From NCBI RefSeq assembly GCF_029227915.1, contig NC_079877.1:10913351-10977350 (forward strand): 64,000 bases of DNA. The letters are read 5' to 3'. Position numbers and translations under genes: made by a program. Positions 1 to 64,000 of the stretch are shown piece by piece. Numbering within the stretch: the first letter of the stretch is position 1; each line of letters starts with the position of its first letter. This stretch comes from Hydractinia symbiolongicarpus. Its lineage: Eukaryota > Cnidaria > Hydrozoa > Anthoathecata > Hydractiniidae. The notes under the pieces were generated by a model, which saw nothing but the letters and a program-made list of their open reading frames with translations, ran no database searches and was not told the origin of the DNA.

Positions 1-2116
1 CTTCTTGAGGCATTAAGACATTCGCATTAAATTTTGCCTGTTGTGTCTTAAGTAAAGTTTACCTTGACTGAACTTATCACAACAGGAGTCTAGGAGATCA
101 GGCTTTTGTGATGAAGAGCGTTCCTGCAAAAAACTGGAAACGAGGTTAATTGTCTCGATCCTTTTTAAGCTGGTCCCAAATTAACCGTTTTACAACAAAG
201 TCGATTACATTTCAATAGACTTAAGAGTATGTATAATCACTAACAAACTCATGAAGAACATATTTTCAAATTCGAGTGTTATATTATAAGATATAAATCA
301 CCTACTTAACAAATTTACAAAATAAAAATGTATACGAAAACTAACATATTTTTAAATCATACAATTTTTTCCCCATAAATAATATTGCGTGGAAGTCACC
401 AAAAAAACTTTTTTAAAGAACCGAAAAAAAATAAACTTCATGAAGGCCGAAAGGCGTTAATTTTACCCGCATCAAATCTAACTTTTTACAACATTTTATT
501 TCCATCTTCGTAGAAAGCTAATGTTGAAGTAATTATTGCCCTACGAGAAAATTTAGAAAATAAGTCGACATCAGATTTATGGACCGTATTTCACGCTACA
601 AAGCTTATATCTCATTTTATCTCCCACTACATTAGTTGCACTCTACAATACAATGCGTGAAATCGTTGTAATTAAATGTAATCAAATAAGTCAAATGGTC
701 AAATGTGTATTTTACAGAGCATTTTACATTTCTAACATTTCAGCCTACTGACTGCATCCTAAATTGTTAGTTACAACTCTATGTTGTAGAAATAATGATT
801 AGGATTGATCCATAAATGTCACAGAAATCAGGCAGCAGTTGCATTGTTATTGAAATAAAGTATAATAGATTGTAGAAATGTGCATTTTAACAACGAAAAA
901 ATAACGTGAACATACAAAAATTAACTAATTTTCAATTTAATTAACAAATTAATTGAATTTCCAGACAACAGAAATATCATATGATGACTTTATAAGACAC
1001 TTTTTAGTGTGTTGCGGACCAAAACATTTAGCTAACACCACAGTAATGCAAAGTCTCTCTCCGAGTTTTTCCACGGGGATATATACTAAAACGCTTGAAT
1101 GTTTCTCAGACAAAATCTTTCACTGTTCTCTTCATGGCAGATAACTTCCAGTCTTTCACATATAAAAAAGCTAAAGATGAAAAAGAAGGATAAAAACTAC
1201 GCGCGTGTGACCATGCATATTAACCACAAGTTAAATTAAATCACAATATAATAATTTAGACTAAATATTACAAAAATACAGAAGAATAAAATACAAAAAT
1301 ATAATATAAATACTCCGCTTTTCATATGATTTTTAAAAATCTAAAAATAAGAAGAAAGTATTCTTAAACTCAAACTTTTTTTGTTTATTGAAAGTCCTTT
1401 CCATGCAATGCTAAAAATCATTCTGATACAAAAAAATCAATATATCAATTACAAATAATCACTCGCATTTATATAAACAATATAGCTTCATACTCATTCA
1501 AAATAGATCTTCATAAAAATATAATAACAGAAGATCGTATTAACATATAAACATATATAAAAACAACCCCACTACTACAGCTATGATAAACATTATCAAT
1601 CTAACAAGAAGCCATTCCATTTCTAAAAAAAGAAACAGATAATATAAACGAGACAATAAGGATAAGTGAGACGCACAAGCCTGGCAAGAAAACCATAGTT
1701 TTAGAATACTCAGGGTGTAATTTAGAATTCTAGAATAGGAACCGTTACATCCCAGATCTTATTCGTTTACAACTTTCATGAAATAAATTATATCATAAAT
1801 CCGATATGTTGGAGAAAACATATTTCGCTACTGTAATAAAAAAATTCAGAATAAGATTAATGAGCGGACCAACAAAGTAAAAAATTTAGAAGCATTTTAA
1901 TTGGCGAAGTTTTCAAGCGATAACCAAGAGGAAATTCATACATAATAGAGCTAGAAAAGCATGTATTCATTGCACTGACCACCTAAACACAACTCGTTGT
2001 TAAAAAGCATGTAAAACAGAACAGAAAGATGTTCGGCTAGTTCAACAACGAATGATTATTCTAAATGAATTACAACTCCAGAATTCATACACCCCTCAAT
2101 AGAAAACACTACGTAC
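1..2116. other. Non-coding AT-rich flank
   Basis: No convincing coding exon, RNA gene or transposon terminus was found on either strand. The part nearest 2116 is probably the 3' UTR and downstream flank of the minus-strand receptor gene whose stop codon lies at 2117-2119. A 63-codon open frame near 953 has no splice or domain support. Confidence 0.4.
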
Positions 2117-5100
2117 CTAAACTATGATCGCATCATCATCATCGTCAGAAGGTGGCGACATCATACAGTCATCAATGGAAGCGTAGTCAGCATGTGATGC
2201 GATTTCTTTAGCACCGTCCACTGGGTAGCCCATAGCATCCACTTTTATCTCTGCGTAATTTGAAAACTCTAGAGCCGGTCGGGGGCCAGTGCGGCCTCCA
2301 CCAGGACCAAGTTTGGAGTAAAGTGCATGGTTGGGATCTTCTTCCTCATTCTGCTGTGAATCCAACAGAACTGGAGTCGCATATTCATTCTAAATGTTAT
2401 TTTTAAAAAAATATAAATACAAAATGGATGTTTTTTTTTCTTCTTAAATTTAAGTACAAAAAAGATTTTGCGTTTTTTTTGCAACTACAGTTGTGACTTC
2501 ATAGTTATTATAATTGTCAATTTGTGAACACTGGATTGCCTAACATATAATCGCGCAATTTTTTTGAATTTAAAGATATTTAAAGGTTAAATTACGATGA
2601 AGAGTTTGTATAATCGCTAATGTAAAACATCTCTATTGTAGATGATTATTTTTCCAGTATAATTCTGAATTAATAGGGCCTTCAAATTAGGCAAAATACA
2701 ATTCTCTTAGGAATCTTTTATTTTTATTACTTAAGTAATGCTTGAGTGAAGGTGATAAAGGACGAGGGAAAGGCTATGACGCAGGGTGGCCACTTTGCAA
2801 TGAGAAAAAAACATAACTGGTTTCTATAATCTACATATTACAACAGTTAGTCAGTTAGTTAGTTTAGTTAGTTAGTTTAACAGTGCGTCATTTTTCGCTT
2901 TGTTTTTTAGAGTGCCGCAACTTCGACAGTCCTTCGCACTTGATACTCTCTCCTACTGTGTGTCCTCCCTACACTCTCCTATAGCGAACATATGTTTTTA
3001 ACATTTTTCCTTATCTCAACAGGGCACGTATTGATAGCAATGTATACATACGTAGAAAGGTTTTACCCTGTATAAGTATGTAATAAGTATGTAAATAATA
3101 ATAATAATAACAACCAAACTCAACCAAAAAAAATCTTTTAAGAGCATATTCCATTTCCGAGAATTTTCAAGCATCACCTTGAAATGTTTAAATATTTTTC
3201 GACTGCAGCAGGTAGATCCTTACTTGATAACAAAATATCTTCATCATAAGATATATATAATTAGAAATAAAGAAATGAATAAAGAAACAGATGACAAACC
3301 TCAGACTGGTGTGGAGAAAGCATCCTGAATCCGCTGTAATATAAAAAAAAATTGCTTGCAAGAGGAAGACTTCACAGTGATACACCACTGAATGTGTGCC
3401 TTATTTTAAGAAAAGTTAAACCATTTTTTTATTGAGATGTATCATTGTACGTAATGTTCACATCACGAACCTGATTTCTTAATTTTACCTGAATATAGGT
3501 AAAAAAATACGATTTTCAGGGATTTTTATCTTTTCAGCACACAAAAATAAATTTAAAACTAAAAATTTTAACGCTTTAAAAATTTTATTTGGCTATCAGA
3601 AACTTTAAACAGAATATTAAAATTTTGTTTAGGACTAAAGCAAATTGAATTTTAAGTGGACAGTGGTATTGTAAACAAACATCAAGGATCTGATGACGTC
3701 ACATAGCAAAATTTATGACATAATAAAACAGTGCAAGTTAAAGGTTAAAAAGCCCAGACCGAATAGTGTCTTAATGAATGTTCACTCCACACAAATCACT
3801 GGGTGCTAAAATAAGTGTACCTGGATTTTTAATTTTTAAATAAATCCAACAAATTATTGAAAACTTACTCCGCTGCATCTTGTTTCTTTTGTGCTAAGAA
3901 GAGAAATTACAAGATTATAAAAAAAGACGTGAAAAACTTTGACAAAGAAGTTAAAATTATCGCGTGGTGAGTTTCAACACTTTTAACAGATAGAATTTAC
4001 TAAAACTACAAAATTACATCTGATCTTGGGATAGGTAATCTCTTCCCCACGATTACCCTTTTAAATCCGAGAAAAAAATAATTAAAAAAGGACGCATAAA
4101 AAGTTCGTTCAAGTAATACACAATCACGGGGACTGGCCAAATAGCCAATTGCAGTTGCTCAACAATGACATCAGACAGTAAAACAGAGCACAATCTTACA
4201 GTAATTGTAGAGAGTTCAATGTGAAAATTAAATAATAATAAAAATATCGACTTACTCCTACGTTTCAAAACACACACTGCTATAATTATTATAATAGCTA
4301 TAAAACAGATAACTCCGATGACTACACCAGTTATCAATCCAATGTTGGTACTGCTTTCACTAGAGTGTTCTTCTGGGTGAACTAGAACAAAAAATATAAA
4401 TAAATAGGCATCTTATACAACCTATAGATAAAAACAAAATAAATAAAATAACTTAAAGGGGAACATCATACTCCACAACAAAAAATTTTGTTGTGGAGTA
4501 TGATGAGACGATAACAGAAATAAGTTTTTTATATCTATTTTTTCTTTAATGTTAAATAAAAGCAATTTAAAATTTAAATGGTTATGACGTCATAAGGTTT
4601 AAGGTTCTTGTATTATACTCATAGTAAGTACGTAGATCAACAAGATTGAGATTAGCAAAGTTAGCAGTTGACCGGACACATATCATATACAACATATTTA
4701 TACATAATAAATTAATAATATACATATAACAGTAGGAGGACACAGCACGTTTTGCTTCAATATGATATGTGATTTCATTAAAACGACACTACTGATACAC
4801 ATCTGATCTCTAATCCGTCAAAAATGAACTTGTACTTAAAAATAGAAGTTTTTAAGTGCTTGTATTTTGCTCGATACACATTATTTTTGAAAATTCTTTT
4901 TTTATATGAATACTAATTTTGTTCTCTATCTCCGAACAAGAAAATTAAATAAAATATTTTTCAAACCTCTGTTCACACAAAACTATAACAACTTTTTGAT
5001 TCAGCATGTGCTGTACCGGTTTATTTGAAGGTAATTCACTTACTGGGTGGTTTACTTGTTCTTGTTGTGGTCGATGTTGTTGTAGTTGGTGGTGGAGGTG

Positions 5101-8100
5101 TTGTTTTCACAAGAGTAAATTTCTCGCCCTGTTTCAAACCATATTTTCCCCATATGGTAACGGAATCTACTTGCATCAATACAGCATCATTACATTTTTT
5201 ATACATTGTACCTAATGTATTTACTTTTGCACCATTACCAAACTGAAGGTAATACATCACCCTGCAGTTACCAGTTCTTTCTCTTTTCCATGTCACATAA
5301 GTGCAATTATCTCTTTCGTAGAAATTACCACCCATTACTTTCGCTGGTACAACTAAATCAACAAAGATTGAATAAAATCTTACATATGAGTGACATTATT
5401 GAAGACTAGTCGATAAACCCCTGGAAAAATCCACTTAGGCAAAAGAACAATAGAAAAGACATGAAGTTTTAGGAGGTATTCTGATGAATTTAAAAAAATT
5501 GCTAAATCAATACATCTGGTGTTAAAACTATTTAAAATAACATTTAAGGTTACTGTAAAGGAAAAAACTCAATTGATAAGTAGTCTCAGAAAAACCCTTA
5601 TAATTTATCAATACTTTTATATTTATTTTTTTATATTTTTTATTTGTTTCTGAATGTTTGATGAAAGAATTTTTTGATGGTGTTATTTTCGTGAGATGTT
5701 AATTTTCTAAAAAGAAAATATAATGAATTAAACACACACCATTTTTTTTCATTGTACGTTTTAAAACAGCTTCATTTTCCGAACGCGTGGTCACAGACTT
5801 CTTGTTTTTGCACTATTACATTCAGCATAAATTAAATTCAAAAAGGTTCCCGTTTTTTTTTTGTAACAACGTCGTTATGAAATTATTTGTAATTATATAT
5901 AATCATTCAAAAAAATGCATATTACTTTCTTTCTATCGTCATAATTCGCTAATCAGTAATTTATACAAAAAAATCCGGGAACCTTTTGTGCATAATTTAT
6001 CCTGTTTCCAAGTTATGAGGCCTTGCATTGCAATGACTTCCATAATTTAAATTCAGGTCAGATTTAAAACTTTATAATTTTAAGAAAATTTTGGTTCTAG
6101 TGTGAAAATGCTAAAAAATGTATAAAAAATATTCGATATTTTAGAAGAAATGTTGTTCCTTTCAAATTACAGTAATTATGTAAAGAGATATTTAGACCTG
6201 TTACAAGACAAACAAATGCAGCCTTCTTCAGGAGAGGCGTGCAACCGCACGCGCACGCCTTGGCACATGCCTAAATTGTTTCAGGCGTGTGATTAATCGC
6301 AAGCCAAAAAAATAAATATTGAGTTTTCAAAATCAAATTATAAAATCCATTTTGTAGCGTGCGATGGCAGCCCTCGAAATAATTTTTGGAAACTCGTCAG
6401 ACAAAACGTTTGATAGATTTCCGTCATGGTCAGACAATAGTCCTGAACTCCTTGTTACAATGTTATATGGCTATGAAACTTACTGAGTTTCAATATTTAT
6501 CTATTAGACACCTGCATGCCAAATTTTTAGGTCCCATACCTTTCAGAGGCCTTGATATTGGCCATTACTAGAAACTACCCCTAAAAATCTCTATGAAATC
6601 CTTATAATGGGGAAAATCGATCCACGTAAAAACCGGAAAATATGTTAAGTAACTTTTATTTAGCTTTCAGAAACTTCAAACAGAATGCAAAAATTCTATA
6701 AGCAGATAGTGGCTTTTGTTAACAAATTTCAAGCTTCTGATGACATAAAAAAAATGTGCTGACGCAAGAGAAAAACTAATTGCTGCCATTTTGTTCCTTT
6801 TATGACGTACTATACAAGTGTGCCAAGTTTGATTCAATTTGAACAACCCTATGAAAAGTTATTGAGGGGGGGGTTGAATTTTTTTAAAGTTTTAAGTCAT
6901 ATAAAGTCATATTAAGTCATATATTTTTTGTCACATAAAACAAAGTTACTATTGGGGAAAAGAAATTGATACCACTGTAAACAATTTTAGGAGGAACCAA
7001 TATTTTTGGTTTAAATTTTGGGTTATTTAGGAGATTTTAGGGGTGTGGTGACCCTGTTTATATGCTACAATATCATGTCTTAACTCGAACTCATCACAAA
7101 AATAAAATGAGATATAAACCATTACAATTCAAAATTGAAAAAGTAGCACGATTTGCAGAATATACATATTTCTAAACCTTGATTTTCTCTTTAATATTCC
7201 CTTTGTGAAATTTGTTTGATCGAAAAAGGTTAATTGGAAGGAGATCTTGTAGCTGAATAGTAAGTCACTATAGAAAGCAAGTACATACGGGGTCAATATA
7301 TTTCAAGCATGAACACCATGCCCTGATAACCCAACAATCCCCAAGTAAGAGAGATTTTTAGTGTAAAAACAACTCACAAGTAACATTAACCATGGCACGA
7401 CCAGTGACACTTCCAAGGCGACTTATAGCCTTAAATATGATAGGTTCCCAACACTGTTCCCGAGACAGATTTTGATGCATATAGGTGTATCTATACAATT
7501 GTATTTCTTTATTTATGAGTCCAGAACTTGTGGAGTTTTTAAAGTTTTTCTCTGAAGCAAACTTCAATGTAACAAGAGGAGTTGGTTTGCCACAAACATC
7601 TTGTATGGCCACCAGCATACTACCTTCTTCTCTAGTAATTGCTGTTATGTTGTCACCACATAATTTTGGTCCACCTAAAGGTAAAGATAAAAAATTTTAG
7701 TTAATAAACCATAAAGTATTATAAATACCTAATGCTATCAAGCTTGTCACACAATAATCCATTTATACTACAGTAATTGAAAATTCAAGTTAGGCAAAAC
7801 TTCTAAACATTTATTTTGTTTTTGTTTCTGGATTATTAAGCAAAATTTGTTAAAAGATTAGTTTCGTGTTGCAATCTTCTACAAACCAAATTTCCAATAT
7901 TTTAGCTAAAATTGAAATGCATTCTGAGCATGTTTGATATTTATTTATATGCAATTTTTAATCCTAAAGCCTAAAGCCTGAAGGAGTGATCTTATTGAGA
8001 GGCCTGAATAAATGGTCTGTGCTTTAAAGGTTTAAAGACATCTAAACTGCTAAAATATTTTTAAAAAAACATTACCTTCAACATTTACAATATTGATATC

Positions 8101-9193
8101 CGCGACTCCTGTTCTTCTATTAAAATCATCCTTTCTTTCAAATGCCACTACAAGTGTGAAGTTATGGGAAGAATCTGTAAATTTGACATTTTTTAGCGTG
8201 AGCTTAAAAACTGCTGCATCTGCATCAAACACTGGAACTAATCTTGTTCCATACATTCGCTTTCCAACAGGTGTCAACTCTGGTGGTTGATTGCTTACAA
8301 TTTTAGTTCTATTTGGGAGATATATATCATGACTCTGTAACATTTCACCTTTAAGAAATGTGATTTGCCACTGCAGTGTTATGTCTTTATCTAACATGCC
8401 AGTTACTTCTGATTGACCATTCAATGGCTCGACATTTCCACCACAAACTAAAAAATTTAACATAAATAAAGCAGTTTTAAATTTTTGGACTGGACTTCTT
8501 TAAAAAATTACCAATTTGATGTGACTAAAATGTTTAACATACTTTTCTTGTTTTCAAGATATTCACATTTAAAGTTTTGAACATTTCATGTTGGCCCCAT
8601 TGAAATTGTCAATACTATCTATTGTCATGATCGTGTTAAGAAAATGAATTCAATCTTTATTAGCATTTCTAGTTACAGAAATAAAAAGGATTAAAAAGTA
8701 ATGGCCCTTAAATAGGAACTGTATATTCGTACGCACTTTAATATGACGTAAAGTGCGTATTAATAGTGTGTAGCGCTATTCAAATGTAATATATGACATA
8801 TTTACGCGGGAAAAAGGAAAAAAGAATCCTAACTCTAACCCTAACCCTAAAGCACTTTATGTACGAATAGCGGATGAACATATACGTACGCAAAAGTGGG
8901 CAAAAGTGCATACGAATATACACTACGCCTTGAAATATTTGCTTAATGCAAACCGTCAAGCATGCCTAAATTTTGAAGAAGTTAAAAAATGCTTTCATTT
9001 ATATTATTATATTGGCAAAGTTTGATTCTGTAGGTCATAAACTATTACTACAGAAAATATTAACAGTTTCAACATCATAACATCTTACTTTAACATGTGA
9101 ATATTTCAATAAGAATTTTAAAATATTTCCCATAGTAAACTTACCAAAATTAAGAAATAAACTGAAGGTTATGATTTCTTGAATTAAAGTCAT
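2117..9193 (-). CDS. Alr-like immunoglobulin-superfamily allorecognition receptor
   Basis: Eight exons join in phase into 494 residues: 9145-9193 (signal peptide, MTLIQEIITFSLF), 8076-8447 (V-set-like domain), 7378-7674 (I-set-like domain), 5044-5352 (Fn3-like domain ending in a Thr/Pro-rich stalk), 4256-4381 (transmembrane helix rich in Ile/Val followed by LKRR), 3869-3893, 3300-3333 and 2117-2389 (tail). The ectodomain exons are joined by phase-1 introns with GT-AG ends. The first domain lacks the usual B/F-strand Cys pair: the strands read ITLQWQITF and FTLVVAFE. The tail holds EYATPV, LYSKL, SNYAEI (an ITIM-like match), YPV and DYASI tyrosine motifs and ends in an acidic run. Known family: Hydractinia Alr proteins have this domain order, cysteine-poor Ig domains and ITIM/ITAM-like tails, and act as homophilic self-recognition receptors at the cell surface. 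That this gene is a functional family member is inference. The donor of exon 7 (GTTTGT) is weak. Confidence 0.72.
4464..4505. repeat. Perfect 20-bp hairpin in a receptor intron
   Basis: A perfect inverted repeat with arms at 4464-4483 and 4486-4505 (arm begins CATCATACTCCACAACAAAA) separated by only two bases. It lies in the intron between the transmembrane and Fn3-like exons. It could extrude as a cruciform or be a tiny fold-back element. Confidence 0.85.
5543..6000 (+). repeat. Dispersed repeat, copy 1, with an internal inverted-repeat element
   Basis: About 455 bp nearly identical by eye to 58471-58921. Its right portion is bounded by inverted repeats (5826-5852 and 5976-6000, sharing the core AAAAGGTTCCCG / CGGGAACCTTTT), suggesting a small non-autonomous DNA element. 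This copy lies in a receptor intron. Confidence 0.75.
8721..8921. mobile_element. MITE with 19-bp terminal inverted repeats
   Basis: Terminal inverted repeats at 8721-8739 (GTATATTCGTACGCACTTT) and 8903-8921 match with one mismatch. The trinucleotide ACT flanks both ends (8718-8720, 8922-8924), a possible target-site duplication. The interior carries a short run of CCCTAA telomere-type repeats near 8836-8853. There is no coding capacity. It lies in the intron between the signal-peptide and V-set-like exons. Confidence 0.65.
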
Positions 9194-10277
9194 TGTGTAT
9201 ATTCTAATTATGTGTGTTTTACTATCTAAAAAGAATTGTAAAGTAATGAGGAAACTATCACAATATTAGTTATTGAAAATTAACAAATTTCCTTTGTGTT
9301 ATTAAATAAGTTTTTCAGTAAAAGTTACGAGTATTCTTTAACCCCTTTTACAATCTGTGTTGATTTTTAAAATAATTTTTTAATCCTGGCCAATTATTAG
9401 AGAAAGTCAAGGTTAAGAACGGTAGATGTCTTTAGATAGAGTCTGGGTAAATTTTATGAACAAAACATACACATAACAGTCGAGAAATGCAACACCTCCT
9501 TTGAATAAATATATATCCAAAAATTGAGCCAGAAACAAATTAAACAAAATTATTTATATTTAACATTTGTCTCACACTTAAAAAACACAGAAGCGTTTTT
9601 AATGAGATATTGTTTATTTCTTCTGTAGTTCTCTTGAAATTTCAACATTTGTTATCCAGAATTAGTGGCATAAAATGTAGCTGATATTTTGATAGGTGCC
9701 TTTTGGATGTAAAAGTTTTAGGCATAAAAATAGTGACAATAATAAGCCAGGGTTTTAATGATTGGTGCTACTTTAATCATAGAAACTTTTGCAAGATGAA
9801 AAACTTGCCAAATCCAGTACTTCCACAATATATCTGGAATTGGGAAGTTTTTACCATAACTTTCAGAGTATTGTGATCTATAAATTTTCGCAACTTACTA
9901 AGAGAAATGAATATCCCCTATTGACATTTTTTTCATTTTTATAAATATTCATTGAAGCAACTTCTTTTTTGTGTTCTTGCAGATAAAATATCCTTTAATA
10001 TTGTTAATGATAGAAAAGGACGAATAGTCATTTCTAGAAATTGTTGTGATTGGCTTAATCTTTTACGCTACTGAAAAGCAGATTGGATTATGATTGGTTC
10101 TAACAAAATATTAGAGAGTGAAGTGTTTACTATAATTTTAATTAACAAAGAAAAAAGAAACAGATTAATAACTAAAGAATTAAACTGTGAATACAACAAC
10201 ACAAATTAATTTTGATAATTTATTACATATGCTACAGCTTGCTATTACATATACTACAGATTGCTACGACTACTTAG

Positions 10278-10355
10278 TTCTGGGGACTGTCGAACGAATT
10301 CTGCTCACTGCCAGGCAGAATGTTAGTGATGAACAAAGTAGTTCTTCTACAATTT
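10278..10355 (+). repeat. Truncated copy of tRNA-like SINE
   Basis: This segment matches the 3' part of the SINE at 10492-10627 (shared TTCTGGGGACTG, CTCACTGCCAGGCAG and TTAGTGATGAACAAAGTAG), but the B-box is degraded (TCGAACGAATT). Confidence 0.55.
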
Positions 10356-10491
10356 GACTTACACGCATAATACCTGCCCGTCATGATCAGAGGTCTGCTC
10401 AGGGTGAAGCATTCTCTGTTGAGAATGAAATACGGATGTGCTATGATAACCATTCACCTATGTATACACACCATCTGGATAAACTATCTGA

Positions 10492-10627
10492 GTTCATCAC
10501 TAACATATTGTTGCACGTAGTGTAGTGGGTTCGTCTGCAGCTCCCAGTTCTGGGGACTGCGGATCGAATCCCGCTCACTGCCAGGCAGTGTATTAGTGAT
10601 GAACAAAGTAGTTCTTCTACAATATAA
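10492..10627 (+). mobile_element. tRNA-derived SINE-like element
   Basis: An A-box-like GTAGTGTAGTGGG (10517-10529) and a B-box GGATCGAATCC (10561-10571) are spaced as in RNA polymerase III internal promoters. The unit is bracketed by GTTCATCACTAA and its inverse TTAGTGATGAAC. A truncated copy sits just upstream. No intact tRNA cloverleaf is apparent, so a SINE head is the better reading. Confidence 0.5.
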
Positions 10628-11668
10628 AATTTTTATATTCTGTAAAAACAATAATAATCTCAGATAAATTGTCCAAAATTTTGGACACCTGTCCGAAATT
10701 GGTAAATTTAGGCCAAAATGTCAAAAAATGACTTTGTCATTTAGATGATTGTCTTCCACAATATCTCTGGAATAAAGTTAAGGAAACATATTTTTCATGG
10801 TCCAAACGTTAGGTTAAATATCTGGAATAAAAATTACTTAATTTTATTACTGTCCGAAATTGTCCAAAGGGTTATTTTTTGCCCAAATTTTGAGAGTTAA
10901 GTGAAAAGGGCCTTTAGAGCCTGAACGCGTGCTTAAATTTCGTTTATTAACTGAATAAAAAACATTACTTTGGATTCTGAGGCCATTAGAGATGATGTAG
11001 ATAAAATATTTAACTGTTGGAAATTGTCCAAAAGGTCACTTTTAGTCCTAAGGGTTTCAGCCAAATATGTGACATCTATATATACATTAAATAAAAGTAA
11101 ATAAAACGTCATTCTGAGTCAACGATTTCAACATTCTATAGTTTATCATGCTAGTGGAAAATATCTCAAGTTGTGCATAAATAGTTTATTTATTTACTAA
11201 TAAATTATATAATATAAATATATACAAAGCAATCATTTTGTGTTTCTTTATAAATTGTATAAAATAGCACCCAATCTTGTGATAAGGCCAAGATTAGCTA
11301 GCTAGCTATCTATAAACATCTTTGATTTCAACAATTTCATTTTGAGAAAGCCCACCAAAGTCTTAACTGAATATAAAAAAGAAGTATTATATAAGTGACT
11401 TAGCTACAAAATACGATGCGAAATGCAAAACTGTAGGACCAAAAAAAAGAAAAATACACAACAGAAGAAAAAGATTAAAAAAGATAACAATTAGCCACGT
11501 TTGAAGTTTTACAAGCTATAAAACAATTTCTTAAAATCAAGGGTGATATTATAGCAAAAAAATAATATTAAAATCCCTGCAAAATAAAGTAGTTTACTGA
11601 TTATGTCCCTTACCTCATGCTCTGCCACACGTTCGCTAGCTTAAATTGTCTCGCTTATTCCAACATTT

Positions 11669-11802
<134 letters not shown>

Positions 11803-12073
11803 CATAGGAGATTATTTTTGTTCCGCTACAGCATTCGTTTGTATTACTTAGCAGAACATGGCTAACAGGCAACTGCGAAGTGAAGTTTTGAAACGCGCCC
11901 TGAAGGCATGCATCGTCCAACCGGTAATAAGAAAATATCAGGTAGTAGCCGTTCGTGCGATGTGGGGAAGTGATGTTGATGCCCGCGAGGTCATTTGGGG
12001 CAAGAGAATGCAGATGGAGAACATATTGCTTAGCAACGAACAAGTATCCTGTTTTTTTTCTTGTATTACCTAT

Positions 12074-15000
12074 ATGGCCAGACCTCGTAAGAGAAAGTCG
12101 ATGAGGAATGAAGGGGAGGAAGAAGAAGGAGCCGACTCTAGCAGTGAAGGTGATAACAGAAACGGCGCAAATGCGCCTGAAACATTTCCTGGCATTTCTT
12201 TCTGGATCGCGTGCGACTTGCCAAACTGTACCTTAAGTCAATTTGAAACAAATTTGTCGAAGTCTTTTATGCAAGCCGGGTTGAATTTAACAACGTGCAA
12301 TGCTATACAGACAAGAGGTAAATACTTGAACCTTTTAGTACTTGAAATACTGTCAATGTTTTTCGAATATTTTACGCCACATTTGATATTTGTAGGCAAA
12401 ACCAGTGCATTGCAAGCATTCTCAGGATCGTTATACCAAGTCTTGAAAGACCACAATAGGGAAGAAGCAAAACGGATAGTTGAGATATCCCATCGCACAA
12501 TGATTAGGAGTGCAGCTAGAGATGAAGGTGTTCAACTTGACCACGTTGCTGTAATGGAAAGCGAACAGTACTCGATGAAACCCTGTCAGTTAATTCTAAC
12601 AAAAAATATTGATAAAGAGGTATATCAAGATGTAATTCGTGGTTTATCCGAAATCAGATTTACATCGCTTGATTTAAAAGTAATTGATAAATCGGAAGGT
12701 AAGTTGCCACGAACAAATTTACTTACTTCTCCAATAATAAGACAAGTTTTTTGTAGAAGTTAAAACATGTTTTTACATTGTTACACGCATAGGCACAGAA
12801 GTAACTATTCCCGTTAAGCCAACTAACAAACTTTGTCAATCCGTGGATATAGTTCGAAGGATGATGGAGAGGAATAGCTTTGGACTGTGCAATGGAGGTG
12901 TATACAAAAAAATAGGAGAAAGCAGATACACATACGTTTACTGTTGTTCGGTGAAAAGCTATCTCTATCGCTCGTTGAAAAACAAAGCAATCGCCAACGA
13001 AATTACGCCAAATTTACGAGAGTTGGTATTTTTGCTGTCGGACGGCGAGTGTCAAATAATTGATCAAATAACTCTGGATTACAATTACATTGAATGCTTG
13101 CCAAATGGAGTTTGTTATAACATCGCCAAAAAATGTTTCGATGTCAAGCCAAATTTAAAGGGATCTCCGCGAGCATTCGTACGGTACTTTCATCGTGAGG
13201 GAAAAAATCCCGAACCAAAGCCATTTATAGAAGGTAATTGTTTTTACTTTTCTTTTAACGCGTTAAGAAAATGTGTTTTTTTTCTTTTAACGCGTTGTAA
13301 CATATCAAGGTGGTAGTTGTAACGTGTTGTAACGTATTGTAACTTGTTGTAACGCATTTTCAGTGAAAAAAATGTTTTTTTTTATCTTTTAACGCGATGT
13401 AACATATCAAGGTGGTAGTTGTAACGTGTTGTAACGTATTGTAACTTGTTGTAACGCATTGTCAGTGAAGAAAATGTTTTTTTTTTATCTTTTAACGCGT
13501 TGTAACATATCAAGGTGGTAGTTGTAACGTGTTGTAACGTATTGTAACTTGTTGTAACGCATTGTCAGTGAAAAAAATGTTTTTTTTCATCTTTTAACGC
13601 GTTGTAACATATCAAGGTGGTAGTTGTAACGTGTTGTAACGTATTGTAACTTGTTGTAACGCATTGTCAGTGAAAAAAATGTTTTTTTTCATCTTTTAAC
13701 GCGTTGTAACATATCAAGGTGGTAGTTGTAACGTGTTGTAACGTATTGTAACTTGTAACGCATTGTCAGTGAAGAAAATGTTTTTTTTTATCTTTTAACG
13801 CGTTGTAACATATCAAGGTGGTAGTTGTAACGTGTTGTAACGTGTTGTAACTTGTTGTAACGCATTGTCAGTGAAGAAAATGTTTTTTTTTATCTTTTAA
13901 CGCGTTGTAACATATCAAGGTGGTAGTTGTAACGTGATGTAACGTATTGTAACTTGTTGTAACGCATTGTCAGTGAAGAAAATGTTTTTTTTTATCTTTT
14001 AACGCGTTGTAACATATCAAGGTGGTAGTTGTAACGTGTTGTAACGTATTGTAACTTGTTGTAACGCATTGTCAGTGAAGAAAATGTTTTTTTTATCTTT
14101 TAACGCGTTGTAACATATCAAGGTGGTAGTTGTAACGTGTTGTAACGTATTGTAACTTGTTATAACGCATTGTCAGTGAAGAAAATGTGTTTTTTTTCTT
14201 TTAACGCGTTGTAACATATCAAGGTGGTAGTTGTAACGTGATGTAACGTATTGTATCTTGTTGTAACGCATTGTCAGTGAAGAAAATGTTTTTTTTTATC
14301 TTTTAACGCGTTGTAACATATCAAGGTGGTAGTTGTAACGTGTTGTAACGTATTGTAACTTGTTGTAACGCATTGTCAGTGAAGAAAATGTGTTTTTTTT
14401 CTTTTAACGCGTTGTAACATATCAAGGTGGTAGTTGTAACGTGATGTAACGTATTGTAACTTGTTGTAACGCATTTTCAGTGAAAATGTTGGCTCTTTTT
14501 CTTTTAACGTGTTGTAACGTATTGTAACTTGTTGTAACGTAGTTCTAAAAAAGGTGCACTGAACTACATTTGTAGGTGTCGAAAATAGCTTCCCAGATAG
14601 AAATGTGCGGTTGCGTTTTTATCAAAAATGGTACCAAATTTTGCTCGCCGGTCAGTATCCCATGAAAGAAAAGAAATTGTTGCTGGTAGGTCCTCCTGAT
14701 AGTGGAAAGACTAGTTGGTTTGCTCCATTTCAAGGTAATTAAATAAAGTTCGTGAAAACTTCTGACTTTTAGACGGCACTTACTGACATACATTTGTCCT
14801 TTTAGGCATTATTCCAGAAATGTACATTGCTGGCGTGGTTCGGGATGGTCGATTCTCAGGCCACCTGATAAATAGAAATACACAAGTCGTATTTATGGAT
14901 GAATGGACTAGCGACAGTCTATGTTGTGAAGATGCAAAAAGAATATTGCAAGGTAAGTCGATGTCGATGCAGTACATGAACATTTACTTTGAATAAAATG

Positions 15001-16205
15001 TGGCAATGTGCAGATGGAATACCACTTTCTCTTATAGGCGGCTTGGTTATGATCCCGCAAAAACACAAAGAACCGGCCCGTTTTCAATACAATTCGGGTT
15101 TTTTTATAACAACTAATATAATGCCGGACTTCGGAAATGGTGTAGATGGTGAGGCTATCCTGCGTCGTCTTGAAGTTTTCGAAACTAAGACACTTCGAGT
15201 GAAGGACAATAGCATAACAAGTAAGTATCTCATGAGAATAAATGATAACAATGGTGTAAATCAATATGCATAAAAATAAGTAATGACTTTTTTCCCGTAG
15301 AGTGGATGAGAATGCACTGCATGGAAGTATTTGTGTACGTTGCCAGCCAGTTGAAAGACATCTCGCTTTTCACCAGCGAAACCAATGTTGCGAAGAAAAA
15401 TCAAGTAGGCGCTGTGTACAACGACGTTGATTGCGATCCGTCGGTCTTCTTGGACGAAGAGCAAACATTGGAAGCATCTAGCAGTTGTCTAAGCACACGA
15501 GTTCAGATTGAGAATGCAGTTCCGCAAGAGGCTATCGACTATGCCATTATTGCGGCCGACGATAGGGATGGCATTTTGTACCATGCGCTTAACTTTGATC
15601 ATGAACTGTTTGACATAGAAAACAAGTTACACAGTGCTGAATATATGCGCAAAATGTACGAGATAGCCGCTGGGGCATGGGAGGAAATCTGCCCATTAAT
15701 TAATAACGATGAGACCTTGGTAGCATTCAAACGCCGTAAAAGGATCAACTGGCAGGGTAGTGACACGTTCTACGACACGTGGTTGCTTGCTACAAACTCC
15801 TGCCGCGATTGCTTCCCGACGAAAGAAATGAAGGAGCTCTACCCTGATTGGGCACAACTAATTGAGCAAGACGAAGACGAAGGAGAAGGTAGTAGCCACG
15901 ACCGCGAAGAGAACGAGGAAGAAGAAGAGGAAACAAACGAAGAGGAGGAAGGTCATAGGGAAGAAGAAGAAACAGAAGAACATGAAATCAATGCTCAGTC
16001 GACGAAACCTGTTTCCACTGTTAAGCAAGAATATATGCCGTTTTGTCCAGCAAATAACAGTACTGCTTTTATAGACCTCGTGTCAGATGATGAAAGTGTT
16101 CCTGAAATTTCTTCAGTAAAATTAGAGCTATTTTCCGCAGATAATTCAACCACTTCTCTCGATTGTGATGTTATCTGCATTAGTTCGGACGAAGAAGACA
16201 ATTAA
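12074..16205 (+). CDS. Superfamily 3 helicase, multi-exon
   Basis: Seven exons (12074-12317, 12396-12698, 12793-13233, 14576-14734, 14806-14952, 15038-15220, 15301-16205) all join across phase-1 GT-AG introns into 793 residues. The N-terminus begins MARPRKRKSM, a nuclear-localisation-like stretch, then an acidic stretch. Residues about 40-329 are an unrecognised region, possibly origin-binding. SF3 motifs follow in order: Walker A GPPDSGKTS (368-376), Walker B VVFMDE (410-415) and motif C SGFFITTN (451-458, sensor Asn 458). The C-terminus has a long Glu-rich run, then two SUMO-interaction-like motifs, FIDLVSDDE (749-757) and DVICISSDEED (782-792). SF3 proteins form hexameric 3'-5' helicases that melt origins in parvo-, papilloma- and polyomaviruses and related elements. 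I see no clear HUH nickase motif. The start could lie upstream: the frame is open to an ATG at 11858, adding 72 residues. Intron 1 is 78 nt with no in-frame stop, so its retention would keep the frame. Confidence 0.78.
13252..14541 (+). repeat. Minisatellite array of TTGTAAC motifs (left, + orientation)
   Basis: About twelve copies of a ~102-bp unit fill most of helicase intron 3 (13234-14575). Each unit starts near CTTTTAACGCGTTGTAACAT and contains five TGTAAC cores with varying next bases (ACG, ACT, ACA), separated by a conserved GTCAGTGAAGAAAATG and T-run spacer. The copies differ by only a few bases, indicating recent amplification or homogenisation. The same heptamer recurs inverted in the array at 16290-17490. 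Confidence 0.92.
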
Positions 16206-16289
16206 AAAAAAACTTTTTTGCGTTTTCCTTCCCTCATATCCCACCACATACTCCTTTTCTAAAGTGACATGCGAAAAGCGGTTTTCTCT

Positions 16290-17490
16290 ACAGAAATAGG
16301 TTACAAAGCGTTACAACGTGTTACAAGGCGTTACAATCAGCATGTCCATGCGTTACAAGGCGTTACAAGAATCACTCTAGCCATTTCCAAAAATTTCACA
16401 GTCATTTTTTTCATGGAAATAGGTTACAAAGCGTTACAACGTGTTACAAGGCGTTACAATCAGCACGTCCATGCGTTACAAGGCGTTACAAGAATCACTC
16501 TAGCCATTTCCAAAAATTTCACAGTCATTTTTTCATGGAAATAGGTTACAAAGCGTTACAACGTGTTACAAGGCGTTACAATCAGCATGTTCATGCGTTA
16601 CAAGGCGTTACAAGAATCACTCTAGCCATTTCCAAAAATTTCACAGTCATTTTTTCATGGAAATAGGTTACAAAGCGTTACAACGTGTTACAAGGCGTTA
16701 CAATCAGCACGTCCATGCGTTACAAGGCGTTACAAGAATCACTCTAGCCATTTCCAAAAATTTCACAGTCATTTTTTCATGGAAATAGGTTACAAAGCGT
16801 TACAACGTGTTACAAGGCGTTACAATCAGCATGTTCATGCGTTACAAGGCGTTACAAGAATCACTCTAGCCATTTCCAAAAATTTCACAGTCATTTTTTC
16901 ATGGAAATAGGTTACAAAGCGTTACAACGTGTTACAAGGCGTTACAATCAGCACGTCCATGCGTTACAAGGCGTTACAAGAATCACTCTAGCCATTTCCA
17001 AAAATTTCACAGTCATTTTTTCATGGAAATAGGTTACAAAGCGTTACAACGTGTTACAAGGCGTTACAATCAGCACGTCCATGCGTCGTCCATGCGTTAC
17101 AAGGCGTTACAAGAATCACTCTAGCCATTTCCAAAAATTTCACAGTCATTTTTTCATGGAAATAGGTTACAAAGCGTTACAACGTGTTACAAGGCGTTAC
17201 AATCAGCACGTCCATGCGTTACAAGGCGTTACAAGAATCACTCTAGCCATTTCCAAAAATTTCACAGTCATTTTTTCATGGAAATAGGTTACAAAGCGTT
17301 ACAACGTGTTACAAGGCGTTACAATCAGCACGTCCATGCGTTACAAGGCGTTACAAGAATCACTCTAGCCATTTCCAAAAATTTCACAGTCATTTTTTCA
17401 TGGAAATAGGTTACAAAGCGTTACAACGTGTTACAAGGCGTTACAATCAGCACGTCCATGCGTTACAAGGCGTTACAAGAATCACTTTAG
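16290..17490 (-). repeat. Minisatellite array of GTTACAA motifs (right, inverted)
   Basis: Ten copies of a ~123-bp unit lie just after the helicase stop codon. Each unit has six GTTACAA heptamers (the reverse complement of TTGTAAC), mostly as GCGTTACAA, plus a spacer with CACTCTAGCCATTTCC. One unit carries a short internal duplication (CGTCCATGCGT near 17078-17097). The orientation is opposite to the left array. The unit is divisible by three, which makes open frames across it look protein-like; these are not genes. Confidence 0.92.
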
Positions 17491-17620
17491 TCATTTTAAG
17501 TAGGAATGGGGATAAGTGTGCGTTTAATGAATGTCGCATTTGCGCCATTATTTGCATACTTAAAGGCTTACAGCGTGTAAGTTTCACCTAAATTGTGTGG
17601 ACGCTTATGTGTACGCTAAA

Positions 17621-17959
17621 ATGGTGAATGAAGAGGCAGTTGTGGTAAACGTTTCGGATAACGAATGCTCAGCATCTAAGGAGGTTTTACCGTTCTCACA
17701 TTCCTGTTCAACGCTGGCAATTTCCGTGGAAAAAAATATTGTTTGCCTATCAGATGATGAAGTTTTCCTAACTATACCGATAGCGGCTTTGAAGGGAGAA
17801 CCAAGTTTTTGCGAACCGCCTTCACACACGAGGGTACTTAATACACCAGATTATTGGCCAAATCGTAAGAGGAAAAAAAGCCTTTATGTGTACGCCGGTT
17901 TTGACTGTAACAAAGTTAAAAGACTATTTAAATATTCTGGTTTTCAAAAATCTTTGTAA
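17621..17959 (+). CDS. Small protein with SUMO-interaction-like motifs
   Basis: A 112-residue open frame starts at an ATG in good context (AAAATGG). No known domain was recognised. Two hydrophobic-acidic stretches, AVVVNVSDNE (residues 6-15) and IVCLSDDE (40-47), resemble SUMO-interaction motifs and echo those at the C-terminus of the helicase; a basic NRKRKK stretch (81-86) could be a nuclear signal. It lies downstream of the helicase and right array on the same strand, and its stop is only 38 bp from the stop of the convergent recombinase gene. It could be an accessory protein of the element or a detached terminal exon. The function is unknown; the nuclear, SUMO-linked role is inference. 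Confidence 0.55.
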   Translation: MVNEEAVVVNVSDNECSASKEVLPFSHSCSTLAISVEKNIVCLSDDEVFLTIPIAALKGEPSFCEPPSHTRVLNTPDYWPNRKRKKSLYVYAGFDCNKVKRLFKYSGFQKSL

Positions 17960-17969
17960 ATTTACAAAG
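17952..17969. terminator. Palindrome between convergent genes
   Basis: CTTTGTAAATTTACAAAG is a perfect 18-bp palindrome covering the stop codon of the small gene. It is followed by an AT-rich stretch before the recombinase stop at 17998. It may serve 3'-end formation on both strands; it also resembles two inverted partial copies of the TTGTAAC array core. Confidence 0.35.
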
Positions 17970-17997
17970 TTATTTTTATTATAAATACAATTTAAAC

Positions 17998-19644
17998 TTA
18001 TATAAATTGTTTTGTCTTCGCTCTAACCGCCAATGTACTAGCTTTACGGCTACAATGAAAGGAGTAGTTAGGATCTGCGAGAATGGAAGTCCATTTTGCA
18101 TTGCCATATTTTTGTAGCCCAGCTTGTAAAAACTTGTCCTCCATGGCACTAAAACTAACTTTTTTCTGTCTCGTTTGAACAGGTGTTTCGTGTTCCAAAG
18201 TACTTCCAGACGTTTTCACATTTTTGGTGTTACTATTGATTTCGCTTACAGTTAAAGTACACGTTGTTTGATCTCGTAATTTATCCATACATAACCTGGC
18301 TTTTGCAGCTATATTGCGCGATTCAGTCTTCTGGTAATGAACTTTAGCTACCTGCGACGTGTGTTTTTGATCTTGAGAAAGAATTGCTTGTTCTTTTGTT
18401 TCTAAGTGTGCAACACTTTCGGTTTCGATGATTTGCCTATATCGTGTAGGATTTATATACTTACCAATTGCTTGATAAACAATTCTACCGAATACGTCCG
18501 AAATACGCGTCAACTGCTTACCATTTCGACACACTAGTAGATAATCGTTGGTGGGGTTCAATCTTCGTCGTACATTGTCAATGTATTCGTTTATTAGTGT
18601 GAGTACATCTATGGAAAAATAAAGAGAGTCAAATCCGTATTTCTCCGCAGTTTTAAAGACATTCTGATCTATAAAACCATCCTCTTTCACGCCTTTAATC
18701 ATTGTTACTGTAAGAGTTTGATACGTCATGGGTCTTGAAGCCTTCACCATTAAAAATAATACAGCTACTATGAAGGAAGTCGAAAATGATAAATCGTGTG
18801 CTGCGACACATGCACTTGCGTTTTTAGCATTTAACACAATTTGTTTATATTTTTCACTATGGTATGGTATCACCTTTTGTAAATCATATAGTGTCGCCCA
18901 ACAGTCTATACTGTTTAGATATTCAACACTTAAGATACACTTCCATTCAGCTTTCATTTTACGAAGGAGGAATTTCTTAACACGGTGCAAATAAATCTCT
19001 GCAGCAACAAATACCGACAAATTTTTTTCAGTCGTACCTGTGCTTCGTCTGTAATCAAGCATGTGCCCAATAGCATTCATGTAGCCAATTATTCCTGAGA
19101 AGCCAACCTTCCATTGGTCTCTCAAAAAATCTACGAAATCAGAAAGCATATTAATAGAGCCAACACAGTAGTCGATAACAGGGAATGGTACTTCCCATAC
19201 CGAAGGAGAATCCTCGCAGCAATATTTGGCATACTTTAAAACTTTACAAGTTATTTGATCGGCCTGAGAATGATCTTTACCACCACCACCTGGACTTTTT
19301 AACCATGTCCTAAATGCAACTGCCAAATTACATGTTTTAGCAAAAGACGGCATTGAAAATGTGGAGGCGCGCTTTCTTTGGGGATCTTTTATGCGATTTC
19401 TCGTACTGAAGTGGGGAAGTACTTCGTCGATATTCGGTCTTTTATCGAAATAATAAAACCATCCATGACGGTTATAGACATGTTTTCTACACCCTCTTTT
19501 ACTTCCATACGACTCGCTGTCACAATCAGCCACAGGACAACAAAAGCGGTTATCTTTATCAGGCATTAACTTAAGCCTTTTCGATCTCATTGAGGCTCCC
19601 AATGCCTCTTTCCACGCAGGCTTTTGCAAGACTCGTTTTGTCAT
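17998..19644 (-). CDS. Tyrosine recombinase-like protein with C2H2 finger and Myb domain
   Basis: Single coding exon of 548 residues; the ATG at 19644 follows a likely 5'-UTR acceptor (TTTGTTTCTAG). Domains: a C2H2 zinc finger (C36, C41, H55, H60); an alpha-helical region (about 130-290) fitting a SAM-like core-binding domain; a catalytic-like domain with R304 (SRPMTYQ), R401/R403 (TRYRQ), H428 (KHTSQ) and Y437 (VHYQK), in the order of the Arg-Arg-His-Tyr set of tyrosine recombinases; and a C-terminal Myb/SANT-like domain (about 498-545: FSAMEDKFLQAGLQKYG and WTSIL), resembling telomere-repeat-factor Mybs. Tyrosine recombinases cut and rejoin DNA through the Tyr. Similar finger-plus-Myb proteins occur, from memory, as uncharacterised multicopy cnidarian proteins related to Crypton recombinases. 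It is convergent with the small gene and helicase. The catalytic assignment is by eye; a domesticated DNA-binding protein is the alternative. Confidence 0.65.
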   Translation of the reverse strand: MTKRVLQKPAWKEALGASMRSKRLKLMPDKDNRFCCPVADCDSESYGSKRGCRKHVYNRHGWFYYFDKRPNIDEVLPHFSTRNRIKDPQRKRASTFSMPSFAKTCNLAVAFRTWLKSPGGGGKDHSQADQITCKVLKYAKYCCEDSPSVWEVPFPVIDYCVGSINMLSDFVDFLRDQWKVGFSGIIGYMNAIGHMLDYRRSTGTTEKNLSVFVAAEIYLHRVKKFLLRKMKAEWKCILSVEYLNSIDCWATLYDLQKVIPYHSEKYKQIVLNAKNASACVAAHDLSFSTSFIVAVLFLMVKASRPMTYQTLTVTMIKGVKEDGFIDQNVFKTAEKYGFDSLYFSIDVLTLINEYIDNVRRRLNPTNDYLLVCRNGKQLTRISDVFGRIVYQAIGKYINPTRYRQIIETESVAHLETKEQAILSQDQKHTSQVAKVHYQKTESRNIAAKARLCMDKLRDQTTCTLTVSEINSNTKNVKTSGSTLEHETPVQTRQKKVSFSAMEDKFLQAGLQKYGNAKWTSILADPNYSFHCSRKASTLAVRAKTKQFI

Positions 19645-19856
19645 TCCGATTTCTTTAAAGTTCTCTAGAAACAAAATTTATAGAAAGTTTATAACAATAT
19701 TAGTTTTTAACAAAGCATAGAAAGTAGGATAAAAAAAAGAATTCATTTGAATAAAAAAAGAATCCTATTAACTATAAATTTAAAGTTTGAACAACTTACC
19801 TTATACTTTACTTCGTATACAAAGTATTAGTTGAGAAACTTCTCATTAAAACAATT

Positions 19857-19866
19857 CCTTTTTATA
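19857..19866 (-). promoter_or_regulatory. TATA box of the recombinase gene
   Basis: On the minus strand this reads TATAAAAAGG. It lies about 60 bp upstream of a good splice donor (AAG/GTAAGTTG near 19797), which would pair with the acceptor at about 19669 to remove a 5'-UTR intron before the ATG at 19644. Confidence 0.5.
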
Positions 19867-20287
19867 ATGAAGGACGCTCTCCATAGCAGAGTTAAGGTAG
19901 CAGCGAAAACGGAATTATTTCAAGTGGCACAATATAAATTAGACTGCAGAGTATTCATAATTAAATAACTATTCCTCAAGATAATCATTTCGCATATATT
20001 ATCGTTATGATATATAAAAGAATTCAACGGAACAAATAGAGTGGAACGATATATACCGTCACATAAATTCCATCAAATTCCCTATGGGAACGACACGTTC
20101 TTGTCTTGTGAGTAACAATAGAACAATACATTCCGCTTTTATAACAATGTTTTAATAAGTTGTTAAAGAACACCAAGTTCCTTAAAAATGGTTCTTTTTT
20201 AAAAAATTGGAACATGTAAAGTATTTAATGTGTTTAGGGTGTAAGATAATCGCACATAGAATCACGGACCATTATAATTTCATACGC

Positions 20288-20290
<3 letters not shown>

Positions 20291-20352
<62 letters not shown>
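20291..20352. repeat. (ATA)n microsatellite
   Basis: About twenty ATA/AAT units. It lies 3' of the minus-strand retrotransposon fragment at 20559-20852 and could be that element's terminal simple-repeat tail. Confidence 0.9.
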
Positions 20353-20354
<2 letters not shown>

Positions 20355-20558
20355 CTTAAAGTGGCTAGCCCAGAAAATCATAAAAACCTATAGTAAGTGG
20401 ATTGTTTACACTGGGGGCCACTAGAACAAAAAAGAAACTAAAAATAATAAACCTTAGACTGCCTCAGCTCAATCAAACATAGTAACATTTTTAATCTGTG
20501 AAAATTGAAAAGAAGAAGAAAAAAAATCAAAAATTAAAAAGTTAAAAAGTGATCTCCA

Positions 20559-20852
20559 TTAGGATTTGCCAAATACATTAGAGATGGTAGTCTTAAACGA
20601 AAGCAGACTTCCATCACAGGTCACTTGGTCTGGAAGATTATTCCACACTTTTGCAGTTCTAAATGGGAAGGCTTTTCTGCCAAATTCCGTGTTGACCAAG
20701 GGAAGTGTGAACCTGTTTTTTGAAGCTCCTCTTGTTTGATGATTATGACAGTTTTTTGTCGAAAGGAATATTGAGCGCATGTAATCAGGAGCAATGTGAT
20801 TCATGGCTTTGAAAACTAATATGGCATCGTTTTTGATGAGTAAATTATTCAT
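20559..20852 (-). pseudogene. Non-LTR retrotransposon reverse transcriptase, C-terminal fragment
   Basis: A 97-residue frame holds the region after the polymerase domain of CR1/L2-like elements: ILVFKAMNHIAPDYM, then TRGASKNRFTLPLVNTEFG, then FPFRTAKVWNNLPDQV, then a short tail. This ILVFK...P.Y...TR......P...T..G...F.....WN.LP pattern is typical of the C-terminus of jockey/CR1 polyproteins. Nothing upstream is intact, so it is a 5'-truncated dead copy. Confidence 0.75.
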
Positions 20853-23800
20853 TGAATATTCCCTCTCTTTCCCAAGAAAGGTACGGACACATTTTAATCG
20901 TTTTGAAAAATTCCATTACCCTATTAGAGGACGTACCACGGAGGCCACCAGGAAGGGCTGGACAACGAAAGCCTGTAAGGCTGAAGCATGAAAAAGAAAT
21001 CCGCTAAGGATTGAAAAATTTCAAAAATTTGAAAATTCTTTGTCGTTCATGAGCACAATTCCTCTTGTTATCAATTCCGATAACTTTTATTTACAAAACA
21101 CACCCCTCAGCCTTCCAAGATTTATCTGGATGTGTTTATTTCATGGACGGAGTTCCGCAAAGAAAGGGAGCGGGTCTGAATTTTTGCAGCGATATCCCGC
21201 TAACAGGACTCGAAAAAAATTTCTGAAGGCTCCTACTAACATATTTATAGTTATAAAAAGTAGAAAATCGGATCCTTTTAATACTTTTTAATTCAGTAAA
21301 ATTAAAACAATAAAAAAAAGCTTCAATAACTTAAAAAATGATAAAAATACAAAATTTTTAAAAAAATTGTGGAAGCCATTTTAATTTTGTCCACGGTTTG
21401 ACCGTTTGACCGTGTAGCAAACAAGCCGTGTGGCTAGTAGCTAAAAGTGACATATAGGTAACAGAAAAAATTACTTACTACACTAGCTCAACTTATAGTA
21501 TCTAAACACAGCAGCCTACATAAGCCCCAACACTAAATCCAGAACGTATCACCAAATGCATATCAAACGTTTTAGACAAAACGTCAGCAGAACACACAAA
21601 AGAAAATCAAGTAAAAAAAAATACTAGCTAACTTTGCTAACAATAAAAGGAGAAAGAACTTCACAGAATAATAAGCTTTGATCCTGTGGTGTACAATCAG
21701 CTAGCTCAAATGCTATATAATTGATTGCATATATAATTAAAACATTTATTAGTCATCAACAGCACGTCTCATCCCACAGGAATTATTTTCTTCTGATGAC
21801 CAATAAGGCGCTGTTCATTCCCAGATATGGAGTGCCGTTTTCGTATAAAATATGGGCCGCAAGGGAGGGTTTTCTCCGCGCCCGTACACGTGTAAAGGCG
21901 GTGATACAAGATTCAAACATAACAACATTTAAAAATCTTCTCGATTTATGGGTTTGTTTATTTATAGTTGTTTTTAAATTTTGAAAAATATTTACTCAGC
22001 TTTTGGGATTTTAGCAGCAAATTCTCGTCGGCTAATTTCCAGATCAAAAATGACCACAAAGTTTAAATTTCCATTTTTGTTTTTCTTTTAACAATGATTT
22101 CAACAATATAAATCAATCAACTTCAATGTTTTTCTTTTTTTTTAATTAAAAATTTTTCTGCTTTGGTTCTCAACTTCTACTTCGTTAGAGGGCTGTTCTC
22201 TTCTTCTTTTGGGCTGCTACACTCATTTGAAACGCTATTCAAATTGTTTTCCGTGTTCTCTTTTCACTGTTACATTTTCATAGATTCTTGAATTGAAAAT
22301 TGGGCAAAAATAAAAATGGCCAAAAAATCAAAAAAAAAAATCGGCAAAATAGTGCTTGTTAAACAAAGTCGGCAAGAATATTTAGGCCGGATAAAAAATA
22401 ATACCAATTAGCAAAAATTTGGTCACTGCTTGCGATTGTCGCAACATTAATAAAGAATCTTCGCGTATCTTAGTACATCATGGCTCTTAACATGACTAAT
22501 ACGCTAAAAATCATTTTTGCAAATAGCGATTTTTAAACGTGTGAAAATAAACCAACTTTAGGTTATAAATACTTCTTAGAAACTTTTAAGGACTCAAATT
22601 TGTGGCGATTTGGCGACTTTTGAGGAGAAATGACGGTGTTATCATAAAAGAAAAATGGCAACATTTTAGGAAACTTTCATATTTTTCTGGTGGAATTAAA
22701 AATATTTGAGATTCTAAAAGATAATGCCACGAGTCAAATTATTTCTGAAACCACATATGTATCATTTCTATGCATTTTAAAATTAAAAATATATGAGAAA
22801 CCATATAGTTTTGTAAAAGAAAAAGTAGGGAGATTTAAGTGCGAAGTTGTTAAAGAACTCTACTTTTAGAGGAGGACGAAAATAATTTTTTTTAAATTGA
22901 GGAGTTTTGAAGAGGCTACCCTGAAATGTCAGCGCGAAAAAATCCAGCGAAATTAAACATGTTTCGCATTTTGATGTGGGCGAAACACTCACGGAAACTT
23001 AAACCCCAAGACTATTTCTAACACCAAGGGGCGAAATGGAGATGCTTTGATAGTATTTTAAGCGTACCGAAACATAACATACGGGTGAAAATGTAAGAGA
23101 TTTTTAAAGGAAAATTTCGGATAGGAAGGAAGGTTAAATGGCAAAAAGAAAAGAATAAAAAATAGATTTGAATACCACACAAACTGACGGACGAAGAATA
23201 TGCTACCAGTCTAATTGTAGAATATACTGCCCACGATATACTAACTCATACATTTTGCAAAAACAAATCGCCATTTTTATATAGCCCCAGAAGAAAAATT
23301 TTGGTTCCACCGAAAAAGTTCAACTCTGCTGCTTCTGAATTACTGCTAGAACCTAAGAGTAGCACCCTTCTCCCCTATTCCCCAACTTAAATAGGGTTAA
23401 AATAGAATGTTCTTTTGAAGTGGGAGGATGTGAAAAAATCATCTGTGACAGTTAAGTGCATCACAAAATATTTATCTCAACACAAGTTATTAAAAAATAC
23501 ACATAGATATTGCTGGAATTTCCACTCAAGAACAAAAGAAGTCAAAAAAGGGACGGAACGGAACAAATAAAAATACTTTGGCCATCTTAATTTATTTTTG
23601 TTTTCAATAATTTCTACTTTCCTGTATTAAAAAAGTTTAAAATTATTTCCAATTTCACTATGGATTGGAACAAAAAATCTTTGTCAACCAATCAGATTTC
23701 AGAAATCGCAATTGCCTGATATCATTTGTTTTATTCTATTTTTGAATGGAAATTCGTCTCATCAAGCAGTGTCAATCAAAAGTATAAAAATTCTGACAGT

Positions 23801-24412
23801 GGTATTTCATTTAAACTTATAATCCAACAAAAATATAAATATGAGGTATCTCATGTTAAATAATTAAATAATATATCTAAAAAATAGTTTTTCGTTCTAA
23901 GTAACAGCATTAACGGTTTTTTTAGAACAACCACACAATGTTTTTTAAATATAAGAATATATTGCTGAAAAGTATATAAAAGTTATAAAACAGGGCTTTG
24001 ACTCTATCAGAAAATCTACCTTAAAGTTAAAAAAATCTAGATCAAACCCAAAATATATGTTTGTTATTAAAAAAGGGTGAGTGCAATAAAAGAATATGGT
24101 GTTATTCCGAAACACTTTCAACTTACCCACACTATGAAAAATGAAAAAGTGAAATAAATTTCTTTTTGCAAAAAGTAAATTTGTAGATTTTTCTCTCGAA
24201 AATCCAAGGATAGTGACTGTTTCGCCAATTCGAGCAGATTTTTTGTTGTAAAGAGAGCCTAAATCAGCAAAACCTACTTAAAAATTATCCCTCTCCTTTT
24301 AAGCTACGAGGATCTATCTTTTTATTCTCCTAACTTTATGGTAATCTCTTGCAATAAATAATTTCGCTAGAAAAGCTTCTATAATTATGTAGGACCAGTA
24401 ACGTGTATAATT
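20853..24412. other. Non-coding AT-rich region
   Basis: No gene, RNA or clear transposon end was recognised. Open frames are short and of simple composition. The part nearest 24412 is probably the 3' UTR of the first esterase gene. Confidence 0.4.
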
Positions 24413-26248
24413 TTAGTTAATCCAAGCATACGGAACAAAACCGTTCGCAACAGTATTCCAAAATTCACACTGCTTCTCATGGTAATCTCCTTTCAAAACA
24501 TCGATACCGCCATCTTGATTGAATACACCCGTTTGCGTGGACGTCCAATTTATTGAGCCTTCTTTCATGAATTGTAAAACAGTAGTTCGAATCGATTTCA
24601 TGAATTTCTTATCTTCTGAGTTAGGTTTGTAACCAGCTTGAACTTCCTTTCTTAATCCAAATAACGCATGACTATCCCAAGCGTGAAACGCATTAAACCA
24701 CGACAGACCATCGTATCTGATTGGTTCGTAAGGAGAATGAGTCACAATATATCTATAAACAGTGTGATGAACACTTTTTTGAAAATCATGAACTAGCTTG
24801 TTCGTGGGACACGTTACTCTAACATCAGCAGAAATAGTTTCGTATAAGTACTGCGCTGTTTTCAGCGTCCCATTTCTATAAGTCTGGTTCTTATACAAAT
24901 TCCCCCATATTTTGTCGACAAAGTTTGTTGTAAAATTATCCAGACGATTTTTAAGAAAGCTACGAAATTTGTTCCAAGAATCAACGCCTTCGAAAGTATG
25001 AGCAGGTTCATATGCGATTTCTTGAGCAGTGCTTCCTACTAAGACCGCAACCTTTTTTTTACTTTTGAAAGTTACATTGGCCAGCTCCTTAGGTGGCTTG
25101 ACAACAACATTACCATCAACAACAGCTAAAGCGCCATTAAGATAACCCTTCGTTGGAAAATCATACAGATTTAACATTCCCCAGTTGGGATATGTATTTT
25201 GCGGAATGGATAAAAACACTTCCTTTGAAGTTAAATTATACAAGCAAGAACGAATTTCATCTGCAGTGATAAACGTTATACATTTTGTCTTGTTGATAAA
25301 AACACGATTATCTCTTTCCGCATCTACATAAGACTTCTCAAACTTAGGAGATCCACTCATTGATATTGCTTTATGAAACAATCCATCAGCTAATGGAGAA
25401 GCAAGCAAACCAAAGATAGATGTACCACCAGAACTTTGTCCACAAATTGTAACAGAGTTAGGGTCACCTCCAAAGTTTTTGATGTTACTTTGGACCCATT
25501 TCAATGCCAGTATTTGATCCATAAAACCATAATTACCATCTGTTCCATTTCTTCTTAACTCCCTGAGAGTCAAAAATCCAAAAGCGTTCAAACGATAATT
25601 CATACTGACAGAAACAACATTCATTGAGGCGACAAACTCACTATCAGGTGAATAACCAACATCGTTGGGGAAACCACTAGTTAGATATCCACCGAATATC
25701 CACACAAATACTGGCAGCTTTCCTTTGACAGCAGGGGTGTGGACATTCAGATATAAGCAATTCTCAGATCCAACAATTTTTCCATTATCACTTTGTACAC
25801 ACTTGTTCCCAGAAGTGCTTGCATTAAATATGCCATTCCAACAATTTTTCTTGTCGAGACTTAATCGAACAGGTGGTGTCCACCTCAAATCACCAATAGG
25901 TGGCTTTGCATAAGGAATACCTTTAAAAACATATGTAGTTAGAAACTGATGTTCTACCTTTGCACTTTCTTTGTAGCCCAAGACTGGACCACATTCTGTG
26001 TACACAATCACACTAGCTTCACGATTGTTGTTCATAAGCTTTACCCGAGTATGAAGCGATATGGCTACAATAATACTACTAACAGACGCGATAATCACAA
26101 GTAAAGCAAGCACAAGTTTAGTCGTCTTTCCCCATCTTTTCTGTTTATGAGAAGCAGTGTAGTTCATGGAAGATTTTGCGTTAAAAATATCGATATCACT
26201 ATCTGATTCCGAAAATTGTGGAAGGGGATCGTATTTATTTCGTTTCAT
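24413..26248 (-). CDS. Membrane-anchored carboxylesterase/cholinesterase-like protein 1
   Basis: An intronless coding region of 611 residues. I chose the ATG at 26248 because just upstream a T-run and AG look like a 5'-UTR splice acceptor; the frame is open 21 codons further. Topology is type II: about 44 cytoplasmic residues with an acidic Ser/Asp cluster, one transmembrane helix (about 45-65), then an extracellular or lumenal alpha/beta-hydrolase. Family marks: YVFKGIPYAKPP, SENCLYLNVHTP, FGGDPNSVTICG, nucleophile elbow GQSSGG with Ser 272, acid Glu 410 (TAQEIAYE) and His 522 (NAFHAWD). The oxyanion-hole His-Gly-Gly is changed to FGG (185-187). Enzymes of this family hydrolyse carboxylic esters; relatives such as neuroligins are adhesion proteins. 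The substrate is unknown. It is the first of three head-to-tail paralogues. Confidence 0.88.
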   Translation of the reverse strand: MKRNKYDPLPQFSESDSDIDIFNAKSSMNYTASHKQKRWGKTTKLVLALLVIIASVSSIIVAISLHTRVKLMNNNREASVIVYTECGPVLGYKESAKVEHQFLTTYVFKGIPYAKPPIGDLRWTPPVRLSLDKKNCWNGIFNASTSGNKCVQSDNGKIVGSENCLYLNVHTPAVKGKLPVFVWIFGGYLTSGFPNDVGYSPDSEFVASMNVVSVSMNYRLNAFGFLTLRELRRNGTDGNYGFMDQILALKWVQSNIKNFGGDPNSVTICGQSSGGTSIFGLLASPLADGLFHKAISMSGSPKFEKSYVDAERDNRVFINKTKCITFITADEIRSCLYNLTSKEVFLSIPQNTYPNWGMLNLYDFPTKGYLNGALAVVDGNVVVKPPKELANVTFKSKKKVAVLVGSTAQEIAYEPAHTFEGVDSWNKFRSFLKNRLDNFTTNFVDKIWGNLYKNQTYRNGTLKTAQYLYETISADVRVTCPTNKLVHDFQKSVHHTVYRYIVTHSPYEPIRYDGLSWFNAFHAWDSHALFGLRKEVQAGYKPNSEDKKFMKSIRTTVLQFMKEGSINWTSTQTGVFNQDGGIDVLKGDYHEKQCEFWNTVANGFVPYAWIN

Positions 26249-28140
26249 ACTAAAAAAAAAGAAGACAATAATAGGATAGAATAAACAGTAAATAAGCAAA
26301 TCAGAAACCATCTAAACCTGTGAAGGATTTGTAATTACTCTGTGATGAAAACACTTTGATTTCTGTTTAACAAAGATAGGCGTTGCAATTTAAAGTTTAT
26401 TAAACTTGAAAAGTATCTTAAGATGGAAAAATTAAATTGGACAGATTTTATAAACCTTTTCTTTGAGTTTTTAGTAGTCATTTCAAAACACAATGCATAT
26501 ACTCCGGTAATAGTTTTATATTTCATTCTGTCTGATGCCTATTCTTTATGTCGTATGACATATATAGATCAAAAGGTCAACAGAAAAAGACAGTACAGAG
26601 AATTTACAAAAAAACCTGCAGCCGAACACAGATAAAGAGTTGAATATGATAATGATGATTAGCTAGCTATAATATAAAAAATAAATCTAGATACAACTGT
26701 AAGATCCAAACGAAAACATTAAACTAGCTAATAAAAAAAACATTTTGAAATCCCAAATGGCATGTTTAACATGGTAATAAAAACTAGAAAGTCCCGATAT
26801 AGTTAGCCACCAACTATTAGATCTTGAGCATTACAGAATAAATTGAACATATATAGAAGCAAAAACCTATCAAAAAAATTAATTATTAAATAAAGCTTGT
26901 GCCATGTATACTCGACAAAAAAGCTGTTTTCTGAATTCATCAAAAAATTGATGTTAATATTTATTATCCATCCCAAGACTTTTTGTTTCTAATATAACAG
27001 ATAAATATATACAGTCTTTTAAAATAGACGACACATTTTACATTGTATAGTACTCACAAAATTAGAATAAATATAGTATTTAATTTAACATTATTAGGTG
27101 CAAAAAATTTTTGTTGGCAAAAATATTTGTTTAAAATTCGCGAAAGTTTCTGTTTATAATATATAAGCACGTAAAGTATATAAAGGGTTATTTACACTGC
27201 TACAGTATATATTGTACACAATTAATTGTACAAAATATTGTACAGGTTTAACTATAAGATCTACAATATATTGTGACTTAAAAGGTCACAAGTTTTTTCA
27301 ATTAAATCAGTTGGAATAAAAAAACTAGTAGCCGGTTCTTATTGAATGAATTTCAAAAGTAGTGATTATGTTTTTGAATGTTTTCTGCGCATTTAAACAT
27401 TATCCAAAACAAAAGAGTGAACTACATGTTGTACATATTTGTACAGCATTTTACACTAATTAGTACAAAAAATTGTACAAAAATTGCAATATTAAAATGT
27501 ATTAGAACAAACAAACAAATAGCAGAATGAAGCAAAAGATGTAATGATTAGAGCGAGTTAAAATAAATATATACTATCTATGCAATCATTGCTGATTATC
27601 ATTGTTATCGAGAAGTTGTTAATCACGATGAGTGATCATTAAAACGTATAAAAATAAAATCATTTACATGATTATCATAAAAAAAATATCTTGGTAAAAA
27701 CAGGTAAATGTTGTCATGTTTCGCGTACATAATTATAATTTTTAAAACTTATTGATCATGCTTAATAAATAAAAACAATGATTGTGAAGACAATGTCTAC
27801 TACAATAGTAAGATTTAATAACACTGATATTATTAGCATTTAAAACTAGATATTTGAAATATATATACATGTTTTTCACGCCTTTTGAAATAAACAAGAA
27901 CAACAATTACACCTCTATGTCCCAATATAAATTACATAAGTTACAATAACTTCTAAATAAAATTGCTAAGATAAATACAAAAGAAACAACGCATTATACT
28001 GTAAAAAAAGAATCGAAAATTAAGGAAATTAATAGTAAAAAATATAAATATAAAGTGTATAAATATTATCCCCCTAAAATTGAATTTCCATTCAATATTT
28101 ATTCCCATAAAGTAAACACAAAAAAATATATATAGAAAAA
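26249..28140. other. Intergenic region between esterase paralogues 1 and 2
   Basis: No coding gene is supported. It contains the presumed promoter of esterase 1 and the 3' UTR of esterase 2. Between about 27200 and 27480 there is a cluster of TTGTACA-type short palindromes in two groups, perhaps a decayed fold-back element. Confidence 0.35.
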
Positions 28141-29949
28141 TTAGTTTATCCATGCATAAGGAACAAAGCCATTAGTTTTATTATTCCAAAACTTGCACTT
28201 ATTTTCATGGTAATCACCCTGTATGTAAAGTTTACCATCAGTCTTAAAAACACCAGTTCGATTTGCTCTCCAATTATCCAGCTTACCATTTTTAATAAAA
28301 TTTTTAAAGCTTCTACGAATAGTATCTCTAAATGCAAAATCAGTTGAGCGGGGTTGGTAGCCAGTTTTAGTCACCATCTTAAAATTAAACAGTGCAGCAG
28401 CATCCCAAACATGGAATGCATGTGCTGATATATTTTTATTAAATCCAAACTTAATAGGTTTATACGGAGCATGTTCAACAACATATCTATAAATATCATG
28501 GTGCGTGCTTTTGCTGAAATCTTCTGCTAATTGATTAAGGGGACATGTGGTCCGTACATCAGTAACCAAAGTTTCATAAACCATTTGAGCACTTGAGAAT
28601 TTTACATCAGTTTTATTCTTATACAGTTTTCCCCATATCAGATTTATAAAATTTGGTGAAAAATCATCAAGACGTTCTTTCAAGAAGTTATGAAATTTGG
28701 TCCATGCATTACGTCCTTTAAAATGCTTAACAGGTTGAAAGCCAATTTCTTGGGCAGTGTTTCCGATAAGAACTGGTATTCTATGTTGGTTTTTAAAAGT
28801 GATTTGAGATAATTCCTTAATTGGTTTCACTACAACTACAGGATCGACTACAGCAAGAGCACCATCAAAATGACCGTATGTTGGGAAATCGAGCAAATCA
28901 TCCATGCCCCAATTAGGATATGTCTCATATGGAATACTTAAAGTTACTTCTTTGGCTGACATGTGATATAAACAACTGCGTAACTTTTCTCCTTGGGACA
29001 AATTGCTACATTTATGTGCATTTTTAATAAATTTGCTGTTGTCTTTAGATGCGTTGATATAAGACTTCTCAAACTTAGGAGATCCACTCATTGGTATTGC
29101 TTTATGAAACAATCCATCAGCTAATGGAGAAGCAAGCAAACCAAATATAGATGTACCACCAGAACTTTGTCCACATATCGTAACAGAGTTAGGGTCACCC
29201 CCAAAATTCGCGATATTACTCTGGACCCATTTCAGCACTAGTATTTGGTCCATAAAACCGTAATTTCCATAGCACTTATCTTTTTGCCAAAGTTCCCTTA
29301 GGGTAAGAAAACCAAAGGCATTCAAACGATAATTCATACTAACCGCAACAACGCCCATGGCATGAATAAACTCCCCTGAAGGCGAGTAACCAAACATATT
29401 TCCATAACCTGTTAATAGATATCCTCCATGGATCCATACAAAAACAGGTAGTTTAGAGGTATTACTTAGAGTAGGTGTGTAAACATTTAAATAGAGACAA
29501 TCTTCAAAACCTTCCATACCTTGAACACATTTAGAGCGGAACTTGTGTGCTGGGTAAACTCCTTTCCAGCAATGTTTTTTTTCTCCATCACTTAATCTTA
29601 CAGGTGGAGTCCATCGTAAATTCCCAACTGGTGGAACAGCATATGGTATACCCTTAAATATAAAACTTTTCTTGCCTTCATCAATTTCTTCAACGCCAGA
29701 TACACTACCACAGTCAGTAGTAACAATAGGATTATTATTAACATATAATGCCGCACTTTTTGAATGCACTGATATGACGATTACAGCTGTTGTTACTGCA
29801 AGAAGAAACAAAGTCATAGAAACTACTCCAATTTTTTTTATCATATTTGTTTGGCTTTTTCGTTGAGTGGCTGTCGCATCATAGATATCAACCTCACTGT
29901 CACTATCTTCATCTTTTAACTTATGATACGCTACTTTCCTTTTATCCAT
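28141..29949 (-). CDS. Membrane-anchored carboxylesterase/cholinesterase-like protein 2
   Basis: An intronless coding region of 602 residues starting at the ATG at 29949, just after a likely 5'-UTR acceptor (TTATCTTTTAG). There is a cytoplasmic N-terminus with an acidic DEDSDSEVD cluster, one transmembrane helix (about 40-61), then the alpha/beta-hydrolase domain. All catalytic elements are present: oxyanion HGG (174-176), GQSSGG with Ser 262, Glu 401 (TAQEIGF) and His 513 (AFHVWD). Of the three paralogues it has the most canonical catalytic set. The C-terminus ends NGFVPYAWIN, as in copy 1. Substrate unknown; probable cell-surface or secretory-pathway esterase. Confidence 0.88.
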   Translation of the reverse strand: MDKRKVAYHKLKDEDSDSEVDIYDATATQRKSQTNMIKKIGVVSMTLFLLAVTTAVIVISVHSKSAALYVNNNPIVTTDCGSVSGVEEIDEGKKSFIFKGIPYAVPPVGNLRWTPPVRLSDGEKKHCWKGVYPAHKFRSKCVQGMEGFEDCLYLNVYTPTLSNTSKLPVFVWIHGGYLLTGYGNMFGYSPSGEFIHAMGVVAVSMNYRLNAFGFLTLRELWQKDKCYGNYGFMDQILVLKWVQSNIANFGGDPNSVTICGQSSGGTSIFGLLASPLADGLFHKAIPMSGSPKFEKSYINASKDNSKFIKNAHKCSNLSQGEKLRSCLYHMSAKEVTLSIPYETYPNWGMDDLLDFPTYGHFDGALAVVDPVVVVKPIKELSQITFKNQHRIPVLIGNTAQEIGFQPVKHFKGRNAWTKFHNFLKERLDDFSPNFINLIWGKLYKNKTDVKFSSAQMVYETLVTDVRTTCPLNQLAEDFSKSTHHDIYRYVVEHAPYKPIKFGFNKNISAHAFHVWDAAALFNFKMVTKTGYQPRSTDFAFRDTIRRSFKNFIKNGKLDNWRANRTGVFKTDGKLYIQGDYHENKCKFWNNKTNGFVPYAWIN

Positions 29950-32289
29950 AATTTTCTCGTTTCTTCTAAAAGATAATAAAAACATACCAATAAAGGCTAA
30001 ATATTTTTTGTCAATATTTATACCATGCATAAAGTACAACTAGGTCCTTATAAACCAGGTGATTTGGAGGTAGGTACTACTTTTGAAGGGAAACTTGGAG
30101 ACTCAAAGTGTATGTGTAAGACTTCCAAAAAATCCATAGTAAATAGTCTGAAAACAATTGGCTCAGAGCTGTCTATCACAGAAAACGTAAGGATGTTTCA
30201 TCTGAAGATTGACCTCTATGTTATTAAAGGTTACTTATATTGAAAAAATCACTCAAAAAGATTTATTTAGATCTGTTCACTTTTTTAAAAAAATAGCTTG
30301 AGCTCTCCTCCGCAGGTTTTGAATGTTAAAAGTTTGTTAAAATAAAATTAATGCTACCATTTCACGAATGACACACAAAAATAACAATAAAACAAGTGCC
30401 TTGTTTCATCTCAAAAAAAAAAAATTCTACTAGCAAGAAAAGAAAATCCAAAATGCATGGAAGCAGGACAATTAGCAACAACAGCACCCTAATGTTTCAC
30501 AAATGAAAAGGAAAATTAACAAAACAGGGTTGCTACAGAAATGTTTGATTGCAATTAAGGATTTAGAGGATTGTTTTTTTTCCATTTTGTTTTTCATTAT
30601 AAAAAATTTCCAGGAAAAATATTCAAATAAGATAAATATTTATATCATTTTTCCTAGAATTTTTAAGATAAATAAGAAACCCCAGGAATTTCAAGAACTT
30701 AGCAACCCTGTATATATTAGGTGGGTCAAATATCCACTGATAGCTTGTCTGCAATAAAAATCTTGGTAAACAAATATATTTTCTGGATTTTTTTTCCCTT
30801 TTAATTCACAGAATCCACAATCCAATATAACAACAACAAAACAACAAATTAACAGGAGAGTAAATAGAACTGTGAACAAATTCCACTAAATTAAATTAAA
30901 ACAAACAAAGCAGAATTTAAAATAACTATATTTTGCATAGTAAATATTCCTATCTTTCGATAAGGAATGACTCAAAAATCTAAAAAGGTACGCTAAAAGT
31001 CAATTTGATGATAACAGGATGGGATGGAACATAAATTCTGTGATGTTTAATTATTTCATACTGTGAAATTTTGAAGAACAAAAAGTATTCTTAACTGATA
31101 CATCATTAACATGCTTGAAAAATAAAAAAATAAAAAACAACTTAACGCAGTATATATATATCTTGCTCATGTACCCTCAGAAATACTTTGGGCATAGTGA
31201 TAACTGTGTGCCAAACAGCCATATAGGGCATCAGGAAAAGGTTAAGGTGAATGAACGAAGACAAATAATAATAACCGTTGCAGTAGTATAAAATATATCT
31301 AATCATAATATTAAGTTATTTCTCATTTCTACGTGTTACGGGAATGTATGTGTAAGTACTTGTGATATTTTTAATTTTGATGATTAGGGTTGACATTTAG
31401 TAAACCTTTTTTAATAATTGATAAATTTTAATAATTAAGACATTATTTGCAAGAAACTAAAATAAAAACAATTGAAAACATTGTTTTGAAAAGTTACATT
31501 GGAAAAAAAATAAAACATAACACCATTGTAAAAATGCAATCAAAACGAAATGGAATAAGTCACATTAACATATTCAATGTTTTAATTCCATGTATTACAA
31601 AAAAGTTGAAAACTGCAATAAAAACCATAATGTATAACAAGACCTTTTTCTTAAAAAAAAAAAAGAAAAATGCTAACTACTGTATAAAATATTTATATAA
31701 AAAGTGATATACCTTCAGTGGATAAAATTTTGCAGTTGACCAAAATTGTTGACAAGTGAAAAAAGGTTGAAAAAAAATCAAACTTTAGGCATAATTTGGA
31801 GATGATCTACTTTATATTCTTAAAACAACTATTTACGTAATATTTAACATTTACTCATGATAAAATCAAAACATTTTGTTTTTAATTTTATTGGTTAGGA
31901 AAAATTTTATCCACTGAAGGTAGTGCCTAAATTGATCTATGTAAATAGATACCTAATCCTTAGAAGCTGAAAACAACCAGCTGTTATTTATGGATATTGT
32001 GTATCCATATTATGGACTTAACAATGAGAATTTTTTATAGTAAAAGACTACTACATAATATAAAAAAAAGGAAAATTACAAAGTGCAAGCACACTAATTA
32101 ATTTGACAAGTTTTAGATTTAAAGGTTTTGCTCCTCAAAAGAATGACACAATTCTTCCTTTTTCAAAGGAGTAAAAAATATTATGTAAAAGTTGTCCAAA
32201 AATTTTTAAAAATCAGGAGCACCCTCACATATTGAAACTAAAGAAAACTTTCTTAAACCTTTTTTCAAAAACACTATGACCAAACATTG
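29950..32289. other. Intergenic region between esterase paralogues 2 and 3
   Basis: Non-coding apart from a small TA-flanked element at 31710-31922. Open frames are short, Lys/Ile/Asn-rich and lack family features. Confidence 0.35.
31710..31922. mobile_element. MITE with 22-bp perfect inverted repeats and TA flanks
   Basis: The termini are perfect inverted repeats: 31710-31731 (TACCTTCAGTGGATAAAATTTT) and 31901-31922. If the outer TA is the target duplication, this fits a Tc1/mariner-type non-autonomous element. It has no coding capacity and lies between esterase genes 2 and 3. Confidence 0.75.
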
Positions 32290-34197
32290 TTAATCGCTCC
32301 ATGCATAAGAAGTGAATCCATTTGCAACATTGTTCCAAAACTGACATTGTTGTTCATGATACTGACTCATTAATACATCAATGTCACCCCTGTCATTAAA
32401 AATAGCTGTTTCTTTTTTTTGCCAGTCAGTGTTTGCTGGATGTCCATACATCATAAAATGTTTAAAATTTTTTCGTAAAGTATCTTGAAAGTTTATATCG
32501 TCTAAGCTTGGTTTATAATCAAATTGTTCTAATCTCTTGAAATTGAAGAGTGCAATGGTTTCCCATGAATTAAATGCATTTTTTGATTGGAATCCATGGA
32601 GAGGAAGTGGCTTACTTGGTTTATGAGCGATAACATATTGGTAAACATTATGATGTGAACTTTCCATAAACTGATGAGCGAGCTGATTTATTGGGCAATT
32701 TTCTAAAACATCCGAAGAAATGGTTTCATGCATAAGTTCTGCAGAGAACTCTTTCGTTAAATTTTTAGTGGTGTTGCTATACAATTTACCAAGCACTATA
32801 TCAATATACTTAGTAGAGAAGGGGTCAAGTTTCTTTTTTAAATACAAATAATAATCAGTCCATGATTTTTCATCAAAAGTAACAAAAGGTGAGATCCCAA
32901 TTTCTTGAGCAGCACTGCCAACTAAAACAGAAACCTTTTTACCTTTAAAAGACAAGTTTTTGAGATTTTTTGGAGGTTTCGGTATAACAATAGGATCTAT
33001 AACTGCCAATGAAGGGTAGTGAATGCTTTTTGTAGGAAAATCATATCTTTTTGTGAAAATGTTTGAGTTCAAAAATTTCAATGTTGCATTTAAAATTTCA
33101 GTAGCTTTTAAGTTGTACAGACACTGTCTTGTATCATTGGTCTGCGTACACGCTGTTTCGTTTAGAAATACTTGATTTTCAGCAGATGCATCAGTGTAGG
33201 CTTTATCAAATTTTGGTGAACCACTCATTGATATTGCTTTATGAAACAATCCACCAGCTAATGGAGAAGCAAGCAAACCAAATATAGACGTACCACCAAA
33301 ACTTTGTCCACATATTGTAACAGAGTTAGGATCACCTCCAAAATTTTTGATGTTACTTTGGACCCATTTCAATGCTAATATTTGATCCATAAAACCATAA
33401 TTTCCATAGGATTTACCTTTTTGCCAAAGTTCTTTCAGAGATAAAAAACCAAAGAGATTTAAACGAAAATTCAAGCTTACTGCTACAACATCCATTGAGG
33501 TGACAAATTCATTGTCTGGGGTCATACCTAACTGATGACCAGATCCTGTCATGTATGAACCACCATGCAACCAAATGAAGACAGGTAACTTTCTTTTTAA
33601 AGATGGAGTATAAACATTCAAATACAGACAATCTTCAGAACCTTGCATATTACCACCTGTTCCATTCTGTATGCACACAGAACCATGGGAATTTGCTTCA
33701 AATACACCACTCCAACAAGAAGACCTATTTTCATTAAACGAAACTGGTGCACTCCATCTTAGATCTCCATTAGGTGGCAGCGCATATGGAATACCCTTAA
33801 ACGTGTAAATTTCTATTTCTTTGTTGTCCTTTTTTAATGTTTCTATAACACCAGTCATATCCCCACAATTTGTTGACACAACTGGTGTTTTTGATATTGG
33901 GATTGGAGATGTCTTTGAATAATACAAATATATCAGACTAGCCATAATAGCAAGGAAAACAACAACAACAACAACTAAAGCAATTAATTTTCTATTTCTT
34001 TTAGTGCAAAAACCTACTGGTTTTGTAGCCTTAACATTCACCTTTAGGTTTTCGTCAGCACTAGATGCAGCTGGATCAATTTCAAAATCAGTATCAGCAG
34101 ATCGCCAAGAAACTTGATCATATCGTTTTGTGTAGTTTAACATGGGAGTTTTCTCTTTTAACAATGGTGCCTTTTCATTATGTTGAGAGGTTGCCAT
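32290..34197 (-). CDS. Membrane-anchored carboxylesterase-like protein 3, catalytic His missing
   Basis: An intronless coding region of 635 residues starting at the ATG at 34197. The cytoplasmic N-terminus (about 68 residues) carries NEKAPLLKEK, an acidic-dileucine sorting-like motif; a transmembrane helix (about 71-92) follows, then the hydrolase domain. The oxyanion HGG (211-213), nucleophile Ser 299 (GQSFGG, with Phe replacing the usual small residue) and Glu 432 (AAQEIGI) are present. The position of the catalytic His is Asn 543 (NAFNSWETIALF against NAFHAWDSHALF in copy 1). It may therefore be a non-enzymatic binding or adhesion protein like neuroligins, or use another His. It lies upstream of and in the same orientation as paralogues 1 and 2. 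Confidence 0.86.
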   Translation of the reverse strand: MATSQHNEKAPLLKEKTPMLNYTKRYDQVSWRSADTDFEIDPAASSADENLKVNVKATKPVGFCTKRNRKLIALVVVVVVFLAIMASLIYLYYSKTSPIPISKTPVVSTNCGDMTGVIETLKKDNKEIEIYTFKGIPYALPPNGDLRWSAPVSFNENRSSCWSGVFEANSHGSVCIQNGTGGNMQGSEDCLYLNVYTPSLKRKLPVFIWLHGGSYMTGSGHQLGMTPDNEFVTSMDVVAVSLNFRLNLFGFLSLKELWQKGKSYGNYGFMDQILALKWVQSNIKNFGGDPNSVTICGQSFGGTSIFGLLASPLAGGLFHKAISMSGSPKFDKAYTDASAENQVFLNETACTQTNDTRQCLYNLKATEILNATLKFLNSNIFTKRYDFPTKSIHYPSLAVIDPIVIPKPPKNLKNLSFKGKKVSVLVGSAAQEIGISPFVTFDEKSWTDYYLYLKKKLDPFSTKYIDIVLGKLYSNTTKNLTKEFSAELMHETISSDVLENCPINQLAHQFMESSHHNVYQYVIAHKPSKPLPLHGFQSKNAFNSWETIALFNFKRLEQFDYKPSLDDINFQDTLRKNFKHFMMYGHPANTDWQKKETAIFNDRGDIDVLMSQYHEQQCQFWNNVANGFTSYAWSD

Positions 34198-34463
34198 GCT
34201 TCTCCAAAGCTTGTTTACAATTTTCTGGAAAATAAAAAATTTACAAACAAGTTATATTAATAAAAAAACATTGTTTAAATAATTATTGACGACTTTTTGA
34301 AACTTTAAATACACACTGTGATCATAAAAATATCTGAAAGTATAGTTTTTTTATGTTTGTTTCACACCCCTGCAGCAAGTGTTTCATTTGTTTTGCAGTT
34401 GAGTTTACAAATTGCATTTTTCAAAATGACATGATTTTCTTGCTTTTTTCTCTGCCAAATGTT

Positions 34464-34689
34464 AGATAGATAGATGTGCATATTTTACATGGTAGCCCCA
34501 CAAATATCGAGGGATATACCCTGTCTATTATTTCCAGGAGGGGCCATGGCTTAGATGAGGAGTCCTAGAGTATTTAATGCTCATTTTGAGCTACGCAGAC
34601 CCAATTAGGGTCCGCGCTTTACTAGACAACTCCTGGCAACATCCAACGGCCCACACAGTGTGCCATCTCCCCAATTTCCCTCACATGGC
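34464..34689 (-). mobile_element. SINE family copy, 5'-truncated
   Basis: Matches the full SINE at 53150-53506 from the GATA-repeat 3' tail through the region of CCCAATTTCCCTCACATGG, but lacks the tRNA-like head. Confidence 0.8.
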
Positions 34690-34850
34690 GTAAAAGTTAT
34701 AACTGCATTGTAATGACTTCATTAATTTAATATAACATATTGACGTTAAATTAGTGTTATTAACGTCATGCCGTAATGTTAGAAAATTTAACATTGGGAC
34801 ATAACTTTTTGGCTACATCAAAGGAAATGAACACATCCACTTTGACTGTT

Positions 34851-34973
<123 letters not shown>

Positions 34974-36826
34974 TAGTCTTTGTATTATTATAGAGATTTG
35001 CTGATTATTTTTTCTTGCTGGTCTTTGTACTGTTTAACTTTACTTTAAAAAGAGATTGCAATAGTTATTCTACCGAAATAAAACAACAATTATATGCTAT
35101 ATAACAATCATTTGATCTGTTAAGATTTATTTTAAAAAAATAATTTTAAAAAACTAAGGTTTCCTTCCTAAAGTAATCTAATTTTTATGTACAGATAAAC
35201 ACTTAAATGTACCTTTACATGTACCAGATAGTTAATTATTTTAGTGTTCATGGGATCAACGAAAGAAAATAATTTAAATTGTATGTAACAAAGTTAAGTT
35301 TTACTTGTTTCACATGTAAATAGTAGTCATATGGAAAAAAATATAATCGTACAAAGCTTTAAAAACCCAGAATTTCGTTCTGAAGAACAAGAAAACGACA
35401 GTATGATCAGGAAGAAAAATGCTGGCTTGCGAGCTTCGAACACCATGATACTTTTCAATCATTTTGAGGTGTGCAATGTTCGCACGGCATAATATTTAAT
35501 GGCGTGCGATGGCGTGTGTTCATTATCGTTCCATTTTTCTCAAGTAATCATAGAACTCACATACAGCAACACTAATTTTGCCATGTTTCAAAGCAGGTAA
35601 TTTGTTGCGAAGAAACTGAAATGTGCAATGCGTTCATTGCTTATTATTTTTTTTAAAAAAATTATACGTTAAATAGCATTTTTTTAACTCAAACAAAGAA
35701 AGGGCTGCAAGCGAAAAATACTAGACGCCAACTTTGTAACTGTAAAAGTAGTTAAACAAAAGACTAAAATTTTTATGACAATTTATAACAAAATTATTGT
35801 CTTTAGCTAGTAAAATAAACAAGACAGAAAACTTTCTTTGTAACACTCTCCTCCATTATAAATAACTTCCAAAACTACATCAGCACATTCTGTATAATTT
35901 TCAAAACTACATCAGCACATTCTGTATAATTTTCAAAAAAACACAAGAAAAAGTCTTCCTGTATGTGGCCTTTGATCACCATAACTATAATTAGATATCA
36001 TGCTGACTTTGTGCTTGGGAAAGAACTTGCTGGAAGTGATTTCACATAACGAAAGTAGCAAAAGCATTTAAAGAAGTAGACAGAAAAGTTGAACTTTAAA
36101 ATTTATTTTTTAATTTTTTTTTATTTTAACAAGAGCAACTAAATTAAAAAAAAATTTAATGTTTTTCTTTAATATAACCCGCGAGTAACTTGATATATTT
36201 CCTTAAAGATTTACTCGCGAGTAGTTTAATTATTGCGTACTTGCATTATTAAAAAGAATAAAAAAGATCTTATTGTACTCTTATTGTCCCTGCATTGTAC
36301 TCTCACTCTGAAATATTTTACTCTTATTTATTTATACTTGTACCCTCGAAGATGTGTAGCTTTACTCGAAGTGACCTTAAAAATAAATAATTTACAGCCT
36401 ATTTGTCGTAAGAAAAAAAATTATTCACAGACACCTTCATTGAACTGAATATTATTTATTTTGGTGTGTGATTAGCCTGAGGTATTTAGTGTTAATTTTT
36501 GGTGTGCGAAGATCGCACAGGAACATTCATACATGGCGTGTGTGGGCATGTGTGCTGGCCATCACACGCCATTCCTGACGAGGCCTGTATGATGGTAAAC
36601 AAGAAGCCCTGGGGGCTCTAAGAATTTCCGCGCGCTACCAAAATATTTGATGAAAACCTGCTAATTCGTTGTGTTATTGTGCCAAACATTCGAAGGGGTT
36701 TGGTGCATGAACCTCTGAAGATAAAGCACACCAGTGACATTATATCTTACAACAAACGCAAACAAAACGATTCATGGTTGAAAGTCTTGCGATTGAAACG
36801 TTTATGGCCTTAAACGGCATTAGTTG

Positions 36827-37440
36827 ACAAAAAATCAAAATTTTGATGTGACCATCATTTTCAGCATACTTTTTTTATTAACTGTGTCAATTTTTGTCGA
36901 AAATAAAGCATTTTTAATTTTTGGATAAATTTTGGCCTGAAATGACATTTAGGTGACAAAAAATCAAACTTTTGTACCATAATCATTTTCAGCATACTTA
37001 ATTTGTTAACTGTGCCAGATTTAGCCGAAAATGAAGTGGTTTTAATTTTTGGACCAATTTTGGCCTATAATGGCATTTAGGTGACAAAAATCAAAATTTT
37101 GATGTCACCATTATGTTCAGCATACTTTTTTTGTTAACTTTGCCAATTTTTGTTGAAAATGAAGTAGTTTTAATTTTTGGACCAATTTTGGCCTAAAATG
37201 ACATTTAAGGTGGCAAAAAACCAAAATTTTGATGTCACCATCATGTTCAGCATACTTTATTTGTTAACTGTGCCAAATTTTGTTCAAAATAAAGTAGTTC
37301 TAATTTTTGGACCAATGTTCACCTAAAATGACATTTAGGTGACAAAAATCAAAATTATTATGTCACCATTATGTTCAGCATACCTTTTTTGTTAACTGTG
37401 CCAAATTTGGCGAAAACAAATACCAATTTTAGCCTGAAAC
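36827..37440. repeat. Tandem repeat, ~125-130 bp unit, about five copies
   Basis: Each copy runs GACAAAAATCAAAATTTTGATG, CACCATnATnTTCAGCATAC, TTTGTTAACTGTGCCAA, GAAAATGAAGTAGTTTTAA, then TTTTTGGACCAATTTTGGCC and ATTTAGGT. The copies have diverged by substitutions and small indels, so it is an old satellite-like array. Confidence 0.85.
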
Positions 37441-39529
37441 GTCAATACGAGACTTCCCAGTAGTTAGAGAGCTTGGGTACGAAGTTTACATCTGTAACGG
37501 AGCAACGTGAAATCCCAGGGTCGATTTTTTCTCAAAAAATGCTCCGAAAGAAAAAAACGACGGTTTTAAAGAATTTCCTATGCCTTCGGGCGCGGAAATT
37601 CAAATATTTTTTTTCTGAAATGACATGAAAACAACATTGCAAATCAAGGTGTGAGTAAGGGAAAAAAAAGTTTTTTTGCAAATTTTTTTTTAACTTTTTT
37701 TATAAAAAAAGTGAACTTTTTAATGGTGAAATCATTTTTTATATAAAATAGGATAGAAATGCCATTTTTTTCCAATAACACAATCCTCATCATTTGTCTT
37801 CCAGCTAAACATGCTAAAAGGATCAAATATAGGTGTAAATATTTATGTTTCTCACTTTAGCAATAAACTGTGATATGAGCATATTTTGTAACAAAAACGT
37901 AATCACAACCAACGTTGTAAAAATTGAATTTCTTGTATTGCTTTTCTTTTAATGATTGTTTGTTTTTATCCGATCAATTAAAAATAATTTTTTTCACTTT
38001 GACTTTCATTTATGCTTTTTCGGGAAGTTTTTTTTACAAGCGAGCAACACTAACAACATCAAGCTATATAAAATATTAAAAAATGTCTACTTATCATCAT
38101 AAAGCTTCTGCTCCTTCAAAAAAGAGAAAAAAAATTAGAAGTGCTTTAACTCTGCAGCCAAGCGAAGATTGAAAATAAAAAATAAAACACACATTGAACA
38201 AAAGTGTAAGTCAAAAGAAAATAATAGATGTTTTATCCAGCGATAGCGAATACAACTCAGACATTTCTGTTATCATATCATTTTTTTAATCTCTATTCCA
38301 TCAGATTTTGTAACATTTTTTTCTTTTTCTTTTTGTTTATTTTTACTTTGCCCCTCTCCTCTTGTGAATATGTTTTAAGTGCGAATATGAGCAGACTCGC
38401 GCGTTGTACAGAAGTTGTTAAACACCAATAACGACCATTTAACTACACGAAAATGATGATATTTTTAAAATTCTTTAAACCTCTTTTTCGCAATGTTTAT
38501 TTTTTGTGTGAGCACTGCTAATCTTTTCATCTTCATTTACAAAACTATAAAAGCTACAAGGTGGAGGGTGAGCGACTTTTAAAGACAGATGTTACATCTA
38601 AAAACGAATCTAAATTTAATTCGTAAGTGTGAACAGATCTCGAGTTATGACGTATTATTTAGCGAATTATGGTTTGTAATTCCGTCAGGTAGGTATATTT
38701 TTTCAGTAACAACTAATTGTTATTCTTTCTAAGTTATAATTTTGGAGTTTCTAGGAGTAAAACGATTGTTTTTCCCCACCATGTGTTATTAATCGCACCT
38801 GTGAACTGAATTGTATAGATAACATTTTAAGCTCCCTTATACTATCGATTACGCACCTTCCTTTCAAAAGTTATTCAGACAAATTTTTGAATTAAATTTC
38901 AAAGGGATTGAATTATAGTAAAAAGAAAAACGACAATGTGTTTTCTTTGTTTTACAGAGCTTTTATTTATATGAATAAACTTTGTCTTTGTTTTGAAACA
39001 TTCTCATAAACGCACACTGTTCTCTACTTTTTGAGTCATTTGATTTGTTGGCTTCCAATTGGTTCCCTAAATAGAGAGTTTCGCACTTTTACCAACATTT
39101 TAGCTAGATTATAGCACCATCAAAAGAGATGAATTTAGTGCATTTCTAGGGGGTCTCAGGTCGCATATTAGCAAAAATTTTCAGGGCATCACTCCTAGAC
39201 CCCACTTGGGGGGGGGGGGGGGGGTCACAGCGCCTCCCAAGGACCCCCAGCTGCTTTAGGCCATCATTGAAAATATATTGGGTCCGCGTCCTGAAGACGC
39301 TGCAAAAATGAGTCAGTGGGCATATTTTTTCCCAGGATTTTCAGATCGGAACAAGCAAATTCGTTCCCAGGGCGAAGACAGTATAGCGCCACTCGACATC
39401 GTTTTTGTAGACCATTTTCCCCGTCCTGTAAACTGTCAGTAGCCACAGGAGGAGTGCCCTAAAGGAATTAATTTTGCGAGTTTTTGTCAATTTTGCATAA
39501 ATTAGTTCTGCCAAAAAAAATTTACCCAA

Positions 39530-39905
39530 CCCTTGGTTAACCCAAGCCATGTGAGGAAAATTGGGGATAAGGCATACTGTGTGGGCTGTGTTGGAATTGG
39601 GTATCATCTTCCCAATTTCCCTCACATGGCTTGGGTTAACCCCGGGCTATGGTAACATTCACTCGTCCATGTTGAATCGCAGTCAAGAGGAATTGAACCC
39701 CGGTCTCCCGCACAGAGTACAAGAAATATAACCACTAGCTACTCTACGGCGCCACAAATCTGTGTGGTAGCTCAAAAATGAGCATTAAATACTCTAGGTG
39801 TGCTAGGACTCCCCGTCTAACTAAGCCCTTCTGGAAATGACTCAATATTTATGAGGCTAGCCAAGTCGAATATGCACATTTATCTAGCTATCCATCCAGC
39901 AGTGC
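39530..39905. repeat. Rearranged SINE family copies
   Basis: Three SINE-derived segments in alternating orientation. The piece at about 39600-39757 is minus-oriented and includes the tRNA-like head (B-box complement GGAATTGAACC and GGCGCC end). The pieces at about 39530-39599 and 39765-39900 are in the opposite orientation. This indicates nested insertion followed by inversion, or fold-back. Confidence 0.65.
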
Positions 39906-41956
39906 AGCGATAGTGACTTGGAAAAGTCTAGCTAGAAGACTATAAAAACGTTCAATATGGAGAGCCTGCCCAGTCAAATGCTTCAAGCCAGACTGACTTT
40001 GAATAAATCTAAGCCAGCTACTTATAGTTACTGTGTATACAAACTAGATTAACAGCCTAGTTAATTCAACCAAAACCAACCTGAGGCAAAGACCACCGGA
40101 AGATAATGGACCTTGTGTTTTGGTTCGTCTCGATAACCCTGGAATTTAGGCTCGCCCAACTACGCCTTCTCCGTCCGCCAACTTACTTTCCCCACGCCCC
40201 CAATCATTATAGAAATGGTTACCGCCCAGAGGGGGTTGGGGAACAGGGCCCCTGTTCGCAGGCGAAAAATTGTAGGTGCTACTTTTGGTCGAATCGTGCA
40301 AAAACGACATGCTCCATTCTATCCGATCAAACGGTTTTATCTTCGCGCCAAATCGATAAAGGTTTAATTTGATGAAATATATTTGGAGAGGCCTTGTTTG
40401 TAACATATATTTTATTTAGTTAGAACCTGATATGTATCAAAAAATACTAAAAAATGATAAACACATCGGTGTGTACAGTTCTTGTCAAGTTACATAAAAA
40501 CGGACATTATTTCTTTATCGGAAAATTATTTGCACATCGGGAAATTATTTACCGATGTAGAAATTATGAGATTCTTCGATCAGCATAGTTTTTATTTCTT
40601 TTTTTTTGGAAAATTGTTCTGATCTAAAAACTCGGAAATTCGTTACGCCCTATAACATTAAGGACGCCCCCCTCCTCCGCAAAAAACTACATGAATAGAA
40701 ATGTCAACCTATAGAAAATATAACAATGAAAACAAAACCAGAATATATCACTAGAGACGTTACTCGTACCCAGGGCGTTTTGCCTTGTTGTTGATGATAA
40801 CGGTTTAGGGGCCATAAGACCTTGGGGACAAGGTTGTAAACGATGTTACTCCAGGGATAGCTAGAGGCTTGTGACAATAGTGTGACAATAATGTCAATAT
40901 GCTGAAGCAGGAAACATTTTTGTACGAAATAGTATTTAAAAAGAAGAACGAGAAATTGATAACGCACTTGCAGGCCTTCTGTATCTCAAATGGGAGCCTA
41001 AAATGCACTAAAACTCCTTTTCAGGACGCTTGCTGATAGTCAACCTCGTCCCCAGGGGACTGCGTTTTAGCTGTCTAGTAAGCGATAGCGGCTTTGGCAT
41101 ATGCAACAAGACCTGGGAACGAGGATGGCTGACAGTGTATCAATAAGAACTTAGAGTACAATAAAACAAATAATGCTTTAACTAGTATTTTTATTCTCTA
41201 CAGGACAATTTAAAAGGAAGCTGTATCATTTTCTGTTAAAAATACCTATTTCGCGTCTAAAAATCGATTAACGGAATCAACACCTTTTATTTGGTCCCAA
41301 TAAAAAAACGCTAAGAAGCGCTGTGAACGAGCTTCGGCTTTAACACAAGGCGGCAATGAGGGTTAAAAGTTATTCGTTTCATAACAAACCCGTCGCAAAA
41401 AGCTTTGTCCCTAATATTAGGTCGCAAATTTTAGAGAAAGTTAAAAGTTGATGGACGAGCTATTCCAAGTGGATTGCATGAGCGAATATGATTAAGATTC
41501 GTTACTTGCCATCTGCGAAGGAATGAAAAGCTTGAACAAGAAACAATATACCACCCAGCTAGTGACTCAAAGTAAACAGGGATCATTTTTTTGGTTTAAA
41601 ATAGACGAAAAAAAATTGAGTTTTTAAATAGCGGACACTAATTACACTAAACAAAACTCTTTGCACGGAAGGTTTACGTTAATTTGGAGAGTTTACGACC
41701 GTATCTCCAGCGTAGCTATCGTACTACCCTGTACATATCGACTGCCGTGTCAGTCCTGGCGATAAAAAGTTTGCACAGTCAGCATAACATTTATTTCAAA
41801 GATGACAGTACGGATAAGATATAGACAGCGAAATGTGGAAGTGAACAGCAGATTTGAAAATTGGCAAGTATATTTCGTTTGTGCGAAAAAAATAGTAGAG
41901 CTAGCTATATAGGTCTTATATACAGTATGTATATTTAAGAATAGCAACATAATCCA

Positions 41957-42310
41957 GATAGAAAGACAGATGTGCATATTTTTCATAACTAGGCTCAAGG
42001 GATTTCTCTGTTTTAAGGAGGAAAAGTTCCATGTTCGCGTAATGTTTTGTCAATCTGGCTGATACTTTTTTTTGATTGCATCTTGGTAAGTAGAATGTGT
42101 CTTCTTCATTGTCAGAACTGTGAGAGTTATTCGGGGGTGTTATTTCCAGGAAAGGCCATGGCTTAGATAGGGAGTCCTGAAGTATCTAATGCTCGTTTTG
42201 AAGACCCAATTAGGGTTTGCACTCTACCAGACAACTCCGTTCCAATATCCCTCACATGGTGTGGTTAACCCAGGGCTATGGTGTAACACATTCACTCACC
42301 CATATCAAAT
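41957..42310 (-). mobile_element. Diverged SINE family copy
   Basis: The tail region (AGATGTGCATATTTTTCAT, near 41970) and body (CCAGGAAAGGCCATGGCTTAG through CCCAGGGCTATGG, about 42137-42280) match the SINE at 53150-53506, with an unrelated ~130-bp stretch between. The tRNA-like head is missing. Confidence 0.6.
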
Positions 42311-44145
42311 TTAAAGCAAAGCACAGCAATAATGGTGGGTAATCGCTGTGGGGAGACAACAAACATATAATATTTTTATATTCGGTTGGGTGACTTTAAC
42401 ACCAAATATTTGTGACGTCCGCCTTTTCCATAACGCAGTCAGGTTTGGTTTCCCATTTCCTGAACCTAGTTTCAGGAGACTGTATCCAATAATATAGGTA
42501 ATGGTTTCCCCTGTTTTAAAAAATATTATGTTTCAAAAATTAACTTGAAAAAAGCATTGAAATTGATAAGATAGCTACTATAGAAGATTGTTTTATTTAA
42601 GGGTATAATATTTTCGAAATCACTCTATATAATGACATTAAATTAAAAGTAGAAAAGAAGTAGGCAACCAATTTGATCCTTTTGCTGCGCTATATAGTAA
42701 ATGTGCCTATATTTTGCTCCAGAACTTCATGGAGAAACCACCAGAGAAAAGAGCACAACCAAAACAATTTGTGCAAGATATTGCAGGCAAAGTAGTTGGG
42801 AGAATCCTTGCGAAACTGCATGTTAACTATCATGTTTTTCGTTTTGGTTTCCCTTATCGGAAACCCTTTAAGGCTATTTTACAGAATTCCGAAAAGAGGC
42901 TGGGATGATTTTTTTCCTTTGTTAAAATTTTCTGAGAAATTATGGCCTTTCTTATGGTGCAAAAATTTAAGTGTGCTTCCTAGCCACTTTGTGGGCAGAT
43001 CCCTTTCTATTATGGGGATTTTCTGATAACGAAATCGATTCCTGTATTTCTCCCCTTTTTAGGGTAACAGTTGCCAAACCCTTCATCATCTCTTTTTTAT
43101 CTATTATTTTAATGATCTTGGCTGCACAAAGTCTTAGGTCATGTCATACTTGTTAATTCACAAGCTGCATATGAAGTCACATAATACAAGATGATCATCA
43201 ATTAAATAACAATTTTGAACAACAATTTTGAAATGTTTCCTGCATTAAAAAGTAACAAAAATTTTTACTTCAAACCTGGTAAATTTGGATATTTCCAATA
43301 ACTTTTGTAGTACTGCTTAATTAACTGTTAAAGCAGACATAGCTATTTGCATACAGGTACCTATAACTACTTGATCACTTGCATAGCCTGCTATCTTACC
43401 TTGACAAGTACAAAAAATTTTGGCATTGTGACTAATACTTTGCACCAACTAAAACTTTTCACCGACGTTTTTACTGACCAATCATTTCTACTAACTATTT
43501 TTTGATTGGTTAAGTTTTGTCTCTCAGATTAGCAGTAAAATGTTTAGCTGTAAAACATTGTCATAATCATTCAGGTGGGTTCCTCGTGACTAGGTTGTGT
43601 TGTGATCTATGTTATGTGATAGGTCCTTTGCATTTCTGACAATTCACATCTAAACTTAAGTTTCCATGGTTACCTTCAATTGAACGTTTGGGGAGATTGG
43701 GGTCTAAAACACTGATATTTATTATATGGCAATTTTATTCAGTGGTTGCCGGTTTTAATTAAAGAACCGAAAACAGTGGTTATATACATACAGTTAGTGT
43801 CTTTATTTATGTAGGTATGAGTCTCTTTATGTTGTATTTAAAATCCATTTTCATTTTGCCACGCAAAGGGACATTAAGATGAATAAAAATTCTTGCATTG
43901 AATCGTTCTTCTGTGGCACCTTAAGTTTGGACGGTCCCCATAAGGGGAGCTCTTACTGATGAAGGATGAAGTCTATACTCAAATTGCAATTGTCGTCTGT
44001 TTCAAATCTTGTATTTTTTAGAAATAAATCTTACTTGTGTTTTTTTAAAAAATGGCTTTTTATATTATATCAAATATCCATTCTATATATTTTATCTCTT
44101 AATTGTGGTCATCAAAATAAGTTTGTGATGTATTCATAAATATTA

Positions 44146-44328
44146 CAGGCCTTTTCATGAGAGGCGTGCGATAGCACGCGCACACGCCCACACACACCTG
44201 AAATGATTCAGGCGTGCTGTCTATATTCTATGAGAATTTGACCAGAATAGCACGCCTAAAGCACACGCAAATGCATTTTGGGCGTGTTATTCATCACACA
44301 CCCACTCAAAATCTCCTGAAAAGGCCTG
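44146..44328. mobile_element. MITE with CAGGCCTTTTCA termini
   Basis: The ends CAGGCCTTTTCATGAGA (44146) and the inverse of CAGGCCTTTTCAGGAGA (ending 44328) form terminal inverted repeats. ATATTA directly repeats on both flanks (44140-44145, 44329-44334). The interior is rich in GGCGTGCG/CGCACGCC hairpins. It is related by its ends to the larger element at 55330-56412. Confidence 0.7.
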
Positions 44329-44666
44329 ATATTACTAGTTGTCAACCCTTGGAAATATTCCTGGAGTCACCCTTCCTTTTTATATCGCTTTTCATATTTT
44401 CATAACAAACAGACAAACCAACAAACAACGGCGGTTATAATAGAGTTATATATATATAACTTCAAAAACAGAAGCCATCCATGCCTATAATTTGTAAAGT
44501 TTAGCACCAACGTGACATAGAGAAGTTTTCTAAATTTATTTTAGTCATTCAAGATTAAATTTCAGTTAAGCACAATTTTCCAAGTGTGCTGCAATTAAAA
44601 AGAAATCAGCAGGCCTACTCTTTTCACCAGACTCTGATGTGCTTTCTCATTTTATAAATCACTGCA

Positions 44667-46028
44667 TACCGTATTTTCCGGTATATAAACCCGCACATCG
44701 TATAACCCGCAGCTCAGCTTTTCAGGGAGTTATAAACTAGATGATATCAGATAGCCTGCACCTTCGTATAACCCGCATAAAATTTCAAACAACGTGTTTT
44801 ACTTACCCGCACCTTTGCATAACCCGCATCGTGTTAAGAAAAAAATTCAGCGTATTTTTACTTACCCTAATCACTTTATAAATATGTGAGTGTGTTCTGT
44901 TTTTTTTTTCATGATGGAGACAAGTGGAGGACATTTAAACTCGTGAACCCCAAACACGAGTACCGAGTGTCTGAACGCTAGTTAGTCTAGTTAGAACGCT
45001 AGTTAGTCTCTTAGTCTTTACCTCCTTGTCTCCAATTGCCGAAATAAAAATAAATTAAAATTAATTTGACAATGCTGTTTTCCTTTTATTTGTAAACATT
45101 AGTTTCAGCCAATAATAACTCTTGTTTCCTGCGATTAAACAAACAAACAAAAAATAAAAATAAAACCCATGCTATCAGGTTATATATAAATCTAAAGTAA
45201 AATCTCTGTTCTTTATGTATATTTAAGTTTTTTTTGGCATAAAAATAAACAACATAATAATTACCACGGATTGTCTGTAACAGCGATGTACGGAACGTTG
45301 ATTTCTAATTTTTATAGAATTTCGTTATCTATTTATATCTCAGCAATCACAGTGTGCATGATAAAATGAATGGTGACAATTGGGAGGAGATAGTTGCATG
45401 TGTCTTATCAATTGTATTTTATATTTATTTTTGATATTTTTAGTGGCCACCTGTTGCTCGAAGGTAGCGAAGATAAAAAAGAAAATTATTATCTATACTT
45501 TAATTTTAACATTTTTCAGTATTTTTAACAGGAATTAATAATTAAGTCCTTGGCACTAGGTTGTGATATACGTGTAAATTAAACCTAAAAATGATACCTG
45601 CTATGTTGCTCTATTACCAGAAGCAAATCATTTCAATGTGCTCAATGTGATTGCAAAGATATAAATAGATTAGAATTACATTCAACACAAAAGAAAAATT
45701 ATCTTCAGAATTGTGTTTCAGAGAGAGCTCGTAATATTAGCGCTGGCAAGCAACAGAAAGTTGAAGCAATTTCACTGTGTGAAAAAAATTAAGTCACATA
45801 GTTGAAGTAAGATTACGTAGATATAGAATCGTGCATGCAGTTATATTAATGTACACATTTTATCCCATTGGTACTATATTTTTCAATGTATAAACTTTAA
45901 ATTTCACAACAAATGACAGAAAATATAAAACTTATCACATAACCCGCACCACATTATAACCCGCACCAACAGTGGAAGTCGTAAATATCAACTTATAACA
46001 CGCGGGTTATATACCGGAAAATACGGTA
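44667..46028. mobile_element. Non-autonomous DNA transposon with 22-bp perfect inverted repeats
   Basis: The ends TACCGTATTTTCCGGTATATAA (44667-44688) and its exact reverse complement (46007-46028) are followed inward by repeated CCCGCA/TGCGGG-type motifs. From memory, such ACCGTATTTTCCGG ends occur in widespread animal DNA transposons. It has no transposase. About 600 bp of its interior (about 45190-45790) is closely similar to about 55415-56010 in another element. Confidence 0.75.
45190..45790 (+). repeat. 600-bp repeat shared by two different elements, copy 1
   Basis: Shares long blocks with 55415-56010, for example TAACAGCGATGTACGGAAC, CAATCACAGTGTGCATGAT and CCAGAAGCAAATCATTTCAA, in the same orientation. 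There are no obvious inverted ends of its own and no open frame. Confidence 0.8.
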
Positions 46029-46449
46029 TGCGATAAATTGTGTATAGTCCCCGATTGTTTAGGTTAGTGTGTGTACCCCAGGTACGTGATTTTTAAAATG
46101 GCACCCCTTAAACTTATCCCCAGGGCTTTTTTATCTTTTTATTATTCTGGGACGACAACAAAAAAGTCCTATGGACGTTGTTTGGCAATTTTTGTAACAA
46201 TACTGATTTGCTTACAGTGTTATAGGATCATGTTCTTGCTGTAATCTGCAAAAACCCTCCATTGTCACAATTATTTTTAGAAATTTGTTTACTCGTTACC
46301 CTCCTTCGGTGAAGCTTGAAACGCTGATCAAGAAAATGTATAGGGTGTAAGTAAACATTGAAAAGATGCAAGAATAATCCTATTATTCTGATATTATTTA
46401 GAGTTTGCAACAATTCACATGGTGACAAAAACGTTTGGTTGTTTACACC

Positions 46450-49400
46450 ATGAATGCTAAAAATCAACAAGATGAAAATAATACATGTTTGTCTGAGAAA
46501 ACATACAGCATGTCATTATCCAACATAGCGTTACCAACTTTGCAATTAGATTCTGAGGTATGTTACTGCATTACTTCTGTTTACTGCTGTACACCCTTCT
46601 CCTAAGCAATCTGAGTGAAGGAATATAAAAATAGCATATTTTACATTTCCTTTTAAAAGGAGCTAAACTGCAACTTTTGCTCATATTAATTGTGGTGACA
46701 GAAGTGCAGTTCTTCGGCACTTGTGATTAGTATACATTAGGTTTACCTTAGTCATTGATGATGTCTGGTGGAGCCTTGCACAGTGGGGGGGGGAGGGAGT
46801 GGTTTCTACCTAGACACCTGATCTTGAAGGTTGCAAGGGAGATTAGTCTCACTAGCCTGCAAAGGAACTGGATCCTATGTTCAGGTCTTAATTAATAATG
46901 GCTGCATATAATATCCCAACACCTCACACTGCACAAGTTCTTCAGATGTACCTTAACCCTATTCGGTCCGGGGGGGGGGGGGGGGGGGGGGCGGATTCCG
47001 CCCCCCCCCTACTGGTTTTTTGTTGATAACTTTTTTTTGCCTTATTTAGAATGCAGCAAACTTGGCGACTTTTCCTAAAATTTATTTGAGCATGTTTCTA
47101 TAAAATTTTTTTTAATAATTCATGCAGCAAGTGGGTGTATTGACTGGTTTTTGAAGGGACATAAATCCCCCAAAAAAAATTTTTTTAAAAGGTCATATAT
47201 TATATATCATTAGACGCGAAATTTTATGCTCTTTTACGTTATGTGTCTTGATTTTGTTAAAAACAATCTTAAAAAAAGATTGCAGTCCTTTTTTGCGATG
47301 TGTCAATGTCGATAATTGCTTGTGTAATTAAAAAATCGTTAATTTTTTTCTTGAGGTAATTAGAAAATAATTGTTCGCGCATTTGACACGTGTGCTCTCA
47401 GAAACGGCAAAGGCGGTAACGCGATCAAAATAGTTCCGATTTCTATAACGATATGTTAGAAAAGAAAATTCTTGTCAAAAATGGTTATATGTTAAATTAT
47501 TTTACTTCGCGTCGACGATACTTCATATTTTATTTACAATCATGTCAAGAAAGAAAACGATTACTTATCGTGAAGCAATAGAAGATATTTTACGTTTTGT
47601 TGATGAGGAAGAGGAACAAGATGATTTGGAGGAGCTGTTAGGTGAAGAGGAGTTGGGAGTTCAAGATACTGATGCGACTTTATTTGTAAGTTGCCAAAAC
47701 ATAAACTTCGATTTTTTTTTCTAGTCTGTTGATTTATATATCTATCGAAAACTATATTTTTAGGTGAAAGCGATCACGAATATGTTATAGAGCAAGAAGC
47801 AACATATAAGAAAAAACGTCTGACTTACCAGAGATCAGTGAACAGCATTGATAGTTCGTTGTTGGAAGAAAATTATGAACCAATAACGTTAGGACTGGAA
47901 AAAAAAACAATTATTGGGAAAATAACTGACAAAACCGACCGCAAAAAACAAGAATTTATACGATTTATCAATGAAGAGCCGGCTCGCAGAGGAAGGCAGA
48001 ATGTTCACAATGTATTGAAAAACAAACCAGGAGTATCGCCTCGCGCACGCTCTGCAACAACCGCTAAGGACGTTTTCGATTTATATATCACTCCTTTTAT
48101 GGTGGAGAAAATCGTCGGTTACACAAACAAACGCATTCGAAATGTATTGGAAAATGTAAAGGATCATATCATGGAATCCGACAAATATCCTCATTTGAAA
48201 GAGATCGATTCAGCCGACTTTTATGCTGTGGTCGGCCTGATGTATTTTCGAGGGTTATTTTGTCTAAATAACCACCACGTGAACCTACTTTTTTCCGATA
48301 AATACGGTCCGGCATTTTTTAGCGCAACGATGTCTAGGAACAGATTTAAGTTTATATTTCAAAACCTGCGATTTGATGATTTTGCAACGAGACAAGAACG
48401 GTGGGAGAAAGATAGATTTGCGGCCATGAGAGAATTATTCGAATCGTTCAACGATAACTGCGCCAAAAATATGATACCAGAAGACTTTTTGTCGTTGGAC
48501 GAGACATTGTATCCCATGAGGACACAAGTAGGTTTTAAACAATACAACCCGGATAAGCCTGCTAAATACGGAATTTTATTTAAATCTATCAACTGTGCCA
48601 GGTATCCGTACACATATCAAGCTCATGTGTATTGTGGAAAACCCAACAACATCGAGGAAAGCCACTACTATGTCTGCGGAACAGAAAACTATATAAAATA
48701 CCTCGTAGAGAAATTACACAAAACAGTTTCTCTCTGTGGTCGAAACATCTCAATGGACAGATTGTATACGTCGATACCAATTGCGCGGTGGCTATTACAG
48801 AGAGGGATTACAATGGTTGGGACAATGCAGACCAACCGAGTAGGCATACCGGCGGAAATAAAAGATTTGTCTCAAAGAGAACCTTTGAGTAGCAAAATTT
48901 ATTGGGAAGAAAACAGAGACTTAAACATTTCCAGTTACGCCGTTGCAACTTCAAAAGGGAAAAAAAACGTTTTAATTTTGTCTACAATGAACCCAATTCT
49001 TGGAGTTACAAAGGATGATGAGAAGAAAAAGCCAGCAATTTATAAGTTATATGATTTCACAAAAGGTGGAACTGATATTGTGGATCAAAAAGTTGGTACA
49101 TACACAGTGAAACCGAAATCAAGAAGATGGAGCATATCGGCCTTATCTTATCCTTGACACAATTAGAGTGAATGCCTCAACCATCATGGCTCTAAATCAC
49201 AACAAAGATCCGAAAAGTTTTAACTCGTTCGATTTCGGTATGGAATTATCTGAAGCACTGGTCAATCCTCAAATCGAAAGAAGAGATAAAAAGGGATTGC
49301 AGGTGGGCACTCTAAAAAAAATTGGGCTGGTAACCGGTAAAAGCAAAGCCTGTCCAAGACGATCACTAAATGACATGCTTCCTTCATCATCAGACACTCC

Positions 49401-52400
49401 ACGAAGATGTAGGTTATGCATAAACGATTCGCACAGAAAAGAACAAAAGGCGGCTAAAGACAAATTAAAAAAAGTGAAATCAACATGCCAAAATTGCGGA
49501 GAAAATGCCTGCCGTGCACATTTGATGCAATTATGTCAGGGTTGCATTAGTTCCATATAAAAAAATAACGAGAACATTTTATGTTTATATTTTTTTATAT
49601 TATGTATATATTTTTCTATGTTATGTATATTTTTTTATATATTATGTAGATATTTTTCCAGTTGTAAGAGGCATAGTTTTTTAAAAAAAGTTTTTAATAC
49701 ATCTCTTTTCAAAAGATATAGTACCTAAACGAATGTTGAAATTAACATTATTGCACAATTGAGACAACTAAAATCAGCATTATTGCATCATCTTGAGCAT
49801 AATAAAGTAATAATAAAAATTTGATAACTATATAATTCATAATTATACTCTAACAACGCTATAGAGTAACATTTTGCTCAATCCTCCACTTTATAAATAT
49901 AAGAAAGTACATATAAGAATTTCATCATCTTCAGTATACTAACTATCATCCCACCAGCCAAAATACTTGAGTATGATACAGGTTTCTCGTTCTGCGTTAG
50001 AAAAGGATTGTAATTCACTTAATAAAGAAAAGATACAAAAATTAAGGGGTGCCTTCAAACTGACGATCTGATGACGTCATTCCACCTGCTAAAAATTTAT
50101 AAATTTAATTCCTACATATCTATTAAAGTTTGAACTTCCTACATACGAAGTTTTATGATGACAGCACTCTTACTTCAAAAGTTATAGAGGGGGGGCGGAA
50201 TCCGCCCCCCCCCCCGGTCATAATATGTCAGAAAAACCCCGGACCGAATAGGGTTAAGCTTACACTTACTGTAATCATCACTTGAATAGAAAACATGCAC
50301 CTGACGCTCAGGGATCTCTCATACACCTGACACTGAATTAACACACCATAATTAGCATGTGCCTGGCACTCAGGATGGGGATGCGCCTGAAATTAAGGGC
50401 ATCTCATCTGTCTCATTCGCCTGATGCTGATATTTGTGCCTGTGATGAAGCATGAAGGAGGCACCTGAATTCCTACACATTCCTCCAAATTTCCGCAAAT
50501 AGTCCAACGGACACAGAACGTGTTCTATCTACTCGTTCCAATAGAAATACATTGTTTTTACCGCTTTTGTGTTAATATGCCGGAACCAAAGAAATTAATC
50601 TCATACTGTATTGTAAATTACGGATACCACATAAAAAATTGACAAACATATAAAATTTGACATTACATTTATACATAACCTTTCAGATGTGAATTTTTTT
50701 TAAAAGTCAGTATATTAAAATCCCCTTCGTGCAAGCTGCTATCTGTGTATCACTGGTGTTAAGTTAACTTCTTCGCTCAACAGGTTTTAAACGATTAGGT
50801 TGTGTATAGGCAAGCACTTGTGTGAAGTAATAACAAGAAACCTTGACGGTTTGAAACACTCGTCGTTTCTGTATATGTGCATGTTCATGAGTATTCTATT
50901 ACTTATATTTTGCGAAATAGCGACAAAATCGCTAAATGGACATATAGCTTTACGGCCGTAGTTCAGCGGGCGCGGGTTCAACTACCAAGTGAAAAGTTTT
51001 GTTCATCGGACGGATGATCATATATATTGCGCAATATCCTCAGATTGCTCAGAGCGCGCGTGGATAGTCACGTGTTACGTCTCCGTAACACGTGACTATC
51101 CACACATAACTGTCTCACACTACGTTTCCCCGAGGCAACTATCCATACATCACCGCTGTCTTTGCGCTACACTTTCCTAAGGCTGAGAACGTTTCAATGC
51201 GTTGTTTTCACGACACGTGATCGAGATTTTCGAAAGAAAAATGATTTGAGAAATTTCAAAACAAAATGCGCATACCCGAAACTTTCTCACACCAATGTGT
51301 CATGGATTAGGCAATAGAAATAATTAAGCGAGTAACTTATTGCATCAACCAATCACAAGACTTGAAAACTTATCCGCGTAGAGAGATTTACCCATGGTTT
51401 CACAAATCGATTATAAATTTCATGATTAATACGCAAATAATTTTGAGTCATAAATATTGTTTCGAATAATGCATTAATACATAAAAAATTAATACAAACA
51501 TTGTTCCACTGACGTTTTCACGAAGTAGCAACCTGCTCCACAAGATTGTTCTATAACATTCTGCATGTCAATCGTATATGTCCCAGCATAGAACGTAATG
51601 CGTTTTCTTTCCATTATAAGATTAGGCAAGTCTGCATGTGAATCGTATATGTCCCAGCATGGAACGTAATGCGTTCTTTTTCATTATAAGATTAGGCATG
51701 TCGCCATGTGCATCGTATATGCCCCAGCATAGAACGTAATGCGATTTCTAGATTGCCTGATGGATTAATGCTCACGTGATGGTTCAGACGAATATAAAGG
51801 CTGCATACGATCTGTGTAGTCTTCAGTTGCACTCGCGTGACTGTTTTAGCAAATGACAAGCATTAGAGAAAAGTTATGAATGAGAACAAACAATTTTCAA
51901 AACAAGAAAAAGTATCGTTTCAGCAGTTTATAGGTTTAAATAACAACAAAATACTTTTGAGGTTCATTATTGCAAAACAATGAAAAAAAAATGAAGCTTA
52001 TTTTAGTGTAAATATGAACTAAATATTTTCTAGCCAAGATAGGGTCATTCGTCGGAAACTTTATTACGAAATAATTGATATGGCTTACTAAAATATGACG
52101 ACTTGGACATCAAATAGTTTTGAGGTCATTGGTGTGATACACTTGCGCTGATGATTGCAATTACTTTCAAACGAATGAGGTTGAACAGTTTTAGGTGTAA
52201 TACAGCACACCAACATTCTTTGAAAAACCTAATCCAAAATAACAGAACATAAGAAGAAGTTCATAATGTAGACAACCATCTTGTTGATAGTAGAACAATG
52301 TGATTTTGGTGGTTGATTAACTTCAGTGAGCATATTATTCACTTACTGCATTGTCACATAAATACAAAAGGTATATATACAACCAAACTAAACTTTGAAA

Positions 52401-55400
52401 AAAATCGAAAATTTTATACCACACCATGTGTTTTGAATGTTTTTATATTCACACACACATTGGCGAAACTGGTTTTCCTTATGTATACACTGAAAAAGAT
52501 TTGAAAAGAATCAAAAATTTTATACAACACCATGTGTTTTTAATGTTATATTTAATATAATAAATATTAATATATATTTAAAATATGCTAACAGGATGAT
52601 TTCATATCTTAACTCTATAAAAGTGGCTGCAAAGTTGATTGATCAAAATATGGCTTGTCAGTTTGTCAGCGTGTGGTCGTTGAAAGGCTAAATTTGATAG
52701 CATTATGATCAGAGAAATGATGCACTTGACATAGCAATTAATGCAGTACATCGACAAAACGCTACTCTTCACATAAACATGATCAAGGATAGCACCAGCT
52801 AGATGAGTAGGTCCTGGTACAATTTGTGTATAATCATTCATGATATCTGCTAATTCTGGCTGGTCAGCTTGGGCATTTATATTGAAATCTTCAAGTATAA
52901 CATGTATGTCAGAACTTGCAATTTTCCTTGACAGCATGTTGTAAAATGTCTGCAGATCACTGGTAACTTTTCTGTAAATAACCATGACATTAAGAACATC
53001 AGATGAAAAGGACGGTTTGCGAAGTGAAACAGAACTGACCCCAGGATTATCATGAATATTATGAACCAATATATGCTTTCGAAAACACAATGGACTGTTT
53101 CTGAATTCATTTTTCCATGAGCTAAAAAGTAATGTTCATCACCCAAAAGATAGATAGATAGATAGATAGATGTGCATATTTTACATGGCTAGCCTCACAA
53201 ATATCGAGGGATATACCCTGTCTATTATTTCCAGGAGGGGCCATGGCGTAGATGGAGAGTCCTAGAGTATTTAATGCTCATTTTGAGCTACGCAGACCCA
53301 ATTAGAGCCCGCGCTCTACTAGACAACTCCCAGCAACATCCAACGGCCCACACAGTGTGCCATCTTCCCAATTTCCCTCACATGGCTTGGGTTAACCCAG
53401 GGCAATGGTAACATTCACTCGCCCGTGTTAAATCGCCGTCAAGAGGAATCGAACCCCGGTCTCCCGCACAGAGTACGAGAGCTATAACCACTAATCTACG
53501 GCGCCATAGCCGACGTAATACTCAGGAAACTTATAGCAATTTGAAAACGATCAATATTGATGTTGGTAACTCATAACATGCCAAGGGTCTGTTGAAATTT
53601 GACTGCTTAAAATTGGCATCACCATGTTCTAAGATGTTATCTAAATCAAATGACTAAATCAAATGATATTCAAAAAGAAATTCTTTTGAGTTGGGACCAA
53701 CATATAGCTAGAAGAGCATTGCACATACACTGAATACCAGCAGTTTCACCAAACTTTTTGTCGCCTTGATTAAATGACCCATTAACTGATTTAATATGGT
53801 AAGCCGGACCTGGATTAGATTCAACATCCCCGCACAAATATAATAGAAGTTTGTGCAAGAAAGAAGATATCGTAAAAACATGGCAGAAAAACATAATTAG
53901 CTAGTTACATGAAATAAAATAATACACTAAGTCAATGGATTGATGAATAATATTCAGCACGACGTACCTTGGTACTTAAAGCAGCTTCCCCAGGTATTGA
54001 AAGTCTTCTCGATCTAGCAGTTTCAAATTTCAGTGATTGAAGGTAGACTTTGCAGAACAACAACACACTAGGCACACTTTGTACAACAACAGTAGCTCTA
54101 GCAAGATAGCAGATTGCATGAAAGCAAGATAAATATTCCAGCGATACTTCATTTATATTCCGCTACTATTTTTTAAAAGAACTTCATAGAAATGTGAAAA
54201 CACAGCTAAGAGTGCCTCGATTCTCAGCGGGCAGTGCGCATGCTTCGACTTGAGCGGTAGCGATGCATGAACGACTGGTCTGTTGTTTGCAAAATACGGG
54301 TTAAGACACGCACAACGTGAAGAAGCGGGAAATAGGGTCGCGGCAAAAAAGAAGAATTATGGCGCGGGGAGCGGGTAAGTTACGATATTCGGTCAGATTG
54401 CATGTCACTTTTGGTCGCACAAGCTGAAACCAATACACTCCTGTCCTCCGGGACGAGTGTAATTAGTGGCAAACAACCTGGCCCAGGGAATATTTTGTGA
54501 GTTGTGTTTTTCCCTGAAACCCATTGTTCTCAAAGTAATAAATAGTTTGTTTGCCAGAGGTTGTTAATAGGTGGAACGTATTTGTGTAAATAGATTTGAA
54601 ATAGCCAGAAAAGAAACTTGTACACAAGTACTGCAGACAAAAGATAACAGATGTGATAAAAGGCTTATTTTATTCTTTTTATTGAGAGATTTGTCATTTT
54701 TAATCAGAGGCACCTGATCAGATTGAATAGGTTGAAAAGTTTAAGTATTTTTACTCCCTTTTAAAAATTTTATTTGTTGAAAAAATGTTAGCATTCCTTC
54801 ATAAAGGTTAATTGTCAGTTTAATGTTTCATCTTTCTGCAGCCTTTTTAATTCCAAGTTATGTGCTAGAGAGCCTTTTTTGGGGGTATGCGCACATTTAT
54901 AAATCAAATGATTTCTAGATGTTACTAAACACTACTAAACTTGCCAGTGCTTAAAAAATAAATAGAAAATCATCTTTTTTTTTATTTTTGTAGAACGAGG
55001 AAGAAGAATCTGATAGTTCAGAACCTATTGTGTTTCATCCGAAACTTCACAAAGGCAAGTATGGTCAATACATGACAATTCTTGTTTAAATCGGAATAAC
55101 ATTAAAATATTTTTTTTTGGTCCTATCTAAAATGAATTAAAGTTCTGTTATCACCCTGCTGCACTGTAGTCCTTTCGTAGTCTTAAATTTTTTAAATTTA
55201 TTATATGCTCTTTTTCGCATGCCCTGAAAGTACGAGGTGAACAGCAAGTCCTTGTTTCTTTTTAAAATATATATATCAGATAATATATAATGTTTAAATA
55301 CCAAGCAAGTGTTGCGATGGATGCAATAACAGGCCATTCCTTAAGACGAGTGCGATCGCACGCACACTCGCCAGCACACTGGTAAAAAAATTTATGAGTG

Positions 55401-58400
55401 CTTTTTATCGCACTCGTAATCTAAAGTAAAAATTCGTTTTTTTTATGTATTTATTTAGCATAAAAATAAACAACATAATATTTATCACGGGTTGTCTGTA
55501 ACAGCGATGTACGGAACAATCTTTTCTAATGTTTATAGAATTTTGTTATCTATTTATATCTCAGCAATCACAGTGTGCATGATAAAATGAATGGCCGCAA
55601 TAAAAAGGAGATAGTTGCGTGTGTCCAATTAATTGTATTTTATATTTATTTTTGATATTCTCTGTGGCCACCTGTTGCTTGAAGGTAGCAAACATAAAAA
55701 AAGAAAATTATCATCTATACTATTTATCTATTTATTTTAACATTTATCAATATTTTCAACAGGAATTAATAATTAAGTCCTGGGCACTAGGTTGTGAAAT
55801 ACATATCAATTAATCCTAAAAATGATACCTGCTACATTGCTCTATTACCAGAAGCAAATCATTTCAATGTGCTCAATGTGTTTGCAAAGATATAAATAGA
55901 TTAAAATTACATTCAACACAAAAGAAAAATGATCTCCAGCATTGTGTTTCAGAGAAGAGCTCATAACATTAGCAAGCAATAGAAAGTTAAAGCAATTTCA
56001 TATTTTAAATAGCAGAAAAAAAGATGTTGTGCAATAATTGAAATGTATTTTTATATTTTCACCACCAGGTGGCTGAAGAAAACACCTTCTTGGTGGCCCA
56101 CAAGTATAATTGTTCGTACACAAGAAGAGTATGACGTGAATATTCATCTTTATGCCCTTCAAAAATAAATATTAAAAAAAAATTGTTTTATTCATACACA
56201 ATGAGAGTGCACAACTCAAAATTTTCCTTTTATATTTCTTTTAAACATATATTTCTTGCAAGACTTAAACCTCATTTCTATACAGCTTAAATAACACATC
56301 GCACTTGTAAATTTTGCTTACGAGTGCGATTTTTCACACACCATAGCACCCGTAATTTTTTTAACGGGTGCTTTTTGTAGCTCTGGCATAGTTTTATTCA
56401 AGAAATGGCCTGCAATAAATCAAAAATTACTTGAATACTTGAATTGACATATCTAGGTGTGTGCCCTTATTATGCTTATCTTTTATTCCACGTTGCCAGC
56501 AGTCTTACAGCATTGTTCCATAACAACCAAGATTGTAACCTTTTGCTACCATGTTAACATGCCCATCTAGCATCTCACCCTAAACATATATGTCAAAAGC
56601 AGTAACTAGTTACCATAAAAACAATGAAACCAACGTTGGTATGACTGTTATAGAGTCATCGTAACCTTCAAACAACTTCCAATAAAATTTAGCCTTTTGC
56701 ATGTGCTATCAATGGTATGCCTTAATCTTTTTGCACATGTGTGAAGTTTTGTGTTTGAAAAAGCTTGCACTTGGCTAAAAACTTGCAATAAGGGTATGAT
56801 TTATGTACAAACTTATGATTTATTTCCAAACATGACCAACATAAAATATTTTATTAATTTAGAACAAGTGCAATTGAGGGAGACTTTAGTCTCTAAATCA
56901 TCACTTGGAGATAGTGGTATTGACGTGAATGATGCACTTACAAAACCATCTGTGACAGGTCCAGTATTTATACATTTTTTTTGCAATAAATGTGCCAAAT
57001 ATCACTTCTGTTCTGACTGGTTCAAACACAAACAAAAAATACCCTGGGAAATGTAAAATAAGTTTCGATTGGTGAAAGTGTCTTTTCAGGGATAATTAGT
57101 GTGGCTTTATAGCACACCTTGTGCTGTAAAGTCATGTATATAGTATAACAAAGACTGTGTCTGTATGTAACAGACAAGTAGTTCATTTTCTTTTGCTGTA
57201 GCCAAAAAAGTGTCAAATGTTAAATTTTCTGACGTTACAGCACAATTTTAACAACATTAATTTAACAGCAATAGCTTAATTTAAAGTGGCAGTAACCCTT
57301 TTACAGCTGTTCAAACAGTTCGATTTTTACTCAGTGTGTTTATCTATACAAATTTTCTTTGTTATTTCCTGAAAATATTGCCCTCGTGCACGTAGAATCA
57401 ATTTTGTATGATTTTAATTTGCTCTGTCAGCAGATATACTTGTTTATTAATATGCAATAAAGAAAAGAAAAAGTAGCTTTCACAAGCTACATCGTTTTAC
57501 AGCCTTATGATTTTTTATTGACTTCTGTTTTAAAACAAATCTTAGGTTGGTCGTGTGCGGAAAACATTATATTTTTTCCAATTAGCATTTTGTTTGTTTT
57601 TACAGAAATCTCATTCCGCACACTTTTTTGAGGTTGTATGATTTACAAAGTTTGTGTTAAAGTTTTTAAGAGAAATGAATATTCAGAAGTTTTGGGCACA
57701 ATATTTTATTTAAAAGATTTTTTAGCTATAATAGTATTATAGCTATAAAATCAAGTGTATTATAACAGTAAAAATAAGATATATCGTAACTAATTGTGTG
57801 AAAAAAAATCTGATTTTTAAAACATTTACTACCACCTTAGTGAAGCCATTACAATGCACTTAAAACTTTGAGGTCAAAGATTGGTCCAATGTTTATTATG
57901 CTTCAGAGACTAACACAGGCACTTCATGAAAATCAAAGGGTGAAAAAACCATCTTTTTTTCATAGTTGATGGCACAAGAAATAGTGATAAACATGTAATC
58001 CTGGATGGTTTCTGCACTCTCTTCTAGTCAATTGCAAACAAGTTGAAGAAGGTGGCGTTTCCTTTAACAGATTTAGTTTGGAACCATAAACCATCTCAAG
58101 CAAAGCGTAAACTGAATGATTTTGAATTCTCTTGCGTAACATCAGGAGAAATGCTAGCACATTTACTAAAGCTGAAACGGAATAAAGCTGTTGGAATGGA
58201 TAACATTCCACCTTGTTTCTTAAAAGATTTTGCGATTTCCATTGTTGCTCCATTGACTCATCATTAACTTGTTGTTTAGTTTTGGTGAGGTTCCAAACGA
58301 TTTAAAAACTGTGAATGTTACCGCTACATAAAGCATTCGATACTGTTAGCCATGAAACAATCTTAAATAAGTTACCCAATTTTAGCATCACTGGTAGTCC

Positions 58401-60527
58401 TTTAAAATGGTTTACTAGTTACTTGTTCTGTTGCCATCAGGTAGTTTCCATGGATCAGATATTATTAAAGTTTAAGGTTACTGTAAAGGAAAAAACTCAC
58501 TTAATGAGTAGTCTCAGAAAAACCCTTATAATTTATCAATACTGTTATATTTTTTTTATGTTTTTTTGTTTCTGAATGCTTGATGAAAGACTTTTTTGAT
58601 GGTGTTATTTTCGTGAGATGGTAATTTTCCAAAAAGAAAATATAATGAAATAAACACACACCAATTTTTCTTCACCATACGTTTTAAAATGGCTTCTTTT
58701 TCCGAACGCGTGGTCGCAGACTTCTCGTTTTCGCACCATTATATTCAGCACGAATTAAATTCAAAAAGGTTCCCGGTTTTTTTTTCTAATAACGTTGTTA
58801 TGAAATTATTTGCAATTATATATAATCATTCAAAAAAATGCATATTTTTTCTTTCTGTTGTCATAATTCGCTAATCAGTAATTTATACAAACAAATCCGG
58901 GAACCTTTTGTGCATAATTTATTCAGCTTTTCATTACCGAAAATTTCAATGAGCCAATAGGAAGCTTTCGGAAAAAGAGACCACAAACGTAAAGGCATGT
59001 ATGCGAAAATTTACTAACGAGATATTTGTTTTTAAAGATTTTCGTAGGTGTTATAAAAATGTGTGAACTGAGTATGCAGAAAGATGATAGAAGTGCGAAC
59101 TTTTTCTTTATGCTGAATATGCGTGCACTCGTTCAAAATTATTAATAGACAGAAGTCAGGTTTACAGGAGACAGCCCATATGCATATTCCTTAACTTTGA
59201 TTTTTTTTAATTCGATAGTGAAAGTTAACTATCTAAAAAATATTATTATGCATATTTTTATACGGGAGTTTCATATTATGCATAATGTTTACAAAAAATA
59301 TGCTCAACTCATTTTGCACATGTTTTTTCAAAGGTGTGAAGGATATAACACCTCTAAAAAGGCTTTTTCCAGAAAAAAGGGATGTTACAAATATTTTCAT
59401 AAAATATAAAATATGTCATTGGAAAGAGATTTTTTTCTGCATGTCATGAATTTTTTGCAAAAAACCCTATCTTTTGTGGTGTTCCGCAAGGGCTCATTTT
59501 AGGATCTCTACCGTTCCTATTACATTTCAACGATTCTGTTAAACGTCTTGTTCACTGTAAAGTTGGAAAATATGCAGATGACACTGTATTGTTTGTGTCT
59601 ATGAGAGATAGAACAGTTATTGAATCAAGATCTGTCTGATATCTGCATCTGGCTTGAACAAAATAAGTTGATGATTAATACGAAACCGGGAGAAACAGAG
59701 TACATGGTTTTTGGAACCAATAAAAGATTAAAGCAGCTGAACAACCCACCGTTGCAACTTGAACACAACTACATTACAGTGAACCATACAACATCATACA
59801 AATATCTTGGGATTAAAAATAAACAGTTCACTGAAAAAAAGCATCTACAAAACTAAAACAATCTGTCGTTCTATGATCATACCACTGTTGACTTACTGCC
59901 CCCTCGTAAATTTCTGCATGAATAACACACAAACTCTGAAAATTCAGAGTCTGAAATCGAGAGCACTTTACATTATTTCGAATGGAGTTAAAGCAAATGT
60001 TCCCAGCGTATTAAATGCAATGCAAAAACAGTGTTGCATCTGCGTTTTCAAATGGCAATTTATGTGAAAATTTTATTGAATATTTTGAATTTTTTTGACA
60101 CATGTAACAAAGGTGTTTTAGTGAAATTACTAAAAGTTAAATTAGAATTGGCTAGAAAAAGTTTTTATTTTAATGGTGGGAAATATTTTAATGAGCTACC
60201 ACTTAATGTACACAATGTTGACAGTTTGTATACATTTAAAGCTAGCCTTAATAAGCATTTGCTTTAGCAGTGGTTTTCTTTAGATTTTTGCTTAGCTGGA
60301 CATGTAGTCTTTTTGCCATCCTCTTTCTTTTACCTTTCACGGTAGTGTTCGTCTTCAACGGTTTTCTATTTTCACACTGTGAGCTATTTTACTTTCGTTA
60401 CTTTTATTGTGAATATATTTGTAAATACTTTAACGTATATTTTTAGTTGTTTTTTTATGCAGAACTACCTTGACAAAAGTATTAACATATTTTTTTTAAC
60501 TGACGGATCATCCTGTATAGATATTCC

Positions 60528-60618
<91 letters not shown>

Positions 60619-63423
60619 ATGTACATTGTCTTAACCAATGTTTTAAGATCCATACGTTGAAGGCAATCGGTATTTGTATTTTTGTGGGTTCGTGCTGACG
60701 TAAGCAAAATATATAAACACCTTATCTCCTTAAATGTGCATCAAAAACATGATCATACACATTATTTTGGTCAGCGTTTAAAGCTCTGAACAATAGAGGC
60801 AAAGTGTAAAAAAATATGTGGTGTATTGACAGGCCTTTGTTGATGTGATCAAAAGTTAAGTGACAGTTCTCTTTTCCATTGTTCTCCTGCCTAAGTGGAT
60901 TTTTCCACTAGGCATTTGTCTTACTTGTTTATTTTCCAGACAATTAGGCATGAAGTCAATGCATTTAAACTGCGGTTAATAGCATTTTAAAAATTGGCAA
61001 AGCCATTGCATTGCACTATGTTTGAGGCTTTATATCTTGGAAACAGCTGGAAATAACTGACGTCACCTTCCACGGGGATAACTAGGGGTCACCAGAAACC
61101 AAACTGTGTAAGGTCTTCAAACCTGGGTCATACCACTTGTTTTAGAACAGACAATTGGTGACATAATCATAAAACCATTCATCATAAGTACATGATCTTA
61201 TACATTTTCTTGATCACTGCTTCAAGCTTTAGATAATACAGGCAACAACCAAACAAATTTTTTTGAAGAAAATTTGTGTATCTTTATTGTTCTTCTGATT
61301 AAATTGATTTTTCCACGCACCCTATTGACTAGTTTTAATATGTTTTAACTAAAGGTAGTGATCTATGATGGTGTGAGTGAACACCAAAAAATTTCTTATA
61401 GACAACAGGGTAATAATTTACGTGTTTATTGATGTTTTCTTTGTACAGATTCTAGTAATGTGTGGCTTTTTAAAGTAACTTGTTTTCTAGGAAGTGTAAA
61501 TAATCACGATGCACCTAAGAATGTTGATGAAACTAAAAGTTTACCTATGATGAAAAAGCTTGAGGCTGCTGAAATTGAATTAGACCATGCTTTGAATCAA
61601 TGCCCACATTCTAACAACATCCAGCCTAACTACGGGGGAGATCTAACAGATTCAGGAAGTAGTGGTTCTTCTTTATTAGGAAAGCTTGAATCTGTGATGA
61701 GTGAATTGAAAGTTACGGACGAGAAGTTAGATTTGGGACCACAAAATATGAAAATTAACTCAAACATTTCTGATATGCAGACTGACAATAAAGAAACTAT
61801 CAAAATAGATCTTAGATCGCCACAGGTAATAGACAATTAGTGTTTCCATTAAATATAATTATGGTTTTCTTAAAACCAGTTGTTTAAATCAAAATCAGTT
61901 GGTGTCTACATATAGCCTAATAATTACCTCCTCAAAAACTGTCTCTTAAATTGTTACAATTTAAGAGACAGTAATTCATGGTATAATTATAACAAGTCTT
62001 TAGTTTGTAAACAAAATAGTTTCAATTGATAATTTGATATGATTAAATATAAATTAAAAAAGGAATAAAAATAAGCATCAGATTTATGAAAAGATTAATC
62101 ATAGTGAACCTAGAAATTGCTTAATTTCGTTGTAAAGTTACAAAAATGAATTCATATGAACTCAAAACATCATTTAATTTGTTCGAAAAAGATAAAGACT
62201 CAAGTTTTAATTTAGAAATTACAATGCGCAGTTTGGGATATTTAATTCTAAAATGACGAAAACACATTTGTATGAGGCTTATAAGCCAATGTTCTAAAAT
62301 AGGGAGGCATTCTGTTTTTATTTTGTTCTGTGAAGTCAAAAACTATTTTTATATATTTTATTTTTACATAATTTTTTTTAGGTTCACACAAATCACTGTG
62401 TTATGCAAAGATATGGCAGGTACTTGTCTAAGCCCTTTTTTTTGCTGTATTAAGGAACTAAGATAGGTATTCCATTTGATAGGACACTATAAACACAATA
62501 CCAGTGATCCTCATTTTAAATATTAGTAGTGAAATTCATACAAATTTTTTTTACTCATAACTATATTGTCTAAAAGCCTGAACTGGGTCTGGAAGTGCTA
62601 CCAAAAATAAATTTTCAAGGACTAATACATGGATTGGATTACATGACAAAAGTAAAGGGAAAATGCGTTTTCTATATTTGGCATTACACGCAAAGGTTGG
62701 AGTTAAATTTAGATTAAGTTATATTGCTTACACTTTGTAATTTATATTTGCTATTTTTACTATACCTTAAATTCTATTCCCTCAGTTCTAGTTCATATTG
62801 TGTTGAAAATGAAGAAAGTGAAAAAAACACTCTGTATGAGACGCGACAAAGATTGAAGGAGGAAAGTGCTAGAATTATTTGCAGTAATAGCAAAGCAATG
62901 CCAGCTGTAAGAAGTAGTTCTATAAACACCAAAAGTGTTGCAGAACCTTGTACTGATAATGGTAAAAATAAAAGTCGATTCAAACCTATTGGTAAGGTAA
63001 AAGATCTCAAACCTGATAACTTCAGCAACTACGAATTGAGTTGTAAAGGACAGAACTATAAGGTTGATAGTGATGCTCATCTGGATAAGATTAGTAGCAG
63101 TGCCATGGTTAGATGTGTAGACAGTATGCTTGACAATGTAAACAGAATGATGTATCAAATCTCTGATCCAGGTGATGATACAGAAATGGAGTGTGTTAAC
63201 AGTCATGGAGAAGTGACAAGTCTATATGCCGAAGATAATGGAACTGAAATTGAGAGTGAAGATGAAGTAGTTGAATCTTACACTGTATATGACCAGGGGA
63301 CTGGTGAAGAGAGTTACATATCACCTAACTTGTATGTTAGTAGACTGGAAACTAATAAAGCTAACAGTTTTGAAGAGAGCAGTGTATTTGAAAATATGGA
63401 TTTTGTAACGATGGATGACATTG
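46450..63423 (+). CDS. Unrecognised acidic low-complexity protein, six exons, 3' end beyond window
   Basis: The model joins in phase: 46450-46557 (ATG, 36 codons, GAG/GTATGT), 54994-55054 (Glu/Asp/Ser-rich, GC donor AAAG/GCAAGT), 56863-56958, 61491-61825, 62382-62419 and 62786-63423 (donor ATTG/GTAAG, phase 1), giving 425 codons so far. Each joint was checked for phase: 0, 1, 1, 0, 2, then 1 at the open end. The protein is hydrophilic, Ser/Glu/Asp/Asn-rich, with no recognised domain, signal or membrane segment; stretches such as LKVTDEKLDLG and LYETRQRLKEESARI could be short helices. It may be a disordered cytoskeletal or nuclear protein, but this is not established. Intron 1 is 8.4 kb and holds piggyBac, SINE and CR1-like insertions. 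The 38-nt exon and the GTCCAG donor after 56958 are the least certain parts. Confidence 0.55.
46957..50253 (+). mobile_element. piggyBac-family DNA transposon, complete ends
   Basis: The 17-bp terminal inverted repeats CCCTATTCGGTCCGGGG (46957-46973) and its exact complement (50237-50253) are flanked by TTAA (46953-46956, 50254-50257), the diagnostic piggyBac target duplication. Subterminal G-run/CGGATTCCG/C-run palindromes lie inside both ends (about 46967-47009 and 50188-50216). It is 3,297 bp and carries a transposase gene with a frameshift. It sits in intron 1 of the host gene, in the same orientation. Confidence 0.93.
47542..49560 (+). pseudogene. piggyBac transposase, one frameshift
   Basis: An acidic N-terminal segment starts MSRKKTITYREAIEDI at 47542. 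The main body is open from 47764; numbered from the Met at 47838 it runs 439 residues. It has YITPFMVEKIV, MSRNRFKFIFQNLRF and the catalytic Asp residues D221 (SLDETLYP), D307 (SMDRLYTS) and D413/D416 (GGTDIVDQ). At about 49130-49157 the frame breaks after KSRRWSISA and homology resumes one base over (LDTIRVNASTIMALN), ending in a Cys/His-rich zinc-binding domain (CRLC, CQNCGENACRAH, CQGC) and a stop at 49558. A candidate intron (47686-47763) does not keep phase, so the N-terminal join is also uncertain. The enzyme cuts and pastes the element at TTAA; this copy looks recently inactivated. Confidence 0.88.
51061..51102. repeat. Perfect 19-bp hairpin containing CACGTG
   Basis: Arms 51061-51079 (TGGATAGTCACGTGTTACG) and 51084-51102 are exact inverted repeats around the loop TCTC. 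Each arm carries an E-box CACGTG core. It could be the heart of a fold-back element or a small hairpin RNA source. Confidence 0.85.
51560..51747 (+). repeat. Tandem repeat, ~70-bp unit, about 2.6 copies
   Basis: The units begin at about 51560, 51631 and 51702 and share CATGTGnATCGTATATG, CCCAGCATAGAACGTAATGC and CATTATAAGATTAGGCA. Confidence 0.85.
52602..53146 (-). pseudogene. CR1/L2-like endonuclease fragment
   Basis: Part of an apurinic-type endonuclease domain of a non-LTR retrotransposon: VLNVMVIYRKV (usual YRP segment), HVILEDFNIN (usual GDFN) and THLAGAILDHVYVK (usual ILDHVY/FV), in correct order. The Gly of GDFN is Glu here. The frame is open but truncated at both ends. It is probably the same insertion as the 2A-bearing N-terminal piece at 53670-53894, split by the SINE. 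Confidence 0.72.
53150..53506 (-). mobile_element. Full-length tRNA-derived SINE
   Basis: Read on the minus strand, the head begins GGCGCCGTAGATTAGTGGTT (A-box at 53488-53498) with the B-box GGTTCGATTCC (53445-53455), then a family-specific body, then a GATA-type tail (53150-53170). This is the reference copy for the partial copies at 34464, 39530 and 41957. It lies between two pieces of a CR1-like element. Confidence 0.85.
53670..53894 (-). pseudogene. CR1-like retrotransposon N-terminus with 2A-like peptide
   Basis: The frame contains LLLYLCGDVESNPGP, a 2A-like ribosome-skipping sequence (core DVESNPGP encoded at 53805-53828), preceded by a hydrophobic stretch. After it comes GDKKFGETAG then QCMCNALLAICW, a Gly-x-Gln-Cys-x-x-Asn pattern that recalls cysteine-protease active-site loops. 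2A-like sequences near the N-terminus are known in some CR1/L2-type non-LTR retrotransposons of invertebrates. The frame ends at a stop; the endonuclease piece lies downstream at 52602-53146. Confidence 0.75.
55330..56412. mobile_element. Larger CAGGCC-ended inverted-repeat element
   Basis: It starts CAGGCCATTCCTTAAGACGAG and ends AAGAAATGGCCTG, with GCGATCGCACGC-type hairpins next to the left end and CGAGTGCGATTTTTCACAC-type sequence near the right. TGCAATAA occurs at both junctions (55322-55329 and 56411-56418, overlapping the last two bases). The ends match the style of the MITE at 44146-44328. The interior includes the 600-bp repeat also found in the element at 44667-46028. No transposase is present. 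Confidence 0.6.
55415..56010 (+). repeat. 600-bp repeat shared by two different elements, copy 2
   Basis: The counterpart of 45190-45790, same orientation, clearly homologous along its length with scattered substitutions and small indels. It is nested within the CAGGCC-ended element here. Confidence 0.8.
57960..60267 (+). pseudogene. Degenerate CR1/L2-like reverse transcriptase
   Basis: Reverse transcriptase blocks appear in order but in different frames: LKRNKAVGMDNIPPCFLKD (58170-58230), FGEVPNDLK then HKAFDTVSHETILNKL (58280-58370), GVPQGLILGSLPFLL with YADDTVLFVS (59480-59600), the LNKLMINTKPGETEYMVFG-type segment (59640-59710) and a C-terminal region ending at the stop near 60267. The 58471-58921 repeat and following DNA to about 59460 interrupt the polymerase between the KAFDTV and VPQG blocks. 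Frameshifts and the internal insertion make it dead. It lies in intron 3 of the host gene. Confidence 0.8.
58471..58921 (+). repeat. Dispersed repeat, copy 2, inserted in a reverse transcriptase
   Basis: Nearly identical to 5543-6000. It begins at TTTAAGGTTACTGTAAAGG and ends at TTTTGTGCATAATTTA. It interrupts the CR1-like polymerase, so it moved after that element inserted. Confidence 0.75.
60529..60616. repeat. (TAA)n microsatellite after CR1-like copy
   Basis: About 29 TAA units about 260 bp downstream of the reverse transcriptase stop, plausibly its 3' simple-repeat tail. Confidence 0.85.
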
Positions 63424-64000
63424 GTAAGAATTTCATTTTTCCTACTTGTATTTTATTACATGTACTACAGTACTGTAAAAAGGTTTGTTAACATCGTGGT
63501 TCGTGTTTATTTCATGTTATGCAAGAACCACGATAGCCAGCGATGCGTATTTTTTTAACAATCGTGGACCTCACGATCATGTTTCGTAGACTACATGAAC
63601 AAAAATTAAAAATTACACCGTGGCGTCCACGATAGATAACTTCTATTGTAAAACAACAAAGACCGTATTAGTTTATCAATTAAATCAAAACCGACGGGAA
63701 AAAAATAAATTAACACTTGTTGTTTTAATTCGTTGTCATAAAGCTAGCTATATAATAGATTTTAATCGTTCGTGAATCAAAATGTGACGTAAAAAACATT
63801 TCTAACACCGCTTTTCGTTTATAAACTTTTAAAATGCGATCTTAAAAAACATTTCTATCGCCGCTTTTAGTTTATAAACTTTTAAAATGCGATCTTAAAA
63901 AACATTTCTATCGCTGCAGACAAATTTAACATTTCTAGCCAAATACATTTCGTAAAAATACAATCGTGTCCATGACGAAAAAGTATACACCAAGAAAAAA
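63424..64000. other. Start of an intron of the unrecognised gene
   Basis: No further exon was found. It contains a short hairpin (ATCGTGGTTC at 63493-63502 with GAACCACGAT at 63525-63534) and further CGTGG/CCACG inverted pieces to about 63640, possibly a decayed fold-back element. Confidence 0.4.
63791..63920 (+). repeat. 53-bp tandem repeat, about 2.4 copies
   Basis: The units start at 63791, 63844 and 63897 with AAAAAACATTTCTA, then CGCTTTTnGTTTATAAACTT and TTAAAATGCGATCTT. Confidence 0.9.

What the first reader, a model, noticed from the sequence alone, without database searches (positions are those of the whole stretch)
11803..19900. SF3 helicase, tyrosine recombinase and inverted repeat arrays in one locus
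Seen: a spliced SF3 helicase with Walker A, Walker B and motif C; a convergent protein with an Arg-Arg-His-Tyr pattern plus C2H2 finger and Myb domain; and two arrays of the same heptamer in opposite orientation, one inside the helicase gene and one after it. Known: SF3 helicases load at iteron-like origins of small DNA viruses and plasmids; tyrosine recombinases integrate Cryptons and DIRS elements. Inference: an integrative, self-replicating element or endogenised virus combining both, which I do not recognise as a described transposon class.
Basis: partly seen in the sequence, partly recalled or inferred. Interest (0 to 1): 0.92.

Follow-up and report, generated by a model that had tools for sequence, protein, structure and literature searches.

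The report
Self-replicating-type mobile element targeting TAA repeats
In the genome of the colonial hydroid Hydractinia sits a mobile DNA element of about 8.5 kb that carries a recombinase, a virus-type replication helicase and two arrays of origin-like repeats, and whose copies sit inside TAA microsatellites; an animal element with this make-up was not found in the literature searched.

The parts
11802..20290 (.). the whole element (8489 bp); 19 other copies measured 6824-8939 bp
   Evidence: borders read in 21 copies
11670..11801 (+). left flank: (TAA)44 target microsatellite
20291..20350 (+). right flank: (ATA)20 target microsatellite
11858..12317 (+). helicase gene exon 1 (start ATG at 12074, or 11858)
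   Evidence: sequence
12396..12698 (+). helicase gene exon 2
   Evidence: GT-AG, phase 1, read by eye
12793..13233 (+). helicase gene exon 3
13265..14522 (+). array 1: 12.4 x 102 bp, TTGTAAC boxes on + strand, inside intron 3
14576..14734 (+). helicase exon 4, Walker A
14806..14952 (+). helicase exon 5, Walker B
15038..15220 (+). helicase exon 6, motif C and Arg-finger-like pair
   Evidence: TIGR01613 P4 primase E 8.8e-4, below its cut-off; weak DUF5906 and PHROG DNA primase
15301..16205 (+). helicase exon 7, acidic C-terminal tail
16293..17496 (-). array 2: 9.8 x 122 bp, the same TTGTAAC boxes on the - strand
17621..17959 (+). small ORF (112 aa), no family; full-length DNA match in 15 of 20 other copies, shortened match in the four C4 tandem copies, split in one
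17998..19644 (-). tyrosine recombinase, 548 aa
19465..19539 (-). N-terminal CCHH zinc finger (C36 C41 H55 H60)
18003..18165 (-). C-terminal TRF-like Myb domain
20284..20294 (+). right end with recombination core (..CTAT|ATAA)
11798..11803 (+). left end with recombination core (ATAA|CC)

Best explanation
It is a mobile, integrative replicon of an animal. Shown: it is one defined unit present in many near-identical copies on different contigs; each near-full copy examined carries both genes; non-tandem copies sit in TAA microsatellites in one fixed orientation, with one right end as exception; neighbouring copies are joined right end to left end through a 7-bp TATATAA core with no microsatellite between. 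Inferred: the recombinase pairs the two ends at the core and closes or opens a circle, then crosses that core into a TAA repeat, as an integrase does with attP and attB. Inferred: the SF3 helicase, loaded directly or by a box-binding protein at the phased TTGTAAC boxes, unwinds the circle so that host polymerases copy it, which raises copy number. The box binder is not known; the Myb domain of the recombinase or the N-terminal part of the helicase protein are the candidates.
Confidence: 0.72

Rival explanations
1. A YR transposon of Crypton type that simply carries a helicase-like passenger gene and satellite arrays; it moves by cut-and-paste and copy number rises through host replication only.
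For: YR alone can explain borders, orientation and tandem junctions. The helicase is not proven active. Array copy number varies between copies.
Against: Helicase motif exons stay at 96-100% in 20 of 20 other copies, though these are young copies, and a helicase piece lies beside 8 of 14 older YR fragments; the two arrays keep box spacing while linkers differ.
Confidence: 0.17
2. A degraded endogenous DNA virus (polinton-like or virophage-like kin) that lost its capsid genes and persists as a transposon.
For: SF3 helicase and YR are both found among polinton-like viruses and virophages (PMC4642659, passages read).
Against: No capsid, packaging ATPase or polymerase match among the six ORFs of the region scanned with Pfam; introns in the helicase; no relative confirmed in six viral-contig scans; the 20 copies measured, window included, are 6.8-8.9 kb.
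Confidence: 0.08
3. Tandem copies arose by unequal crossing-over or assembly error, not from circles.
For: Tandem units joined in this way were seen at three places only (C4, C9, C10).
Against: Unequal crossing-over between flanking microsatellites would leave TAA repeats between the units; the 5 junctions at these three places have none and share the TATATAA core, one with a base changed. Later unequal crossing-over may still have multiplied the C4 units.
Confidence: 0.03

Closest known systems
Crypton DNA transposons
   Same: YR as integration enzyme, no reverse transcriptase, few genes, short shared core (6-bp terminal direct repeats in most fungal Cryptons, PMC3212892 passages)
   Different: helicase, box arrays, CCHH finger and Myb domain; the Crypton paper's main text holds no occurrence of helicase, Myb or microsatellite
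Polinton-like viruses and YR-bearing virophages
   Same: SF3 helicase and YR occur among them; a circular donor is proposed (PMC4642659, passages)
   Different: those carry capsid and packaging genes; none recognised here
Bacterial P4-type satellites and integrative plasmids
   Same: YR integrase, SF3-type replicative helicase and origin repeats on one circle (recalled); motif C exon hits the P4 primase model weakly
   Different: animal nucleus, spliced gene, integration into TAA microsatellites rather than a tRNA-type site (recalled)
DIRS/Ngaro retroelements
   Same: YR (PMC12440569, passage)
   Different: no reverse transcriptase match among the ORFs scanned

Membership tests
tyrosine recombinases | YR fold | tested here: met
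tyrosine recombinases | catalytic Arg, Lys, Arg, His, Tyr conserved, His-Tyr 9 apart | tested here: met
   R304 118, K331 119, R401 120, R403 119, H428 118, Y437 119 of 120; their catalytic role is inferred
tyrosine recombinases | recognised by YR sequence profiles | tested here: inconclusive
   no PF00589 among the matches shown for 51 members; two weak SAM-like hits; hhalign to 7 phage integrases, some partial, gave nothing
SF3 helicases | Walker A, B and motif C in order and spacing | tested here: met
   sequence reading against recalled motifs
SF3 helicases | family profile or fold match | tested here: inconclusive
   TIGR01613 E 8.8e-4, below its cut-off; DUF5906 0.049; fold failed
Crypton | YR DNA element without retro genes | tested here: met
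   no reverse transcriptase match in the six ORFs scanned
Crypton | YR groups with Crypton YRs (DUF3504-like) | tested here: inconclusive
polinton-like virus | major and minor capsid proteins, packaging ATPase | tested here: not met
   no such Pfam match in the six ORFs scanned; the YR, helicase and arrays fill most of the 8.5 kb
mobile element | dispersed copies with shared borders and different flanks | tested here: met
self-replicating element | extrachromosomal replication | not testable with these tools
   no reads available

The most novel reading that the evidence does not exclude
A new class of animal mobile DNA: a capsidless nuclear integrative plasmid with its own spliced SF3 initiator-helicase, a double inverted iteron origin and a microsatellite-directed tyrosine recombinase, recently active in Hydractinia and, judged by the 666 recombinase relatives, perhaps wider.
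Probability: 0.5. Interest if true: 0.92.

Novelty: new variant of a known kind. Interest (0 to 1): 0.86.

Why it matters
Animal transposons that carry their own replication machinery are few (Helitrons and Polintons, recalled). One that pairs a replicative helicase and iteron-like arrays with a YR would bring the logic of bacterial integrative plasmids into an animal nucleus, would link small DNA viruses and transposons, and uses an abundant and probably harmless kind of site. Several copies encode the identical recombinase, so activity can be tested in a laboratory animal.

Tried and rejected
Sequence profiles for the YR: Pfam, NCBIfam, PHROGs and hhalign against 7 phage integrases all failed; structure supports it. 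Six scans of viral contigs (YR, YR alignment, four helicase pieces; the Walker B exon was not scanned): stretches matched patterns, none confirmed by tblastn. Helicase protein searches with the last exon: none of 267 candidates at E 0.001; 1 of 120 at E 10, the same species. PDB sequence search with three helicase pieces: nothing useful. Terminal inverted or direct repeats at the borders apart from TAA: only short matches, judged chance-sized by eye. P0126 fold: pLDDT 34.6, not used. Literature: searches listed no animal element of this make-up; the library lacks most subscription papers, and Repbase was not searched.

Full report
Where it is. The recombinase ORF is found in NCBI proteins of Hydractinia symbiolongicarpus (P0006, LOC130629800), and the genome behind the window has contigs of the same lengths as the two named proteins' contigs (39,956,072 and 35,952,230). 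The window is C3:10913351-10977350 of a 480.9-Mb assembly.

The helicase. Exons read from the sequence are 12074 or 11858-12317, 12396-12698, 12793-13233, 14576-14734, 14806-14952, 15038-15220 and 15301-16205. All six introns are GT-AG and phase 1. Walker A, Walker B and motif C lie on three successive exons in the order of SF3 helicases. Profile support is thin: motif C exon against TIGR01613 (P4 primase) E 8.8e-4, below its cut-off, and sub-threshold hits to DUF5906 and a PHROG DNA primase. NCBI's model of a second copy (P0126, 297 of 299 residues identical over the last exon) confirms only the last junction and lacks the Walker exons.

The arrays. Array 1 (13265-14522) and array 2 (16293-17496) have different units, 102 and 122 bp. 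The heptamer TTGTAAC occurs 57 times in the first region on the + strand and 60 times in the second on the - strand, never the other way round there. Within the arrays boxes are mostly spaced 10 or 22 bp, apart from the step to the next unit (10 bp 27 times and 22 bp 11 times among 54 steps in array 1; 40 and 9 among 59 in array 2), about one and two helical turns. A five-box pattern with spacing 22-10-10-10 was found 11 times in array 1 and 9 times in array 2 (up to 4 mismatches allowed; most had none); in the consensus a sixth box 10 bp ahead is exact in array 2 and one base off in array 1. Between the two consensus sites boxes agree at 35 of 35 positions and linkers at 8 of 24. The box letters were part of the search, so the informative parts are the shared spacing and the drifted linkers; this is what binding sites under constraint would show, but an old inverted duplication homogenised within each array could look similar. 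The number of array-2 units differs between copies, 4 to 11 BLAST matches: the helicase-recombinase distance on C4 is 1522 bp in three tandem copies and 790 in the fourth, a difference of six 122-bp units. Two C4 units with the same distance of 1522 are 8074 and 8278 bp long by spacing, a difference of two 102-bp units (coordinates). So whole units of both arrays appear to be gained and lost.

Copies. The genome search with the recombinase gave 57 matches (fragments counted apart), 20 of them covering residues 1-558 at 97-100% identity, on 10 contigs; 16 of the 20 have no stop, and seven, the window's included, share the top score at 100%. At DNA level the seven other copies held as loci differ from the window's by 0-3 bases in about 1.67 kb (three of the eight loci lie in reverse, so one search's figures for them are void). 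The last helicase exon gave 47 matches. The 57 and 47 rows were reduced to 37 and 32 places by dropping further pieces of one place. Of 23 near-full recombinase copies 23 have a helicase exon within 2.1 kb in convergent orientation; of 14 older fragments 8 have a helicase piece nearby (7 convergent) and 6 have none; of 32 helicase places one lacks a recombinase. All 20 other copies fetched carry Walker A, B, motif C and last exon at 96% or more over the aligned parts, the last exon being incomplete or split in four. Copies as diverged as 57-71% with stops (C7, C8) suggest a long stay in this lineage.

Borders. Left and right ends were fetched for 20 other copies. The element begins CCATAGGAG and ends CATACGCTAT. 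With the window, 21 left ends: 8 follow a clean (TAA)n, 7 follow (TAA)n and the element's own TATATAA, 1 follows a slightly decayed TAA tract, 5 follow another copy's right end. Of 21 right ends: 14 run into (ATA)7 or more, 5 into another copy, 1 (C6) runs into other sequence after ATAA, 1 (C2:18273300) was not found (the script labelled the 7 TATATAA cases and the decayed one 'other', and they were classified from the printed sequences). Such tracts, the two flanks included, make up 0.4% of the window. Orientation relative to the TAA strand is the same in all of these. Outer flanks are unrelated except that window, C1 and C9 right flanks share one repeat (97-99%) and two left flanks share 252 bp. 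The five tandem junctions read CATACGC-TATATAA-CCATAGG (one, L23, with one base changed) with no microsatellite between the units. I read this as the closed-circle junction, and the two left-end types as the two outcomes of a staggered exchange within the core; both are inferences.

Mechanism. Shown: a defined mobile unit, its target, its fixed orientation, junctions of the circle type, and the steady company of YR, helicase and arrays. Inferred: excision to a circle, SF3-driven replication from the arrays, reintegration. I give 0.9 to a YR-moved element targeting TAA repeats, and 0.6 to helicase-driven replication.

Comparison. Cryptons share the YR-based integration but no helicase is mentioned for them (PMC3212892, passages). 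Polinton-like viruses and virophages include both YR and SF3 helicase and are thought to circularise (PMC4642659, passages) but carry capsid genes, not recognised here. The closest working likeness is bacterial P4-type satellites and integrative plasmids (recalled). Papers searched (listings and starts of abstracts) show no such animal element; PMC11071296, PMC12440569, PMC6431247 and PMC10411563 were checked by passages only. I therefore call it a new variant of YR-borne elements, and possibly a class of its own.

Open. Whether relatives elsewhere carry the helicase: the protein collection found none outside Hydractinia, but spliced genes are hard to find there, and no eukaryote genome other than the window's was searchable here.

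Noticed in passing
window 47838-49560 (+): a piggyBac-type transposase ORF (PF13843 E 1.1e-49; piggyBac kinship recalled), followed by a short Cys-rich ORF without Pfam match
   Followed up: partly
window 24413-34197 (-): three neighbouring ORFs of 632, 632 and 635 aa; the first is a carboxylesterase (E 3.8e-92), the other two look alike by eye
   Followed up: partly
window about 2100-9200 (-): what looks by eye like a spliced gene for a membrane protein with repeated extracellular domains and a cytoplasmic tail, perhaps of the kind known from Hydractinia allorecognition (recalled; one exon tested had no Pfam hit)
   Followed up: no
window 20352-20904: a repeat shared with the right flanks of the C1 and C9 copies (97-99%); ORF 20559-20852 (-) resembles the end of a LINE reverse transcriptase by eye (no Pfam hit), so the TAA tract may be a LINE tail
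   Followed up: partly
window 17621-17959 and 16060-16200: short hydrophobic-acidic stretches that resemble SUMO-interacting motifs (recalled pattern) in the small ORF and the helicase tail
   Followed up: no
G000 C4:15236474-15262471: four tandem copies of the element with varying array length and a changed small ORF
   Followed up: partly
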